The position numbers were made by a program, and so were the translations under genes. 64,000 bases of DNA from Hydrogenovibrio thermophilus (GTDB lineage: Bacteria > Pseudomonadota > Gammaproteobacteria > Thiomicrospirales > Thiomicrospiraceae). Location: contig NZ_CP035033.1 in the NCBI RefSeq assembly GCF_004028275.1, forward strand, positions 496,001-560,000, read 5' to 3'. Positions 1 to 64,000 of this stretch are shown here, one piece after another (the first letter of the stretch is position 1; each line of letters begins with the position of its first letter). A model generated the notes under the pieces. That model searched no databases. It worked only from the letters and a program-made list of their open reading frames with translations, and had not been told where the DNA came from.

Positions 1-2
1 GC

Positions 3-1403
<1,401 letters not shown>

Positions 1404-1494
1404 TTTCCCTGTATTCGACAGGTAAATTATTTTTACATTCGAAAAGCTTTTTAATATCATGGGGCTTACACAATAATAAGGTGGTAAGCATTCT

Positions 1495-3114
1495 GTGAAA
1501 ACGCCTATCCAGTCATCTCTCGTTCATCGTCTGTTCGCAGAGTTGGAAACACTCTTTTCGTCGAATGGCATCATTCTGATTTTGGTGATTTTGCTCACCA
1601 TCACGATGAATGCGGTCAGCTTTGTCAGCATTAAGTGGCTGCAAACCGAATGGGCGGATGAGTACAGCCTGTACGAAGCCAAAGATAAGCTGTATTTCGA
1701 CCTTTATCGTGAGTCGGGTTACGGCGGATTTATCCATCACTTCAAAAACACCGTTCTCAGAAACGATGAGGTTCCCCTCAAGCACCTTTCCAATAATTAT
1801 CAAGCGATTACCCAAAACCTGACGGCACTGCAAAACATGGCGACGTCGCCGGAAGAAAAACGCTTGATTCGCCAAATCGAAGAAACGTTTCAGGAGTATT
1901 GGGAAAAGCTGCCGATTCTGGAACAAGCGGTGCGCGAAAACTGGTCGGCGAAGAAAACCGATCGTCTGGTGAAGGTCAGTGACCGAGCTGCATTACAGGC
2001 GCTGGACGAGCTGGTAAAGGTGAATCAGAAGTTGTTTAATGCCTCTTTTGATAAGAATCAGGCCTTGATCGACAATGTCCGTTTTTACCAAACGCTTTCC
2101 TTGACGGTGCTGTTATTGCTGAGTTTGCTGTTGCTGTTGTTCTTAAAGCGTAAAGCAGGCCTGGTCAAAAAAGTGCAATCCCTGCAAAAAGAAATTCTCT
2201 GCTATGAAAATCTGTACGAGGGCACCTTGGACAGTATGGTCGACGCCTGCATTATCACGGATGCGACCGGTATTATCGAGAACTTCAATGAAATCACGCT
2301 GCAAACGTTCGGGTATGAGTCCCATGAGTTGATGGGGCAGCGAATTGAGATTCTGATTCCGGAAGGCGAGCATAAACAGCACCATGCCGACTATATGAAG
2401 TCGGCTTCCATGCGTAAAAAAGTGTTGTTCAAGGGGCGGGAGTTGAAGGCGCAGAAGAAAGACGGTTCGGAAATCTCGGTTGAAATTACGGTGACGCCGC
2501 TCAGCGTGAACGGGCAGTTGAAGTTTGTTGGCATCATTCACGACATCACGGACCGAATGAAGTTGATGGAGCAGTTGGGTGCTGTGCTGCTACAGTTGCG
2601 TAATGAAGCCACCAAGGATTACCTGACGGGGCTGATGAATCGCAAAGCGTTTTTCGAGCATGCCGAAAAAGTCTGGAGTTTGGCCAAGCGGAATCATGAA
2701 CCCTTGTGTATGTTGATGTTGGACATCGATTTATTCAAGGAAATCAACGATACCTATGGGCATAATTCCGGTGATCGTGTGTTGAAGGGCTTGGCGGAGC
2801 TGTTCGAACATGAGTGTCGCAAGGAAGATTTGATTTGCCGTTACGGTGGCGAAGAGTTTTTGATTTTGCTGGAAAGCCAGCCCGCTAAAGGTGCGATGGA
2901 ATTCGCCAATCGGATCCGCCAAGCGGTGGAAGTGGCGGAAATGGACATTGGAGAAGGCGTTAAGATTCAAATTACGGTCAGCATCGGTTTGGTGGCGGTG
3001 GAATGTGACGAAATTCCGTCCATGGAAGAAATGATTTCCTTGGCGGATAAAGTGTTGTATCAAGCCAAAACCAACGGTCGTAACCAAGTGGCGGAAAATA
3101 TCTTGCACAACTGA
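1495..3114 (+). CDS. Membrane-bound diguanylate cyclase with PAS sensor domain
   Basis: Makes the second messenger c-di-GMP from two GTP. The 539-residue protein has an N-terminal membrane helix (about 25-47), a roughly 150-residue probably periplasmic segment, a second hydrophobic helix (about 198-216), a PAS domain (about 240-355) and a C-terminal GGDEF domain (about 370-535). The active-site signature is RYGGEEF, and RKED five residues before it fits the inhibitory I-site RxxD, so the enzyme is probably active and product-inhibited. The start is GTG, with AAGGTGG at about 1479-1485. The ligand of the periplasmic and PAS parts is unknown. Two PilZ-type genes, possible c-di-GMP receptors, lie 0.6-1.4 kb downstream on the other strand. 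Confidence 0.9.
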   Translation: MKTPIQSSLVHRLFAELETLFSSNGIILILVILLTITMNAVSFVSIKWLQTEWADEYSLYEAKDKLYFDLYRESGYGGFIHHFKNTVLRNDEVPLKHLSNNYQAITQNLTALQNMATSPEEKRLIRQIEETFQEYWEKLPILEQAVRENWSAKKTDRLVKVSDRAALQALDELVKVNQKLFNASFDKNQALIDNVRFYQTLSLTVLLLLSLLLLLFLKRKAGLVKKVQSLQKEILCYENLYEGTLDSMVDACIITDATGIIENFNEITLQTFGYESHELMGQRIEILIPEGEHKQHHADYMKSASMRKKVLFKGRELKAQKKDGSEISVEITVTPLSVNGQLKFVGIIHDITDRMKLMEQLGAVLLQLRNEATKDYLTGLMNRKAFFEHAEKVWSLAKRNHEPLCMLMLDIDLFKEINDTYGHNSGDRVLKGLAELFEHECRKEDLICRYGGEEFLILLESQPAKGAMEFANRIRQAVEVAEMDIGEGVKIQITVSIGLVAVECDEIPSMEEMISLADKVLYQAKTNGRNQVAENILHN

Positions 3115-3178
3115 TTGTCTTTTTCATCAGAAGTCGCCAAAATAAAATTTTCGTAATCGATTCGTTGTCGTAGGGCTT

Positions 3179-3751
3179 ATGTCGGATTTACTGTCTTATT
3201 CTCCCATTTCATTAACACCGTTGATTTTAACGGGGTTGATTCTGCTGAGTTACTTTGTCCTGAACTGGTTTTTGAAACGGGTGATCACGTCGCTGGGGCA
3301 CTTAAAGAACGTGCCGCCCGCCCGCCACGCACAAGTGTATAAATATTTTCGGGTGGTGCTGATTATCCTGACGGCGGTAATGCTGTTGCTGGCCTGGGGG
3401 ATTGATTATCGTGGTTTGGTGGTAGTGGCCTCGTCGATTCTGGCGATGCTGGCGGTCGCGTTGGTCGCGCAATGGTCGATTTTGAGTAACATCACCGCGG
3501 GTGTGTTGATTTTCTTCAGCTTTCCGGTGCGCATCGGCGATAAAATGGAAATTATCGATGGCGCTTCGACCGTTATCGGTGAGATAGTGGAGATCAATTT
3601 GTTTCAAATCATTTTGCGTGACGATGACGGCAAGATGGTGTCCTATCCTAATAACCTGTTACTGCAAAAAGCGGTGCGCAAGCTTCAAAAGGACGATGTG
3701 TCGCCCGGTGCCAAGCCGGTGCGAATGAAAGAACGTTTGAAATCCGATTGA
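3179..3751 (+). CDS. Small MscS-family mechanosensitive channel-like protein
   Basis: A 190-residue inner-membrane protein with three hydrophobic segments (about 13-33, 57-73 and 78-110) followed by a short beta-rich MscS domain. The segment SNITAGVLIFFSFPVRIGDKME is typical of MscS TM3 plus beta domain, where gating and the tension-sensing pore lie. It lacks the large cytoplasmic cage of E. coli MscS, so it belongs to the short members of the family, and ion release on osmotic downshock is inferred only. ATG start at 3179. Its stop is only 3 bp from the stop of the convergent PilZ gene. Confidence 0.8.
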   Translation: MSDLLSYSPISLTPLILTGLILLSYFVLNWFLKRVITSLGHLKNVPPARHAQVYKYFRVVLIILTAVMLLLAWGIDYRGLVVVASSILAMLAVALVAQWSILSNITAGVLIFFSFPVRIGDKMEIIDGASTVIGEIVEINLFQIILRDDDGKMVSYPNNLLLQKAVRKLQKDDVSPGAKPVRMKERLKSD

Positions 3752-3754
3752 GGT

Positions 3755-4117
3755 TTAGCTGTTGGCTTTGCGGTGCAGTTGCCGCCCGAGTTCTTTCAGG
3801 CGTTCCTTGTAGGCAAGGAAGTCTTCGATAATGTCGAAATCCCGTTTGGCCAATTCTTCAAATTCAATCGTTAAAAAATAGCCGTTAGCAGTATTGTGGC
3901 TGCTGCGTACGTGCCCGAATAGCGTCATTTGGTTGAAACGTTCCAATGCCGGCAGTTCAAAAATGACTTCCAAACGTGTACCGACGGAGGCATTTTTGGA
4001 AGATTCAACCGCCACGCCTTTGATGGAAATCTCCTTTAAGCGCCCTTGAACGGTTACCGTATGCCCTTTGATGGTGGCGTTGCGGTCCGCCGAAGCGGAC
4101 AGCGAATTAAATAGCAT
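3755..4117 (-). CDS. PilZ-domain-like protein (divergent)
   Basis: A 120-residue soluble protein with a PilZ-like beta barrel. The stretch RLKEISIKGVAVES resembles the second PilZ signature (D/NxSxxG), and the segments around VIFELPAL and GYFLTIEFEEL follow the same order as in the neighbouring gene 4133-4474. The upstream RxxxR motif that binds c-di-GMP is not obvious, so it may be a non-binding PilZ relative. It lies 15 bp downstream of the other PilZ gene and is probably co-transcribed with it. It ends in a charged helix (KERLKELGRQLHRKANS). Confidence 0.65.
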   Translation of the reverse strand: MLFNSLSASADRNATIKGHTVTVQGRLKEISIKGVAVESSKNASVGTRLEVIFELPALERFNQMTLFGHVRSSHNTANGYFLTIEFEELAKRDFDIIEDFLAYKERLKELGRQLHRKANS

Positions 4118-4132
4118 TTGGTTTGTATCTCC

Positions 4133-4474
4133 CTAATCCAAACGGTGGTGATAATTGATGTATTCCGTAATCACCGATTGCATGTAATCTGAAATATCGG
4201 TGAATTCGACACCGATTAAATATTGCTGTCCACGAATGTGCGTGCTGTGAGCGGTGACGCCTTCCAGTTTGATTTCAGAGCGCCCGATACTCGGCAGCTG
4301 GAACTGAACGGAAACCTTATCGCCTTCGTTTAGTTCTTCATTGGACAGGATGCCGACACCCAAAATCGATAAGTCCAACATTTTTGCGTCCGAGCTTCCG
4401 GACTCGGTGGTCAATTTTACAGGCCTTTCCGTCGAAATACGTTCGGCTCTTCGTTGTTCAGCAGTATACAGCAT
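4133..4474 (-). CDS. PilZ domain protein, putative c-di-GMP receptor
   Basis: A 113-residue single-domain PilZ protein. The N-terminal RRAERISTERPVKL contains RxxxR-type arginines, and DLSILGVGILS matches the D/NxSxxG signature; together these bind c-di-GMP in the family. It is first in a probable two-gene reverse-strand unit with 3755-4117. The diguanylate cyclase at 1495-3114 is a plausible c-di-GMP source and MotA/MotB at 7.2-8.8 kb a plausible output, but neither link is shown by the sequence. Confidence 0.8.
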   Translation of the reverse strand: MLYTAEQRRAERISTERPVKLTTESGSSDAKMLDLSILGVGILSNEELNEGDKVSVQFQLPSIGRSEIKLEGVTAHSTHIRGQQYLIGVEFTDISDYMQSVITEYINYHHRLD

Positions 4475-4574
4475 AGCGTTCCATCAGGGTTTCGGGTTGG
4501 TTTTAGTTTTATCGTTATATTAACTATGATAAATTAACTTCTATTGAATGGAAAACTTAAAATGTGGAGCGAAT

Positions 4575-4856
4575 ATGCTTTTTTCCGTGGAAGTGGATAA
4601 TATCAAGTGCGGCGGTTGTGCGCACTCAATCGAATCGAAGCTGTCTGAAATGGATGGTATTTCTCAGGTAACCGTAGAGGTTGAAGCAGGCCTGGTCACT
4701 TTCGAGTCGGAAGACGACACTCCCGTGGAAGCCGTCAAGGGTAAGTTATCGAGTATGGGCTACCCGGAAAAAGGCTCAATGGAAGGCGTGGGTGCGATGG
4801 GTGCGAAAGCCAAATCCTATGTTTCCTGTGCCATCGGCAAAATGTCTCAGGAGTGA
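4575..4856 (+). CDS. Heavy-metal-associated (HMA) domain protein
   Basis: A 93-residue protein with one HMA fold like CopZ/Atx1 metallochaperones and P-type ATPase N-domains. The metal-binding CxxC is in DNIKCGGCAHSI, followed by the expected beta-alpha-beta pattern ending at LSSMGYPEKG. The C-terminal tail (about 30 residues) adds one more Cys. The start at 4575 is chosen over an upstream ATG at 4548 because GGAG precedes it at suitable distance and the HMA fold begins directly there. No P-type ATPase is nearby, so metal (Cu, Hg or Zn) and partner are unknown. parC starts 64 bp downstream. Confidence 0.8.
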   Translation: MLFSVEVDNIKCGGCAHSIESKLSEMDGISQVTVEVEAGLVTFESEDDTPVEAVKGKLSSMGYPEKGSMEGVGAMGAKAKSYVSCAIGKMSQE

Positions 4857-4920
4857 ATCATCACTTTCCCACCCTGCATGAATTCAACCCAAATCCATAA
4901 AACCAATAAAAGAGGCACGG

Positions 4921-7149
4921 ATGAGCCAACAGATGATTAACTATGAAGGCATCGAGCAACAGTCGGTTGCTCAGTTTACGGAAAAGGCGTATTTGGATTA
5001 CGCCATGTATGTCATTCTGGACAGAGCCTTGCCGCATATCGGTGACGGCTTGAAACCGGTGCAACGACGAATCATCTACGCCATGTCGGAATTGGGTTTG
5101 AAAGCGTCCGCCAAGTACAAAAAATCGGCGAGAACGGTCGGGGACGTGCTGGGTAAATTCCACCCGCATGGCGATTCCGCTTGTTATGAAGCCATGGTGC
5201 TGATGGCGCAAGATTTTTCCTTTCGTTACCCGTTGGTGGACGGTCAAGGGAACTGGGGGTCGGTCGACGACCCGAAATCCTTTGCCGCCATGCGTTATAC
5301 CGAAGCCAAATTGTCGAAGTTCAGTCAGTTGCTGCTGGAGGAGACGGGGCAAGGCACGGTGGATTGGGTTCCGAACTTCGATGGGAGTATGGACGAGCCG
5401 AGTGTCCTGCCGTCTCGTGTGCCGCATGTGTTGTTGAACGGGACGTCCGGTATTGCCGTGGGGATGGCGACCGACATCCCGCCGCATAACCTGCGTGAAG
5501 TCGTCAATGCCTGTGTGGCCTTGCTGGAAGATAAAAGTCTCACGCATGAGGCCTTATGTGAGATCTTGCCGGGACCGGATTATCCGAACCGCGCGTTGAT
5601 CATCACGCCGAAGGCGGAGCGACTGCGCTTATATGAAACCGGCAGTGGCTCGATTCGTCAGCGCGCGCATTTTTATGTTGAAGACGGCGTGAATGTCGTC
5701 GTCGATGCCTTGCCGTTCCAGGTTTCCGGCGCCAAAGTGCTGGAACAAATCGCTTCGCAGATGCGTGCCAAAAAACTGCCGATGGTGGTCGATTTACGGG
5801 ACGAGTCGGACCACGAAAACCCGATTCGTCTGGTCATCGAGTTGCGCTCCAAGCGTATTGATGTCGATGCGGCCATGTTGCATTTGTTCGCGACGACCGA
5901 TTTGGAAAGAAGCTATCGTGTCAATTTGAATGTCATCGGTTTGAATGGCCGTCCGCAGGTCAAAAGTTTGAAAGACATGTTGTCGGAATGGTTGGTGTTC
6001 CGGACGGAAACGGTTCGCCGACGTTTGCAGTATCGTCTTGATAAGGTCTTGGCCCGCTTGCACATTCTGGAAGGTCTGTTGGTGGCTTTCCTGAACATCG
6101 ACGAAGTCATCGCTATTATCCGTGAAGAAGACAAACCCAAGCCGGTGTTGATGGAACGTTTCGGTTTGACCGATTTGCAGGCCGAAGCGGTGCTGGAATT
6201 GAAATTACGGCATTTGGCGCGTTTGGAAGAAATGAAAATTCGCGGCGAGCAGGAAGAACTGGAAGCCGAACGCCAAAAAATCGAAAAAACTCTTGGCAGT
6301 GCGGCACGCATGAAAACGTTGGTCAAAAAAGAACTGTTGGCCGATGCTGAAACCTATGGCGACGACCGTCGTTCACCACTGGAAGAAGCGTCTCAGGCAC
6401 AAGCCATGAGCGAGCAGGATTTACTGCCGTCCGAGGCCATTACCGTGGTGTTGTCGGAAAACGGTTGGGTTCGTGCTGCTAAAGGACATGATATTGAAGG
6501 TGAGTCCTTAGGGTATAAATCGGGGGACAGCTTCTGTTCGCAAGCCAGCGGCCAAAGCCGCCAAATGGCGGTGTTTATGGACAGTACCGGCCGAGCTTAC
6601 AGTTTAGCGGCGCACAGTTTGCCGTCGGCCAGAAGTCATGGTGAACCTTTGACGGGGCGCTTGAACCCTTCCGCCGGTGCCAGTTTCAAACAGGTATTGC
6701 TCGGTCAGCCGAAGGAACAGTATATTTTGGCCAGTTCGTCCGGTTACGGTTTCATCACGGAGTTGGAGAACCTTTATTCGAAAAACAAAGCCGGTAAAGC
6801 GGCCATTAGTTTGCCGAAGGGCAGTGAGTTGTTGAAACCGGCGAAAGTATCGGAGTCTGATTGGGTCGTGGTGGTGACCGATGAACCGCGAATGCTGGTG
6901 TTTGATATGTCGGAGCTGCCGGTATTGGCGAAAGGGAAAGGGAATAAACTGATTCAAATGCCGAAAGGCACGTCGGTACAGGCGGTTTTTGCCTTCCAGT
7001 CCGGTCAAAAAATTGAAATCGTTGCCGGTAAGTACGCGAAAGAGTTCGGCCCGACGGCGATTGAAGAAGCATTTTCAAATCGTGCGAAGCGCGGCGTGAC
7101 GCTGCCTCGCACCCTGAAAAAGGTAACGGCGATTCGCTTAGCGGAATAA
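4921..7149 (+). CDS. parC: DNA topoisomerase IV subunit A
   Basis: ParC is the DNA-breaking subunit of topoisomerase IV. The 742-residue length is normal. The N-terminal breakage-reunion domain shows VQRRIIYAM, the quinolone-region sequence [14 protein letters not shown] with wild-type-like Ser and Glu, and the catalytic tyrosine in [11 protein letters not shown] coiled-coil gate region (about 370-480) and a degenerate beta-pinwheel C-terminal domain follow, as in ParC rather than GyrA (no GyrA box seen). AGAGGCACGG precedes the ATG. Partner of the parE fragment at the start of the window. Confidence 0.95.
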
Positions 7150-7150
7150 G

Positions 7151-7211
7151 TTTGACAGTTTTTGGTATCCTTGTTGCTTAAACGAGTTTAGATTAATTTA
7201 AGACTGTCAAA
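7151..7211 (+). promoter_or_regulatory. Inverted repeat between parC and motA
   Basis: TTTGACAGT (7151-7159) and ACTGTCAAA (7203-7211) form a perfect 9-bp inverted repeat separated by 43 bp in the 74-bp gap between parC and motA. No U-tract follows, so it is not a standard terminator. It may be a protein-binding or mRNA structure element controlling motA; function unknown. Confidence 0.3.
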
Positions 7212-7223
7212 AAAGTAGCCATT

Positions 7224-8060
7224 ATGATTTCAAAACCTTTTTCAATACTTGTCATCCTGGGTAGCATGATCGGGGGCTTCCTGATGGCGGGCGGCTCGTT
7301 GATTTCGCTGTGGCACCCGGCGGAATTGGTGATTATCCTCGGCTTGGGCTTGGGGGTCTTTTTCGGTTCTACGCCGGTGTATGTCTGGTTGAAGACGTTT
7401 ACCTATATCGGTCGCTACTTTGGTGGTGGGCGCGTCAATAAAAAAATCTATATTGAAGTGTTGGGCCTATTGGACGAACTGTCGCGTTTGGCGCGTTCCC
7501 AAGGCCTGCTGGCTTTGGAAAATCATGTGGTTTCGCCGGAAAACAGCTCGATTTTCGCCAAGTATCCATTGGTGCTGAAGCACAAGGAATTGAAAAAATT
7601 TGTGGTCGACAATTTCAGTTATCTGCTGTTGAATCCACCGCAATCGTTGAATTTTGAAAATTACCTGCACGACCAAATCGAAGACATTATGCAGTCGATG
7701 ATGGAAGTGCCGAAAGCCACCGGCAAAATTGCCAATTTGATGCCCGGTTTCGGGATTATCGCCGCCGTTATGGGGGTGATTTTGACGATGAACCTGTTGG
7801 GGGGCGACATGGATGTGGCCGCCATCGGTAACTCCATTGGGGCGGCGTTGGTCGGTACCCTGACAGGGATTTTCGTGGCGTTTGCCGCGATTGCTCCGTT
7901 TACGCATTCGGTCGAGGTGATGATTCGCCAAGATAAGGCGATTTTCATTGTCGTGGCCTCGTATTTGACGGCCTTTGCCCATGGCGTTTCACCGAGTATG
8001 GCGATGGAGATCGGTCGTCAGCGTGTGCCGCCGGAATTTGAAGTGCCGCGTGAAGGGTAA
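7224..8060 (+). CDS. motA: Flagellar motor stator protein MotA (proton/sodium channel subunit)
   Basis: MotA and MotB form the ion-driven stator around the flagellar rotor. This 278-residue protein has the MotA/PomA layout: two N-terminal membrane helices (about 8-50), a cytoplasmic loop and two C-terminal helices (about 170-250, with LMPGFGIIAAVMGVI and LVGTLTGIFVAFAAIAPF). It belongs to the MotA/TolQ/ExbB family, and the next gene being a motB makes the stator assignment firm. The ATG at 7224 follows a weak ribosome site. motB starts 5 bp after the stop, so the two are translated as a pair. Ion specificity cannot be read safely. Confidence 0.92.
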   Translation: MISKPFSILVILGSMIGGFLMAGGSLISLWHPAELVIILGLGLGVFFGSTPVYVWLKTFTYIGRYFGGGRVNKKIYIEVLGLLDELSRLARSQGLLALENHVVSPENSSIFAKYPLVLKHKELKKFVVDNFSYLLLNPPQSLNFENYLHDQIEDIMQSMMEVPKATGKIANLMPGFGIIAAVMGVILTMNLLGGDMDVAAIGNSIGAALVGTLTGIFVAFAAIAPFTHSVEVMIRQDKAIFIVVASYLTAFAHGVSPSMAMEIGRQRVPPEFEVPREG

Positions 8061-8065
8061 GTTCG

Positions 8066-8800
8066 ATGTCTAAACGCAAACGTCACGAAGAGTGTCCGGA
8101 AGAGGGCGGGGCCTGGGAAATCGCCCTGGCCGATTTGATGACCACCTTGATGGTTTTCTTCTTGGTGATGTGGCTGACGTCGATTGTCGACCCAAGCAAA
8201 CGAAAGGCATTTGTCGATGCTTTGATTGGCGAAGGGGCCGGCGGGGAAAATATTTCCGCCGAAGAAACCAATATGCAGAGTGTGACGCCGATCGAAAGCC
8301 TGAAACCGCCAATCAGTACTCAGGAAATTGAAGAAGCGATGTCCAAGGTCGACCCGAAAGACATTGATGTCGAAGACACGCCGGAATACACCAAAATCAC
8401 CTTGAGATCGGATAGCTTCTTTGAAAGTGGGCGTGCCACCATCAATGACAAAACGCGCGAGCAATTGGAAAAGCTGGGGGAGACCTTGGCGGGTCGCGGT
8501 CAGAAGTTGAGCATTACCGGTTATACCGACAGTATTCCGATTGAGAACCTGCAATTCCCATCCAACTGGGAACTTTCTGCCGCTCGGGCGGCGACGGTTG
8601 CCAGGACCTTCATCTATATGGGGGTGGATCCGGCCTTGATTACCATTGAAGGGAAAGCCGATAACGATCCGGTCGCGCCGAATTCAACCCCTTACGGCCG
8701 TTCCTTGAATCGTCGCGTCATTATTCTGGTGAACAAGCAGGCGGAAAAACAAGATACGCCGACCAATAAACCGGCATTCGATTTACGTAATCGACAGTGA
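8066..8800 (+). CDS. motB: Flagellar motor stator protein MotB
   Basis: A 244-residue partner of MotA that anchors the stator to peptidoglycan. It has a short cytoplasmic N-terminus, one membrane helix (about 19-40) with the ion-binding Asp in ALADLMTTLMVF (D23), a linker and a C-terminal OmpA/MotB peptidoglycan-binding domain (about 125-235, ITGYTDSIPI and NWELSAARA). Co-directional with motA, 5 bp gap. Its stop is 6 bp from the end of convergent moeB with no visible terminator between them. No other flagellar genes are in the window. Confidence 0.93.
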   Translation: MSKRKRHEECPEEGGAWEIALADLMTTLMVFFLVMWLTSIVDPSKRKAFVDALIGEGAGGENISAEETNMQSVTPIESLKPPISTQEIEEAMSKVDPKDIDVEDTPEYTKITLRSDSFFESGRATINDKTREQLEKLGETLAGRGQKLSITGYTDSIPIENLQFPSNWELSAARAATVARTFIYMGVDPALITIEGKADNDPVAPNSTPYGRSLNRRVIILVNKQAEKQDTPTNKPAFDLRNRQ

Positions 8801-8806
8801 TGGCGG

Positions 8807-9568
8807 TTAATCGCGGCAGGTTTTGCAGTCCGGATCCTTAGGGAGATTAAGGGTTCGGAACTGCATGGTGTGTGCGTCCATAATCATCAGTTTGCCCATT
8901 AAAGTGGGCAACGTCAGCAGTACCTTAATTGCTTCAATGGCTTGCATGGAGCCCACCATGCCCACCACGGGTGCCAAAACGCCGTTCTGACTGCAGGTCA
9001 ATTCCTGACCTTGCTCTTCCTTATATAAACACTGATAACAGGGTGTCTCCGCTTGGCGAAAATCGTAGGTGGTGAGTTGACCCTCCCAGCGGATGGCCGC
9101 GCCGGATACCAACGGCACGCCGTGGCGCCGGCATTGACGATTCAAGGCGAAACGGCTTTCAAAATTGTCGGTGCAATCGAGCACCACGTCCGCCATTGCG
9201 ACCAAATCGGCCAGTTCGGCTTCCGTGAGTTTGGTGGCAACGGTCGAAATTTCAATGTGATGATTCAGCGCTTGAAGGTTGGTTTTGGCCGACGCCACCT
9301 TGTCCTGGCCGATATTGGCTTCACGATGAATCACCTGACGTTGCAGGTTGGAGTCATCGACTTGATCGAAATCCACAAGTGTCAGTTTTCCGACGCCGGC
9401 TGAAGCCAAATAAAGTGCCGCCGGCGAACCTAAACCGCCTAGGCCGAAAATGACGGCATGCGATTGAGTCAGGGTCAGTTGACCGTCATAATCGACATCC
9501 GATAACAAAATCTGACGGCTGTAGCGGGACAATTCCGCATCGTTGAGTTCGGTTTTATCGGAGGTCAT
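8807..9568 (-). CDS. moeB: Molybdopterin-synthase adenylyltransferase / ThiF-like E1 enzyme
   Basis: Activates a sulfur-carrier protein (MoaD or ThiS type) by C-terminal adenylation. The 253-residue protein has the nucleotide-binding FGLGGLGSPAALYLASAGVG, the following DFDQVDDSNLQRQ motif, and two zinc-binding CxxC pairs (CYQC and CKTC at the C-terminus). MoeB and ThiF cannot be separated on sequence alone. The symbol is chosen because the gene lies last in a hemA-prfA-prmC-moeB order, common in gammaproteobacteria. A 32-bp gap separates it from prmC upstream. Confidence 0.85.
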   Translation of the reverse strand: MTSDKTELNDAELSRYSRQILLSDVDYDGQLTLTQSHAVIFGLGGLGSPAALYLASAGVGKLTLVDFDQVDDSNLQRQVIHREANIGQDKVASAKTNLQALNHHIEISTVATKLTEAELADLVAMADVVLDCTDNFESRFALNRQCRRHGVPLVSGAAIRWEGQLTTYDFRQAETPCYQCLYKEEQGQELTCSQNGVLAPVVGMVGSMQAIEAIKVLLTLPTLMGKLMIMDAHTMQFRTLNLPKDPDCKTCRD

Positions 9569-9600
9569 AGTCGTGCTTCCTGTTTCGATTTCGGTTTATT

Positions 9601-10485
9601 TTAACAAGTTTCGTTGGCGGCTGTTTTCGGCCATTGACCGAAGGTCACGCGCGGTTGACCGCCGTAGTCGCGGCGGGTTTCGATGGATTCAAAACCATAT
9701 TGGCGGAATAAGGTCTGTACGGCATCGGCCTGGTCGTAACCGTGTTCAAACATGAGCCAGCCGTTTGGCTTCAGGTGCCGGCCCGCCTGTTGCAGAATCT
9801 GGGTGATGTCGTCCAGTCCAGTCTCCCCGGAGGTGAGCGCCGTCAAGGGTTCGAAACGCACATCGCCTTGGGAAAGATGCGGGTCGTCCTCACGAATGTA
9901 AGGCGGGTTGGAAACGATTAGTTCAAAGCGTTCCCCGGCCAGAGGTTCGAACCAGCTGCCTGAGCAAAAACGAATGTCAAGGTCGAGACGTTGAGCATTT
10001 TCTTTGGCGACGGCCAAGGCCTGGGGGCTGAAGTCAACGGCGGTGACGCGACAATTCGGGCCGCTGGAAGCCAGGGCGCAGGCGATTGCGCCGGAACCGG
10101 TGCCCAAATCCAAAACCGACCAGGCCTGGTCGGTTTCCGGGGTCCCTGCCGTTAATTTTTCCAAAGCGGTTTCGACCAGTATCTCGGTGTCGGGGCGGGG
10201 AATTAAGGTGGCTTCGGTGACTTTGAAAGGCAGTCCCCAGAATTCGCGGGTTTGCAGAATGTGGGCGACTGGCGTGCCCGCTTGACGTTGGGTCACGTCG
10301 TCGAAAAATTGTTGGCTTTGAGTCTCGGTCAGAAGCGCTTCCGGCCAGGTGTATAGATAGGTGCGGTTACGGCCGATGGCATTCGCCAGCAGCAGTTCCG
10401 CATCCAGGTCGATGGAGTCGGAACCGCTGGTGCTGAGCATTTGTTTGGCGTTTGACAGGGCTTGTGCAATGGTCAGGGCCGTCAT
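9601..10485 (-). CDS. prmC: Peptide chain release factor N5-glutamine methyltransferase
   Basis: Methylates the Gln of the GGQ motif in release factors 1 and 2 using S-adenosylmethionine. The 294-residue protein has an N-terminal helical domain that recognises the factor, motif I VLDLGTGSGAIA (about 124-135) and the catalytic NPPY in IVSNPPYI (about 190). It follows its substrate gene prfA by 18 bp on the same strand, the usual arrangement. Confidence 0.95.
   Translation of the reverse strand: MTALTIAQALSNAKQMLSTSGSDSIDLDAELLLANAIGRNRTYLYTWPEALLTETQSQQFFDDVTQRQAGTPVAHILQTREFWGLPFKVTEATLIPRPDTEILVETALEKLTAGTPETDQAWSVLDLGTGSGAIACALASSGPNCRVTAVDFSPQALAVAKENAQRLDLDIRFCSGSWFEPLAGERFELIVSNPPYIREDDPHLSQGDVRFEPLTALTSGETGLDDITQILQQAGRHLKPNGWLMFEHGYDQADAVQTLFRQYGFESIETRRDYGGQPRVTFGQWPKTAANETC
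10120..10129. repeat. Representative copy of the dispersed palindrome CCAGGCCTGG
   Basis: The exact 10-mer starts at 10120, 11331, 13468, 16227, 18755, 29995, 38367, 52132, 55749, 58634, 60320 and 63079; the 9-mer CAGGCCTGG occurs in addition at 2156, 4687, 56980 and 59380. It is self-complementary and made of two abutting CCWGG pentamers. Most copies are inside genes, three are the core of terminators. See findings for interpretation. Confidence 0.85.
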
Positions 10486-10503
10486 TCCGAATCCTTTTCG
10501 CGG

Positions 10504-11592
10504 TTAGGCGTCGTCGCTGAGCGCGGCGAGCTGTTCCGCCTGATATTCATTAATCAGCGGGTCGATGACCTGTTCCAAACCGCCTTGCATGACTTCGTCC
10601 AGTTTATACAGCGTGAGGTTGACGCGGTGATCCGTCACTCGGCCTTGCGGGTAGTTGTAGGTGCGGATACGCTCGGAACGGTCGCCGCTGCCGACCAGGC
10701 TTTTACGTTCCTGGGCGATTTCCTTGTCGTGGGCGCGCTGACGTTCGTCCATGATGCGCGCGGCCAGTAACGACATGGCTCGGGCGCGGTTTTTATGTTG
10801 CGAGCGTTCGTCCTGGCACTCCACCACCGTGCCGGTGGGCAAGTGGGTGATGCGGATGGCGGAGTCGGTTTTGTTGACGTGCTGACCACCTGCGCCGGAG
10901 GCGCGGAAGGTATCCACTTTCAAGTCGGCCGGGTTCAGTTCGATTTGTTCCACGTCCGGTGCTTCGGCCATGATGACCACGGTGGCAGCGGAGGTGTGGA
11001 CGCGCCCCTGGGTTTCGGTCGCGGGTACCCGTTGCACGCGGTGAGCGCCGGACTCGAACTTCAGGCGCGAATAGGCGCCGTCGCCGATGATGCGGGCGAT
11101 GATTTCCTTATAACCGCCGTGCTCGCCTTCCTGGGCATTGATGATTTCCACTTGCCAGCGCATGTTTTCGGCATAACGGCTGTACATGCGGAAGAGGTCG
11201 CCGGCGAAAATCGCCGCTTCGTCACCGCCGGTGCCGGCTCGGATTTCCAAAAAGATATTGGCGTCGTCGTTCGGGTCCTTCGGCAGCAGCATTTTTTGCA
11301 GTTCGGTTTCCAGGGTTTCCTGAGTTTTCTCCAGGCCTGGCAGTTCTTCCTGTCCCATTTCTTTCAGGTCGGGATCGCCGGACTTGATCATGTCTTTGGC
11401 TTCTTGCAAGTCGGCATCGTTTTCGATGAACCGGTTGAAGGTTTCGACCACGGGAGTGAGTTGGGAATGTTCTTTGGTCAGCTGGCGGAACTTATCCTGG
11501 TTGCCGATGATTTCCGGGTCGGACAACAGGTGGTTGACTTCGTCGAGGCGTTCAACCAGGTTTTCGAGTTTGCTGCGTATGGAATCTTTCAT
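10504..11592 (-). CDS. prfA: Peptide chain release factor 1
   Basis: RF1 terminates translation at UAA and UAG. The 362-residue length is standard. It contains the peptidyl-hydrolysis motif GGQ in [14 protein letters not shown] (about 232-245, the Gln being the PrmC target) and the codon-recognition region with the PAT motif ([10 protein letters not shown]). It lies between hemA and prmC, the conserved operon order. Confidence 0.97.
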
Positions 11593-11648
11593 GGGTTCGA
11601 GTGTCTCGTTTGCAATTTGGAAAGGGGTGTCGAATCGAGCGGGCGACG

Positions 11649-12935
11649 CTAAGCGCGGGTGCTGGAGTTGGAATCGTCGGATTGTTCGGACAACAGGATT
11701 TGAGCCGCAGCGTCCACCACTTCTTTTTGGCCGTTCAGGCCGGCTTGGTGTAAGTTGCTGGTGGGCGTGTGCAGAATTTTGTTGGTCAATTGGTTGGCCA
11801 ATTTGGTCATCAGTTCTTTCGGGTCGCCGCCGTGTTCCAAGTGGTGCAGGGCTTCGGACAGGACTTGGTCTTTCAAACCGTGGGCATGGTTGCGATAGGA
11901 TTGGATAATCGGGCTGACCTGTTGGGTGGCCTGATATTGCATCATGAAGCTTTCGGCTTGCAGTTCGACGATTTCTTCCGCTTCCAGTGCGGCGTCTTTA
12001 CGGGAACGTTTGTTCTCTTCGATGATTTCTTGCAGGTCGTCGACCGTATACAGATAGGTGTCGCTGAAGTCGCCCACGGAAGGTTCGATGTCGCGTGGAA
12101 CGGCAATGTCGACCATGAAAATCGGTTTGTTGCGGCGCTGTTTGAGGGCGGCACCGACCATGTCCTTCTTCAAAATCGGTTCCGGGCTGGCGGTGGAGGT
12201 GATGATCATGTCGGCTTCATGCAAGTGGTCGGTGATTTCCGACAGGCTGATGGCGTAACCGCCTAGGCTTTCGGTCAACTGATGCGCTTTGCTAAGCGTG
12301 CGGTTGGCGATGATCAGTTTGCCGATGCGGCTTTCCTTGAGGTGGCGCGCCACCAGTTCGGTGGTTTCACCGGCGCCGATCAATAACGCGGTTTGCTGCG
12401 ACAAGTCGCCGAAGAATTGTTTCGACAGTGCCACCGCGGAAAAGGCAACCGAGACCGGGCTGGAACCGATGGCGGTGTCGGTGCGCACTTGTTTGGCGGT
12501 TTTGAATACATACTGGAACAGACTGTCGAGTGTCTGATGCACGGTTTCGGATTTGTGCGCCAGATTATAGGCGTCTTTGATTTGGCCGAGAATCTGCGGC
12601 TCGCCGAGAACCAGTGAATTCAGCCCGCTGGAAACACGCATCATGTGTTTGATGGCATCCAGGTCGGCGTATTCGTAAAGGAAGTCGTCGATGCTTTGCG
12701 GCTCGAGTTGGAAGTAGTTGTGTAACCAGTCGCGCAGGCATTGAGGCGTGTCGGCTTTTAACGTGGTGTAGATCTCGGTGCGATTGCAGGTCGAAAGAAT
12801 CACGCTTTCATTGGCAAGACCCTCGGCTCTCAACTCAGCCAGTGCGTCCTGCACTTCGTCGGGTGAAAAAGAGACTTTTTCACGAATATCAACAGGCGCC
12901 GTTTCATGGTTCACGCCTAAGACTAATAGTTTCAT
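11649..12935 (-). CDS. hemA: Glutamyl-tRNA reductase
   Basis: First committed step of C5 haem synthesis: reduces glutamyl-tRNA to glutamate-1-semialdehyde with NADPH. The protein is 428 residues from the start chosen here. The catalytic Cys is in [10 protein letters not shown] (about 50), the NADPH-binding domain has [15 protein letters not shown], and a C-terminal dimerisation helix region follows. An in-frame ATG 36 bp further upstream is possible, but [15 protein letters not shown] matches the usual HemA N-terminus. It leads the hemA-prfA-prmC-moeB cluster and is divergent from the TPR lipoprotein gene. Confidence 0.95.
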
Positions 12936-13146
12936 AGGGAGTCGATTTAGCCAACAGGGAAAATAATGCAATCAAAGAGGCGTAATTTTGCTAAATTATG
13001 GGTCTAATTGCAAGTTTTGAAAGCGTTTTCCGCGATTAAGCCGAAAAGCCAGGCTCGTTTCATCGTTAAAACGGTGAGATTGTGTTATAAATAGAGCTTC
13101 CAATGCGTAGAAACGCGGTTCAATTTTCTTTTCAAACGGAGATCAG

Positions 13147-14982
13147 GTGCCAAGTTTGATTCATAAAACAATACGAAAAAGCTGGGTGTGGGGCGTGTGT
13201 TTGGCTGGGGTTTTCCAGTTGACAGCTTGCAGTCAGTTCCCGAAAGAAGAGGCGACGACGCCTGAGAGTACGCCGGTTGAACAACCCACGGAAGAGACGG
13301 CCCAAACACCTGAGGCCGAGACGGAAGTCCCGCCGGTTAAGGTGCCGTCCGCCGAGATGGAACCGGAAACCATGTATAAGATCATGGTAGGGGAAATGCT
13401 TGTTCAGAAAGGGCAACGGGCGAGCGCCTTCGGAGTCTTGTATCCGGTGGCGAAGAAAACCCGTGACCCAGGCCTGGCGGAAAGGGTCTTTCAATTGTCG
13501 ATGGCAACTTATGACCTGAATGCCATTCAGGAAGCGGCGAAACTGTGGCGCGATGTCTCGCCGGACAAGGTCATGGCCTGGAAGGCGTCGTATCTGATTT
13601 CGGTGCGGGAAGGCAAAGTGGGCGAGGCGCTGGAGTTCTGGCAACGTTATCGCACCTTATCGGACGTGAGCTTGGAGCAGGACTTGATTGCAACGGCGAT
13701 TCGAGTGACCCAAGCAGCGCAACCGACCTACGGTCTGGAATTTCTATCCGGCTTGAAAGACTTGTACCCGGATGAACCGGCCGCGGTGTTCGGCTTGGGG
13801 TCGGCGGCGGAAGGCTATCGGGTCTACGATGTGGCGATTTCCAATCTGGAAGACGCCAGCGAACGTTATAAAAAGCGTTGGAAACAGAACGAGGACGACT
13901 TCACGGCGGAAAAATTGTATCGCGAGTCCAACCATTTGTTGGCCAATGCCTATTTGAAATCCAATCAAGCCTTGCTGGGCTTGAAACGTCTGTCGCCGTA
14001 TATTAACGAAAACACCGATGACTGGCTGATGCAGGAACGCTTTGCGCGCTTGGAAGTGAAGGCCGGGTATTTTGATGAGGCGGAAAAACGCTATCTGCGC
14101 ATTGTCGAAAACGAACCGAAAGCCTATACCTCGAAATTGTCGGTGGCTTTGTTGCGTTTGGAGCGTGATGATTATGCCGGTGCGGACACTCTGTTGAAGG
14201 ATTTGCAAGGAATCCCGCAATATCGTTCAACGGCCAACTATTACCTTGGGTTGTCGGCACAGGAACAAGGACAACTTGAAGACGCCATTTCGTATTATAA
14301 GCGCATCAACACCTCCGATTACTTGGTGGATGCCAAGCTGCACATCGCCGAGATTGAGTTTTCCAAAATCGGTCTGGAGCGCACCATCGAGAATCTGGAA
14401 GCGATTCAGTCCGACCAGCCGGAAGATCAGGTGAAGATCCTGCGCGGCAAAGCGATTTTCTACAACATTGCCGGTGAAAAGCAGAAAGCGATTGACGAAT
14501 ATCAACAAGCCATCGATATTGACGATCAGAGAGCCGATCTTTATTTGATGCAGTCGATGTTATATTACGATCTCAAACAGTTCGATGCTTATGAAGAGAA
14601 TTTGGAAAAAGCCCTGGCCATCAACCCGAATGATGTTGATGCCTTGAATGCGCTGGGTTACTTCTTTGTGGAGCAGGGGCGTGATTTGGATCGCGCCCAG
14701 CAATTGCTGGATAAGGCTTTGGCGCTGGCACCAAACCGTTTTTATGTGCTTGACAGCCGGGGCTGGCTTGCCTATCAGCAAGGCGATTATGAAACCGCCG
14801 AGGCCTATTTGAAGCAGGCGTTGTCGATTCAGATGGATGGCGAAGTTCTATTACACTTGATTCAGACCGAATGGAAGCTCGGCAAAAAAGATGTCGCCGC
14901 CGAGCTTTGGAATGCACATCATGAGAAGTTTCCGGAGAACGAAGCCCTGCAACAGATTTTGCAGAAGTTGTCCTCCGAATAA
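13147..14982 (+). CDS. TPR-repeat outer-membrane lipoprotein
   Basis: A 611-residue protein with a lipoprotein signal (FQLTACS lipobox, Cys at about 28), an acidic Pro/Glu-rich linker (about 35-75), and many tetratricopeptide repeats through to the C-terminus (ALNALGYFFVEQGRDLDRA, DSRGWLAYQQGDYETAEAYL). Proteins of this type sit between hemA and prs in many gammaproteobacteria, usually together with lolB and ispE; neither of those is present here. Probably a periplasmic-face scaffold; exact role unknown. GTG start after GGAGATCAG. Confidence 0.85.
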   Translation: MPSLIHKTIRKSWVWGVCLAGVFQLTACSQFPKEEATTPESTPVEQPTEETAQTPEAETEVPPVKVPSAEMEPETMYKIMVGEMLVQKGQRASAFGVLYPVAKKTRDPGLAERVFQLSMATYDLNAIQEAAKLWRDVSPDKVMAWKASYLISVREGKVGEALEFWQRYRTLSDVSLEQDLIATAIRVTQAAQPTYGLEFLSGLKDLYPDEPAAVFGLGSAAEGYRVYDVAISNLEDASERYKKRWKQNEDDFTAEKLYRESNHLLANAYLKSNQALLGLKRLSPYINENTDDWLMQERFARLEVKAGYFDEAEKRYLRIVENEPKAYTSKLSVALLRLERDDYAGADTLLKDLQGIPQYRSTANYYLGLSAQEQGQLEDAISYYKRINTSDYLVDAKLHIAEIEFSKIGLERTIENLEAIQSDQPEDQVKILRGKAIFYNIAGEKQKAIDEYQQAIDIDDQRADLYLMQSMLYYDLKQFDAYEENLEKALAINPNDVDALNALGYFFVEQGRDLDRAQQLLDKALALAPNRFYVLDSRGWLAYQQGDYETAEAYLKQALSIQMDGEVLLHLIQTEWKLGKKDVAAELWNAHHEKFPENEALQQILQKLSSE

Positions 14983-15053
14983 ACGGGGCGCGAATCGCGC
15001 TTCGCTCGGAAAAGTCGTTTTACAGTTTTGTGAAACTTTTTCTGAAAAAGGGC

Positions 15054-15081
15054 TTGATTTGCGGTAGGGAACATGGATAAT
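15054..15081 (+). promoter_or_regulatory. Probable sigma-70 promoter of tRNA-Gln (and perhaps prs)
   Basis: TTGATT (15054-15059) and GATAAT (15076-15081) with 16-bp spacing lie 34 bp before the mature tRNA 5' end. The spacing and position fit a -35/-10 pair; no transcript data. Confidence 0.6.
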
Positions 15082-15114
15082 ACGCACCTGTCTTTTATGA
15101 CAGCGATAAACAGT

Positions 15115-15189
15115 TGGGCTATCGCCAAGCGGTAAGGCAACGGGTTTTGATCCCGTCATGCGCAGGTTCGAATCCTGCTAGCCCAGCCA
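15115..15189 (+). tRNA. tRNA-Gln (anticodon TTG)
   Basis: A 75-nt cloverleaf with encoded CCA. The acceptor stem TGGGCTA pairs with TAGCCCA; the anticodon stem ACGGG/CCCGT carries the loop TTTTGAT giving anticodon TTG; the T-arm contains GGTTCGAATCC. It lies 65 bp before prs, the position often seen in gammaproteobacteria. Confidence 0.97.
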
Positions 15190-15254
15190 TTATCCTATCC
15201 CGAATTCTTCAAATCATTTTTTTCCTGGTTTTTCGCCATAGGAGTCGCCTTTCA

Positions 15255-16220
15255 ATGGCTTACAAAAATGTCCGATTATTTGCCGGAAACGCAAATGTTA
15301 GCCTAGCCGAGAACATCTCCTCCTCTATCGACATTCCCCTTGGAAAAGCAGACGTTGGTCGTTTCAGCGACGGCGAAATCATGGTTCAAATCAATGAATC
15401 CGTGCGCGGTAAAGATGTCTATGTCTTGCAACCGACTTGCACGCCGGAGCCTGCCGTCAACCTGATGGAGCTGCTGGTGATGATCGATGCCCTGAAACGC
15501 GCCTCCGCCAAACGTATCACTGCTGTGGTGCCGTATTACGGTTTTGCGCGTCAGGATCGTCGTCCGCACTCGGCCCGTGTTCCGATTACCGCGCGTTTGG
15601 CGGCGGACATGATTACCGTGGCGGGCGCCGACCGTTTGATTACGGTCGACTTGCATGCTGACCAGATTCAAGGCTTTTTCGACATTCCGGTGGACAACAT
15701 TTACGGTTCGCCAACGTTGGTCGACGATATGCGCGCTTCCGGACACATCGCCGCCGACAATATGATGGTGGTGTCGCCGGACATGGGCGGTGTGGTTCGT
15801 GCCCGTGCCGTGGCGAAAGCGTTGGGCTGCGACATGGCGATTATCGATAAACGTCGCCCGAAAGCCAATGTCGCGCAAATCATGAACATCATCGGTGACG
15901 TCGAAGGGCGTGACTGTATTCTGGTGGACGACATGGTCGATACCGCCGGTACCTTGTGTAAAGCCGCGCAGGCTTTGAAAGATCACGGGGCCAAGAGTGT
16001 GACCGCTTATGTGGTGCATGCGGTTTTGTCCGGCCCGGCGGTTGAAAACATCAATAACTCCTGCCTGACCGAGTTGGTGGTGACGGATACCATTCCGTTG
16101 TCCGCCGCCGGCATGGCGTCTGAAAAGGTCCGCCGCGTCAGTATCGCTCCGGTGCTGGGTGAAACCATCCGACGCGTGCATCAGGAAGAATCTGTTTCTG
16201 AATTGATGCCGATTCGCTAA
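15255..16220 (+). CDS. prs: Ribose-phosphate pyrophosphokinase
   Basis: Makes PRPP from ribose 5-phosphate and ATP for nucleotide, His and Trp synthesis. The 321-residue protein has the ATP-binding region around [10 protein letters not shown], the metal-binding [12 protein letters not shown], and the PRPP signature [15 protein letters not shown] (about 214-228). ATG 15255 is chosen because the conserved N-terminus ([11 protein letters not shown]) follows it and AGGAG lies about 10 bp upstream; longer frames would run into the tRNA. A strong terminator follows directly. Confidence 0.97.
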
Positions 16221-16244
16221 AAACCACCAGGCCTGGTGGTTTTT
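16219..16244 (+). terminator. Intrinsic terminator after prs, built on CCAGGCCTGG
   Basis: A perfect palindrome with a 9-bp half-stem (ACCACCAGG/CCTGGTGGT, 16223-16240) flanked by A and T runs and ending in TTTTT. Its centre is the genome-repeated 10-mer CCAGGCCTGG (16227-16236). The symmetric A/T flanks could allow termination in both directions. Confidence 0.85.
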
Positions 16245-16277
16245 CCATCTAATACTTTGTTTTTTCTCAGTTTCCGC

Positions 16278-16305
16278 TTTAAGTTTCAACAAAATTCAGT
16301 ATAAT
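16278..16305 (+). promoter_or_regulatory. Probable promoter of rplY
   Basis: A consensus TATAAT at 16300-16305 with a weak -35 candidate (TTTAAG, 16278-16283, 16-bp spacing). The roughly 90-nt leader before rplY contains a small hairpin, CGGGCTAAATGCCCG. The -10 is good; the -35 is tentative. Confidence 0.5.
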
Positions 16306-16405
16306 ACCGCTCTTTGTTTCTGTGCTTGGTCGCGAGCATGGAGTGTTTGAGGCGTTTGTCCTCTTAAATAACGGGCTAAATGCCCGATTGAATGGAGTAA
16401 TGAAA

Positions 16406-16984
16406 ATGAGTCAAGTATGGACTGCAGAACTTCGTACTGAAGAAGGGAAAGGTGCGAGCCGCCGCCTTCGTCATGCGGGGAAAGTACCTGCCATCATTTA
16501 TGGTGGGGAACAGGAAGCGAAGTCAATCGCATTGGAAAGCCGTGTTGTTGAACACGCTTTGAACGACATTGATTTGTACAACACGGTTTTGACCATCGAA
16601 GGTGCCGGTGACGCTGAAAGTTGCGTTATCAAAGACCTGCAACGTCATCCTGCGACTGGATTTGTCTCTCACATCGACTTTCAACGTGCGTCGGATTCTT
16701 CTCGCATCGTTAAGCGTGTACCATTGAAGTTTGTTGGTCAAGCGTCTGCACCGGGTGTGAAAATGGGTGGTTTGATGTCATTCATGCAATCCAGCGTTGA
16801 AGTGTCTTGTTTGACAAAAGATCTTCCTACGGCCATCGAAGTCGACGTTTCCGGTTTGGAAGCCGGGACAAACTTGCGTTTGTCTCAATTGGCGTTGCCT
16901 GAAGGTGTGAAGCTAACCGCTTTGGCACACGGTAACACGGACTATGACCAAGCGGTTGTTGGTATCGGTAAAGTAAAACGTTAA
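16406..16984 (+). CDS. rplY: 50S ribosomal protein L25, CTC/TL5 long form
   Basis: Binds 5S rRNA in the large subunit. The 192-residue protein has the N-terminal L25 barrel (RRLRHAGKVPAIIYGG) and the extra C-terminal TL5/CTC beta domain (about 95-190) found in the long form, absent from the 94-residue E. coli L25. ATG 16406 is preferred over 16400 because GGAG then lies 9 bp away. It sits between prs and pth, the standard order. Confidence 0.95.
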   Translation: MSQVWTAELRTEEGKGASRRLRHAGKVPAIIYGGEQEAKSIALESRVVEHALNDIDLYNTVLTIEGAGDAESCVIKDLQRHPATGFVSHIDFQRASDSSRIVKRVPLKFVGQASAPGVKMGGLMSFMQSSVEVSCLTKDLPTAIEVDVSGLEAGTNLRLSQLALPEGVKLTALAHGNTDYDQAVVGIGKVKR

Positions 16985-17015
16985 TTTTTAACGTTATTTG
17001 TTCGAAAGCCCGCAT

Positions 17016-17594
17016 ATGTCATCTGTAAAGCTCATTGTTGGTCTTGGTAATCCGGGACAGCAGTACGTACAGACCCGACATAATGCGGGTTTTTGGTTTG
17101 TGGAGGACGTTGCCCGTCAATACGGTGTGCAATTTCGTCCAGAAACCAAATTTTTAGGCGAAGCGGCTCGTGTGCAATCGTCCGGATTCGATGTCTGGTT
17201 GTTGAAACCGATGACCTACATGAATCGCAGTGGTCAATCCATTCAGGCCCTGGCCAAGTTCTACAAAATCGCTCCGGAAGAAATTCTGGTGGTGCATGAC
17301 GAGTTGGATTTGGAACCGGGCGTGGCGCGCTTGAAAAAAGGTGGCGGCCACGGTGGGCATAACGGCTTGCGCGACACCATTGCCGCGCTGGGCACAAAAG
17401 AGTTTCAGCGTTTGCGCTTGGGAATCGGCCACCCCGGAGACAGCAAACAAGTCGTGGATTACGTGCTCAAGGCACCGTCGAAATCCGAGCAGGCCGCTAT
17501 CGAAACGGCCATTGACGAAGCCGGGCGGGTCCTGCCGGAAGTGTTGGGCGGTGAGATGGAAAAAGCCATGAATCGGTTGCACACCGCAACCTGA
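17016..17594 (+). CDS. pth: Peptidyl-tRNA hydrolase
   Basis: Releases peptides from peptidyl-tRNA dropped by ribosomes. The 192-residue protein starts [13 protein letters not shown], contains the catalytic His in [10 protein letters not shown], the conserved [17 protein letters not shown] and the [11 protein letters not shown] loop. ATG at 17016 places the conserved N-terminus correctly. It follows rplY by 31 bp and precedes ychF. Confidence 0.97.
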
Positions 17595-17657
17595 TTCAAC
17601 AGGCAACCTCATTCAAATCAGATCAATTACAGTTAACTTTGGGTTCAGGAGACAAAC

Positions 17658-18749
17658 ATGGGAATTAAGTGCGGAATTGTGGGGTTACCGAATGTCGGAA
17701 AATCTACCTTATTTAATGCGCTGACCAACGCCGGTATCGAATCGGCCAACTATCCGTTCTGTACGATTGAGCCCAATGTCGGCGTGGTGCCGGTGCCGGA
17801 TGAGCGTGAACAGGCGCTGGCCGAAATCGTCAACCCGGAACGCGTTTTGTCCGCCACCGTCGACTTTATGGACATCGCCGGCCTGGTGGAAGGGGCTTCC
17901 AAAGGGGAAGGTCTGGGGAATAAATTCCTGGCCAATATCCGTGAAACCGATGCTATTGTGCAAGTGGTGCGTTGTTTCGAAAACGATGACATCGTGCATG
18001 TGGCCGGTAAGGTTAATCCATTGGCCGATATCGAAATCATCAATATGGAATTGACGCTGGCGGACATGGAGTCGCTGGAAAAAGCCGCCGAAAAACAGAA
18101 GAAACTGGGGAAAAGCGGTAATAAAGAAGCGCAAACCAAACAAGCACTGTTCGAGCGCGTTTTGGCGGAAATTGAAGACGGTAAACTGGTGCGTTTGGTG
18201 GAGACTACCGACGATGAAAAAGCCATGTTGCGCGATCTACACCTGCTGACCATCAAGCCGATGATGTACATTGCCAACGTCAATGAAGACGGTTTTGAGA
18301 ACAACACCATGTTGGATGAAGTTCGTGCTTTGGCGGCCGAGCAAGGCGCCATTGTGGTGCCAGTGTGTGCGGAAATCGAATCCGAAATCGCCGAACTGGA
18401 CGACGATGAAAAAGCCGACTTCCTGCAAGAAATGGGCTTGGAAGAACCCGGCCTGAACCGTGTGATTCGTGCCGCCTATGAGCTGTTGGGCTTGCAAACC
18501 TATTTCACCGCCGGTGTGAAAGAAGTACGTGCCTGGACCGTCAAAAAAGGCGCCACCGCGCCGCAGGCGGCAGGCGTTATTCACACCGATTTCGAAAAAG
18601 GCTTTATCCGTGCCGAAGTCACCGCCTACAACGATTTTATCGAATACAAAGGTGATTCCGGTGCCAAGGCGGCGGGCAAGCAACGCTTGGAAGGAAAAGA
18701 GTACATCGTCCAGGATGGCGATGTCATGCACTTCCGTTTCAACGTCTAA
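17658..18749 (+). CDS. ychF: Redox-regulated ATPase/GTPase YchF (Obg family)
   Basis: A ribosome-associated P-loop NTPase, ATP-preferring in the family, linked to stress responses. The 363-residue length is standard. G1 is [14 protein letters not shown] (about 8-21), G3 is [19 protein letters not shown], and a coiled-coil insertion and C-terminal TGS domain follow (ending [10 protein letters not shown]). AGGAGAC precedes the ATG. It ends in the terminator at 18748. Confidence 0.97.
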
Positions 18750-18771
18750 AATCGCCAGGCCTGGCGATTTT
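18748..18771 (+). terminator. Intrinsic terminator after ychF, built on CCAGGCCTGG
   Basis: A perfect 24-bp palindrome: AAAATCGCCAGG joined to its complement, overlapping the ychF stop codon. The centre is CCAGGCCTGG (18755-18764), as in the prs terminator. The T-run is short (TTTT). Confidence 0.75.
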
Positions 18772-18790
18772 GGCAAAAGCTTCATAAAAG

Positions 18791-18831
18791 TGTCAACTGG
18801 CGGTTGACATGGCGTCTAAAAATTCTATAAT
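18791..18831 (+). promoter_or_regulatory. Promoter of tRNA-Met with an overlapping inverted repeat
   Basis: Consensus -35 TTGACA (18804-18809) and -10 TATAAT (18826-18831) with 16-bp spacing, 16 bp before the tRNA. An inverted repeat TGTCAAC-N5-GTTGACA (18791-18809) overlaps the -35 box and may be an operator or chance symmetry. Confidence 0.8.
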
Positions 18832-18846
18832 ACGCCAATCTTTTTT

Positions 18847-18923
18847 GGCTACATAGCTCAGCTGGTTAGAGCACATCACTCATAATGATGGGGTCCCAGG
18901 TTCAAATCCCGGTGTAGCCACCA
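18847..18923 (+). tRNA. tRNA-Met elongator (anticodon CAT), island insertion site
   Basis: A 77-nt cloverleaf with encoded CCA. GGCTACA pairs with TGTAGCC; the anticodon loop CTCATAA gives CAT. The paired G1-C72 marks an elongator rather than initiator tRNA, and the sequence closely follows elongator tRNA-Met. Its last 15 bases are repeated at 49268-49282, so the gene is the integration target and remains intact. Confidence 0.96.
18909..18923 (+). repeat. attL core of the genomic island
   Basis: The 15-mer CCGGTGTAGCCACCA, the 3' end of tRNA-Met, is identical to 49268-49282. Flanking bases diverge at once on both sides. A direct repeat of a tRNA 3' end with an adjacent tyrosine recombinase is the standard signature of site-specific integration. 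Confidence 0.9.
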
Positions 18924-18928
18924 TATTC

Positions 18929-18961
18929 AAAAGCTCACTTGATTTCAAGTGGGCTTTTTTT
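18929..18961 (+). terminator. Terminator after tRNA-Met
   Basis: Stem AAGCTCACTTG/CAAGTGGGCTT (18931-18941 with 18946-18956, one G-T pair) and loop ATTT, followed by a run of seven T. The position after attR has a comparable AAAAGC...GCTTTTTT terminator (49291-49318), so the island keeps a terminator on each side. Confidence 0.85.
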
Positions 18962-19059
18962 ATGTCTGAAATCCCGTCTTATAAGGCTTTCAGCTTGTTG
19001 TTACACTTTTTACTTGTCTCTTTTGATTTCAATTAATTCCAACAAATTGACATCACAGT

Positions 19060-19129
19060 GGTATGCAAAGTGGTATGTAAATTTTTATATATCCACTTAT
19101 TGGTATGCAAAAAGCAGTCTTGCATACCA
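19060..19129 (+). repeat. Integrase arm-type repeats and int operator
   Basis: GGTATGCAAA at 19060-19069 and 19102-19111, a variant GGTATGTAAA at 19072-19081, and an inverted copy TTGCATACC (19120-19128). The same decamer occurs twice near attR (49199-49220) but was not noticed elsewhere. The inverted pair lies just before the int ribosome site, so integrase binding here could also repress its own gene. Confidence 0.7.
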
Positions 19130-19144
19130 CTAAGGAGAAAAGAA

Positions 19145-20392
19145 ATGTTAACAGTCTTACAAATAAAGAACTTCAAGCCAGAGAGTATTGTCTATCGAAA
19201 ATCAGATATGAACGGACTTTACCTGACTATTTATCCTAATGGGCATAAGAAATGGGATTTTCGCTACACCTCACCTGCCTCAAATAAAAGACGAACATTT
19301 AGAGTTGGTGACCAAGCTTTTATGAGCTTATCGGACGCTCGTTCTGAAGTGATACGCTTGCACCAGATGATCAGCCAAGGAATTGATCCGGTTGATCAGA
19401 AGCGGGAAGTCGAGTTTCAAAATCAACAACAATTACAACGTCAACAGAAGTTCGATAACCGTATAAAGTTCTTTCAACTTTATCATGAGTTTGCAGGCTT
19501 TTGTACAACTTCATTTGGTGGGGCAGGGGCTAGATGGACGGATTATACAAGGCAAAAACACGATGAGAGGTTTGTTAACCATGTTTTACCTGAGATTGGA
19601 GAGTTACCAGTAGAGGAGGTGACAGAAAATCATATTGTTTCTGTTCTGTTGGCTATCCAAGAGCGAGGGACTTTGTCGATCCGGGACAAAGTCAAACAGG
19701 TGCTTAATGCTTTGTTTCAATATGCTTTTGATAAACAATACTGCAACAAAAATGTGATGAAGTTTTTGCCAGAATCAATATTTGTTAAATCGGCAGTTAA
19801 TCATTTCAAACATCTCACCACGGATAAAGAATTAGGCCTCTTCTTGAGGCAGCTGTCAAACGTCCACGCTTCTTTTGAGATTTTGTCAGCAATTTATTTG
19901 GGCATTATGTTTTTTTTACGACCAGGTGAACTGGTTGGTATGGGATGGGACGAGGTGGACTTCACTGAAGGTGTTGTCACTGTATTTTCATCGAAAATAA
20001 AAAAGGAACATATTGTTCCTATGTCTAATCAGGCAAAGCAGTTATTAATGAGTTTAAATCATTTTACTGGCCATTCTCCTTACGTGTTTTTGTCTTCATA
20101 CGGTAGTGGACGTTATCGTCATATTAGCCGTGATAGCCTTGGTAATACTTTAAGGCGAAGTGGTATCGATTATATCCAGCCACATGGATTCAGGCATACA
20201 GCAAGTACCATGTTAAATGAGATGGGGTTTGATTCGGATGTGATTGAGCTTCAATTAAGTCATAAAATTTCTGGGGTTAGGGGAGTTTATAATAAAGCTC
20301 AAAGGTTAAAAGACCGAAAGGCTTTAATGCAGGCATGGTCGGATCATTTAGAGCAGTTAGGGATGAGTGGTTCAGTTTTGTCGGGTTTGTAA
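19145..20392 (+). CDS. int: Tyrosine recombinase / island integrase (P4 type)
   Basis: Catalyses integration and excision at tRNA-Met. The 415-residue protein has an N-terminal arm-binding DUF4102-like domain (KNFKPESIVYRKSDMNGLYL), a core-binding domain (about 85-190) and a catalytic domain with Arg in FFLRPGELVGM, a Lys region (KIKKEHIVPM), HGFRHTAST (HxxR), a second His in QLSHKI and the nucleophile Tyr in GVYNKAQRL. ATG 19145 is preferred because AAGGAG lies 7 bp upstream; a longer GTG frame would translate through the arm sites. Confidence 0.95.
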   Translation: MLTVLQIKNFKPESIVYRKSDMNGLYLTIYPNGHKKWDFRYTSPASNKRRTFRVGDQAFMSLSDARSEVIRLHQMISQGIDPVDQKREVEFQNQQQLQRQQKFDNRIKFFQLYHEFAGFCTTSFGGAGARWTDYTRQKHDERFVNHVLPEIGELPVEEVTENHIVSVLLAIQERGTLSIRDKVKQVLNALFQYAFDKQYCNKNVMKFLPESIFVKSAVNHFKHLTTDKELGLFLRQLSNVHASFEILSAIYLGIMFFLRPGELVGMGWDEVDFTEGVVTVFSSKIKKEHIVPMSNQAKQLLMSLNHFTGHSPYVFLSSYGSGRYRHISRDSLGNTLRRSGIDYIQPHGFRHTASTMLNEMGFDSDVIELQLSHKISGVRGVYNKAQRLKDRKALMQAWSDHLEQLGMSGSVLSGL

Positions 20393-20427
20393 ATAAATTT
20401 TCAGAAAAAATTAAAAGATAAGTTATA

Positions 20428-20455
20428 AACCAGTACCGCCATTGCGGTACTGGTT
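20428..20455. terminator. Strong hairpin between convergent int and alpA
   Basis: A perfect 12-bp stem, AACCAGTACCGC/GCGGTACTGGTT, with loop CATT. T-rich sequence follows in the reverse-strand direction, less so on the forward strand. It lies between two convergent genes and probably serves both. Confidence 0.7.
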
Positions 20456-20463
20456 ATGTTGGT

Positions 20464-20748
20464 TCATTGGATAATGGGTCGACGATTACTCTCAATTACT
20501 TGGTTCATCCAAGCAATAATTTCACTTTCTATCCAACGAGAGCTGGTACTGGAAATTTTGATTGGAAGAGGAAAGGTGGAGTCATACAACTCATGTCTTG
20601 GATCCATGCGGCGATAAATTGCACTTCTTGATATAGAAAGGAGTTTGGTCACTTCTTTAAGTGTCAGAAAACGATTTGATATGTGCAGAGCCTTTTCTTG
20701 GTCAGGTAGTGATGTACTTGGGAGCATTTTTTTATCCTCATTGTTCAA
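20464..20748 (-). CDS. AlpA-family helix-turn-helix regulator / excisionase-like protein
   Basis: A 94-residue DNA-binding protein. The central FLTLKEVTKLLSISRSAIYRRM is an AlpA/MerR-like winged helix-turn-helix, followed by FPLPIKIS and RWIESEIIAWM, the usual AlpA C-terminal pattern. AlpA proteins of P4-like elements activate int or act in excision. It converges with int and has an 18-bp perfect palindrome directly upstream (20758-20775), a likely operator. Confidence 0.88.
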   Translation of the reverse strand: MNNEDKKMLPSTSLPDQEKALHISNRFLTLKEVTKLLSISRSAIYRRMDPRHELYDSTFPLPIKISSTSSRWIESEIIAWMNQVIESNRRPIIQ

Positions 20749-20757
20749 TTAATTTCA

Positions 20758-20775
20758 AACGAAACCGGTTTCGTT
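20758..20775. promoter_or_regulatory. Perfect 18-bp palindrome upstream of alpA
   Basis: AACGAAACCGGTTTCGTT is fully self-complementary and lies 10 bp before the alpA start codon on the reverse strand, between alpA and the DUF932 gene. It looks like a repressor or autoregulator operator; the binding protein is unknown. Confidence 0.55.
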
Positions 20776-20812
20776 CAAAAGATAGCCTAGGATTTAAAAA
20801 ATTACATATGGC

Positions 20813-21616
20813 TTAATGGCGTTTTAGGTGTGAAAATTCTTCAGCCAATTGCCACAGAGCTCTATTTAAGCGCACGTCTTCCGTAACCGAATGAATGGCT
20901 CGGGTTTTGGTCGAGCGACCAGTAGAGGATCGACCAATCAATCCACCTTTCATAAAGTTTTCTTGAACCCGATTGAATGTTTTCCAAAGGCTGGGCTCTT
21001 TATCTTCCACCCGTCGGGCTTGAAGTAAGGATTCAGCGTCAATTGGACTTTGATTTTCCCAGTCTTCACCGTAACGTAATGCTAAGGATGCTCTTGCAAA
21101 CAACACAGATTCTTCTTTAGAGACCAGCGTTGATTGGAACGACTCAACTGAATTCGATATATGCGGAATTTCATTGGCAAGCGATAAAGAACCTTCAATG
21201 ATATTTTCCACAATGTTTTTGCCGTGCTTGACACGAATGCCACCGAGATCACCAGCGGGCGTCACCATGCCGTTAGAACACACCAAACGAAACAGCCCTA
21301 AATCGAGTTGATAAGCCGCACTTCGATTATGTGAATTGGTAAGAACCAACTCACTGATAGAATCTCCGACTTTAATCTGGCGATCTGGGTCTTGTCTAAA
21401 GCGCACCATATGGCGAGCTAATAATTGCTTGCTTGGGTCACGTGTTTTAGTTTGTTGGGCTCTTACGGGATACCAGCCTTCTTCTTGCAGTGCATTTACC
21501 ACATCAATGGTTGGTACAAAACCATATCGATCAGATACTTCGTGGGCGGGCGCATCAGCAAAGATAGCTGGTGCGGTTTTATGCAGTTGTTGCGAGGTTA
21601 AGATGTTCATAGCCAT
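20813..21616 (-). CDS. DUF932 (phage/plasmid-like) protein
   Basis: A 267-residue protein of the DUF932 family, common on plasmids and islands. Recognised by the N-terminal DRYGFVPTIDVVNALQEEGW, the middle SGLRCSNGM-type segment (FRLVCSNGMVTP) and IRVKHGKNIVENIIEG. Biochemical role unknown. Probably co-transcribed with the upstream gene 21634-22545 (17-bp gap); such genes often travel with YqaJ exonucleases, as here. Confidence 0.8.
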   Translation of the reverse strand: MAMNILTSQQLHKTAPAIFADAPAHEVSDRYGFVPTIDVVNALQEEGWYPVRAQQTKTRDPSKQLLARHMVRFRQDPDRQIKVGDSISELVLTNSHNRSAAYQLDLGLFRLVCSNGMVTPAGDLGGIRVKHGKNIVENIIEGSLSLANEIPHISNSVESFQSTLVSKEESVLFARASLALRYGEDWENQSPIDAESLLQARRVEDKEPSLWKTFNRVQENFMKGGLIGRSSTGRSTKTRAIHSVTEDVRLNRALWQLAEEFSHLKRH

Positions 21617-21633
21617 GATTTTTTCCTTTTATA

Positions 21634-22545
21634 TTAATGCGTGGTTGTTGGGGTTAATTGCTCTAAACTCTGCTCTAAGGCCGAATTTAAACTTTGAGGG
21701 TGAGTGGTCGTACCGGTTTGCGGTGTTTGCGTGGAATCTGGATAGAATTCATCCAATATGGAATCAACCGTGTCGGAGTCTTCTTCAAAGAAACCGTTGC
21801 TAAAACCTTTGACCGCTGCCGCATCAAGCGCATTCTGTAAAAATCCCATCTCCATTCGTTGTTGGTGAATGTTTTTAGCTTGGGTAAGAGTTTGTTCTAA
21901 GCTCATGCCTTCACGTAACGTCAGATCAACGTAATAGATTGGATGCCCAAAGCTTTGACGGGTCGATTTGGCTCTTACCCTTAAAGCTAGGGGCAAACAT
22001 GAAAGTCGGTTTTGAGAGATAGCTTGAAAATAACTGAGTCGAGAGGCGAGGGTGCGAATGCTGTTGAAACCCGATGTTCGGAATGTAAAGCTGCCAATTG
22101 GGTCCGATTGCGCTTCTCCCTCCGGTGTAATGAGTACGTTTAAACGGCCATAGGGTTTGCATTGCCCCTGAGCAAATTCACAAACATCTGCTCCGGGACA
22201 GGCTTGGGTTTCAATCGTATTGTTATGCCGTCTTTGACACGTTTCGCCGTTGCCAACACAGATTGGCCGAGCGGTTTGTCTGTCAAACAAGCAGTAATCG
22301 GCTCTTAGGTTCAAGTCCGGTTGGTTAAATACCATTTGTACTGGAATTTCTCGAAGCTTTTGATTCGGTTGCTCTCTAAGCTGTTTGTCTAACGGGTGTT
22401 TCTTCCAACCTTCTCGTGTTTGTATTTGAGTGGTAATCGTGAATTGGTCATCTTTTTGAGGCAGGCGTTTACCGTCTTTTTCGACGACTTGCCCAATCGA
22501 AATGCGGCCAATCACTGGTGGGGTCAAAACGAGTCCTTTTAACAT
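21634..22545 (-). CDS. Mobile-element protein with Cys cluster; possible recombination directionality factor family
   Basis: A 303-residue protein of the type often labelled 'hydrolase or metal-binding protein' in integrative elements. A Cys cluster lies in its middle (CVGNGETC, QACPGADVCEFAQGQC), which could bind metal. The surrounding folds (GRLNVLITPEG, SFTFRTSGFNSIRTLASRL) resemble phage Gp3-like directionality factors in my reading, but this is not certain. The C-terminal 50 residues are acidic and Ser/Thr-rich, probably disordered. No catalytic motif is recognised. Confidence 0.55.
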   Translation of the reverse strand: MLKGLVLTPPVIGRISIGQVVEKDGKRLPQKDDQFTITTQIQTREGWKKHPLDKQLREQPNQKLREIPVQMVFNQPDLNLRADYCLFDRQTARPICVGNGETCQRRHNNTIETQACPGADVCEFAQGQCKPYGRLNVLITPEGEAQSDPIGSFTFRTSGFNSIRTLASRLSYFQAISQNRLSCLPLALRVRAKSTRQSFGHPIYYVDLTLREGMSLEQTLTQAKNIHQQRMEMGFLQNALDAAAVKGFSNGFFEEDSDTVDSILDEFYPDSTQTPQTGTTTHPQSLNSALEQSLEQLTPTTTH

Positions 22546-22592
22546 GAGGGTTCTCCTGGGTTAATGAAGTGGTTAATATGAATTTCAGGCAT

Positions 22593-22620
22593 AAAAAAGC
22601 CCCGCACAAAGGCAGGGCTT
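22593..22620 (-). terminator. Terminator after the YqaJ gene
   Basis: Read on the reverse strand: AAGCCCTGC, loop CTTTGT, GCGGGGCTT, then a T-run of six. It lies in the 107-bp gap between the YqaJ gene and the next reverse-strand gene, so the two are probably separate transcripts or attenuated. Confidence 0.75.
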
Positions 22621-22652
22621 GGTTGAGTGATAAAGTTTTTATAAATTGAGAA

Positions 22653-23654
22653 TCAGTCGGGTTGGATTAAGAACCGCCTTGAGCCCGGTTTTTCCTTTAA
22701 ATAGGCTTCATGCAGTTTAGGCTGTTCCTCTTTAAAGCGCTTGGCATCAAAAGTGGTCGATGACTTAGACAGTTTCCAAGAAATTCGGCCATCATTAAAT
22801 TCCGCCATGCTGTAGTCACCCATGCGTTCTTGTAGTTGGTGCTTAATCAGCGTTTCTTGTTTAGAAAGCTCCGAACTCTGTGCCTTTAGGCGCATTAATT
22901 CGGAAAATAGACTGTCGGCTTGGTGATCATGTTTTAGGTCTAATGTTTTATGGTTGTCGTTTGGATAAAGCTGTCTTAAAGCACGAGCAGAAGACGCACT
23001 GGCATCAGCCGGTGGCGGAGTGTTGGTTTTTACACGTTGCCAAAATGCTTGTTCCAGTTTGATTAAGCGTTCGATCAACTCATCATCCCGTTCAATTCGA
23101 AAGATTTCCAATTTTTGACCAGCAATCAATACAGCGACATCCGCCGCTTGTTGGCCCGTCACAGCAAGTTGGTGCATAACCTGGAGTTGAATGTAATCAG
23201 GCACGCCATTTCCCCAAAGTTTCGCCGAGTGCATTCCGGCTGTCTTACACTCTAGGATTTGAACGTCATCGTTCCCGACAATTTCCCGATCCAAGTTTGC
23301 CAGCATCCAAGGGTGGTCTTGATGTTGCAGGATGGCATTCACCTTTCGAACTTTTCGACCAGTACGTTTTGCATAGTGTTCGGCGACAATGGGTTCAAGA
23401 ATCGTCCCCCATACTAAAGGAGTGTCTTCGTTCATATCGGGTTGGGAGGGAGTGATTCTCCCTGTCTTCTCCATCCATAGCTCTAGTTGCGATTTAAACG
23501 GGTTTAATCCTGCTGCTGTTGCTGCATCACTCGACCCAATGCCTTTGTTTCGATATTGAAGCCATAGGTCGGTATTAAGGTTTTGCGTGCTGATCATGCG
23601 TTTTGCTTGAGCGTGACGGCGAGAAGGGGGTGGTGTTTGAGATAGTGCTGTCAT
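22653..23654 (-). CDS. YqaJ-family viral recombinase / exonuclease
   Basis: A 333-residue protein with a lambda-exonuclease-like (PD-D/ExK) domain in its first two-thirds. Signatures: WLQYRNKGIGSSDAATAAGLNPF, LEPIVAEHY, the metal-binding Asp in MLANLDREI and the ECKTAG motif (ExK) followed by YIQLQVMHQLAVTG. It digests double-stranded ends for single-strand-annealing recombination in the family; no Bet/RecT partner was recognised. The C-terminal 130 residues contain a coiled-coil segment. Confidence 0.88.
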   Translation of the reverse strand: MTALSQTPPPSRRHAQAKRMISTQNLNTDLWLQYRNKGIGSSDAATAAGLNPFKSQLELWMEKTGRITPSQPDMNEDTPLVWGTILEPIVAEHYAKRTGRKVRKVNAILQHQDHPWMLANLDREIVGNDDVQILECKTAGMHSAKLWGNGVPDYIQLQVMHQLAVTGQQAADVAVLIAGQKLEIFRIERDDELIERLIKLEQAFWQRVKTNTPPPADASASSARALRQLYPNDNHKTLDLKHDHQADSLFSELMRLKAQSSELSKQETLIKHQLQERMGDYSMAEFNDGRISWKLSKSSTTFDAKRFKEEQPKLHEAYLKEKPGSRRFLIQPD

Positions 23655-23655
23655 T

Positions 23656-24006
23656 TTAGCCTCCTACGGATTTATTAGGGTGGTTGAGGTGTGTATCCAA
23701 GCGGAACTTATGAGCGCAGGACTTACATTCATAAGACGGCAAAAGGGAGTGATCAATTTGCTCACCGAGTTTCATGGCAATTGAACCACACGATAAAGCG
23801 CCAGCTAGGCCTCCGATAAAGGCACCACAAAGGCTGCCAATGGGGCCCGAAGGGCTTGCGATGATGGAACCTGCTCTAGCTCCTTTAAGAGCGCTGTAAA
23901 CTCCACCTGCTGCACCAGCAATGACTCCGGTGGCAGTGCAAAAGTTTTGTGCGGTATGTGTTAGTCGTACTTGAGCAGAACGACATTTAGGACATTGGAC
24001 TGTCAT
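23656..24006 (-). CDS. Small zinc-ribbon protein with glycine-rich core
   Basis: A 116-residue protein with an N-terminal CPKC pair and a C-terminal CKSC pair that could form one zinc site, flanking a Gly/Ala-rich segment (GVIAGAAGGVYSALKG ... GSLCGAFIGGLAGALS) that looks like a glycine-zipper membrane region. Start 24006 is chosen because GAAGGAAAAGCT precedes it; a longer upstream frame lacks a ribosome site. It ends 1 bp before the YqaJ gene and is probably co-transcribed. Function unknown. Confidence 0.6.
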   Translation of the reverse strand: MTVQCPKCRSAQVRLTHTAQNFCTATGVIAGAAGGVYSALKGARAGSIIASPSGPIGSLCGAFIGGLAGALSCGSIAMKLGEQIDHSLLPSYECKSCAHKFRLDTHLNHPNKSVGG

Positions 24007-24309
24007 AGCTTTTCCTTCAATGATTAAAAATGAAACGGACTTTTCCGTTGTCATTGAAGTGTTATAGATCTGACATTGTTTTGAATTGAATAAGTTATGT
24101 AATTTTTTACATTTGGTATTTATTTAATGCCAAGAATTTAACTTTCCTGAGGTTTGATAAGGAAAATAGGGTTTATGGTTCAATTGTTAATTAAAAACTA
24201 GCCTTTTTTAGGGAAGCTGATTGTCGGTATAGGTATTAAGTTAAGTAATTAATAGCAGAATAGTTTTAATCCTGATAAGGGATAAAAGAAAATATAAGGA
24301 TTATTTAAA

Positions 24310-25053
24310 ATGGAAGAGAAAAATAAAATAGATATTTCACAATCAATGAAGCTGATGTCCAATAAAAATTTAGAAGTTACGTTGGATCCAAGTTATGCCG
24401 GTCATGCTGTTAAAACATCTTTTCAAAGAGGGCAAAGCCCCAAGCTTTATCAAGGATTTTTAATCAAATCTTATTTAGCACAGCTGATTAAGTTAATCTA
24501 TGCCCACACTTGGAAATACCCAAGAACATTAGCTGTAAGGTTTGAGCTTTTATATCCGAAGGAGTATTCCAAAATGCCTACAAATGAGCACATTACGCAA
24601 TTCTTTAAAAGCTTGAATTATCGAATCGATAAGCAACAAGAGACTAAGCGAAAGGCAGGAACGCGAGTTCATCAAACAGATGTTAATTATTGTTGGGTAA
24701 AAGAGCAGGATAGCAGCGAACATCCTCATTACCATGTGTTGTTATTGCTTAATAAAGATTCTTACCAAGGGCTGGGTAATTATTCAGATCCAGTAAGTCT
24801 AATGGGGTTGATGAGAAACTCTTGGGCCGCAGCGCTTAGTTTAACTTATGAGCAGACGAAAGGAATCGTCAATGCATCTGAACATAAAAATAATAAAAGG
24901 ATTAAGCCAGTCCATTATGTAAATCGCGGTTCAGAAGACTATCAAGCACAATTGGATGAATTGATTTATAGGGGCAGTTATTTATGCAAACTCGAAACCA
25001 AGAGGTTCCTTAATAACCGTTCTAGGAATTTTGGCAGTAGCTTAGTGAATTAG
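24310..25053 (+). CDS. Inovirus Gp2-like / YagK-YfjJ family replication protein
   Basis: A 247-residue protein resembling the inovirus-type Gp2 family in cryptic prophages and islands. It carries an HxH pair in HPHYHVLLLLNK, like the HUH metal site of rolling-circle initiators, and WVKEQDSSEHPHYHV is typical of the family. The expected catalytic Tyr is unclear (candidates near VHYVNRGSEDYQAQ and RGSYLCK). It may initiate replication of the excised island; this is inference. The 255-bp upstream gap is AT-rich with no other gene seen. Confidence 0.7.
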   Translation: MEEKNKIDISQSMKLMSNKNLEVTLDPSYAGHAVKTSFQRGQSPKLYQGFLIKSYLAQLIKLIYAHTWKYPRTLAVRFELLYPKEYSKMPTNEHITQFFKSLNYRIDKQQETKRKAGTRVHQTDVNYCWVKEQDSSEHPHYHVLLLLNKDSYQGLGNYSDPVSLMGLMRNSWAAALSLTYEQTKGIVNASEHKNNKRIKPVHYVNRGSEDYQAQLDELIYRGSYLCKLETKRFLNNRSRNFGSSLVN

Positions 25054-25116
25054 TATAATGACTTAACAAGCTGTTTGAAGCAATAAATGGTTTTGTCTTA
25101 ACAAAAGGGGAGTTCA

Positions 25117-25740
25117 ATGTTACACAGGTTGTTTTTTATTTTATTAAGTATTTTGATTGTTACTTTAAATGGTTGCAGTAGTTCTGGGCATGTTAAGGAA
25201 ACAGGCAAAAAATATGTGACCGCGCCACCGGAAGGAAAAGCTCAAGTGGTTTTTATTCGCAGCTCAGGGTTTGGCGGGGCTGTTTCAGCACCAATTATTG
25301 AGGTCACGGATAATCAGATCAAACCTGTCACCGTACTTGGGGCAAAACAAAAAACGGCCTACATTGTTGAACCGGGATTGCATGACTTTATAGTGACCCA
25401 TGAATCAGCCGATTTGTTTAAAGCAGACCTTGCTGAAAATAAAACTTATTTTTATATGATTACTCCTAGAATGGGCTTTTGGAAAGCCCGTTTTACGCCA
25501 AAGGCAGTTAAAAAATCGGGCGGGATTTACCAAGTAAATTCAGAGGAGTTTTCAGAAATTCGAGAAAGTGTGGGGTTAAGTGAAAACAAACCGTCTGTGC
25601 TCATTTGGTTTGATAATAATAGAGACAGTATTTATGAGAAACTGGAATCAGCAAAAAAAGCATGGGTCTCTGAATCTCAAGAGACTAAAGACTTAAGAAC
25701 ATTGGTACCTGAGGATGGCATCAATACTTATTTAAAATAA
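25117..25740 (+). CDS. Lipoprotein, DUF2846-like
   Basis: A 207-residue protein with an N-terminal hydrophobic signal and lipobox (LNGCSSSG, Cys about 20). The body (AQVVFIRSSGFGGAV, VEPGLHDFIVTHES, NKTYFYMITPRMG) matches the DUF2846-like beta-sandwich pattern of small bacterial lipoproteins. AGGGGAG precedes the ATG. It converges with a second lipoprotein gene. Role in the island unknown; surface lipoproteins on mobile elements can act in exclusion, but nothing here shows that. Confidence 0.65.
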   Translation: MLHRLFFILLSILIVTLNGCSSSGHVKETGKKYVTAPPEGKAQVVFIRSSGFGGAVSAPIIEVTDNQIKPVTVLGAKQKTAYIVEPGLHDFIVTHESADLFKADLAENKTYFYMITPRMGFWKARFTPKAVKKSGGIYQVNSEEFSEIRESVGLSENKPSVLIWFDNNRDSIYEKLESAKKAWVSESQETKDLRTLVPEDGINTYLK

Positions 25741-25802
25741 TCAAAGACGCATTTGATAGTGGGGGTGGATTGTGCTTTTCTTTCTAGAAGCCCCTGGTAC
25801 TA

Positions 25803-26408
25803 CTATTCCTGCGCAAAGTATTCCGTTATGGCTTGTTCCGTATAGTCTGGGGAATACATTTCAGGACGGTAAAGAGGCCCAACTCCGGTGAGAGTGGTTT
25901 CAGAATAGTAATTATTTGATGCGACACTGAATTTAATGATTGGACGATATAAAATTTCTTTAATTTTAGGGGCATCGGAAGTTTGATTGACCGCACTTTC
26001 TGCTGCAAGGCTTGCAAGTGCTCCAGCTCCTAACGCCATTCCTAAGCCCGCAACCTCTCCGCTTGCTACACTACCATTTTTGTACTTTACATAGGGTTCA
26101 CGAATATAGTCAACTAATGTGACCGTAACAGGGGTTCCACTGCTGATCAGTTTAATATTTTTGCTAATGAGGGTTTCTTTTATTTGTTTTTGAATATCAG
26201 ACCAGCCCAATATTTTTTGCATTTCATCTGTGGCATCGGATTTGAATACTAAATTAATTTTAGAGTATTTGATTTTATCGAAGTTGGTTGATTCGACTAT
26301 GATCCCAGCTACTCGCTGACCATTGTTTTCTGGTTTCATTATTGGAGGTGTTGAGCAGCCTGAGAGAAAGAATGTAAAGGTTGTTAAAACAGACAATAAA
26401 ATTTTCAT
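25803..26408 (-). CDS. Lipoprotein of unknown function
   Basis: A 201-residue protein with a clear lipoprotein signal (FFLSGCSTP, Cys about 18) and a Gly/Ala-rich hydrophobic stretch (about 117-140, VAGLGMALGAGALASLAAE) that may insert in a membrane. I do not recognise a family. GGAGATAA precedes the ATG. Convergent with 25117-25740, with only 62 bp between the two stops. Confidence 0.6.
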   Translation of the reverse strand: MKILLSVLTTFTFFLSGCSTPPIMKPENNGQRVAGIIVESTNFDKIKYSKINLVFKSDATDEMQKILGWSDIQKQIKETLISKNIKLISSGTPVTVTLVDYIREPYVKYKNGSVASGEVAGLGMALGAGALASLAAESAVNQTSDAPKIKEILYRPIIKFSVASNNYYSETTLTGVGPLYRPEMYSPDYTEQAITEYFAQE

Positions 26409-26744
26409 GCGCTAGTTATCTCCAATACCATATCAAAATAAAAAATGTCATTTATTAGCTAAGTATAAAGTCTAGTTTTTTAATTTTCTAGCGAGTCTTT
26501 AAAAAACGTATAAACTCGCTATGGCGAATTTCGTTTTTTTCTTTTTGCAGCTTTAATTTTTGAAGTTATTCGGAGGGAGAAAGCGACATTAAGGTGTTTT
26601 TGTATAAAAAACTAAAAAAATTGCTTTGATAGATATGATTTTTTAGTTGTTTTTAAAAAAACAATAAGAAATGTCGTTTCTTGTGATTGCTAAAGTTTAA
26701 TAGGGTGTTTGGTTATCAAGTAGAGGCTGTAGGGAAGGAATTAT
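26409..26744. other. AT-rich intergenic region with hairpins
   Basis: 336 bp without a credible gene. It holds a perfect 8-bp inverted repeat, TAGCGAGT/ACTCGCTA (26489-26496 and 26514-26521), and a looser pair GAAAGCGACATT (26579-26590) / AATGTCGTTTC further on. Reverse-strand transcripts from the restriction operon end here, so terminators or a small RNA are possible; I see no standard T-run terminator. Confidence 0.4.
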
Positions 26745-28319
26745 TTAAACTATTGATTGCTCATAGCCCTGTTTAAATTCAAATTTATAGGGGGGTTGAT
26801 TAAGTAATGTTTCTGGTGTGTTGACTGTCCACTTTACAAACCTTGAGGTTTTTCCTTCGGATTCACACTTTATTCCAAGTTTGCTTAAAACAGGTTGAGC
26901 TTGTTTAAATTCTGAACCTATTTTTCGTTCAGATTTATTTATCCAGTCAATATCTATTTCTTTTGCTAGCTCTTCGAGCTCGTTTTTCCAGTCTTTTAGA
27001 GAATAGGATTTTGATTGATTAAGGTTATTTTTCGACCATTTATATAGCAAGAATGCTGAATCGTTATCTTCAAGGTGATGAAACTGACTTTCAATCGACC
27101 ATTTTTTGAAAGATTCATAGAATGAAGTAGGTTGTGGGTACAGCTTGTCGAGCGTTAATCCAATTTGGATAAACTTTTCTAGTTGAGGAAAGCTATTGTC
27201 CGAAAGTGTAGGCTTTGGTAGTGGAGAGTATCTGTCTAAAGCCCGGTGGATAAAGCTAGAAATTTCTATCAGCTCATTATGAGCGCTATTAAATGGTTGT
27301 TTTTCATGCTCAGTAAGCTTGTCCACTTTGGTGTGTAGCACTTCAAGTGTGACCGTTTTATTACGCAGACGTTGGGAACGAATCTGACTTTCATTAGCAC
27401 TAATTAAAATAGGTCGACTGATAGAGAACTTATTTTGCTTTGATTTACCAAACTGTGTTAATGACCCAGAAACGCTTAATATTTCGTAAATTCTTGCTTC
27501 TTGTTTAGGGTTCAATTGTTCAATATTTTGATAGCTGAGAAGGTATTCTTCTAATGCGTCTTGATTAATTTCATCTGGTTTTCTTGGAAAGTCTTTTAAT
27601 GGTGAAATAGAAGGATCAATTAAGTTTTTTATTATTTTTTGAGTTTCTTCGATATTAATTTCATTTGTACCGACAAGCTCCAAGAGAATGTTGTTTTCTG
27701 AAATTACAGTGTTGATTAACCAGCTAAGTAGAATAGTTGTATCATTTTCTGAAAAAGGTAATTTTCTTAGCAAGGTTAACAGGTTATTGATAGAGGGGAC
27801 ATATTTTTCGTTTAGTTCTTGCGGCAGAGAAGTAAGCTTATAAGGTGTGGGATTGTCATCCCATAATGCACTGTTCGAATTGTAAATATAGGCATTTGAA
27901 ACAAGATTTGAAGAAAGGTTGGTGCCGTATGATGGGTGGTTAAAGTATGTAATATTCCCAAACAGATCGCGTGATATTCTTATTGGTAAATTATCGTTTA
28001 GATTGTCTGGGTACCAGTGGTTAGGATCGCCTTTAAGAATGCTGATTGCTTTCTTGATTGTTGTGTTGGTAAAAATTGTTTTCAGATAGTTGAAGCCATA
28101 GCTTGTAAGTTTGTCAAAAAAATCAGTATCGTCTAAAAAGGAAATGTTGTTTTCATAAACAACATAACGTGTGTTAAGTCTGTTTTTAAGCAAACCAAAT
28201 TTTGGTAAACCGTTAGCATTTAAAAACATGTCTGTAGATTGTGTTAACTCATTTAATAAAAAATGAAGCTGCTGCTCAGATTTAGTAGGTTTAGGGGGAT
28301 TAGCTATTGGAATATTCAT
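26745..28319 (-). CDS. Degenerate phage primase/helicase-like protein lacking Walker A
   Basis: A 524-residue protein that follows, from end to end, the layout of phage/ICE primase-type ATPases. Matching landmarks in order: LLSWLINTVI (about 198), a P-loop position reading LVGTNEINIEETQ (214-226) where the family has GxxGxGKS, LIDPSISPLKDFPR (233-246), SRPILISANES (301-311, compare RP[IV][IL]LNGIE), RLRNKTVTLEVL (317-328, compare DLxDRxxxxxL), and a C-terminal winged-helix-like region (KIGSEFKQAQPVLSKLGI). The Lys/Ser of Walker A are gone, so it cannot be a normal ATPase. It starts 2 bp after res and ends the operon. The homology is my own alignment by eye. Confidence 0.5.
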   Translation of the reverse strand: MNIPIANPPKPTKSEQQLHFLLNELTQSTDMFLNANGLPKFGLLKNRLNTRYVVYENNISFLDDTDFFDKLTSYGFNYLKTIFTNTTIKKAISILKGDPNHWYPDNLNDNLPIRISRDLFGNITYFNHPSYGTNLSSNLVSNAYIYNSNSALWDDNPTPYKLTSLPQELNEKYVPSINNLLTLLRKLPFSENDTTILLSWLINTVISENNILLELVGTNEINIEETQKIIKNLIDPSISPLKDFPRKPDEINQDALEEYLLSYQNIEQLNPKQEARIYEILSVSGSLTQFGKSKQNKFSISRPILISANESQIRSQRLRNKTVTLEVLHTKVDKLTEHEKQPFNSAHNELIEISSFIHRALDRYSPLPKPTLSDNSFPQLEKFIQIGLTLDKLYPQPTSFYESFKKWSIESQFHHLEDNDSAFLLYKWSKNNLNQSKSYSLKDWKNELEELAKEIDIDWINKSERKIGSEFKQAQPVLSKLGIKCESEGKTSRFVKWTVNTPETLLNQPPYKFEFKQGYEQSIV

Positions 28320-28321
28320 AT

Positions 28322-31300
28322 TTAAGCGATCCGATCAGTCAAATCGTTAATGGATGAAGCTTTAATAAAATCAACATCGTTATCAAGTGCTTCAAAATGT
28401 GCCGTGCCGCATCTAATTTTATCATTTTCTGTTTGCCGTAAATCTTCGGGAAGTAGACTGCTTTTGGTTTCAACGACAAAATATAGTCTTTCAGTACCGT
28501 CCTTTTCAATCAATACCGCCCAGTCGGGGTTATAAGAACCCAGCGGTGTGTCGATTTTGAACCAACTTGGTAGTTTGGTATAAAGCTTTACATCATCGTT
28601 TTGTTCAAGCCCGGTTGCAAAGGCTGATTCCGTATTTGAGTCATAAACAATATGGCTGTAAACGCTTTTATCGACCGCCATCATGTTTTGCTCTAAATAG
28701 CCCTTCAGTTCTTCTTCTATAAACAGTTCCTGGGCATAGAAGCTCTGATCACCGATTTTCTGATACTTAATACCATCCACCAGCGCGTGCATCTTCTTGC
28801 GCTGAATAATTTCCAGTGTTTTCTCGATAAACTTTTGCGGGTTCTTGGCAAGGTCTTTCAGCTTGCCGCTTTCGATCAAGATATTAGCAAGCGTTTTACG
28901 GGTGAGTTGTGTTTTGTTTTGTAAATAAGTCAGCACATCCGGCAGTGTTTGGTAGTGCGCATTATAGGTTTGAGTGTTTTCTTGAATCTGATCGACGCCC
29001 ACGCCTTCGTAATGATCCATCGTAACGTTTGCCAACCCCGTTTTAAACTTAGGTTTAGCAATAACCATATTGACCTTCATTTCGTGAACGCAGTCTGCAA
29101 TCAATTTTGTCAGATCAAAATTAACCTGGTACACCGTTTTGTATTTAATTCGCTCCCAAAGTGCTTTAAAGTCATCACCCATAATCACTTCTTTTTTGGG
29201 TGTTGCCAAGTGAGTTTTGCTGGCATCTTTAACATCCAAACCACCAGCCACTTTTTTCAGAATGCGTTCTATTTGCATTTTGTAAGGCGCGAAGGCTTCC
29301 GGCAAGGTAAGGGTATCGTGTTTTAATGCAATTTTTAAACTGTCTTGCACCTTACCGTTTTTATCAATCAATTGTTCAGATTTGAGATGGTTCCAGAGTT
29401 TTTCTGAATCTTCCGTTCCCAAGTAAACGACGTCATTTCCGTCTCTCTGGATAACTAGGTTAGCGAAGGCATGATCTTCCACTACGCCAAATTTAATGCC
29501 ATCTTCATCTTCAATCTCTTTTTGAAGCGTAGCCGTAAAATCATTGTAAGATTCGTTTGCGATGACCGTTAATGTATTGATTGAAAAACCAGTGTCTGTC
29601 ACTCGGTTACCAGTACTGTCAACGGCTAAACGTAAACCACGGCCAATTTCCTGGCGTTTTTTAATGGTAGAAGCCGTTTCGTTTAGCGTGCAAATTTGGA
29701 AGACATTTGGATTATCCCAACCCTCACGTAAAGCAGAGTGTGAAAAGATAAAACGCAGTGGCGTTTTCATATCCAGCAAGCGTTCTTTATCTTTCATAAT
29801 CAAGTCATAGGCGGATTCGTCTGCCAAAGTTTTACCACTGGTATCTTTTACAATGCCCTTATTGTCAGCTGCAAAGTACCCATCGTGAATTTTAGATACT
29901 TCCACATCTAGATTGATTTCATTAAACAATGATTGATATTTAGGGTGCTTGGCCAGCCGTAAAAATTCTTCTTCAAAGATTTGTCCATAAGCGCCCAGGC
30001 CTGGTTGATTTTGCTCATCATAAACTCGGTAGTTCGCTACCTTATCAATAAAAAATAAACTCAAGACTTTAATGCCTTTCGGATTCAGTACCATTTCACG
30101 TTCAAGGTGCTTTTCAATGGTTTTGGCAATTTGCAGACGTTTTAACGCCAAATCATCTACACCACCAATGCTTTGGCCGAGTTGTAAGATGTCTTCTTGG
30201 GAAGTGAAATCAATCCACTCATTGCCCGGTACAGCTGAAATATCCTTGATAATGTAACCTTCGTAAGGATCACGACCTTTGGTTAATTCGAATAGATCAG
30301 CACCTTGTTTTAACCATTTTTTATCGCGTTTAATCGTGCCTTTCGACGTTAGCGCATCAAATTCCACCTGAGCCTCACATACCCCGTTTTTATTACGCAC
30401 ATTCAGCAATTTGATATAGGCATTATTATTGTCGTCTTCCGGTAGCACTGGCAATACGGCAATCTGTTTAACCAATTTGGCATTGTAAGCATCCACCGCA
30501 TCCAATTTATAAATCGGTAAATGCTTATCTCGATGAGTTGCCGAATAACGGAGAGTAAAGAGAGGGTTTAACGATTTAATTGCCTCGGCTGATTTGGCCG
30601 TGGTATCGACTGATTGAGGTTCATCAATAATTACGACTGGTTTGGTTTTAGCGATCAGGTCAATCGGGCGCATACCCTCTAACCGATCATTCACTCGGTG
30701 AATGATATTGGCCTTGGTTTCTTTGTTTGGGTCGGTAAAGCTTTTACGGAAGGCATCAATATTGATGACCATAATTTGAATGTGACTGGATTCAGCAAAG
30801 TTCCGAACCTGTTCTAGGTTGTTGGAGTCATAAACAAATGTTTCTGCATTCACGCCTTTGTAAATTTGAGATAAATGGTCTTTGGTGATTTCAATCGATT
30901 TTTTCACGCCTTCTTTAATGGCAATAGAAGGCACAACTATTATGAATTTTGTCATGCCATAAGCTTGGTTCAGTTCGTAAATGGAGCGCAAATATACATA
31001 AGTTTTACCCGTACCAGTTTCCATTTCCACTGTATAGTTCAAATCATCTTTATTAAGGGTTTTGGCTGGTTTTAAACCATGTTTCAGCTGAACTCTAACG
31101 AGGTTGTCTAATAATTCTTCTTCGCCCAAAACCAAGCGATTAGCGGTGCCCAAGTCGGCTTCATTGCCATAATCCATCGTCATCATGCTTTCAGCACCTT
31201 TCTGAACGGGAATATTTAACTGTGGCATGGTAAAAGGCGCATAACAACTTTCCTGGCCTTCAAACAAGCTAACAACTGCATCCCAAGCTAATTTTTGGTG

Positions 31301-31330
31301 AGGTAAATTTTGGTTAAACTGTAGTTTCAT
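28322..31330 (-). CDS. res: Type III restriction endonuclease subunit Res
   Basis: The ATP-dependent translocase and nuclease subunit of a type III restriction system; it cuts unmodified DNA together with Mod. The 1002-residue protein has a superfamily 2 helicase core: Walker A METGTGKTYVYL (about 103-114), Walker B IIDEPQSV (about 235-242), YSATHRDK, and motif VI region QEIGRGLRL. The C-terminus has a PD-ExK nuclease (NPDWAVLIEKDG, VVETKSS, about 940-965). Its start overlaps the end of the upstream TPR/PIN gene by 17 bp, so translation is coupled. One CCAGGCCTGG lies inside (29995-30004), rare for the island. Confidence 0.93.
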   Translation of the reverse strand: MKLQFNQNLPHQKLAWDAVVSLFEGQESCYAPFTMPQLNIPVQKGAESMMTMDYGNEADLGTANRLVLGEEELLDNLVRVQLKHGLKPAKTLNKDDLNYTVEMETGTGKTYVYLRSIYELNQAYGMTKFIIVVPSIAIKEGVKKSIEITKDHLSQIYKGVNAETFVYDSNNLEQVRNFAESSHIQIMVINIDAFRKSFTDPNKETKANIIHRVNDRLEGMRPIDLIAKTKPVVIIDEPQSVDTTAKSAEAIKSLNPLFTLRYSATHRDKHLPIYKLDAVDAYNAKLVKQIAVLPVLPEDDNNNAYIKLLNVRNKNGVCEAQVEFDALTSKGTIKRDKKWLKQGADLFELTKGRDPYEGYIIKDISAVPGNEWIDFTSQEDILQLGQSIGGVDDLALKRLQIAKTIEKHLEREMVLNPKGIKVLSLFFIDKVANYRVYDEQNQPGLGAYGQIFEEEFLRLAKHPKYQSLFNEINLDVEVSKIHDGYFAADNKGIVKDTSGKTLADESAYDLIMKDKERLLDMKTPLRFIFSHSALREGWDNPNVFQICTLNETASTIKKRQEIGRGLRLAVDSTGNRVTDTGFSINTLTVIANESYNDFTATLQKEIEDEDGIKFGVVEDHAFANLVIQRDGNDVVYLGTEDSEKLWNHLKSEQLIDKNGKVQDSLKIALKHDTLTLPEAFAPYKMQIERILKKVAGGLDVKDASKTHLATPKKEVIMGDDFKALWERIKYKTVYQVNFDLTKLIADCVHEMKVNMVIAKPKFKTGLANVTMDHYEGVGVDQIQENTQTYNAHYQTLPDVLTYLQNKTQLTRKTLANILIESGKLKDLAKNPQKFIEKTLEIIQRKKMHALVDGIKYQKIGDQSFYAQELFIEEELKGYLEQNMMAVDKSVYSHIVYDSNTESAFATGLEQNDDVKLYTKLPSWFKIDTPLGSYNPDWAVLIEKDGTERLYFVVETKSSLLPEDLRQTENDKIRCGTAHFEALDNDVDFIKASSINDLTDRIA

Positions 31331-34300
31331 TCTGATTTCCAGGCTCTAAAAATTCAAATAAGTCTTCGATGTTTACTGCAATGAAATCTCTTTTGGGAGG
31401 AGCAAGCATTGGAGCAATAAATTTGTAATTCTTATCATAATACTCAACTAGAAAACCTAACCATTGGTAGCTGTTGGCAATTTTAAGAATGATTCGTAAA
31501 ATTCTGCTATTTTTAATTTTGTTTTGAAGATTAGGCTCAGTTGCTACTAGTCTGGATATGAAAAATCTGACGTTGACTTGGTCAAACAGATCTCTATAAC
31601 CTTTTTGATGGAGAGATTCGTAGAATTCAATTTCGTTGTCTTCAAATTTTTTCTTAACATCAATCAGGGCAAGTGAATTACTCGATAGTGTTGGAGCTAA
31701 ATTTGTAGATTCAGTGATTATCTGAAATATTCTGTCTTCGGATATAACTTGAAAATCGTTGTTATATGCATAAGAGAGAGCCCTGTATTCCAAAATGCCC
31801 ATTAATGGAACAAACATTTCAAATGATTCAGAAAACTCCAAAATTTCTTCTCTGTCATCAATTATTCTGCTTTGGAATGACTTATGAACCTTTCTCGCTA
31901 AAGATAGAAGCCTTATTTTATTTTTTTCAATATCTGATTTTGTGTGGATGTCGCGGAAAATTGATTCTCCATCACTAAACATCGTCATTATTTCATCAGT
32001 AACGCTTAATTCTCTGATAAATGAAGATAGCCAATCAATTGTTGTTTGTTGAATATAGACATCGTTTCTAGTCAAAATATTATCTAGCTCACCAATATGG
32101 TCTAAAAAGATTATTGAACTAAGAGTAATGATTTTCTTTTTATCGACTATTCGACATCTTCCAGCGTTAAAGCTTATGTTTGGATTTTCCAATATGTGCG
32201 GAATCAGGCCAAAATATTTTTTATACTCGCCAACCAGTTGATGAAATGAAATGTTGCCACCAGAACTGTAGATATCAAATTTATTAGCTTGGCTTTCAGC
32301 TTGTTGAATTAGCAGAGGTTTAATATCAGCAATAGGGTCTGATTTAGATACATCTAATCTAATAAAATAATCACTTTGCATCTCGTATACAAATAAATTA
32401 CAGATTTGGTGGAATAATGAGTTTGTTTCATATTCATCACCAAGAATTTCAAGCTCAAACTCTTCTCTTGGTAACAATTCAATATTGAAGGATTCATCTA
32501 TTTGTTCATATTGATTAAGGCTTAAAAAAAGCTGAGCTTCCTTTTTTAAAACTATATTAGATGGTGTGTCGATTCCAATGTTTGTTTTATTGATAATCGT
32601 ATAGAAATAAATGGAAGCCAGAATGTGCTTTGTATCGTCATCAATTTCAGATATAGGAGCAGACAATAATTGCTTGTTTATATATTTGAAACCTTCGTTG
32701 ATAGATTTCTCAACTACAATCATAAAAAATGACATCTCTACTATTTGTCTAATAGTTAATTTGTCATAGTGCTCTTCCAAGAAGGCTCGAAATTCAGAGT
32801 CTTGCTGAACATTTATTCTGCTGCTGCTTTGCTCATTATTGATTAAAAAGTATCTGAGACTGCATTGATATAAGGTGTTACTTGCAATGTTTAACTTGAA
32901 ACTGGTTTGCGTACTTTCACTTTGCCAAGCAATAGAAAATTGATTGTAAGCTTTGCTTAATTTTCCAAATTTAAGGTATATGTTGCCAACCAAAATATGA
33001 TTTAAAGACGGGAACGACTGAGAAATAAAATTTTCAAAGTCTGAGAATAAGAGCTCTTTGTCATCAAGGCAAATCTGTAACACCTTTTCCAAGATGAATG
33101 GCACGTCTTTTAGCTCACTTCCAATAATTAAACATTCTTTTGATTGATGGTTTAAAGCCAGAAGGTTTAGTGAGATGTCAGAAATTAATTCTTTTTGAGT
33201 AGTCTTCGTCTGAATCTTAATGATTTTTTTTATTTGTTTTTTGGATAACGATAAATTTTTTCTCTGTTCAATTTCAAGAAATGTCAGATAATCAATTTCA
33301 GACATTCCTTTCCGTTGTTCTGCTTCCTTGTAAATTTTTTTTAGGTCAGAAAGCTTATGGTTGAGTAGCGTATTTGCATAAATATTAAACGCCTTAGGAT
33401 CATCCAAAAAGATTTTATTTGATTCCAAAAAGTCTTTAACCAAAGAAGGAGCTGTTTGTGAAATCCTATCTAAATATTGGATTAGTAATTCGGGTTCGTT
33501 TTGTTCAATCAACCGGTTTTCAATAACGGTATGTTCTAACTCTTCTTTGTTGGTATTAAAGTGAAAATGAATAAAATTAACAATGTCTAAATCATTGCTT
33601 TGGTATTTAGGGTACTCGTTAAAAAAAGACTCAATATCATTGAAATATAAGCAGTGAAGTAAATGATTAGTTATGATGTCTCGATAATCTCTTTCAAAAT
33701 AAGATAAGTTTTTTTGAATTTTATCAAAATAAATCAGAGTGTTAGAGAAGGCTGTTTTTTGTGGATTAATATGATTTAAGTAACAATCAATTTCACGAAA
33801 TGAATAAAATTTCGATCTTTCAAATTGTTCAAAAAAGTTTAATTCATCATTGTTAAGGTTCTCAAAATAATTCTTTGCTATTTCAAAATGCTCGGCGAAT
33901 CTGTTCTGGTTGTAGAGGTTTTGATAAATTAAAGCTCCAAGGTGACAGAGCTTTTTGCTGAGCTGGTCTTTTTCAAAAAATTCGTTTTCATACGCCTGTT
34001 CAAATATAGCCTGGGCTTTTCCATAGTTTCCAGAATTCAAATAGAATAATATCTCAAAATAATCATCTTCAATTTCAGTGTCTGCAAACTCGTTTTTTAT
34101 TTTTTCAATACATAAATTGAAATCTTCTCTATTCGCTTGTAACGAAAGCAAGCTAGCCTTCATTTCAAAAAACTTACCATCCAAAAAGTCTTTGAAATGA
34201 TTCTCAAGGTAAGCTAGTAACTCAGCAACTTTATCAAACTGTTTAAGTTGAAAGTTAATTTCAGTTTCTAACACCAATAGATGGTATTTTGCCCCCGTGT

Positions 34301-34481
34301 TTTGGCTATGTTCTTTTTTAGCCTCTTTCAGAGACTCAATTGCGCCTTCTATTGAACCATCGAAAAAGTTACTTTTAATTGTGGATATCAACGTTTTTAC
34401 TGTTGTAGGCAGAACAATATTCTGTTGATTGATACTGCCCAAATTAAAAAGGCTCGTTATTCTATTGAGCATAGCGTGCAT
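31314..34481 (-). CDS. Large TPR protein with C-terminal PIN-like domain, inserted in type III R-M operon
   Basis: A 1055-residue helical protein. The first 550-600 residues read as TPR-like helical repeats (EGAIESLKEAKKEHSQ, KYHLLVLETEINFQLKQF, YLKFGKLSKAYNQFSIAW). The C-terminal part (about 780-960) resembles a PIN nuclease: IITLSSIIFLDHIGELDNI followed much later by ALSYAYNNDFQVISEDRIF, where D/E residues fall at PIN-like places. The start overlaps the small membrane gene stop as TAATG, and the end overlaps res, so it is an integral operon member. Classical type III systems have only mod and res; this gene may add an RNase effector or sensor. Family not recognised with certainty. Confidence 0.5.
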   Translation of the reverse strand: MHAMLNRITSLFNLGSINQQNIVLPTTVKTLISTIKSNFFDGSIEGAIESLKEAKKEHSQNTGAKYHLLVLETEINFQLKQFDKVAELLAYLENHFKDFLDGKFFEMKASLLSLQANREDFNLCIEKIKNEFADTEIEDDYFEILFYLNSGNYGKAQAIFEQAYENEFFEKDQLSKKLCHLGALIYQNLYNQNRFAEHFEIAKNYFENLNNDELNFFEQFERSKFYSFREIDCYLNHINPQKTAFSNTLIYFDKIQKNLSYFERDYRDIITNHLLHCLYFNDIESFFNEYPKYQSNDLDIVNFIHFHFNTNKEELEHTVIENRLIEQNEPELLIQYLDRISQTAPSLVKDFLESNKIFLDDPKAFNIYANTLLNHKLSDLKKIYKEAEQRKGMSEIDYLTFLEIEQRKNLSLSKKQIKKIIKIQTKTTQKELISDISLNLLALNHQSKECLIIGSELKDVPFILEKVLQICLDDKELLFSDFENFISQSFPSLNHILVGNIYLKFGKLSKAYNQFSIAWQSESTQTSFKLNIASNTLYQCSLRYFLINNEQSSSRINVQQDSEFRAFLEEHYDKLTIRQIVEMSFFMIVVEKSINEGFKYINKQLLSAPISEIDDDTKHILASIYFYTIINKTNIGIDTPSNIVLKKEAQLFLSLNQYEQIDESFNIELLPREEFELEILGDEYETNSLFHQICNLFVYEMQSDYFIRLDVSKSDPIADIKPLLIQQAESQANKFDIYSSGGNISFHQLVGEYKKYFGLIPHILENPNISFNAGRCRIVDKKKIITLSSIIFLDHIGELDNILTRNDVYIQQTTIDWLSSFIRELSVTDEIMTMFSDGESIFRDIHTKSDIEKNKIRLLSLARKVHKSFQSRIIDDREEILEFSESFEMFVPLMGILEYRALSYAYNNDFQVISEDRIFQIITESTNLAPTLSSNSLALIDVKKKFEDNEIEFYESLHQKGYRDLFDQVNVRFFISRLVATEPNLQNKIKNSRILRIILKIANSYQWLGFLVEYYDKNYKFIAPMLAPPKRDFIAVNIEDLFEFLEPGNQNETTV

Positions 34482-34669
34482 TATTCTTTGTCTTGCCTAT
34501 GGCTGTTAGTCTGAGAAATCTTGCCACTGTTAAAGAACGAAAATAGCTTGTTTTCTTGTTTAGTAGTATTCTTAAAACTTTGTACAATTTTGTAGCCTAC
34601 AAAAAATGCAATAACTGCGATTACTAGTCCAGTAATACTTGCCCAGCTTCCAATATCTGATAAAGACAT
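34481..34669 (-). CDS. Small single-pass membrane protein in the restriction operon
   Basis: 62 residues with one clear membrane helix (about 9-32, ASITGLVIAVIAFFVGYKIV) and a basic, polar cytoplasmic-type tail. AAGGAGATC lies just before the ATG, so the gene is well supported despite its size. It starts 11 bp after mod and its stop overlaps the start of the TPR/PIN gene (TAATG). It could anchor the TPR/PIN protein at the membrane; inferred from coupling only. Confidence 0.65.
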   Translation of the reverse strand: MSLSDIGSWASITGLVIAVIAFFVGYKIVQSFKNTTKQENKLFSFFNSGKISQTNSHRQDKE

Positions 34670-34680
34670 TATTGATCTCC

Positions 34681-36558
34681 TTAAATGCTCAAAACATCTT
34701 CAATGCCAGCTTGTTTTAGGCGTTGGATGGCGTTGGTTTTTGTGATGTCGTCTTTGAAACTGGTATCTCGGAAAACAACTCTTAGTACTGGGTTTTCTGG
34801 TGTGCTCAGGTCGGCAATGGCTTGCACAGTTTCTAGGGTGATGTTTTCATCAAAACAGGCAATTAAGGAACCGAATGCCACATTCCAAGCTTGATGATCA
34901 GCAACCTTAACCTCTTCAATGGGTAGGGTTAGTGGTAGGCCATATTTGATTAATACTTCAAACAGCAGATCTTGGCTGGTTCTACCATCGACAATATTAT
35001 CAACGGCATTAAGAAGGTCGGTATCTAGGTCATCTACATTAGGTTGCCATTTTTTGATATTGGAAGTGTCGAGTTTAAAGACCTTAAACCCTAAATCTGC
35101 TTGGGTTTCTGGGTGTTCTTCCTTGATTTTCTTTGCCGCACGGCGAATGCGTTCTTTGCCGATTTCGGCGATGGTGGCGTAACCCGCTTTTCTGGCTTCG
35201 GAGTTTACGGGCGTAGGCTCTGGAATTTGTACTGATATAAGCTTGCGATTACCTTTATCTTCTGTATTTAATTCCATAATAGCGTGTGCTGATGTTGCAG
35301 AGCCAGAAAAAAAATCTAAATAAATTCCTTCCTTTTTATAGTCTTCATTGAAGGCAAAAGCAAAGAAGTTCTTTAACAATGATTTTGGTTTAGGAAATCC
35401 AAAAACTGGCATTTCAAATAATGATGCAATATCTGAAGTACCTTCTTGAGTAAAGGGGCCATTCATCAGTGATGTAGGTTTCCCTTTTCTTTCATTTCCA
35501 TATTCATCTTTAAGGTATTGTTTGGCTCGAACGCTGAATGTGCCATCAGGTTTTTTATTAAAAACCACTTCGTCATCTTCAATAGCTTTTAAAAGACGTT
35601 CTTTTGACCAGACCCATTGTTTAGTAGGCTTAATAGCTATTCCTTGGTGTTCAATTTCATACTGCAGGTTTGGTCGGTCATCCATTGATGTAGTCATCAG
35701 TGGTTGAGTAAAAAAACCCCCTCTTTGAGGAAATTTAGAATCTTGTTTGTTGTATGCTTTTTTTCCATCTTCATCTAAGGGAGATTCAAGGTTTAATAAT
35801 TGATTTTTTGAATAACATAAGATGTATTCATGAACACTGATAAACCCTTTTGTTTTTGCGCCAGCCCCATATTTATTTTTCCATGAGATTTCCTCAATAA
35901 AATTTTCCTCCCCAAAAATCTCATCACAGATTTTTCTTAGGTTATGCACTTCATTGTCATCAATGGAGATAAAAATCACGCCATCGTCTTTAAGTAAATT
36001 ACGAGCCAGTTTTAGGCGGGGGTACATCATATTTAGCCAGTTGGAATGATACCGGCCAGCGGAATCTGCGTTGGTGGTTAGGGGATTACCTTCTTCATCT
36101 TTTTGGCCTGTTAAGCGCTGGTAATTGGCTAGGTTGTCTTTAAAGTCGTCTTTGTATACGAAATCCTTGCCGGTGTTGTAAGGCGGGTCGATATAGATCA
36201 TTTTCACCTTGCCAAAGTAGCTTTTTTGCAAGAGCTTTAAAACTTCAAGGTTGTCGCCTTCGATATAGAGGTTTTCGGTGTTGTCCCAATTCACTGATTC
36301 TTCTGGTGCTGGGCGTAGCGTTCCCAAAGTAGGCGTGGTGGCGATGCGCTTGGCTTGTTCTTTACCTGACCAAGTAAATTGATAACGCTCATTGGATTCA
36401 TCAATATTTTCACCCAACTCAACTTTTAAAGCATCAAAGTCAATTTTGCCTTCACTAAACACATTTGGAAACAGTGTCTTGAGTTGTTCAATATTGTGTT
36501 CGGTTAAGTTCATGCTTTGACCTGTGAGTTGCTGTAAGTCGTTTTGGGTATCCGCCAT
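34681..36558 (-). CDS. mod: Type III DNA methyltransferase subunit Mod (N6-adenine)
   Basis: Recognises the target and methylates adenine on one strand. The 625-residue protein has beta-class motif order: catalytic IYIDPPYNTGKDF (DPPY at 124-127) before the SAM-binding FFSGSATSAHA (about 420). The central variable part between them carries the target recognition domain. AGGGAACAAC precedes the ATG. First gene of a five-gene reverse-strand operon (mod, membrane protein, TPR/PIN, res, primase-like). No simple repeat tract for phase variation was seen in it. Confidence 0.94.
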   Translation of the reverse strand: MADTQNDLQQLTGQSMNLTEHNIEQLKTLFPNVFSEGKIDFDALKVELGENIDESNERYQFTWSGKEQAKRIATTPTLGTLRPAPEESVNWDNTENLYIEGDNLEVLKLLQKSYFGKVKMIYIDPPYNTGKDFVYKDDFKDNLANYQRLTGQKDEEGNPLTTNADSAGRYHSNWLNMMYPRLKLARNLLKDDGVIFISIDDNEVHNLRKICDEIFGEENFIEEISWKNKYGAGAKTKGFISVHEYILCYSKNQLLNLESPLDEDGKKAYNKQDSKFPQRGGFFTQPLMTTSMDDRPNLQYEIEHQGIAIKPTKQWVWSKERLLKAIEDDEVVFNKKPDGTFSVRAKQYLKDEYGNERKGKPTSLMNGPFTQEGTSDIASLFEMPVFGFPKPKSLLKNFFAFAFNEDYKKEGIYLDFFSGSATSAHAIMELNTEDKGNRKLISVQIPEPTPVNSEARKAGYATIAEIGKERIRRAAKKIKEEHPETQADLGFKVFKLDTSNIKKWQPNVDDLDTDLLNAVDNIVDGRTSQDLLFEVLIKYGLPLTLPIEEVKVADHQAWNVAFGSLIACFDENITLETVQAIADLSTPENPVLRVVFRDTSFKDDITKTNAIQRLKQAGIEDVLSI

Positions 36559-36712
36559 GTTGTTCCCTGTTTTTTTATATGTGTGTCTATTTAATTCGTG
36601 TTTTGTGGCTATGTGTGGGTAAGTATTTAAAAAATATATTGTACATTCTGAAAATTGCGTAACAATGTTTAAATCGTGAGGTTTTTAATCTATTTTGTCT
36701 AATTCTTGGAAA

Positions 36713-36982
36713 CTAAGTTCTGGACTCAAAGTTTAACAAAAGGTTTGTGATTAAGTGTTTGGTCTTTGTGTCATCTAATGAAAAACTTCCTTTGAGGTAC
36801 TCGCGAGCGATCCAGGCCAAGTACTTGTTATTTTCAGTAGGGTCAATCGCTTCTAAAGATTTTAATTGCTGTAAGGTCGTTTGGGGTTTTGTTTCTACTC
36901 GTTGCTTTTGAAATGAGAGTTTTATGGCTTGGCTCATATTGGAGATTATTTTAAGTGTGATAAGTGGGGGGTGATGTCTCAT
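36713..36982 (-). CDS. Small island protein, unknown function
   Basis: 89 residues; AAAGGAAACCAA precedes the ATG, supporting this start. The N-terminus (PLITLKIISNMSQAIKLSFQKQR) resembles that of 37619-37954 (LPFKMVKNMSQALKNAYRQNER), suggesting a shared leader, while the rest (DPTENNKYLAWIAREYLKG) differs and recalls conserved phage-protein segments I cannot name. Probably co-transcribed with 37009-37374. Confidence 0.5.
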   Translation of the reverse strand: MRHHPPLITLKIISNMSQAIKLSFQKQRVETKPQTTLQQLKSLEAIDPTENNKYLAWIAREYLKGSFSLDDTKTKHLITNLLLNFESRT

Positions 36983-37008
36983 TTGGTTTCCTTTAGCGTG
37001 GTTGGGTT

Positions 37009-37374
37009 TTAAATTATCGTGATTTGGTTTTTATCAATAACTTGACTGAGGTGGCGAAGTTTGTGCCATTGGTCTCCAGTAATGCTCATAAACATTAAAT
37101 CGTCGAGATGTGCGTCTAAGTATTCAGTAATAATAGCGACTCCAAGTGTTGTTGGAGAGTGCATTCCAAACACGAAAGAGGGCGCATCATTGTCTGTTTC
37201 AATTATGGGAACAATTCGTTTGGCAATTTTTTCATCATTGCGTAAATGCAGGGTATTGATTTGATAATTAGTGAGACCGCTATTATGGAAGTCATCCATA
37301 AATTTAAGGCCTTCGATAAACACTTCGTTTAATGAATACTGAATGGTTCTAATTTTGCACTGCTCTTTTTTCAT
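37009..37374 (-). CDS. Hypothetical island protein
   Basis: 121 residues, start supported by AAAGGTCGG upstream. Soluble, mixed charge, no motif recognised. It lies 26 bp upstream of 36713-36982 on the same strand and is likely in one transcript with it. The 244-bp region upstream holds palindromes (37522-37579). Confidence 0.45.
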   Translation of the reverse strand: MKKEQCKIRTIQYSLNEVFIEGLKFMDDFHNSGLTNYQINTLHLRNDEKIAKRIVPIIETDNDAPSFVFGMHSPTTLGVAIITEYLDAHLDDLMFMSITGDQWHKLRHLSQVIDKNQITII

Positions 37375-37521
37375 TTTGTCCGACCTTTATTAATATTTGT
37401 CGAGAAAATTTTAAAGGGCGGTTGCGTCGTATTTTGACGTAGGTTTGTCGATAACTCAAAATAGCGTTGTTTAGGGTGTTTACCAGAAGCTTTCTAGTCC
37501 TGTCGAACAACGGTTACGGTG

Positions 37522-37579
37522 TGTTAAGTATTTAACATCAACGCGTATAAATAAGTTGCCCAATATGATTGAGCAACTT
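37522..37579. promoter_or_regulatory. Palindrome and hairpin in the 244-bp gap 37375-37618
   Basis: TGTTAAGTATTTAACA (37522-37537) has perfect 6-bp arms, and AAGTTGC...GCAACTT (37553-37559 with 37573-37579) forms a 7-bp stem. The first looks like an operator for the genes to the left; the second may terminate the reverse-strand gene 37619-37954. No T-run is obvious. Confidence 0.35.
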
Positions 37580-37618
37580 AGCTTGAAAGCTGATTAAAGG
37601 CTATCGTTTTATTAATTC

Positions 37619-37954
37619 TTACGATAGTGATAGATATAGGGTGGCTTCGGGGGCTGATTTTTTTAAAGCGCGTTTAATTTGAGCAATGTATTTCGTTTTT
37701 ACCCTGTCCAAGATGAAACCAGCTGGAGCAATAAGTGTAAGTTCGTTCTCTGTTTCAATTGCTTTAAGCGGGTGGATCCAAGAAAGATATTCTGTGTCAG
37801 TTAATGAGGTTTTCATTTGTTCTTTTACTAAGAGCCAAGTTTGCGGTTCAACTTCCTCTCTTTCTGGAATCCTTTCATTTTGCCTGTAAGCATTTTTTAA
37901 AGCCTGACTCATGTTTTTGACCATCTTGAATGGGAGTAAATGACTTTGAATCAT
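37619..37954 (-). CDS. Stand-alone DnaA domain-I-like protein
   Basis: A 111-residue protein whose residues 40-105 match the N-terminal domain of the replication initiator DnaA: TWLLVKEQMKTSLTDTEYLSWIHPLKA, then ELTLIAPAGFILDRVKTKYIAQI, against the E. coli pattern LWxxCLxxLxxELxxxxFxxWIxPLQA and LxLYAPNxFVLDWVRDKYL. The AAA+ and DNA-binding domains are absent. DnaA domain I mediates self-assembly and contacts with DnaB helicase and DiaA, so this could modulate host initiation or recruit helicase for the island. AAGGAAG precedes the ATG. Confidence 0.65.
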   Translation of the reverse strand: MIQSHLLPFKMVKNMSQALKNAYRQNERIPEREEVEPQTWLLVKEQMKTSLTDTEYLSWIHPLKAIETENELTLIAPAGFILDRVKTKYIAQIKRALKKSAPEATLYLSLS

Positions 37955-38044
37955 TTTTATTCAGCTTCCTTTTATTTGGATTTAAATAGCTTTTAAACGT
38001 TAGGGGCTTAAGATGTTAGAAAAAGTGTTTTCAGTTCGATTTGG

Positions 38045-39055
38045 CTATTGTCCTCGGCCAACAATTTCTTGAGCGTGTTTATAAATTTTTTCCCGCCAGT
38101 GTTTAGGTTTGACGACTTCTACTTTGCTTCCAAACCCCATTAGCCACCAGAGTGTTTGAGAGTCATCAGTTGTTTTGGCTTTTAAGACAAAATGGTTTTC
38201 ATCTAATTTGGAAATGGTTTGTTCATTATTAATGGGCGTTTCCCTTAAATGCCATGCTAATGACTTATCGACGATGAGCTCAAGGTCAATTAATTCGTTA
38301 TTTTTAGGGTAATCAAAGGCACCAGAGTCGACATATTCATCCAAAGTACAAAAACGGTGATCTTTACCAGGCCTGGTGCTTTCTTCTAATGTTTGGATAC
38401 GGTGTAATGCAAGTTGGCGAATCCCTCTATCTTCATCATCAATACAGTCTTCTCTAATTGCGACAAGATAAGTAACCGCTTGCCTGACGACCAAGCCAAT
38501 TGGTTGCACTGTAAAGCTTTCCAATTCCTCTTTAGTTCGACTCAGATAAGTTACTTTTATGTTTTTATCTTCTAAAAGGTAATCTGTAATTGCTTGCCAA
38601 ATTTCGAGTTTAACATTTGCAGGTTTTAAAGCTTTACCATTAGAAATTGCTCTGACTTTGTTTTGCCAGCTTGAGTATCGATTGGTGTTTTGCGCATTTA
38701 ATACTTGCTTAGCATTTTTGAATTGCCGACCAAGCTTGTCCATAACAATTTTGGGCAACACGTTCTTTAAATGGTCTTCTGCTAACACCCATGCTAAAGC
38801 AGAAGCGTTATCTAACTCGGGAAGCCTGCTCTCATAAGTATCAAGAAAAGACCATTTATAGGGTTTCTCAGAATCATCTTTTCTGATTGGAAAAGCCACA
38901 CTCAATCTTTCTAGGTCACGTTGTATTTTTCTTTCTGAAACGTCAAAGCCATCTTCTTCTAGTGTCTGATATAGAGTTGAGGTACTTTTGTAAGCTGGTT
39001 CAATGGGGATTAGTTGAAGTAAAGCGATTTGTCTCAATAGGGTGTCTTGTTTCAT
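38045..39055 (-). CDS. WYL-domain transcriptional regulator
   Basis: A 336-residue regulator with an N-terminal winged HTH (ALLQLIPIEPAYKSTSTLYQTL ... VSERKIQRDLERLS), a central WYL ligand-binding domain (about 150-235, KVTYLSRTKEELESFTVQPIGLV, YLVAIREDCIDDEDRGIRQLALHRI) and a WCX C-terminal domain. Members such as BrxR and CapW repress defence operons and respond to nucleotide signals. It is divergent from the dynamin operon, and two palindromes lie in the shared 266-bp region. One CCAGGCCTGG lies inside (38367-38376). Confidence 0.88.
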   Translation of the reverse strand: MKQDTLLRQIALLQLIPIEPAYKSTSTLYQTLEEDGFDVSERKIQRDLERLSVAFPIRKDDSEKPYKWSFLDTYESRLPELDNASALAWVLAEDHLKNVLPKIVMDKLGRQFKNAKQVLNAQNTNRYSSWQNKVRAISNGKALKPANVKLEIWQAITDYLLEDKNIKVTYLSRTKEELESFTVQPIGLVVRQAVTYLVAIREDCIDDEDRGIRQLALHRIQTLEESTRPGKDHRFCTLDEYVDSGAFDYPKNNELIDLELIVDKSLAWHLRETPINNEQTISKLDENHFVLKAKTTDDSQTLWWLMGFGSKVEVVKPKHWREKIYKHAQEIVGRGQ

Positions 39056-39088
39056 TTTAAAAGTCTTTAGTAATTTGGGCGGTGTAGC

Positions 39089-39135
39089 TTAAGTGTGTAT
39101 ATTATACTTAATGTTACGTCATTAAATGACGCAAC
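39089..39135. promoter_or_regulatory. Two palindromes between WYL gene and dynamin operon, candidate operators
   Basis: TTAAGTGT/ATACTTAA (39089-39096 and 39104-39111) and GTTACGTCATT-A-AATGACGCAAC (39113-39135; 10 of 11 arm positions match). They lie 34-80 bp before the WYL start codon and about 190 bp before the first dynamin gene. Placement and symmetry fit binding by a dimeric WYL regulator controlling both directions. Confidence 0.6.
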
Positions 39136-39321
39136 ACAATTGTATTATCGTTAGAAATTATTTTGAGCTTTTGTTTTTAAGGTGGCTGAGACGGCTCTAG
39201 TAAATTAGTAGCAATACCACTATATTTATTGTTTGTGAATTGTAAGTAATTTAGGGGATCGCCACTAGATGATTCTGTATGATTTTATTGCATTCGTGAA
39301 AAATATAGGTAAGGAGAGGGA

Positions 39322-40434
39322 ATGGGTTTTTTTAGAAAGCTGGGGGATGCGATTGATTCAACTGTTGAATCAGTTAGTGAAACAGCGGGAAAAGTGTATG
39401 ACTACACCAAAGAGAACCCTGTTAAGGCTTCCGTTGGTGCGGCTGTTGGGGGTGTTGCAGCTTTGGCAATGCAAGCCAAAGCTCAAAAAAAGAACGCAAA
39501 CATTAAAGTTAGCCCATTAAAACCAGTGTTTGAAGTGGTTGTTATGGCTACGATGAGCGCAGGTAAGAGTACGCTTATTAACGCCCTTATAGGTCAGGAT
39601 CTATTGCCCTCTAGTAACGAAGCCTGTACATCAAGAATATTTAAAATCGAAGATATTGACGAACATCAAGGCTTTACTGCGAGAGTTGGAGGCGGTGATT
39701 GGGAAAGTAACCCTTGGATTGATGTTACCACGAAAACCTTGAAGGAAATGAATGATTCTATAGACGATGGCATTGTCCATATTCAAGGCGATATTCCGAC
39801 CATTAATAATCACGATTTGCGTTTGGTGATTTATGACACTCCTGGCCCCAATAATAGCCAAAATAAACAACACGAGCAACTCACAAAGCAGTTGTTGCAT
39901 GATGGCAATTACGGTTTAATTATTTATGTTTTAAATGCCACTCAGTTGCATGTTGATGATGATGTTCAGCTGTTACACGATTTGCAACAAATACTCTCTG
40001 AGAAAGATGACTGTAAAGACGTTGTTTTTGTTTTAAATAAAGCAGATGCGTTAGATGAAGAGTTAGGTGAATCAATAGAACTAGCGGTTAAAGAACTTAC
40101 GCTGTATTTAGAACGTCATGGGTTTAAATCCCCTCAAATTTTGTCCATTTCCTCTAGAGTTGCATTATCTGCACGTAATCGCAAAAACAATATTCAATTG
40201 ACTAGAAAAGAAGACAGGTTTTTGGGTGGGATACTGGAGCAAATTGAGGAGGGCGCTCCTTTTTTGGGCGATTATTCCACTTTGCAAGAAACAATTGAAT
40301 CACACCAGATCGAAAGTCGTCTTCAATCTAATAATACGGAACAAAGCATTGAAAGCTTGATTTTATATTCAGGTGTAAAAAAATTAGAGCGAGTTCTCCA
40401 AAAGAGCTTGTCGAATGTGTCAGATATTAATTAA
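39322..40434 (+). CDS. Dynamin-like GTPase 1
   Basis: A 370-residue GTPase of the bacterial dynamin-like group. After an amphipathic, Ala/Gly-rich N-terminus (about 32-55) that may touch membrane, the GTPase has G1 ATMSAGKST (76-84), G3 YDTPGPNNS (171-179) and G4 NKAD (239-242). It stops soon after the GTPase domain, so it lacks the long helical stalk of full dynamins. AAGGAGAGG precedes the ATG. Its paralogue starts 10 bp downstream; the two share TMSAGKST, GxxPTI, DTPGPNNS and YVLNATxL, so they may act as a heteromer. Confidence 0.85.
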   Translation: MGFFRKLGDAIDSTVESVSETAGKVYDYTKENPVKASVGAAVGGVAALAMQAKAQKKNANIKVSPLKPVFEVVVMATMSAGKSTLINALIGQDLLPSSNEACTSRIFKIEDIDEHQGFTARVGGGDWESNPWIDVTTKTLKEMNDSIDDGIVHIQGDIPTINNHDLRLVIYDTPGPNNSQNKQHEQLTKQLLHDGNYGLIIYVLNATQLHVDDDVQLLHDLQQILSEKDDCKDVVFVLNKADALDEELGESIELAVKELTLYLERHGFKSPQILSISSRVALSARNRKNNIQLTRKEDRFLGGILEQIEEGAPFLGDYSTLQETIESHQIESRLQSNNTEQSIESLILYSGVKKLERVLQKSLSNVSDIN

Positions 40435-40444
40435 AGGATGACGA

Positions 40445-42823
40445 ATGGCTTCAAATACAGTCAAAGTGAAATACAACCCTTTTACTGTTACAACGGAATT
40501 TGAACTCAATGGAAAGCACATTAAAAGTGGTGGTTTAATTGAGCTGTCAAATAATCTAAGGCTACAAAATTGGATAGATCGTCTATTTGATTTGTTATTT
40601 GAAGAGTTGAACACTCAAAAAATTAACTTAATTTTTGAAGGCATGATTCTTGATGGTGAAGATGTAAAGAGTGCGGTAAAGGCTTACCAAGAACGCGAAA
40701 CAGAGTGTAGTTTGAGTGTCGACTGTCGTGTTTTTGATGTTCAAACAGACAAAAAAATAGAACAACTTAAAGAGTTGTTTGAAGAAGCGAAAAAAGGTCC
40801 TTTTGAAATCTTTTACGATAAATCACTTCATGATGCTTTTGAAAAAGCCATCTCTCCTGAGTTTGATGTCACGGTTCTCGCAACTATGTCGGCAGGTAAA
40901 TCAACCGTCATTAATGCCATGGTGGGTCGAGAATTACTTCCATCCAAAAATCAAGCTTGCACAGCATCGATTACGCGCGTTATTAATGATGATTCTAAGC
41001 CGAACTTTGAAGCGAGACGATCTTGTAAAGTAGCACAAGATTCAGAAGAGGTTAAGTTATCGGATGACTGGCAAGAATTAGAGGATGGTTCTCCCTTGAT
41101 CCGTGATTGGAATGAAGAAAAGTTTCCACAAAAAGAGGGTGACAGTGAAAACAATCGGGAAGAAAAATATGTCACATCACAAATAGAAATAAAAGGCAAT
41201 ATTCCCACTATTCATGTTCGGGATGGTATTCAAATGGTATTTGTTGATACTCCCGGTCCGAATAATTCAAATGACTTATCTCACAACAAAACAACCGTGC
41301 AGGCGATACAGAGTCATCAGCCATCAATGGTGCTCTACGTGTTAAATGCAACAAATTTAGGTGTAGAGGATGATTTGAGTTTGCTAAACCTCATTCGCGA
41401 TGAGATGGCTAAAGGGGGACGGAAAGCTCAGGATAGATTTGTCTTTATTGCAAATAAAATAGATCAATTTGATCCAGAAAACGATGATGAACCGATTGCC
41501 AAGGTATTAGAGAATGTAAAAGCCTATTTGCAAAAAAATGGTATTGAGAATCCACTTATCATTCCAGTCTCAGCAGAATTATGTAAATTAATTCGTATCG
41601 CTAGAGAAGGAGCTCAGCTTACAAGAAAGCAACAAAATAGCCTTGATAACTTGACTGAACAATTTGTAGAAGAGGAAGGGATGAACCTTCTCGAGTTGAT
41701 TGCTCCAGAGCTTGGTACCCAGCTTTATGACAGATTAAAACAACAGCTAGACAGCTATCGTGAAGAGAAAAATGATGAAAAGGTTGCCGAACTTTTAAGT
41801 GGTATTCCCATTGTAGAAGCTTTGTTAGATGACTATTTGTCCAAACATGCGTTGCCTGCAAAAATTAAGGATGCAGTGGATATTTTCCGACGTGCAGAGC
41901 AGGAACATCAGGCTTTAGAAGCGATACAAAAGATTCTGGAGAAAGATCAAGCCGCGTTAGAAACAATCACTTCTTCACTAGAGGCTTTCCAAAAAGATCA
42001 AACACGCATAGACAAAGCCCAGCAGTTTCGTAATGCTGTTGAAGTAAAAGAATATTCTTCTTCGGAGGCTACTAAGGATTTATTAGATAATTTAGAAAAA
42101 AAAATTAATACAGAACTATTAGACCCTTTATCTAAAGAATTTAAGGGTGAGATCGATCCTTTAGTAGCTGAGAAAAAAATTAAAAAAGCTGAAGAGCAGA
42201 TTCTACTAATTGTTGCTGAGATCCAAAACTTATTGGCTGAGGATTTAGAGCGAGTGCAGAAAGAAGAGTTAATGGTTCTTCGGGATGACTATCAAAAATA
42301 TGTCGCTGACTTATTATCTGCTTTACCTGACACCGAAGAATCTAAACTCATTAAAGATTTTCAAGAAGCACAACTGGATATGCCGAGTGTTGATACCCTT
42401 GTTGAAAAAACGTCATTTGAAGTGCAAAAAAGAGTAAAAGCCGGAACAGAACGCTACGGCTTTTTATGGCTTTGGAAGCGAGATGTATATGAAACAATAA
42501 CTGAAAAGAAAGTTGATATGGATCAGATATATCTAACTTTTGAAAACTCAATGGAAAAGTTTAAACAGAAAAGCTTTGATGAATTCTATTCCCGTTGTGC
42601 TGAAAATTTTGAACAGTCTAAAGATGTTTTGTTGGCTCATATGGAAGCCTTAGATAAAAAATTAGAAGAACTGGTTGAGCAAATGGCAGTAGCGAAAAAA
42701 GATGCCACTAAAAAGAAAAAGTTAGTCGCAGACAGTCAAAAACGTCTTGACTGGTTTAAATCATTTTTCCAGAGATTGGACGCTATTTTGCAATTAAACC
42801 CAGAATCGGGGGAAACACGATGA
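40445..42823 (+). CDS. Dynamin-like GTPase 2 with long coiled-coil stalk
   Basis: A 792-residue GTPase. Residues 1-100 form an extra N-terminal domain not in its partner. The GTPase has G1 ATMSAGKST (146-154), G3 VDTPGPNNS (267-275) and G4 ANKID (336-340), with an insertion between G1 and G3. Residues about 480-790 are highly charged and helical, like a dynamin stalk; no strong membrane helix is seen. AAGGATG precedes the ATG. Its stop overlaps the next start (ATGA), so they are translated together. Expected role in the family: membrane binding or remodelling driven by GTP. Confidence 0.85.
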   Translation: MASNTVKVKYNPFTVTTEFELNGKHIKSGGLIELSNNLRLQNWIDRLFDLLFEELNTQKINLIFEGMILDGEDVKSAVKAYQERETECSLSVDCRVFDVQTDKKIEQLKELFEEAKKGPFEIFYDKSLHDAFEKAISPEFDVTVLATMSAGKSTVINAMVGRELLPSKNQACTASITRVINDDSKPNFEARRSCKVAQDSEEVKLSDDWQELEDGSPLIRDWNEEKFPQKEGDSENNREEKYVTSQIEIKGNIPTIHVRDGIQMVFVDTPGPNNSNDLSHNKTTVQAIQSHQPSMVLYVLNATNLGVEDDLSLLNLIRDEMAKGGRKAQDRFVFIANKIDQFDPENDDEPIAKVLENVKAYLQKNGIENPLIIPVSAELCKLIRIAREGAQLTRKQQNSLDNLTEQFVEEEGMNLLELIAPELGTQLYDRLKQQLDSYREEKNDEKVAELLSGIPIVEALLDDYLSKHALPAKIKDAVDIFRRAEQEHQALEAIQKILEKDQAALETITSSLEAFQKDQTRIDKAQQFRNAVEVKEYSSSEATKDLLDNLEKKINTELLDPLSKEFKGEIDPLVAEKKIKKAEEQILLIVAEIQNLLAEDLERVQKEELMVLRDDYQKYVADLLSALPDTEESKLIKDFQEAQLDMPSVDTLVEKTSFEVQKRVKAGTERYGFLWLWKRDVYETITEKKVDMDQIYLTFENSMEKFKQKSFDEFYSRCAENFEQSKDVLLAHMEALDKKLEELVEQMAVAKKDATKKKKLVADSQKRLDWFKSFFQRLDAILQLNPESGETR

Positions 42824-43413
42824 TTATTGATGACTTAAAAAAAGCAATTGATGAATCAGATATCTATTTAGCAAGAGCGGTGATTCTAAGACAAATTAAC
42901 TCCGACAAGGATAGAGAGCATTTCTGGATGCTTGAGTCCGTCGCTTATGCTGAACCTTTGCTTGCTGATAAAGGAATTGCACTTTTTAAAGAAGATGATG
43001 GTGATACTGAGTTAATTATAGACAAACTCGCATGGACCGTTGATTATTGGCAACTCCTTAGGGTGCGTTTCAATAGAAACTTTTCGCGTGAAAAATTTGA
43101 ATTTATTGTGGAAATGATGCGCTACTTCCGAGAACAAGGTATTCCTGAGTTTCAAGTTGCCGAACAGAAGTCTAACAGTACCAGTCCAACGCAAACGCGA
43201 GAGAAAAATACTTCTAATTCTCAGCAGCAGGACTCATCTAAGCATCAGCACTCAAAATCAAATACTCAGGACTACTTTATTGGTAGCGCCTCTGGCGCTG
43301 CCATTTTGGGTACAGCGGCAAAACTATTGGGATATTCGGTAGTGGGGGGAGTCGTTGTCGGAGCCATTATTGGTGCAGGTGTTGTTTACTTAAAGAATAG
43401 AGAGACGTTTTAA
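42820..43413 (+). CDS. Membrane-anchored protein of the dynamin/HerA operon
   Basis: 197 residues. The first 115 are a helical soluble domain (DDLKKAIDESDIYLARAVIL, KLAWTVDYWQLLRVRF); residues 120-160 are a Ser/Gln/Asn/His-rich linker; residues about 164-193 are a glycine-zipper-type hydrophobic segment (IGSASGAAILGTAAKLLG, VVGGVVVGAIIGAGVVYL). Starts within the dynamin 2 stop (ATGA) and ends overlapping the HerA start (TAATG). No family recognised. It is likely the membrane tether or pore-forming partner. Confidence 0.7.
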   Translation: MIIDDLKKAIDESDIYLARAVILRQINSDKDREHFWMLESVAYAEPLLADKGIALFKEDDGDTELIIDKLAWTVDYWQLLRVRFNRNFSREKFEFIVEMMRYFREQGIPEFQVAEQKSNSTSPTQTREKNTSNSQQQDSSKHQHSKSNTQDYFIGSASGAAILGTAAKLLGYSVVGGVVVGAIIGAGVVYLKNRETF

Positions 43414-46400
43414 TGGGAAAAGATTTGACCACCTATCAAGATGACGGCGCATTGCAGAATGCTTTGGTTGAAATGGATGCCGTTGTTTTTAAACGCTATC
43501 TTGATTACTTAAATCAGTTTGATTTAGTGCCTTTGGACACAACCCTGGATGATGCTATTAGCAATATTCGGTTAAGAAAGATTTCAAGTATCGTCTATGA
43601 TCGAGAAGAAGATAACTTAGACAAGTTTAACAGTGTGTTTTCAGCGGTACATTCAAGTGATAGTGCCGTGTGTTTGATCTTGGACGCTAAAAAAACGCAT
43701 ACGGATCTGTATATTGGTACGCATAAACTTGATCAAAGTAGGGGCTCAAGCATTACTGGTGCGATGAACACTTTGGAAGCGGCTCTAAAGGGTAACTTTC
43801 AGGGTATAGATATCTCTGAAAACTTAATGGATACAGATATTCATGCAGTGCTGTCATCTATGATGAGTAACAATGTGAATTGCATTGCAACCGTTCAGGG
43901 TGTGCCCTCCCTTAAAGATGATGCTAAAGAGACCTTTGCTCAGGGGCTGGAAAAGTTGATTGAAGGAATGCAGGGCAAAGATTATTTTGCCGTTATTCAG
44001 GCAACGCCTGTGAGTTATCAAGAGTTAGAGCGAGTGGAAGGAGCCTATCAGGATATATATACGGCGCTTTCAACATTTGAACAAACGAATATCAGCTTTG
44101 CTGAAAATGAGAGTCGTTCAGTTGGCGTTACTTTGTCGGAAAGTTTAACAAGCACCATCACCAAAAGCGTCACGGACACACAAACTACCACTACTGGCAT
44201 GAACTCGTCAACCTCAACCTCCAAAACGGACACTAGACAGAAGTTTGATTTCAAAACAGCGATTGCAGGTGCAGCTTCTGGTGCAGTTACAGGAGGAACA
44301 TATGCAGGTATGGCTACTGGTGGACTTGGTGCTTTGCAGGGTGCTGGTGTCGGTGCTCTTGCTGGTTTTACAGCAGGTATGCTTGGTGCCTCAGAATCAA
44401 AAACTGAAGGTTATACTGAAGGCACAAGTGAGAGCAGTTCTGATTCAAAAGCAACTTCAAACTCTGATGCAGAGTCTAAAGGCACCAGTAAAGCTGATTC
44501 TGATACATCAACGCTTGGTACAACCAGAACCATTCAAATCAATGGAAAAAATCGCCGTATCTCTAGCATGCTTGAGTTGTTAGATGGACAGTTGGACCGT
44601 ATTCAAGAGTGTAAAAGTTTTGGGATGTGGAACTTTTCTGCCTACTTTGTCAGTGGTTCAGAAGTCGATTCTCGATTGGGCGCGGATTTATATTCTGGAT
44701 TATTGCGGGGAGCGAACTCCGGTCTAGAGCGCAATAGCGTCGCTATTTGGAATCGTTATCAAGCTGATAGTGAAAGTAACTCGAAAACAGAAGAGGCTTT
44801 TAAGGAGTTGCAAAATTATGTGTCTCAGCTTAAATCTCCAGTCTTAACAGCGCCGGATGGTTTGTCTTTACCGATGTTGTCTCCAGTGTCATTGATCAGT
44901 ACCAAAGAGTTGAGTATGGCTATGTCACTGCCACAGAAGTCGATGAGCGGTTTGCCTGTGTTTGATGCAGTGGAATTTGGTCGCTCGGTCAATTTTGGAG
45001 GGGAAGCAGACCGTCAAAACATTGAGATTGGAAAGATTTCAAACTTTGATGTGGTTGACAAGCATCAGCAGGTAGCCTTAAGTACTAAATCACTGACATC
45101 ACATGTTTTTGTGACCGGAAGCACTGGAGCAGGTAAGTCAAATGCAGTTTATTCCATATTGGATAAGCTCCATACCGAACATAAAATCCCTTTTCTGATC
45201 ATTGAACCTGCGAAAGGCGAATACAAAAACGTGTTTGGTGGTTTGGATACTGTTAATGTCTTTGGTACCAATCCAAATCTGACATCGTTGTTGAGAATCA
45301 ACCCTTTTTCTTTCCCTGACGGGATTCATATTGTTGAGCATATTGATCGGTTAATTGAAATATTAGGTGCAGTCTGGCCTATGTATGCGGCTATGCCTGC
45401 CATTCTAAAAGAATCAGTAGAGAAGACCTATGAGGAATCAGGATGGGACTTGTTGAATTCCACCTGTGAAGGTTCTGAAACCGTATTTCCAGACTTTCAT
45501 GACCTGTTAGCAGTATTGCCAAAGGTGATTCATCAGTCCGAATATTCAGACGAAATGAAAGGCAACTATTCAGGGGCTTTAGTAACACGGGTTAAATCAT
45601 TGACAAACGGTTATTTTAGTACCATTTTTCAAAAAGACGAGCTCGAGTCATCGGTCTTGTTTGATCAATCCTGTATCGTTGATTTATCCCGAGTGGGGGC
45701 TTCAGAAACGAAGGCTTTATTAATGGGGGGGATATTCCTGAAGCTACAGGAATATCGCATGGCAACCGCAATCGGTGCAAATTCTGATTTAAAGCACATT
45801 ACTGTGTTAGAAGAAGCGCACAACTTACTTCGTAGAACATCTTCTGAGCAGAGCCAAGAGGGCGCTAACTTTCAAGGTAAATCTGTAGAAATGATTTCCA
45901 ATGCCATTGCTGAAATGCGAACCTATGGCGAAGGATTTATTATTGCCGACCAAGCGCCTGGCTTGCTAGATCAATCAGTTATCAGAAATACCAATACAAA
46001 AATCATTCTTAGACTGCCTGATTTTGGTGACCGCAATCTAGTAGGTAAGGCGGCGTTTTTAAATGATGAGCAAATTAACGAGCTTGCTAGATTGAAAACC
46101 GGCTGTGCAGCGGTTTACCAAAACAACTGGTTAGAGCCAGTGTTATGTCAGTTTGAACAGTTTGATGATGACAAGATTGCCCCTTTTTCTTATGTTCGTC
46201 CTGCTGGAAAAATCATAGATCATAGAAAGCGTGATGTGACAGAGACATTAAAATCCATACTAAATGACTTGATGGACGGGAACACAGAAAAAGCCTTGGC
46301 AATGTATCGTTTTAAAAACTTTTTAGATAAAGACATAAGACTTTCAGAAGTATTGGATAAAGTTCCTGAAACCAAGGATATTCATATATGGGTTCAATCG

Positions 46401-46574
46401 CTAGCTCAAGAAGTTTTCAAGCGTATTGAAATGGAATTGTTGAGTGTCCAAGAGCGAAGAGAAGTTATTGCTCAAGTTTTAGATGTTCTGGTTTTGGAAA
46501 CACCTCACAACCAAGAGGTGTTTGAAATAAAAAAAACGGAATTGAGAAATAAAGGTATAGAGGGCGTTTTATGA
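43413..46574 (+). CDS. HerA/FtsK-type ATPase with internal membrane-like segment
   Basis: A 1053-residue protein. Residues 1-225 form a unique N-terminal domain. Residues 226-375 are rich in Ser/Thr and hold a glycine-zipper hydrophobic core (about 282-326, AIAGAASGAVTGG ... GVGALAGFTAGML). The ATPase (DUF87/HerA) spans about 500-960: Walker A VTGSTGAGKSN (about 567-577), Walker B ITVLEEAHN (about 796-804) and the later IIADQAPGLLDQSVIRNTNTKI. HerA-type motors pump DNA or polypeptide. The start overlaps the upstream stop (TAATG) and the end overlaps the nuclease start (ATGA). The paired glycine zippers here and in the preceding gene suggest a shared membrane complex. Confidence 0.82.
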   Translation: MGKDLTTYQDDGALQNALVEMDAVVFKRYLDYLNQFDLVPLDTTLDDAISNIRLRKISSIVYDREEDNLDKFNSVFSAVHSSDSAVCLILDAKKTHTDLYIGTHKLDQSRGSSITGAMNTLEAALKGNFQGIDISENLMDTDIHAVLSSMMSNNVNCIATVQGVPSLKDDAKETFAQGLEKLIEGMQGKDYFAVIQATPVSYQELERVEGAYQDIYTALSTFEQTNISFAENESRSVGVTLSESLTSTITKSVTDTQTTTTGMNSSTSTSKTDTRQKFDFKTAIAGAASGAVTGGTYAGMATGGLGALQGAGVGALAGFTAGMLGASESKTEGYTEGTSESSSDSKATSNSDAESKGTSKADSDTSTLGTTRTIQINGKNRRISSMLELLDGQLDRIQECKSFGMWNFSAYFVSGSEVDSRLGADLYSGLLRGANSGLERNSVAIWNRYQADSESNSKTEEAFKELQNYVSQLKSPVLTAPDGLSLPMLSPVSLISTKELSMAMSLPQKSMSGLPVFDAVEFGRSVNFGGEADRQNIEIGKISNFDVVDKHQQVALSTKSLTSHVFVTGSTGAGKSNAVYSILDKLHTEHKIPFLIIEPAKGEYKNVFGGLDTVNVFGTNPNLTSLLRINPFSFPDGIHIVEHIDRLIEILGAVWPMYAAMPAILKESVEKTYEESGWDLLNSTCEGSETVFPDFHDLLAVLPKVIHQSEYSDEMKGNYSGALVTRVKSLTNGYFSTIFQKDELESSVLFDQSCIVDLSRVGASETKALLMGGIFLKLQEYRMATAIGANSDLKHITVLEEAHNLLRRTSSEQSQEGANFQGKSVEMISNAIAEMRTYGEGFIIADQAPGLLDQSVIRNTNTKIILRLPDFGDRNLVGKAAFLNDEQINELARLKTGCAAVYQNNWLEPVLCQFEQFDDDKIAPFSYVRPAGKIIDHRKRDVTETLKSILNDLMDGNTEKALAMYRFKNFLDKDIRLSEVLDKVPETKDIHIWVQSLAQEVFKRIEMELLSVQERREVIAQVLDVLVLETPHNQEVFEIKKTELRNKGIEGVL

Positions 46575-47209
46575 TTGAGCAGGTAGCTAAAGAGGGTTTA
46601 GAGAAGGCGCTAAAAACAATCGCTGATAAGGTCCCTGACTTTTCTAATACTTTTAGAGGGAGGGAGGAAAAGGAGCCTATCTTTGGTGGTGGAGGTAAAA
46701 TTCCAGATTTTAGTACCACAATTACACGTGGATTTACTTCTGAGTCTGACGGACTTGTGAAGAATTTACCCGTAAGTAATGGTGAATGGAAAGGTGATGT
46801 CGGGAACTCAACATGGTGTCCTAATGATGGTTACACACCACAGAAGCATAATCCTGACAATTTAACTTGGGCAGAGATAAAAGAAAAATTTGGTATTGAG
46901 GGTATTGAGTTTAAGGACGGCGAACCTAATTTTTCAACTATAAGTGAGGCGTCAGTTGGAGTTGTTGATTTTTCAACTGATAGGAAGCTAAATTTTATGC
47001 AAGCAGATGAACAGTTAGCTGAAAAATGGACGCAAGAAGCCAAAGATGGTAAAGAGTGGACTCCTTCTGATGTTGCTGAATACAGAAAGGCAAATGGTCT
47101 AAGTTGGCATGAAAGGTCTGATCAAAAAATCATGGATTTAGTTCCATCATTAGTGCATGGTAATGTTCCTCATTCTGGAGGAATTTCAGCTGCAAAACAA
47201 GGAGTGTAA
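46571..47209 (+). CDS. HNH/Endo VII-type nuclease (WHH/WHE toxin domain)
   Basis: 212 residues. The C-terminal 140 match the HNH/Endonuclease VII toxin domain of polymorphic toxins: GEWKGDVGNSTWCP (71-84), FGIEGIEFKDGEPNFS (107-122), FSTDRKLNFMQADEQLAEKW, then the active-site region NGLSWHERSD (176-184) and LVPSLVHGNVPHSGG (190-204) with His180, Glu181, His196 and His201 as likely catalytic or metal residues. The usual WHH is WHE here. No secretion signal, PAAR or repeat region is present; the N-terminal 65 residues are short and unusual (PDFSNTF, PDFSTTI). Coupled to the HerA gene by ATGA. Confidence 0.75.
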   Translation: MIEQVAKEGLEKALKTIADKVPDFSNTFRGREEKEPIFGGGGKIPDFSTTITRGFTSESDGLVKNLPVSNGEWKGDVGNSTWCPNDGYTPQKHNPDNLTWAEIKEKFGIEGIEFKDGEPNFSTISEASVGVVDFSTDRKLNFMQADEQLAEKWTQEAKDGKEWTPSDVAEYRKANGLSWHERSDQKIMDLVPSLVHGNVPHSGGISAAKQGV

Positions 47210-47210
47210 A

Positions 47211-47627
47211 ATGGAAGTTGTAACAGATGCTATTTTTGGAAAGATGACGTATATGCATTCTTGGGTTAAGGCAGTAGACATTGACTGGTGGGGTGTTTGC
47301 ACAGTAAAAATTATTGCGAGCGCATATAAAAATGAACAAATTAACTCGGAGCAAAGAGAGGCATATTCATTTTTTGAGAGGAATGCTAAAAAAATCATCT
47401 TAAACGTAACGCCCATGTTACGAGATTTTATCCAAGAAAACTATGGTATTAATAATTTGGATAGTGATTCGTTAATAGAGAAAATTAAACCTACAAGTGT
47501 GGTTTTTGAAAGGAATGGTACTTGGGGTATTTTATTTGATTCAGATTGGGATGTGGAAAATGGCATTGCCGTCTTCTCTGATGTTAATGGTAATCTCAAG
47601 GTTTCAGATCAAGATAGTTATCTTTGA
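47211..47627 (+). CDS. DUF6985-like protein, probable immunity partner of the nuclease
   Basis: 138 residues, starting 1 bp after the nuclease stop with AAGGAGTG as ribosome site. The pattern FGKMTYMHSWVKAVDIDWWG, a middle helix EQREAYSFFERNAKK and the end GTWGILFDSDWDVENGIAVF resembles DUF6985-type proteins often found next to nuclease toxins. Position and size make it the likely inhibitor of the preceding nuclease. It is acidic overall, like many immunity proteins of basic nucleases. Family call by eye. Confidence 0.6.
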   Translation: MEVVTDAIFGKMTYMHSWVKAVDIDWWGVCTVKIIASAYKNEQINSEQREAYSFFERNAKKIILNVTPMLRDFIQENYGINNLDSDSLIEKIKPTSVVFERNGTWGILFDSDWDVENGIAVFSDVNGNLKVSDQDSYL

Positions 47628-47676
47628 TCACATTCGTTGATTTTTACATCAGAGATATTTTGTATTAGGAATTTTA

Positions 47677-47820
47677 ATGCAATTTATTTTTAGTCTATTA
47701 GGCTTTGTGGTAATTGTAGTTGCACTGAAACGTTATCTTAAAGTGGGGAAAAAACAATACCACCGCAAACCTGGCTCAAGAGATAGTTTTAATCTTGTTA
47801 CGGTTTGGTGGTGTTTTTGA
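47677..47820 (+). CDS. Possible 47-residue membrane peptide
   Basis: ATG at 47677 after AGGA (47667-47670) opens a frame for 47 residues, with a hydrophobic N-terminus (FIFSLLGFVVIVVAL) and a basic tail ending VTVWWCF. The last third overlaps a terminator-like inverted repeat (47759-47812), which argues against strong coding constraint. Listed as doubtful. Confidence 0.3.
   Translation: MQFIFSLLGFVVIVVALKRYLKVGKKQYHRKPGSRDSFNLVTVWWCF
47759..47819 (+). terminator. Probable terminator of the dynamin/HerA operon
   Basis: ACCACC/GGTGGT (47759-47764 with 47807-47812) and AAACC/GGTTT (47767-47771 with 47802-47806) form an 11-bp interrupted stem with a 30-base loop, followed by GTTTTTG. The loop is long for an intrinsic terminator, but the position at the end of the operon fits. 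Confidence 0.4.
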
Positions 47821-47880
47821 CTTTATTCTCTTCTTGTTTCTGACGCGGAGTAATTTTGGTTAAGGTTTTCAGCCAAAAAA

Positions 47881-49101
47881 TTAAAAGTACCTCTTACTTA
47901 GTTTTAGATCTCCAATTATAATTTTTTGATCAACTAAATTATGGCGTATGAGCCGGTTATGTTTTATGGGTTCTTTTTCAAGATATTCTCCAAATCGGTC
48001 ATTACTGATAATAAAGTATTCATCATTGTCATAAGCGATGTCGATTATGGTTTCATCTGCGTGCTGTTTTGTTGCCACAATATGGACATTTATTTTTGGA
48101 TCAAACTGAGCCCTAATTTCATCGTCCCCACTATGAAGTATTGATCGAATAGAGGCGTCAAATACTATGATAATTTTGTATTTTTTTACAAGTTCATTGG
48201 TTGAGGTGATTAGCGCTTTCAAGCCAATAAAATCAGAGCCTTCATAACACATGTTGTTGCCGTCTATGACCAAAGTACTAATTGTTCTAGTAGCATTATT
48301 GGCTATGGATTTTGCACGTTTTTCAGTTTTTTCTAACTCTCTTTGAAGACGGATTTTCTCTTTTTTCGCCCCATTGATGACTTTATTGGGACTACCGGTT
48401 TCAAAAAGCTGTTCACATCTTTCATGCACCAATTTTCGTTCATAACCATTGGAAGCATTTTCCAATTCGTATAGTAGTTCGGATGCTTTATCAATTACAC
48501 TATCATGAATATCAATAGAAGAAGTATATTGATTGATCGTTGAAATGACGGGGGCAAGTGCCTTGTCAACCTTATCTTTTTTTGGCGTTATTGAATTGAT
48601 TTCTTGTCTACATATGGTGATGTTTTTTTCTAATCTAGATAAATCGGCTTTTACTTTGACTAAATCGATATGTTTTAAATCTTCAATTAAATTTTTTGTT
48701 TCTTTTAAGCCTTGTTCAATATCTTCGATTTTCTTTTCCAGTACATTTTCTTCATCGAACAAACGGTAATAAATTATTCTTTTCTTCTTAGTAATTTCTT
48801 GCAATTGTTTTTGTTCATCTGAAAACCAGTTAAGCGGATTTAAGATAGATCCCTCATTTGATTCTGCATTTCGATACTCTGCTAGTGCTTCAGATTTTTT
48901 TACGTCGATTAACTCAAGTTTAATCTCTTCATTAATTTGGTCTGATTTAAGTTTGTCTATTTGAGCTTCAAGGTCTCTTAAATCAATGGAAGAAAATTTG
49001 TTGTATGTGACTGTAAGTTCATCCTGTTTTTTCTGATATTCATGTAAGCGTTTTTTTAAATTGTCTAACTGTGCCGAATATGGGTTTAAATTAGTAATCA
49101 T
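47881..49101 (-). CDS. Coiled-coil protein with C-terminal NYN/PIN ribonuclease-like domain
   Basis: 406 residues. The first 265 are mostly long coiled coil (LDNLKKRLHEYQKKQDEL ... LQRELEKTEKRAKSI). Residues 274-400 form an NYN/Zc3h12a-like PIN fold: STLVIDGNNMCYEG (acid D280), IIVFDASIRS (D315), KQHADETIIDIAYDN (D349 and E350) and FIISNDRFGEY (D368), the acidic tetrad expected of metal-dependent RNases. It converges with the dynamin/HerA operon from the other strand and is the last gene of the island; its promoter side faces attR. It could be an RNA-cutting effector, separate from or added to that operon. Confidence 0.75.
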   Translation of the reverse strand: MITNLNPYSAQLDNLKKRLHEYQKKQDELTVTYNKFSSIDLRDLEAQIDKLKSDQINEEIKLELIDVKKSEALAEYRNAESNEGSILNPLNWFSDEQKQLQEITKKKRIIYYRLFDEENVLEKKIEDIEQGLKETKNLIEDLKHIDLVKVKADLSRLEKNITICRQEINSITPKKDKVDKALAPVISTINQYTSSIDIHDSVIDKASELLYELENASNGYERKLVHERCEQLFETGSPNKVINGAKKEKIRLQRELEKTEKRAKSIANNATRTISTLVIDGNNMCYEGSDFIGLKALITSTNELVKKYKIIIVFDASIRSILHSGDDEIRAQFDPKINVHIVATKQHADETIIDIAYDNDEYFIISNDRFGEYLEKEPIKHNRLIRHNLVDQKIIIGDLKLSKRYF

Positions 49102-49198
49102 TTTTAATTTCTTAGAAAGATATTTTTTAATTTATATGTGAGTATATACATATTTTGAAATTCTTTAAATGTACGAAGCTTTGTTTGTTGAAGATGAT

Positions 49199-49220
49199 GG
49201 TATGCAAATCGGTATGCAAA
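49199..49220 (+). repeat. Right-end integrase arm-type repeats
   Basis: Two direct GGTATGCAAA copies at 49199-49208 and 49211-49220, identical to those beside int at the left end, 48-70 bp inside attR. They complete the expected arm-site arrangement for tyrosine-recombinase excision. Confidence 0.7.
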
Positions 49221-49267
49221 ATTTTAGTGTGGTAATATAACTCTGAAATCATAGGAGTCACTGGTGT

Positions 49268-49282
49268 CCGGTGTAGCCACCA
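49268..49282 (+). repeat. attR core of the genomic island
   Basis: CCGGTGTAGCCACCA, identical to the 3' end of tRNA-Met (18909-18923). No tRNA body precedes it, so this is the remnant left by integration. Confidence 0.9.
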
Positions 49283-49290
49283 CTTATTCC

Positions 49291-49318
49291 AAAAGCCCGC
49301 TTTCTTGCGGGCTTTTTT
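49291..49318 (+). terminator. Terminator beyond attR
   Basis: AAGCCCGC (49293-49300), loop TTTCTT, GCGGGCTT (49307-49314), then T-run. Probably the original terminator of tRNA-Met before the island inserted, given similar spacing to the attachment core. Confidence 0.8.
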
Positions 49319-49320
49319 AT

Positions 49321-49544
49321 TTCCTGTCTTTATATTTTGAAATTCTTTTACAAGCATTTATATTAGGGTTATTCTGTGTTGAATAGCGGTCACGAAAACG
49401 TCATTTTGCCCGGTAAATAAGTTGATATAGTGGCTTGCTTTCGGACGAGGGGATAAAGCCCCCTTTTGTTTGAATTTTGAATAGAGTATAATCGATTTCT
49501 TATTAATAGTTATTATTCTCATTTAATGGAGTTGGACAATCGTA
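49321..49544. other. Intergenic leader of the gsp operon
   Basis: About 220 bp between the terminator and gspC with no gene seen. It contains a short GGGG-ATAAAG-CCCC hairpin followed by TTTT and a TATAAT box about 55 bp before gspC, which probably is the -10 of the T2SS promoter; no convincing -35 at 16-18 bp. Confidence 0.4.
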
Positions 49545-50387
49545 TTGATACCTCGTTTTAACCCGGCGTTTTCCGTTTCCAAAGTCCGTTCCGTGTTGCA
49601 GTGGTGGTTGTTTATTGTGTTGGCCTGGTTGGCGGGAGAGTTGGTTGCGAACCAACTTAGTAGCGTACAGTCTCCATCATTGCCTGTGCTTAAAAAGGCA
49701 TCTCAGGCGGCTAATGTGAATGGTCAGCCGTCGTTTTTATTTGGCGATTTCAAAGCGGCCTTAGGTCAGGAATCGGAAGCGACGGCCAATTTGGAAGCGT
49801 TAAAGGAAACCAGGCTTAACCTCAAGTTGGTCGGAGTAATCGATTATCCGAATCGTGGCTTGGCTTTGGTTCAGCGAGGTGCTAAAAGCGAAGTTTATGG
49901 TGTGGGGGATGAGATTCAGTCGGGGGTTACGCTATTAAATGTACTGGGCGATCAAGCCATTATTTTAAATCGTGGCGTTCAGGAAAGATTGGTTTTGGAA
50001 GGCGTGAATAACCAATTGCTTCAATCCTCGAACACATCTCAAGCTCGTAATGCTAGCAATGCTTCCAGTCAACCGGCGCGTTTGACTGAAATCGGTCGGC
50101 AGCTCAAGCGTTCGCCCATGTCGATTTCCCAATATTTGCGGTTCGAACCGATCAATCAAGGCGGTCAATGGGTGGCGGTTAAAATCTGGTCGAAGTCGGA
50201 TCAAGCCTTGTTTCGTTCGCTCGGATTTGAGGAGGGGGATCGGGTGACCTTGATCAACGGTAAAACGATTGACGAAATGGCGAAAAACCCGGCCTTGTGG
50301 CGAGAATTTTTGAATGAAAACAAAATGGATTTGACGGTTGAACGCAATGGCGTGCCGGAAACCGTGGCGGTTCAGTTCGGCAGTTAA
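49545..50387 (+). CDS. gspC: Type II secretion protein GspC
   Basis: Inner-membrane protein that links the T2SS platform with the GspD secretin. 280 residues: a membrane helix (about 19-37), the periplasmic HR domain (about 85-150, LKLVGVIDYPNRGLALVQ ... GVGDEIQSGVTLLNV) and a C-terminal PDZ domain (about 185-278, SMSISQYLR-like MSISQYLRFEPI, GFEEGDRVTLINGKTI). TTG start; no better ATG is in frame upstream before a stop. First gene of a twelve-gene gsp operon. Confidence 0.9.
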   Translation: MIPRFNPAFSVSKVRSVLQWWLFIVLAWLAGELVANQLSSVQSPSLPVLKKASQAANVNGQPSFLFGDFKAALGQESEATANLEALKETRLNLKLVGVIDYPNRGLALVQRGAKSEVYGVGDEIQSGVTLLNVLGDQAIILNRGVQERLVLEGVNNQLLQSSNTSQARNASNASSQPARLTEIGRQLKRSPMSISQYLRFEPINQGGQWVAVKIWSKSDQALFRSLGFEEGDRVTLINGKTIDEMAKNPALWREFLNENKMDLTVERNGVPETVAVQFGS

Positions 50388-50403
50388 GGTACAAATAAGA
50401 TTT

Positions 50404-52536
50404 ATGAATGATACGAAACATACGCTGAAGTTCAGCACAGCCCTGATGGCCGCTTTGGTCTTGAATTTCCTGCTAACGCCAAAATTGATGGCGGCGGACG
50501 AAACGCCGAACAATGCCGCGACCTTAAAACAGAATTTTCAAAACGTTGATATTAAAACGGTGATTGAAGCCGTTGCGAAATTGACCGGTAAAAATTTTAT
50601 CATCGACCCGCGGGTGAAAGGTAAGGTGACCTTGATTGCCCCGGAACCCATGCCGCCGGAAGCCTTGTATGAAACCCTGTTATCGATTTTACGCGTGCAC
50701 GATTATGTGGCGGTGCCGGGCGAAACCGCGATTCGGATTATTCCGGCGAATCTGGCGCGGGATCAGGTGCCTTATGAAAAGCGTAAGCAATTCGAAACCG
50801 ATGACTGGGTGACGGAAGTCCTGAAAGTGAAGCATGTTTCAGCGACCAAACTGGTGGCGGTGTTACGTCCTTTGGTGGCGCGTGAAGGGCATTTGGTGGC
50901 GCTTCAAGACAGCAATCGTTTGATTGTGACCGATAGTCGCGCCAACCTGAAACGTATTAAAAGTATTTTGGCGCGTGTCGATGTTTCGCCAACCTCGAGT
51001 TATGAAGTGGTTTCCATCAAAAACGGTTCGGCGGAAGAAATGGTGCGCACCCTGAAAAATTTGTTGCCGGAAAGCGCTAATGGTCAAAATTTGAAAATGA
51101 ATTTTGACGAGCGTTCCAACCGGATTGTTCTGGCAGGCGATGCCGAGCAACGTTTGGCGATGCGGGCATTGATTGCCGAACTGGATGTGCCGGTTGAGTC
51201 GTCGGGCCGGGTTCAGGTGGTGTATTTACGATACGCGAAAGCGGAAGATTTGGTGCCGGTGCTAAAAAAATTGGCGACCAATGAATCGCTATTGAACAGC
51301 GTCGCCGGGCTGGAATCTCAGGCGGAAGGCGGTGCGCAAAAAGCCGCGTCGACGCAAGTGTCCAACTTGGACAAAAGCGCCTTGGAAGAACGCATCAGCA
51401 TTGAAGCCGACGAGCGAACCAACTCCGTTATCATCAGTGCGCCGCCACCGATTGTGACCGCCTTGAAAGGCGTAGTGAAAGAGCTGGATATTCGTCGTGC
51501 TCAGGTGTTGATCGAAGCGATTCTGGTCGAGGTCACCGAATCCAAGCAAGCCGAACTGGGCGTTGACTGGGTTGCGAACGGGCCAAACGGTGTTGGGTTG
51601 ATTAATTTTTCCGGCACTATTCCGTCGTTGGTGGCCAATGCCGGTAATCCGGCGGCGCAAGCCAGCGCCATCGGCATCGGCGCGACGGCGGCAATGGGGG
51701 AAATCAGCGCGGATAACCAAGGTTGGGGCGCGCTGATTCGAGCATTGAACAGCGACAATCAGGCCAATGTTTTGGCGACGCCGACCTTGTTGACCTTGGA
51801 CAATGAAGAAGCGGAAATCATCGTCGGTAAGGAAGTGCCCTTTCAAACCGGGAGCTATACCACCAACAGCAGTGGTTCCAGCAACCCTTTTACCACGGTG
51901 GAGCGTGAGGAAGTCGGTTTGAAGCTGAAAATCAAACCGCAAATCAACGAAGGGGATGAGGTGTTCCTGGAAGTTGACCAGGAATTGTCCAGCGTTTTGC
52001 CGGCCGACGGGGCCGTGGATTTGCAGACCTCAAAGCGTCAGATCAAAACCAACATCATTGTCGGGGACGGCAAGATGATTGTGTTAGGGGGCTTGCTGGA
52101 TGAACGTGAAACCGAAGTAACGGCAAAAATACCAGGCCTGGGCGATATTCCGCTTATCGGCGGCTTGTTCCGTTCGAAGCAGAATAAGCGCGAGAAAGTG
52201 AATTTGATGATTTTCCTGCGGACGGTGATTGTCAAAAATAATCGGATGGGCGATTACTACAGTAATAAGAAATACAATATTCTACGCGAATCACAAAACC
52301 GTATTCTCGAAAAAGACTCGGAAATGTTGGAAGGCTTGAAACCGCGTATGCCGACGTTGAAACAGTGGGAAAATATGGACCCTGCGACGCCTTATGGTCA
52401 GGATGAACCGACGCCAAAAGCCGATGGAAAATCAACCAAAAAGGCCACCAGAGAATCATCCGAAGCCTTTGAATCCGAAGAAGCCTCGGAAATGATTGAT
52501 ACCGAGCCGTTTCACGATGAACTATTAGGGTTCTAA
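50404..52536 (+). CDS. gspD: Type II secretion secretin GspD
   Basis: Outer-membrane channel of the T2SS. 710 residues with a Sec signal peptide (to about residue 31, LMAADE), N0-N3 periplasmic domains (NFQNVDIKTVIEAVAKLTGKNFIID at the start of N0) and the secretin domain (about 390-600; VLATPTLLTLDNEEAEIIVGKEVPFQTGSY, IVLGGLLDE). The acidic Ser-rich tail may be the pilotin-binding S-domain. ATG 50404 is chosen because it gives the signal peptide. One CCAGGCCTGG copy lies at 52132-52141. Confidence 0.95.
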   Translation: MNDTKHTLKFSTALMAALVLNFLLTPKLMAADETPNNAATLKQNFQNVDIKTVIEAVAKLTGKNFIIDPRVKGKVTLIAPEPMPPEALYETLLSILRVHDYVAVPGETAIRIIPANLARDQVPYEKRKQFETDDWVTEVLKVKHVSATKLVAVLRPLVAREGHLVALQDSNRLIVTDSRANLKRIKSILARVDVSPTSSYEVVSIKNGSAEEMVRTLKNLLPESANGQNLKMNFDERSNRIVLAGDAEQRLAMRALIAELDVPVESSGRVQVVYLRYAKAEDLVPVLKKLATNESLLNSVAGLESQAEGGAQKAASTQVSNLDKSALEERISIEADERTNSVIISAPPPIVTALKGVVKELDIRRAQVLIEAILVEVTESKQAELGVDWVANGPNGVGLINFSGTIPSLVANAGNPAAQASAIGIGATAAMGEISADNQGWGALIRALNSDNQANVLATPTLLTLDNEEAEIIVGKEVPFQTGSYTTNSSGSSNPFTTVEREEVGLKLKIKPQINEGDEVFLEVDQELSSVLPADGAVDLQTSKRQIKTNIIVGDGKMIVLGGLLDERETEVTAKIPGLGDIPLIGGLFRSKQNKREKVNLMIFLRTVIVKNNRMGDYYSNKKYNILRESQNRILEKDSEMLEGLKPRMPTLKQWENMDPATPYGQDEPTPKADGKSTKKATRESSEAFESEEASEMIDTEPFHDELLGF

Positions 52537-52537
52537 G

Positions 52538-53989
52538 ATGGAACTGCCGTTTGCCTTTGCTCGAAAAAATGGTTTGGTGCTGGTGCGCCAGCCGGATGAA
52601 CAATATGTGTTGTTTCATCTCGCCGCCACGCCGTTGGATGCTTTGCTGGAAGCGAAACGTCTGTTAGGTGATGAAGCCTGTACCTTGCAATCGGTTTCCG
52701 AGGCGGAGTTGGATAAAGAATTACAGCGCCGTTATACCGGGTCGGAAAGCACGTCGATTGATAATGTCGATGACTTTGAGTTGGACGACTTGGAACTGGT
52801 GGCGGCTCAGGCCAGCGAAGCCGAAGACCTGTTGGACAGTTCCGACGATGCGCCGATTATCCGTCTGCTGAACGCCATTCTGGCCGAAGCCATTCGCACC
52901 AATGCTTCCGATATCCACATTGAACCCTTTGAAAACCAGCTTCGTATCCGCTTTCGCATTGACGGTCAGTTGAAAACGGTGCTGACCCCGAAAAAAGCCT
53001 TATCGGAAATGTTGGCGTCACGAATCAAAGTCATGGCCCGTTTGGACATCGCCGAAAAACGTTTGCCGCAGGACGGGCGCATCGCCACCAAACTCGGTGG
53101 TCGCGCGGTGGATTTGCGGGTGTCGACCATCCCGTCCAGTTTTGGCGAACGGGTGGTGATGCGTTTGTTGGATAAGAGTGCCGGGCGCTTGAATCTGGTG
53201 GACTTGGGATTGCCGGATGCTCAGTTGCAAACGCTCAAAGGACTTTTGAATAAACCCCACGGTATTTTGTTGGTGACGGGGCCGACCGGGTCGGGGAAAA
53301 CCACCACGCTGTATGCCAGCCTGAGCCGCTTGAATGACAATCAACGCAATATTATGACGATTGAAGACCCGGTGGAGTACAACATCGAGGGGATCAATCA
53401 AACCCAGGTCAACACCAAAGCCGATATGACCTTCGCCAAAGGCCTGCGTGCCATTCTGCGACAAGACCCGGATGTGGTGATGATCGGGGAAATCCGCGAC
53501 ATCGAAACCGCACAGATTGCGGTGCAATCTTCCCTGACGGGGCACTTGGTGCTCTCCACTTTACATACCAATACCGCCATTGGTGCGATTACACGGTTAC
53601 GCGATATGGGCGTCGAACCGTTTTTGCTGGCGTCCAGTCTGTTGGGTGTGATGGCACAGCGTCTGGTCAGACGACTCTGTCCGCATTGCAAAACTGCGCA
53701 CCCGGCTGATGAGGCCGAGTGCGAGGTGCTGGGCGTTTCCGACGCGACGCTCTATCAGGCGGATGGCTGTGATCATTGCCAGCAGACCGGTTATCAAGGG
53801 CGTATCGGGATTTATGAATTGATTGCGATTGATGAGGCCTTGCGGCAAATGATTCACAGCGATGCGTCCGAAATTGAAATGGATCGTTATGCCCACCAAA
53901 AAATGCCGTCGATTCATCAAAGCGGCATCCAGTTGGTGTTGAATGGCGAGACCAGTTTGGAAGAAGTGTTACGGGTCACGCAGCAATAA
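52538..53989 (+). CDS. gspE: Type II secretion ATPase GspE
   Basis: Cytoplasmic hexameric ATPase driving pseudopilus growth. 483 residues: N-terminal domain, then Walker A VTGPTGSGKTTTLYASL (about 246-262), Asp box TIEDPVEYNIEGINQTQVN, Walker B LRQDPDVVMIGEIRD and the zinc-binding CPHC/CDHC tetracysteine (about 380-410) typical of GspE. Starts 1 bp after gspD. Confidence 0.97.
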   Translation: MELPFAFARKNGLVLVRQPDEQYVLFHLAATPLDALLEAKRLLGDEACTLQSVSEAELDKELQRRYTGSESTSIDNVDDFELDDLELVAAQASEAEDLLDSSDDAPIIRLLNAILAEAIRTNASDIHIEPFENQLRIRFRIDGQLKTVLTPKKALSEMLASRIKVMARLDIAEKRLPQDGRIATKLGGRAVDLRVSTIPSSFGERVVMRLLDKSAGRLNLVDLGLPDAQLQTLKGLLNKPHGILLVTGPTGSGKTTTLYASLSRLNDNQRNIMTIEDPVEYNIEGINQTQVNTKADMTFAKGLRAILRQDPDVVMIGEIRDIETAQIAVQSSLTGHLVLSTLHTNTAIGAITRLRDMGVEPFLLASSLLGVMAQRLVRRLCPHCKTAHPADEAECEVLGVSDATLYQADGCDHCQQTGYQGRIGIYELIAIDEALRQMIHSDASEIEMDRYAHQKMPSIHQSGIQLVLNGETSLEEVLRVTQQ

Positions 53990-53992
53990 TTT

Positions 53993-55213
53993 ATGGCAAC
54001 GTTTGAATACAAAGCGCTCACGGCGGACGGAAAAACACGCAAAGGTAGTCTGGACGGCGACTCGCCGCGCCATGTACGACAGTTGCTACGCGACCAAAAG
54101 CTGACGCCGCTGGAAGTAAAGTCCGTTGACCAAAAGCGGAAAGCAGCCGGCAGCGGCACGTCAGGGCTGTTTACGCCGGTGATTCGCACCAGCGATTTGG
54201 CGTTGCTGACCAGTCAGTTACATACGTTATTGAAAGCGGGGATGCCGTTGGCGCAAGCGATTAAAGCGGTGTCCATGCAGGCGGAAACCCGCACGGTGCG
54301 GCGGTTCTTGTCGGCTTTGCACGCCAAAGTCATTGAAGGGCATTCATTCGCCCAAGCTTTGGCGTTGAGTCATTACCGGGTGAATGAAGAATACATCGCT
54401 ACGGTGCGGGCCGGTGAAGAAAGCGGACATTTGGAGCAGGTGCTGGCTCGGTTGGCCGAATCGATTCGGCAACAGGAAAAGATTCGCAAGAAAATTCAAA
54501 CCGCGATGATTTATCCCGCCATTATGGTGGTGATGTCGGTGCTGATCGTATTGTTCTTGATGATTTACGTGGTGCCGAAAGTGGTGACGGTTTTTGACAA
54601 TATGGAGCAGGCCTTGCCACCCTTGACGCAAGGGATGTTGACGGTCAGTGAGTTTTTGCAGTTGCATTGGTTGATGTTATTGTTTGTGGTGTTTTTGCTG
54701 TTCGTGGGATATCGATTGTTGATGAAGCAAACGCCTTGGCGACGACGACGTGACCGCTTTTGGTTGCGGTTACCGATGTTGCGTAAATTTTTGATTTACG
54801 CTTCCAGTGCGCGTTGGGCGCGTACCTTGGGGGTACTGTTGGCGAGTGGGGTACCAGCCACGGATGCGCTGCGCATTTCGTCCGAAGTCATGACGCTGTT
54901 ACCCCTGAAAGAAAAAGTATTGACCATGGTGGAGCAAGTTCGTGAAGGGCAAAAATTACAGGATGCCATGACCGAAGCCGGTTTTTTTCCGCCCTTGCTG
55001 TTGAATTTGGTGCAGACGGGGGAAGGCAGTGGGCAGCTCGACACCATGTTACTGGAAGGCGCGGATCATTATGAGTCGGAAGTCGAAAATGCCGCCGCCA
55101 CCTTGGTGAGTCTGGTGGAGCCCTTGATGATTCTGATTATGGGAGGCGTCGTGTTGACCATCGTATTGGCCATTATGCTACCGATTTTCGAAATGAACCA
55201 GATGGTGGGGTAA
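53993..55213 (+). CDS. gspF: Type II secretion platform protein GspF
   Basis: Inner-membrane platform protein that contacts GspE and GspL. 406 residues with two repeated GspF domains (about 70-195 and 275-395), each followed by membrane helices (about 170-195, 222-245, 375-400). Motifs ALLTSQLHTLLKAGMPLAQAI and GEESGHLEQVLARLA are typical. It follows gspE by 3 bp. Confidence 0.96.
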   Translation: MATFEYKALTADGKTRKGSLDGDSPRHVRQLLRDQKLTPLEVKSVDQKRKAAGSGTSGLFTPVIRTSDLALLTSQLHTLLKAGMPLAQAIKAVSMQAETRTVRRFLSALHAKVIEGHSFAQALALSHYRVNEEYIATVRAGEESGHLEQVLARLAESIRQQEKIRKKIQTAMIYPAIMVVMSVLIVLFLMIYVVPKVVTVFDNMEQALPPLTQGMLTVSEFLQLHWLMLLFVVFLLFVGYRLLMKQTPWRRRRDRFWLRLPMLRKFLIYASSARWARTLGVLLASGVPATDALRISSEVMTLLPLKEKVLTMVEQVREGQKLQDAMTEAGFFPPLLLNLVQTGEGSGQLDTMLLEGADHYESEVENAAATLVSLVEPLMILIMGGVVLTIVLAIMLPIFEMNQMVG

Positions 55214-55261
55214 GGATGAACTTCACGCAAACAAAATACTCAAAAGATGAAAGAGGTTGAA

Positions 55262-55708
55262 ATGAAAGCACACAATATGACGATGAAACGCCGTAAACAA
55301 CAAGGGTTTACCTTGATTGAGTTGATGGTGGTCGTGGTGATTCTGGCGATTCTGGCGGCGATTGCCGTTCCGAAGTTGATGGACCGCCCGGATGAAGCGC
55401 GTTTGGTGAAAGCCAAGCAGGACATCGGTGCCATCTCGTCGGCGTTGCAGTTGTATAAGCTGGATAACTACCGTTATCCGAACACCGATCAAGGCATCGA
55501 AGCGTTGGTGACCAAACCGACCACCGAGCCGGAACCGAAAAACTGGAAACAATACCTTCAACAGGTGCCGAAAGATCCTTGGGGGAATGACTACATTTAT
55601 CTCAGCCCGGGTGAACACGGTGATTTTGATCTGTATACGCTGGGTGCGGATGGCGAAGACGGCGGTGAAGGCATTGACGCCACCATTGGTAACTGGAATA
55701 TTCAGTAA
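55262..55708 (+). CDS. gspG: Major pseudopilin GspG
   Basis: Main subunit of the T2SS pseudopilus. 148 residues with prepilin peptidase site [16 protein letters not shown] and Glu at +5, then the GspG-specific loops [32 protein letters not shown] and the calcium-site region [14 protein letters not shown] 55262 follows AGAGG at 6 bp; nearby in-frame ATGs at 55247 and inside the leader are possible. Confidence 0.97.
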
Positions 55709-55710
55709 GC

Positions 55711-56286
55711 GTGTTGCGACCTCGGCTCCGTTCCTTTAGCGATTATGACCAGGCCTGGCGGTTTTTGTTCAAAGGTCGCATAGAGGACTCGAAGGCCCAA
55801 GGGCATCAAAAAGGGGAACAAAAAGGGTTTACTCTGATTGAGTTGATGGTGGTGGTGGTCATTGTGGCCATTCTGCTCACGGCGGTGGTGATTTCCATTC
55901 AGCCGAGCGAATCATCGAAGGTTCGGCAACAGATCGGTGCTGTGAAGGGGTGGATGCAGTCGGTGTGTGACCGTGCTACGTTTGATCAGCACATTTATGT
56001 CATGATGCCGACGCAGACCGGCATGACGTTTGCCAGGCAAGTGAAACAGGCATGGTCAACACCGCCCAATGCACGGGAATTGGTTTGGCTGGATGGGTTG
56101 ACGGTGGATTGGCAGATTAATGATGCCACGCCATTGCAACAGACGCTACCGAAACCGGGCTGGTTGTGCTGGCCCAGCGGCGAAATGCTCGGTGGTGAAT
56201 TGCAGTTTACGCTGGGAAAGACTCAACGAACTCTGCGTTGGAACGCCATAGGACAATTTGAGGAATCGGACCGTCATGAACGATAA
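55711..56286 (+). CDS. gspH: Minor pseudopilin GspH
   Basis: Minor pseudopilin. 191 residues if the GTG at 55711 is used, giving an unusually long 39-residue leader before the peptidase site [14 protein letters not shown]; usual leaders are 5-20 residues. No internal ATG in frame lies closer, so either a TTG (around 55765) is used or the leader is truly long. The rest is a small beta domain. A CCAGGCCTGG copy (55749-55758) lies inside the leader. Overlaps gspI by 11 bp. Confidence 0.88.
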   Translation: MLRPRLRSFSDYDQAWRFLFKGRIEDSKAQGHQKGEQKGFTLIELMVVVVIVAILLTAVVISIQPSESSKVRQQIGAVKGWMQSVCDRATFDQHIYVMMPTQTGMTFARQVKQAWSTPPNARELVWLDGLTVDWQINDATPLQQTLPKPGWLCWPSGEMLGGELQFTLGKTQRTLRWNAIGQFEESDRHER

Positions 56287-56659
56287 AAACAGTTTTCAGG
56301 CTCGTCGGACACAACGCGGTTTTACCTTGATTGAAGTCATGGTCGCGTTGGTGATTGCGGCGTTGGCGTTAACGGCGCTCACGCGTGGGTTAGGTCAATA
56401 TGTGTTTCAGCAAAGCCAATTGCAGGAGCGGGTGATTGCCACTTGGGTGGCGGAAAACCGTTTATTGGAGTTACAACGCTTGCCGGGTGCTCAAATGGAA
56501 AACCGTGCGCAGGAAACGGCACTGAGCCAGGATTGGCAAACCGAGTTCACGACGTCCGATACGTTGATTGACGGCATTCAAAAGGTGGAAGTGGCGGTGA
56601 CCGCCCCGGCGGAAAAGCAGCCGACGGTGCGGTTATATTCGATTCTGGGAGGCGGTTGA
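56276..56659 (+). CDS. gspI: Minor pseudopilin GspI
   Basis: Tip-complex pseudopilin. 127 residues with site RG/FTLIEVMVALVIAALALTAL and the GspI pattern WVAENRLLELQRLP. ATG 56276 is the likely start, overlapping gspH; a further upstream start at 56258 has no ribosome site. Confidence 0.93.
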   Translation: MNDKNSFQARRTQRGFTLIEVMVALVIAALALTALTRGLGQYVFQQSQLQERVIATWVAENRLLELQRLPGAQMENRAQETALSQDWQTEFTTSDTLIDGIQKVEVAVTAPAEKQPTVRLYSILGGG

Positions 56660-56660
56660 T

Positions 56661-57278
56661 TTGTCGGCGTCCGTAGAGAAACAAGCTGGCTTCACCTTAA
56701 TCGAACTGTTGATTGCGGTGGCCATCGCCTCGGTGATTGCGGTGTTGTCCTACCAAGCCATCCATCAAGGCGTGCTGATTAAAGAAAATACCGATGAATC
56801 GGTCGAACGCTTTGAAGCCGTGCAAAGAACGCTTTGGTGGATGGAGCAAGATTTTACTCAAATGGCACCGCGTACGGTTCAGGACGTGTTGGGGTCGCCC
56901 TTGCCGGCGTTTCAATTAAGTTATGATTACGGCGCGGAAATGACGCGGATTGCGGTCTATCCGTCCCCTTACGGTATCGCAGGCCTGGCCAGAATCGGTT
57001 ATGTGCTGGAAGACGGGGTTTTATACCGCCAGGTTTGGCCGGTGATCGATCGCGCACCGGATTCGGAAGTAGAGCGCCTGCCGGTGTTGTCCGATGTGGC
57101 GCGTTTCGAGGTTCGGGTTTTGAATGCCGATAATCAGTGGCAGGAAATCTGGCCGGAAGCGGATCAGCCGTTGACCGATTTGCCGAGGTTAATCGAAGTG
57201 ACCTTGACGCTGGAAGACATGGGGCAAATACGCCGCCTGTTTTCGGGCGTGGATGGTTTGCCGGGGGCGTCTGAATGA
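56661..57278 (+). CDS. gspJ: Minor pseudopilin GspJ
   Basis: Tip-complex pseudopilin. 205 residues, TTG start 1 bp after gspI. Peptidase site AG/FTLIELLIAVAIASVIAVLSY, followed by the GspJ beta-domain (FEAVQRTLWWMEQDFTQMAPR). Stop overlaps the gspK start (ATGA). One CAGGCCTGG copy at 56980-56988. Confidence 0.93.
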   Translation: MSASVEKQAGFTLIELLIAVAIASVIAVLSYQAIHQGVLIKENTDESVERFEAVQRTLWWMEQDFTQMAPRTVQDVLGSPLPAFQLSYDYGAEMTRIAVYPSPYGIAGLARIGYVLEDGVLYRQVWPVIDRAPDSEVERLPVLSDVARFEVRVLNADNQWQEIWPEADQPLTDLPRLIEVTLTLEDMGQIRRLFSGVDGLPGASE

Positions 57279-58246
57279 TGGCCCGTGGCGTTGAACATGC
57301 ACGGCCGCAAAAAGGGTTTGCGCTGCTGACGGTGATGATCGTGGTGGCGTTGATTGCGATTGTCGCGGCCGAATTGATTTACCGGCAAGGATTGGCGGTG
57401 CAGCGCAGTATGAATATGTTGCATCAAACCCAAGCCGCGGCGGTGACCTGGGGGTTGGAATCCTGGGTGAAAAAAGGACTGTTGTTGGATGCGCGCGCCA
57501 ATCAGACCGACCATCTTCAGGAAGAATGGGCGCAGCCACTGATGCCGGTGCCGTTTGAGGGCGGCGAGGTGTCCGGGCAATTGTTGGATCAGCAAGGCTT
57601 GCTGAACCTGAATAATTTGCAGGAAACCGACGAAACGTTACGAAGAAAGTGGCAAAGTGTTTTCGAACGTTACTTTCAGCTCAAAGAGCTGGACCCGAGT
57701 TTGGCGGCGGTGGTGATCGATTGGGTGGATGCCGATAATAATTTGACGCAAAACGGCGCCGAATCCGATTTTTATTTGCTGAAACAACCGCCTTATCGAA
57801 CCGCCAACCAAAAGATGGTGTTGGTGGAAGAACTGGGCTTGTTGAAAGGCGTGACCGCAGAGGTAATTGAGCGGGTCAAGCCGGAGTTGGCGGCCTTGCC
57901 GTCATCAACGCCGATCAATATCAATACAGCGCCGGAATTGGTGTTACAGGCGCTGGCGGATTGGATGACGCCGGAAATGGCGACGGCCTGGGCGGTACAG
58001 CGAAAGACGCTGCCTGCGGACGATACCGCGGTTTTTCGGGAGTTTTGCGTCGCGCAGGGCGTTTCGCAAGAGCGGGTCAATGAAGATTTACCCGATGATT
58101 TGATTACCGTGCAGACGGATTATTTTTTACTGAAAGGGTTGGCCGCTTACGGTGCCTCGCAGTGGCATACGGCGGCCTTGTTTTATCGAAAAGGAACTTC
58201 GTACGTGAATTTAGTACAACGTTGGGTGGATGTCGCCGATGACTGA
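57275..58246 (+). CDS. gspK: Pseudopilus tip protein GspK
   Basis: Largest minor pseudopilin, capping the pseudopilus. 323 residues with site KG/FALLTVMIVVALIAIVA; as usual for GspK the +5 Glu is replaced. Characteristic segments: DWVDADNNLTQNGAE (calcium region) and PINI-NTA in TPININTAPELVLQAL. Overlaps gspJ and gspL. Confidence 0.95.
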   Translation: MMARGVEHARPQKGFALLTVMIVVALIAIVAAELIYRQGLAVQRSMNMLHQTQAAAVTWGLESWVKKGLLLDARANQTDHLQEEWAQPLMPVPFEGGEVSGQLLDQQGLLNLNNLQETDETLRRKWQSVFERYFQLKELDPSLAAVVIDWVDADNNLTQNGAESDFYLLKQPPYRTANQKMVLVEELGLLKGVTAEVIERVKPELAALPSSTPININTAPELVLQALADWMTPEMATAWAVQRKTLPADDTAVFREFCVAQGVSQERVNEDLPDDLITVQTDYFLLKGLAAYGASQWHTAALFYRKGTSYVNLVQRWVDVADD

Positions 58247-59342
58247 TACGCGTCAAGCCATGATGAATCTGGACGGCCAGCTCGAGGCGATGCAAGACGC
58301 GTCTTCGGTGCAATGGGTCTGGGTGCCGACCGAACAGGTGCTGTTTTTGGATGCCCTAGTGCCAGGAAAGCGAACGGCGGATTGGATGCAAGCACTGCCG
58401 TATGTGCTGGAAGAGCGTTTGGCACAGCCTGTGGAAACCTTACATTTTGCCGTTTTGCATCGTGAAAACAGCGGTGAACGAGCCGGCTGGACACAAGTCG
58501 CCGTGGTTGAAAAAGACCGCATGCGTCGTTGGCTGGACGAACTGGAAGCCAACGGCCTGGCCAACGCAGCTTTGGTGCCGGATTGTTTTCGTCTGCCAGC
58601 GCAAGGCGAGACACTGGATTTAACCGAAAACGCCCAGGCCTGGTTGATTTGGCAAGATGAGCGCCAGTCGCGTCGCTTGGTGCGAAACGGGGTTTATTCC
58701 GGCTTGGCCGGTGAGGCCGCTTGGTTGGAGCAAGTTTGGGCATTGGCACGCGAGCAGCAGCCCGACTTGCAACAGGAAACCCTGTCAAGTCTTCCAGAAC
58801 CGGACTGGGCGAGTCTCAAGCCTTTCAGCCTGCGTCAGGGCGAATTCCGTATGGCGAGCGATAGCGGGCGAGTCTGGCAAACCTGGAAATGGCCGATGGT
58901 CTTGTTGGTGGCGATTTTCGCCGTCTTGCTGACCGATACCGTATTGAAAACGCAGCGCTTGAACTTGCAAGCGGCAGCCTATGAACGCCAAACCCTGGCG
59001 CTGTTCAAACAACTTTTTCCCGATGTTAAACGGGTGGTGAATATCCGGGCGCAAACCAAAGTGCGTTTAAATCGCGCCGCCGATGAATCTGACACGGCGG
59101 ACTTTGCCTCTCTGTTACGGTCCGTCGAATCCAAGGTGAGACCGCTACTGGATAAGCAAGCCATGCGTTTGCAGTCCCTGCGTTGGCAAAACCGACAATT
59201 GCAATTAACGGTGTCGGCCAAGCAATCGGCGACCCTGCAACAATTGGCGGAGGATTTGAATCAGCGCTTTCAAGCCGAATTTAAATTGTCGCATGCCGCC
59301 CCGGATAAAACCGAAGGAGTGATTTATGTTCGCGCGCGTTAA
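58239..59342 (+). CDS. gspL: Type II secretion protein GspL
   Basis: Links the cytoplasmic GspE ATPase to the periplasm. 367 residues: a cytoplasmic actin-like domain (about 1-210), a membrane helix (about 218-236) and a periplasmic ferredoxin-like domain. Start 58239 is preferred over 58230 since GGGTGGA (58224-58230) is then 8 bp upstream. One CCAGGCCTGG copy at 58634-58643. Overlaps gspM by 17 bp. Confidence 0.9.
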   Translation: MTDTRQAMMNLDGQLEAMQDASSVQWVWVPTEQVLFLDALVPGKRTADWMQALPYVLEERLAQPVETLHFAVLHRENSGERAGWTQVAVVEKDRMRRWLDELEANGLANAALVPDCFRLPAQGETLDLTENAQAWLIWQDERQSRRLVRNGVYSGLAGEAAWLEQVWALAREQQPDLQQETLSSLPEPDWASLKPFSLRQGEFRMASDSGRVWQTWKWPMVLLVAIFAVLLTDTVLKTQRLNLQAAAYERQTLALFKQLFPDVKRVVNIRAQTKVRLNRAADESDTADFASLLRSVESKVRPLLDKQAMRLQSLRWQNRQLQLTVSAKQSATLQQLAEDLNQRFQAEFKLSHAAPDKTEGVIYVRAR

Positions 59343-59862
59343 CCAGTGGTGGTTGGATCGTTTGCCCCCAGCCTGGTTGCAGGCCTGGCGGAATTTATCG
59401 GAGCGGGATCGAAAATCCATTCAATGGTTGGGAGCGGTTGTCGGGTTGGCCTTCATTTACTTTTTGGTTTGGTCGCCGGTGTCCGGCGGGCTGGACAAAG
59501 CGCAAAATCGTTTGGACCGTGCGCAATCGGAGTGGCAATGGTTGAATGCTCAGGTGCCGAAACTGGAAAATCAACCGGCCACTCCGGCCACGGTGTTGCT
59601 GGATTCGCAGTCACGTTTGACGGCTTATGTGCAACAGAAACTGCGTGCCCATCAGATTTTTTCGCAACTGTCGGAAATCGCGCCAATCAATAAACGCAAT
59701 CGTGCCGGTATCGAAGTGCGTTTCGATTCGGTCAAAGCGCCACATTTTTTCGCCTGGTTGTCGGAAATGGAACAGGAAGGGGTGATGGTTAAAGCACTTG
59801 ATGTGAAGCCATTGAAACCCGGGTTGATTCAAGCCAAGGCCGAGTTTGAGGTGGCGTCGTGA
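59326..59862 (+). CDS. gspM: Type II secretion protein GspM
   Basis: Bitopic inner-membrane partner of GspL. 178 residues: cytoplasmic N-terminus (LSERDRKSIQWLGAVV, the GspM hallmark), a membrane helix (about 38-53) and a periplasmic ferredoxin-like domain. ATG inside the gspL end; stop overlaps gspN as GTGA. One CAGGCCTGG copy near the start (59380-59388). Confidence 0.92.
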   Translation: MFARVNQWWLDRLPPAWLQAWRNLSERDRKSIQWLGAVVGLAFIYFLVWSPVSGGLDKAQNRLDRAQSEWQWLNAQVPKLENQPATPATVLLDSQSRLTAYVQQKLRAHQIFSQLSEIAPINKRNRAGIEVRFDSVKAPHFFAWLSEMEQEGVMVKALDVKPLKPGLIQAKAEFEVAS

Positions 59863-60623
59863 AGCGCATTTTGTTCATCGACGTTTTCATGGTGGTATTG
59901 GCGGTGTCTTTTCTCTGGCATTTGCCCGCTGGCTGGGTGTGGCAACAGGTGCATGCGACACGGGCTGTGCCGCCCAATCTTCAGGTAACGGACTTGGACG
60001 GCGTTTGGTGGCAAGGCTCTGCCCAACTGAGTTGGCGCCAGGGCAATGAAGCGTTGGCGCTTGGAAATTGGCAGTGGGCCTGGCGACCGTCGGCCTTATT
60101 TTCCGGGCAGGTCGGTTTGGATGTGGTTTGGGTGCCGGTGAAACGGTCGGTTTCCGCCACGGTGCTTTGGGATGGAGAGCAATTGACGCTGGATGCTTTG
60201 TCGGGTCGTCTAGGCGTTGCGGATTTTGCCGGCGTGGTGCCGAAAGTGGGGCCTTTGTTGGTGGATGCCGGTGGTGAGATTGTCTTGAATAAGGTGGCGG
60301 CTGAAATCGCCCTAAACCGCCAGGCCTGGCCGAAAGCGATCAACGGGGATGTTGTCATCCGAAATTTGCAATTGTTGGGAGCCAGGGTGCCGTCATTAAA
60401 CATTCATCCTTCCATAGTACAAAAACAGTTACGTTTTCGTCTAACAGGCGATGGTGATGGTTGGCAGCTTTCCGGAAAAACGGAATTGAACCCGAACCGC
60501 ACTTATCGCTCGCAATTGAAAATAGAAGCGGAGTCGGCAGAGCGTATGCCCGATTGGGTGAGTATGGTGTTACCGGTGAAAAGTCCGGTACTGGCGGAGT
60601 CGGATCAAACGGGGCGTTGGTAA
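59859..60623 (+). CDS. gspN: Type II secretion protein GspN
   Basis: Accessory T2SS protein found in some systems. 254 residues with an N-terminal membrane anchor (about 5-24) and a periplasmic domain (LQVTDLDGVWWQGSAQLSWRQG, GNWQWAWRPSALFSGQVGL). GTG start within the gspM stop. The stop TAA overlaps the ATG of the following protease gene (TAATG), joining the protease to the secretion operon. One CCAGGCCTGG at 60320-60329. Confidence 0.85.
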   Translation: MKRILFIDVFMVVLAVSFLWHLPAGWVWQQVHATRAVPPNLQVTDLDGVWWQGSAQLSWRQGNEALALGNWQWAWRPSALFSGQVGLDVVWVPVKRSVSATVLWDGEQLTLDALSGRLGVADFAGVVPKVGPLLVDAGGEIVLNKVAAEIALNRQAWPKAINGDVVIRNLQLLGARVPSLNIHPSIVQKQLRFRLTGDGDGWQLSGKTELNPNRTYRSQLKIEAESAERMPDWVSMVLPVKSPVLAESDQTGRW

Positions 60624-62488
60624 TGAAGAATCGCGTAGGGTTTCGGTTAGTGGTCGTGGCAGGTCTGGTCGGATTTTTGACGGGCTGTGGCGGTGGCGGA
60701 GGGAGCGGCTCCAGCAGTGAGGTGGTTCAACCGGAAGACGCCGCCATTAACGATGCGTTCATCAATGAGCAATGGTATTTGAATAATGTCGGGCAATCCG
60801 CCTTGACCTCCACGGGGTTCGGCGGCGTGGCCGGTGAAGATATCCAAGCGTTTAGCAGCACCTTTTTGAGCCCTGAAAATTACGCCAAAGGTTACAAAGG
60901 AAATGGTGTTGAAATCGCGATTGTCGATACCGGCTTGGAAATCCGACATGAAGATTTAGCTGCGAATGTGGTGGAGGATGGTTCTTATAATTTTTTAGAT
61001 GGCACGAATGATCCAACGTCTACGGTGACGGATGGCGATCATGGTACCAGTGTGGCCGGTTTGGCGGCCGGACGCGGCGGTAATGCGATAGGGATATGGG
61101 GCGTAGCGCCACATGCTTCTCTGCGTGGGTTTAATTTAATTGCCTCGAATCAAGATTTAGCTGAGGAATTAGCCTCTCTTGGTTATCAGGAAGCTGCTGA
61201 CGGTTTTTTAGGGTTGGAAAATGGAACGGTAAGTATTTTTAATAAAAGTTATGGTTCTAACCCGGTGGTAGTGCCGCGCTTAGATGACTCTTATCCGACC
61301 TCCGCTGGAGCACAAATCGTTGCAGTGATGGAAGCCATGGCGTGGGGAACGGAGTATTTACGTAATGGTAAAGGAGCGGTGTATATTAAAGCGGGCGGCA
61401 ATGAGTATCATGAAATGCCAAAGGAGAGTAATTTTTCTCCAGATTGGTGCCGTATAGCGAATGAATATGGCGTTACGTGCTATAACCTGAATCAAGAGAC
61501 GGAAAACAATTCACCCTACCAATTAGTTGTTGGTGCCTTTAACGCTCATGGTGTTCGTTCTTCTTACAGCAATACTGGTTCCGCGATATGGCTATCGGCT
61601 CCTGGAGGTGAATATGGTTTTGATGCGCCAGCTTTAATGACTACGGACCAAAGTGGTTGCAGTGTGGGGTATAGTCAAACGTTTGCTGCCAGTACGCCTT
61701 TTAATCGTGGAGCCGTTAACTCGGGAAATGAGTCGTGTAATTATTATTCCAGCTTTAATGGAACCTCTTCTGCTGTGCCGATTGTAAGTGGTGTTGTGGC
61801 TTTGTTGTTGGAAGCGAATCCAGATTTGACCTGGCGAGATGTTAAGCATATTCTGGCGGCCACTGCGCGCCAAATAGATCCAGATTTGGAAGATAATGTC
61901 ATAAGTTTAGGTGGTGCTCAGGTCGTCATCGAACAAGGTTGGGTTCGAAATATGGCTGGTTTTGATTTTAGCAACGCGTATGGTTTTGGAGCGGTGAATG
62001 TCCAAGAGGCTGTTCAAATGGCGATGGATTGGAAATCCTCTCAAACTCATTTGCCGAATTTGATTGTTGAAACCTTTCCAAACCAAATGTTTGCTTCGGA
62101 GAATACAATACCAAGCGGTAATGGATTAGGCCTTGTTAGAAAACAAAATGTAACATCCAACATGATTGTTGAAAGTGTTCGTTTAAAGTTGAATATTTCG
62201 GCGACAAGCTATGGCGCTTATCCGAATATCGATCCGAGTGATTATTTGATTGAGTTAACGTCGCCAGTTGGAACACGTTCCATTTTATTGACACCTTTCA
62301 ACGCTTATCAATCAGGGCATGATATGAAAGGCATTCTGTTAACGTCCAATGCATTTTACGGGGAACCGGCTACTGGAGAATGGACTCTGAAGGTTATTGA
62401 TGTGGATAATGGAACCAACAATCGAATTTACCATGCTGGAGAAGGCCAATTAGATGATTTCCAGTTTACTCTGTATGGCCATCAATAA
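60623..62488 (+). CDS. S8 proprotein-convertase-like serine protease (lipoprotein), probable T2SS substrate
   Basis: A 621-residue kexin-like subtilase. Lipobox FLTGCGGGGG (Cys22), then the catalytic triad Asp102 (IAIVDTGLEI), His140 (DGDHGTSVAG) and Ser382 (FNGTSSAVPIVSG). A C-terminal P-domain (about 485-620; LIELTSPVGTRSILLTP, GEWTLKVIDVDNG) marks it as convertase-like. No N-terminal inhibitory propeptide is present; that role probably falls to the downstream gene. The ATG at 60623 overlaps the gspN stop. The middle part is more AT-rich than its neighbours, hinting at later acquisition. Confidence 0.88.
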   Translation: MKNRVGFRLVVVAGLVGFLTGCGGGGGSGSSSEVVQPEDAAINDAFINEQWYLNNVGQSALTSTGFGGVAGEDIQAFSSTFLSPENYAKGYKGNGVEIAIVDTGLEIRHEDLAANVVEDGSYNFLDGTNDPTSTVTDGDHGTSVAGLAAGRGGNAIGIWGVAPHASLRGFNLIASNQDLAEELASLGYQEAADGFLGLENGTVSIFNKSYGSNPVVVPRLDDSYPTSAGAQIVAVMEAMAWGTEYLRNGKGAVYIKAGGNEYHEMPKESNFSPDWCRIANEYGVTCYNLNQETENNSPYQLVVGAFNAHGVRSSYSNTGSAIWLSAPGGEYGFDAPALMTTDQSGCSVGYSQTFAASTPFNRGAVNSGNESCNYYSSFNGTSSAVPIVSGVVALLLEANPDLTWRDVKHILAATARQIDPDLEDNVISLGGAQVVIEQGWVRNMAGFDFSNAYGFGAVNVQEAVQMAMDWKSSQTHLPNLIVETFPNQMFASENTIPSGNGLGLVRKQNVTSNMIVESVRLKLNISATSYGAYPNIDPSDYLIELTSPVGTRSILLTPFNAYQSGHDMKGILLTSNAFYGEPATGEWTLKVIDVDNGTNNRIYHAGEGQLDDFQFTLYGHQ

Positions 62489-62506
62489 TAATGTAAGGAG
62501 TGGAAA

Positions 62507-63058
62507 ATGCAAAAATGGTGGGTAGCAATGGCAATTGTTATTATGGTTCCAAATGCTCAGGCTTTCACTCAAGCGTGTCAGTTGGTGGCGCAGATGGCGG
62601 GGCCGGATTATCAGGCCAAACCGAAGCGTTTCGGTTCCCTGACAGCGCCCGAGGACATGCCGAAATCGGTTGAGGCGTCTTTCATCGAGCGCAATGGCGG
62701 TTGGTTTATTTATCAAGCCTCAAAAGACTGGTTTGATGTGGATCATTGCGGGCCTAAAGCGCAAACGGTGGGCACGACGACCTATGAGTTTGTGCCGGTG
62801 TTGCTGAATCGTCGCAGTGGTTCGAATGCGGTGGTGAACGGCGTGTTTCTGATTAAAACCTACCGTGAAGAACATATTGGCCAAATCGCCGAACGCTATG
62901 GTTTCAAGATGGTGACGCCGCTGCCCAACCGGTTCACGGCGGTGTTTGATGTGAAGCCGCAAGTCTCTTACGACAAGTTGATTGAAACCTTGGACCGCGA
63001 CCGCGACGTGGAGTTTGCGGTGCCGTTGTTGAGTGAGCCGCATTACCGTCCGCGTTAA
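62507..63058 (+). CDS. Secreted chaperone/propeptide-like protein for the S8 protease (Aeromonas ORF2 type)
   Basis: 183 residues with a Sec signal (to about residue 19, NAQAF). The C-terminal half (FVPVLLNRRSGSNAVVNGVFLI, IAERYGFKMVTPLPNRFTAVF, LDRDRDVEFAVPLLSEPHYRPR) resembles a subtilase inhibitory propeptide made as a separate protein. In Aeromonas sobria the kexin-like protease ASP requires ORF2, encoded just downstream, as an external chaperone; layout and domains match that case. 18 bp after the protease gene. Confidence 0.7.
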   Translation: MQKWWVAMAIVIMVPNAQAFTQACQLVAQMAGPDYQAKPKRFGSLTAPEDMPKSVEASFIERNGGWFIYQASKDWFDVDHCGPKAQTVGTTTYEFVPVLLNRRSGSNAVVNGVFLIKTYREEHIGQIAERYGFKMVTPLPNRFTAVFDVKPQVSYDKLIETLDRDRDVEFAVPLLSEPHYRPR

Positions 63059-63075
63059 ACGGACAATACCGAATC

Positions 63076-63097
63076 CGCCCAGGCCTGGGCGTTTTTT
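63076..63097. terminator. Terminator at the end of the gsp/protease operon, built on CCAGGCCTGG
   Basis: A perfect palindrome CGCCCAGG/CCTGGGCG (63076-63091) followed by TTTTTT on the forward strand. It separates the operon from the convergent FmdE-like gene. Third terminator in the window with the repeated 10-mer (63079-63088) at its centre. Confidence 0.85.
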
Positions 63098-63614
63098 ATC
63101 GAAGCTGAATATCGAACAATTGTTCGCTGGTTTGGCCGACCAACTCTTCCGATAATTCTTGTTTCAGGGCGTCCAGCGCTGCATGCACTTCCGGCGCGGT
63201 TGTCTGAGACGCTTCTTTCATCAATTCGAAAAAACGGTCTGGCAAGACCTTGTCCTTCAAATAAACCGCTGCGGTTTGTTCTTCCAGTGTAATGAAAAAA
63301 CTGAACGACAGGTTGGCGTAAGGGTTCCAGCGTGCGTCGGCAATGTTTCGGTCGACAAAGTAAGCGCCTTGCGTCGGTGCCCGCGTCAAAAACTCAATGG
63401 CGTCTTTGACGCCGGGGCCGGGATGGCCGGTGAGGATGGAAAGCGGTTCTCTCGGCAGAGGCGCATCGGACGTGAGGATCGATGCGGCAGCCTGTATCGC
63501 CTTGAAGCCGATGGCGGCGCCGGCGATATTGGCCAGCCCGTGGTATTTTCGAATGTCGTCAAAGGTGATGTGGAACACATCGTTTCGATCTTGAATGATG
63601 ACCGTGTCTAACAT
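63096..63614 (-). CDS. FmdE-like domain protein
   Basis: 172 residues resembling the formylmethanofuran dehydrogenase subunit E-like family: ITFDDIRKYHGLANIAGAAIGFKAIQAA (with the His-Gly motif), ILTGHPGPGVKDAIEFLTRA and a Phe-rich C-terminal half (LSFSFFITLEEQ). In bacteria such proteins are often tied to metal or molybdenum metabolism or to TonB receptors; the actual reaction is unknown. It lies 52 bp downstream of a TonB-dependent receptor gene on the same strand, with a hairpin between. Confidence 0.65.
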   Translation of the reverse strand: MLDTVIIQDRNDVFHITFDDIRKYHGLANIAGAAIGFKAIQAAASILTSDAPLPREPLSILTGHPGPGVKDAIEFLTRAPTQGAYFVDRNIADARWNPYANLSFSFFITLEEQTAAVYLKDKVLPDRFFELMKEASQTTAPEVHAALDALKQELSEELVGQTSEQLFDIQLR

Positions 63615-63636
63615 AATTGTCTCTCTTAAAATGAAA

Positions 63637-63656
63637 AGTGCCGGATAACCGGCACT
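63637..63656 (-). terminator. Hairpin between TonB receptor gene and FmdE-like gene
   Basis: AGTGCCGG (63637-63644) and CCGGCACT (63649-63656) form an 8-bp stem with a 4-base loop. Read on the reverse strand it is followed by TTTTCATTTT, a moderate terminator or attenuator after the receptor gene. Confidence 0.6.
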
Positions 63657-63666
63657 GAAAATGGCA

Positions 63667-64000
63667 TTAGAATCCGATGGTCAAGCCGACCTTGAAGTTA
63701 CGTCCCGGCTGAATCAGCGGATTGGTCTTACTTTTCGGATAGTTGATGTTTTCCGGTACGGTCGGCATGGAGTAGCTGACATCAAAGATGTTTTCGATGC
63801 CGAATCGCAAGTCGGTGTCTTTGAAGTACTGTCCGAAGAAAATCCCCGGATTCACACCCGTGTAGAAGTTGAACACCATGTAACCGGCGCGTTCGCGTTC
63901 GATGGATTTGTCGACCACGTCGTTGTCGGTTGCCCATTCGGTGGTGCCTTCAAAGTAATATTGGTACTGACTGGCCGCATCGTAGCGCAAGCTGGCGAAA
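63667..64000 (-). CDS. TonB-dependent outer-membrane receptor (C-terminal part)
   Basis: The frame is open to the window edge; only about the last 110 residues are seen. They show alternating beta strands (FNFYTGVNPGIFFGQYF, LRFGIENIFDVSYSMP), the typical NIFD segment of receptor barrels and a C-terminal Phe (KVGLTIGF) needed for BAM-dependent insertion. Ligand unknown. Confidence 0.82.
   Translation of the reverse strand, partial: FASLRYDAASQYQYYFEGTTEWATDNDVVDKSIERERAGYMVFNFYTGVNPGIFFGQYFKDTDLRFGIENIFDVSYSMPTVPENINYPKSKTNPLIQPGRNFKVGLTIGF

Follow-up and report, generated by a model that had tools for sequence, protein, structure and literature searches.

A catalytically dead primase-helicase relative accompanies HUH Rep proteins in gammaproteobacterial genomic islands

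The gene that closes a type III restriction-modification (R-M) run in Hydrogenovibrio thermophilus raises the question of what a phage-type replication ATPase without an ATP-binding loop might be doing in such a place. Within the window (the whole 64,000-nucleotide stretch of DNA analyzed here), mod, a gene for a 1,055-residue protein, res and the gene in question form a single same-strand run (Table 1). The last of these encodes P0001 (524 amino acids, ATG start), beginning 2 bp past the res stop codon, and its frame is unbroken. The gene for the 1,055-residue protein overlaps res, and its TPR scores stayed below the Pfam threshold.

Table 1. Coordinates of the island features in the window
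Feature	Position	Strand	Remarks
Attachment repeat, left	18909..18923	+	CCGGTGTAGCCACCA; 3' end of tRNA-Met (18847-18923)
Tyrosine integrase	19145..20392	+	Pfam Phage_integrase, 1e-20
AlpA regulator	20464..20727	-	Pfam Phage_AlpA, 2.1e-12
DUF932 protein, island core	20813..21616	-	Pfam, 3.1e-36
Gp3-like (recombination directionality factor-like), island core	21634..22545	-	Pfam, 4.8e-44
YqaJ exonuclease, island core	22653..23654	-	Pfam, 2.2e-43
HUH Rep, convergent partner gene	24310..25053	+	PF11726 YagK_YfjJ_C / inovirus Gp2-like, Pfam 7.8e-41; HPHYH and YLCK motifs
Foldback element, candidate origin or binding site	26584..26676	.	CGACATT ... AATGTCG, 93 bp, inner A+T-rich hairpin
Pseudo-ATPase P0001	26745..28319	-	Primase-helicase relative, ATPase-dead; no Walker A, Walker-B-like motif, sensor Asn or Arg finger
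C-terminal domain of P0001, residues 397-524, predicted winged helix	26748..27131	-	Co-linear with C-terminus of canonical ATPases; AF2 pLDDT 73
res, type III restriction subunit, cargo	28322..31330	-	Pfam ResIII and RE_endonuc
1,055-aa protein, cargo	31314..34481	-	In the mod/res interval; no Pfam match above cutoff, weak TPR-like scores only
mod, N6/N4 DNA methylase, cargo	34681..36558	-	Pfam, 4.6e-29
WYL regulator	38045..39055	-	Homologue in G008 adjoins the pseudo-ATPase gene, directly upstream
Attachment repeat, right	49268..49282	+	Exact 15-bp copy of left repeat

As a single sequence, P0001 matched no family in Pfam or PHROGs and returned nothing from plasmids and phages (tblastn) or from IMG/VR. 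Two homologues were found in its own bacterial family, with 32% (G008) and 28% (G061) identity, and a profile of P0001 with these two nearest homologues retrieved Walker-A-bearing ATPases from eight other genomes of the class sample, at E values down to 1e-19. In the reverse direction, a separately built profile from nine proteins with an intact Walker A matched P0001 at 2.1e-19, and a profile-versus-profile comparison with hhalign gave a probability of 99.1 and an E value of 1.9e-18 over 411 columns, with the homology spanning the N-terminal domain, the core and the C-terminal domain, i.e., the full length. A first-pass annotation had read a descent from a phage primase/helicase out of a series of landmarks and had suggested profile-profile searching as the check; since the profile matches are reciprocal and the two profiles align strongly, those landmarks reflect homology rather than chance. 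By these comparisons, P0001 is a true descendant of the phage/island primase-helicase ATPases (D5-like type). Canonical members of that group (GEQGSGKST ... RPVILNGI ... DLxDR) are co-linear with P0001 in all three parts, and their Toprim-fused relatives correspond to the PHROG 2249-type DNA primases, whereas P0001 has neither a primase/Toprim domain nor the catalytic motifs. Against the PDB, the three-protein profile found no matches, and the profile of the nine canonical proteins hit hardly anything but the P-loop segments of ABC transporters.

Structure modeling was informative for the C-terminal domain only. Its nearest folds are winged helices, among them the iteron-binding domain of RepE, at Z scores (6.5 to 6.8) below the level of kinship; Foldseek returned no match for this domain at an E value of ≤0.001, and an RK-G---KQA motif is conserved there in all three closest members. 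The full-length AF2 model (pLDDT 45) is too poor for any claim about the fold of the core, and the Z scores of 4.2 to 4.8 that residues 15 to 113 of this model gave against D5/E5 lie within background. Likewise, a relationship to sigma factors was discarded, the top matches of the full-length model being helical look-alikes.

The loss of catalytic residues extends well beyond the P-loop. At the P-loop position, P0001 reads LLELVGTNEINIEETQKII (GTNEINIEET), with no GKS/GKT, so that the Walker A motif (GxxGxGKS/T) is absent, and the motifs VLELIGEQGSAKST, SYNNLS, LNGI and DLLERT of canonical members correspond to LLELVGTNEINIEE, SYQNIE, LISANE and RLRNKT, the last three standing where SxDNLS, LNGI and DLxDR are expected. 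Besides Walker A, P0001 has thus lost its Walker-B-like D/N, the sensor Asn within RPxxxNGI and the Arg finger of DLxDR, while the stretch C-terminal to the core in canonical proteins has been retained. The first-pass annotation, which had called the protein a pseudo-ATPase from the P-loop alone, was therefore right, with three further motifs now added to the list. It had also asked whether homologues share the Walker A loss or whether close ones with a normal motif betray a recent mutation. Both of the closest homologues (G008 and G061) lack the whole set of motifs, with replacements that differ from those of P0001 and from each other; the loss of Walker A is therefore old.

A search around a match in another gammaproteobacterial genus yielded further relatives, and a nine-member profile matched in 32 of the 275 genomes of a second gammaproteobacterial family, canonical ATPases included. 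On a tree made without the motif columns, 19 proteins from the two gammaproteobacterial families (with L087, L123 and L124 as near-copies) form one clade, at a support of 100/99, in which the Thiomicrospiraceae members have long branches. The P-loop is absent from 16 of the 19, 13 of these in one family and three in the other; only three more distant members (L088, L089 and L133) keep GKST, all of them together with the Asp of the Walker-B-like motif. A single recent mutation is not what happened, since the clade is old and the tree requires its P-loop state to have changed two or more times. The GKST-bearing proteins (L088:9244-10923, L089:9065-10765 and L133:9030-10676) would be natural counterparts of the dead ones and, going by their motifs, are possibly active. 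One other genus, sampled through 25 genomes centered on G474, yielded no clade members, a result that is uninformative.

Between close P-loop-less pairs, dN/dS was 0.12 to 0.27, and it was 0.03 to 0.37 within the dead core alone, all pairs coming from the second bacterial family since the homologues of the window lineage are too divergent for this measure. In the window lineage itself, intact frames of 524 to 566 amino acids persist in three islands at only 28 to 32% identity. As judged from substitution rates in close relatives, then, the P-loop-less lineage is kept under purifying selection, in agreement with the earlier view of an intact gene, 2 bp from res, that is not simply decaying.

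That the gene is part of a restriction operon, as the first-pass annotation had it, was not supported by comparison of the islands. An HUH Rep (PF11726 type) is encoded in the same island as the clade member in 19 of 19 cases (13 called by the main profile and six by a second HUH profile, with an H-x-H motif in all, some HUH2-type Reps lying 4 to 5 kb off and one lacking a Pfam match), compared with none of 16 canonical-ATPase loci, no canonical copies having been found in such islands. R-M genes, on the other hand, directly adjoin only two of the 19 clade members, those of the window (type III) and of G061 (type I). Type III adjacency is seen in the window only; G008 carries type III genes elsewhere in its island, and R-M genes likewise occupy other places in the G803 island. 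DUF932 and YqaJ genes are usual at the clade loci and an integrase is frequent, while the adjoining cargo changes: WYL in G008, a HerA/Zot-like ATPase with type I R-M in G061, AbiE in L086 and L089, a MerR-type regulator in the L087-like islands and, next to some members, no recognized defense gene at all. The gene thus probably belongs to the replication module of the island rather than to the restriction system, and the type III R-M genes of the window genome appear to be cargo inserted between the WYL and pseudo-ATPase genes, since these two genes adjoin in G008 and are parted by R-M genes in the window.

The window island measures approximately 30.4 kb, has a GC content of 0.33 to 0.45 (approximately 0.51 outside) and ends in a second match to its attachment repeat, for which 100 shuffles gave no equivalent. 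Its integrase, AlpA, YqaJ, inovirus Gp2-like protein, RNA-gene repeat and defense cargo are features of CP4-57/I55-type islands, which it resembles on the evidence of its genes. Islands of the I55/VPI-1 type are moved by jumbo phages and commonly carry a RadC gene, according to their description (PMC12595487), which also lists a tyrosine integrase, AlpA, YqaJ, an inovirus Gp2-like HUH protein, dynamin and R-M cargo and direct repeats from the 3' end of an RNA gene (PMC12595487). The repeats there derive from tmRNA rather than tRNA-Met, and the sections consulted name no ATPase or pseudo-ATPase in the core (PMC12595487), unlike the island studied here. In the window, AlpA adjoins the integrase. 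The E. coli cryptic prophage CP4-57 (intA-yfjH-alpA-yfjI-yfjJ) is similar in its integrase, AlpA and an HUH gene by a replication-type gene, with yfjJ, the namesake of PF11726, adjoining yfjI. The latter, however, encodes a DUF3987 protein, and hhalign detected no kinship between DUF3987 (YfjI type) and the P0001 family.

Several further genes were noted along the way. Two lipoprotein-like genes without Pfam matches, 25117-25740 (+) and 25803-26408 (-), occupy the interval between HUH Rep and pseudo-ATPase genes in the window, and no relatives of them were found in the other islands compared. At 39322-47627 of the window, two dynamin-family genes are followed by a 197-amino-acid gene, a HerA-like (DUF87) ATPase gene and two small genes (+), which looks like a further defense cassette. 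In G061, the gene of the Zot/HerA-like ATPase (L013:12374-13642), whose P-loop is intact, is situated between those of the pseudo-ATPase and the HUH Rep. One IMG/VR contig, 3300048442 (L143:1-4342), encodes the C-terminus of a clade member, followed by DUF932, what looks like an ERF-like gene and the beginning of YqaJ; by its gene content, this would be the island module again, here among viral data, which is only suggestive of a link to phage transfer.

Directly behind the pseudo-ATPase gene of the window lies a foldback element in which the two arms are separated by 79 nucleotides. Paired GACATT/AATGTC elements of 83 to 93 bp are found 5 to 69 nucleotides behind the gene in six islands. Not all of these are independent, as they comprise the islands of the window, G008 and G061 along with a single L087-like group; the distance is 43 nucleotides in G008, 5 in G061 and approximately 40 in the L087-type islands. 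At a spacing of 60 to 90 nucleotides, such pairs occur seven times in 861 kb of loci, compared with 2.35 times in shuffles, and six of the seven stand no more than 70 nucleotides behind a clade gene. The arms vary by lineage and yet pair (CGACATT/AATGTCG, AGACATT/AATGTCT and GTGACGT/ACGTCAC). They are short, and most elements, taken singly, are no better than shuffles on arm length alone. Folded as single-stranded DNA, most of the elements are stable, and those of the window (z = -4.2) and G008 (z = -5.2) were equaled by none of 200 shuffles, whereas the fold is weak or absent in L088, L126 and L133 and, in the others, weaker than in those two. In G061, the element stays with the pseudo-ATPase gene even though the HerA/Zot-like gene parts the latter from the HUH gene. 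No element was present near Rep in four Thiomicrospiraceae HUH islands without the pseudo-ATPase gene (L039, L040, L042 and L046), and a fifth (L041) has one GACATT/AATGTC pair, more than 1 kb beyond Rep. Judging from its layout, the element fits either an origin hairpin or an inverted pair of binding sites. An intrinsic terminator was rejected, given arms 60 to 90 nucleotides apart and no terminator-like match at that place (the nearest being at 26512-26531), as was a known RNA, no Rfam match exceeding the threshold.

A precedent for such an arrangement exists in the self-loading initiator helicases of other islands, SaPI Rep and SCCmec Cch2, which are likewise helicase-type island proteins (PMC7581432). 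In SaPI Rep helicases, the C-terminal domain recognizes an origin directly downstream of the gene (PMC7581432), and the predicted winged-helix C-terminus of P0001 and the candidate element behind its gene may work in a similar way. SaPI Rep and Cch2 do need Walker A (K252 in Cch2) (PMC7581432), however, while P0001 has none and goes with an HUH nickase.

Together, these observations lead us to a most likely reading, held with moderate confidence at about an even chance of being correct, in which P0001 binds DNA without ATP and partners the HUH Rep at the foldback element. On this reading, a primase-helicase ATPase ancestor lost its entire ATPase site while keeping the scaffold and the predicted winged-helix C-terminal domain; the resulting protein would bind DNA, specifically the paired site behind its own gene, and may hold or expose that site as an origin. 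The HUH Rep would then contact the pseudo-ATPase and nick at the exposed site, unwinding being left to a host helicase.

The same parts (a DNA-binding-type C-terminus, a paired site beside the gene and a Rep nearby) could also make up a brake. By binding to the origin or to the HUH Rep, or by assembling together with an active relative, the dead helicase would hold the island inactive until induction or repress neighboring genes. Dead relatives of ATPases often serve as regulators, and a small helix-turn-helix gene stands beside the pseudo-ATPase gene in part of the islands. We nevertheless consider such a role unlikely, as no direct sign of repression was seen and both G000 and G008 already have a WYL regulator gene upstream, in the same direction.

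Less probable again is the role proposed in the first-pass annotation, an antiphage decoy or sensor whose targets would be phage replication helicases or DNA ends and which would work together with the restriction genes. What invites this idea is a phage-type replication protein without catalytic motifs in an island with much defense-type cargo (type III R-M and dynamins), and the gene is missing, as cargo would be, from some related islands: five sister islands (L039 to L042 and L046) have the same core and HUH Rep without it, from which we conclude that it is not indispensable to such islands. Two of the five contain DUF3987 (L040:13824-15320 and L046:6349-8106, the P-loop-like motif of the latter, GERKT, being slightly off). 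The defense neighbors vary between islands, however, and the HUH Rep is constant. Moreover, there is no obvious plentiful target to mimic, because 62 genomes of its own bacterial family yielded no canonical ATPase of this protein family and a typed consensus of the ATPase core matched a single phage, accounting for two of 50,697 records, and the decoy has no supporting evidence of its own.

It is very improbable that P0001 is an ATPase with a noncanonical nucleotide site and no true pseudo-enzyme. Departures from the usual motifs are tolerated in some P-loop families, P0001 has presumably preserved the fold and three clade members retain GKST, but the Lys, the Ser/Thr, the Walker-B-like Asp/Asn, the sensor Asn and the Arg finger are jointly missing from the proteins of the window, G008 and G061, with differing replacements. 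Least credible of all is a remnant on its way out, which the loss of every catalytic motif and the long Thiomicrospiraceae branches might suggest but which is at odds with the intact, divergent frames in three islands and the low dN/dS of P-loop-less pairs elsewhere in the clade.

Both the ancestral family and this type of island are already known, but we found no description of the ATPase-dead HUH-island clade or its element in the open-access papers searched, and the family is in neither Pfam nor PHROGs. When mobile islands carry dead copies of phage replication enzymes, these tend to be dismissed as decay; here, a P-loop-less lineage has been selectively kept, each of its members shares an island with a nicking Rep, and several adjoin a candidate origin. 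That the gene follows restriction genes is an accident of this locus, which warns against guilt by association in defense islands. More generally, and with somewhat less assurance than for P0001 itself, we suggest that D5-type helicases without ATP hydrolysis may have arisen at least twice in gammaproteobacterial islands as origin-recognition or hairpin-holding partners of an HUH nickase, each with its own foldback origin. CP4-57/I55-like islands, many of whose core genes lack an assigned function, thereby gain a new part and a testable candidate origin.
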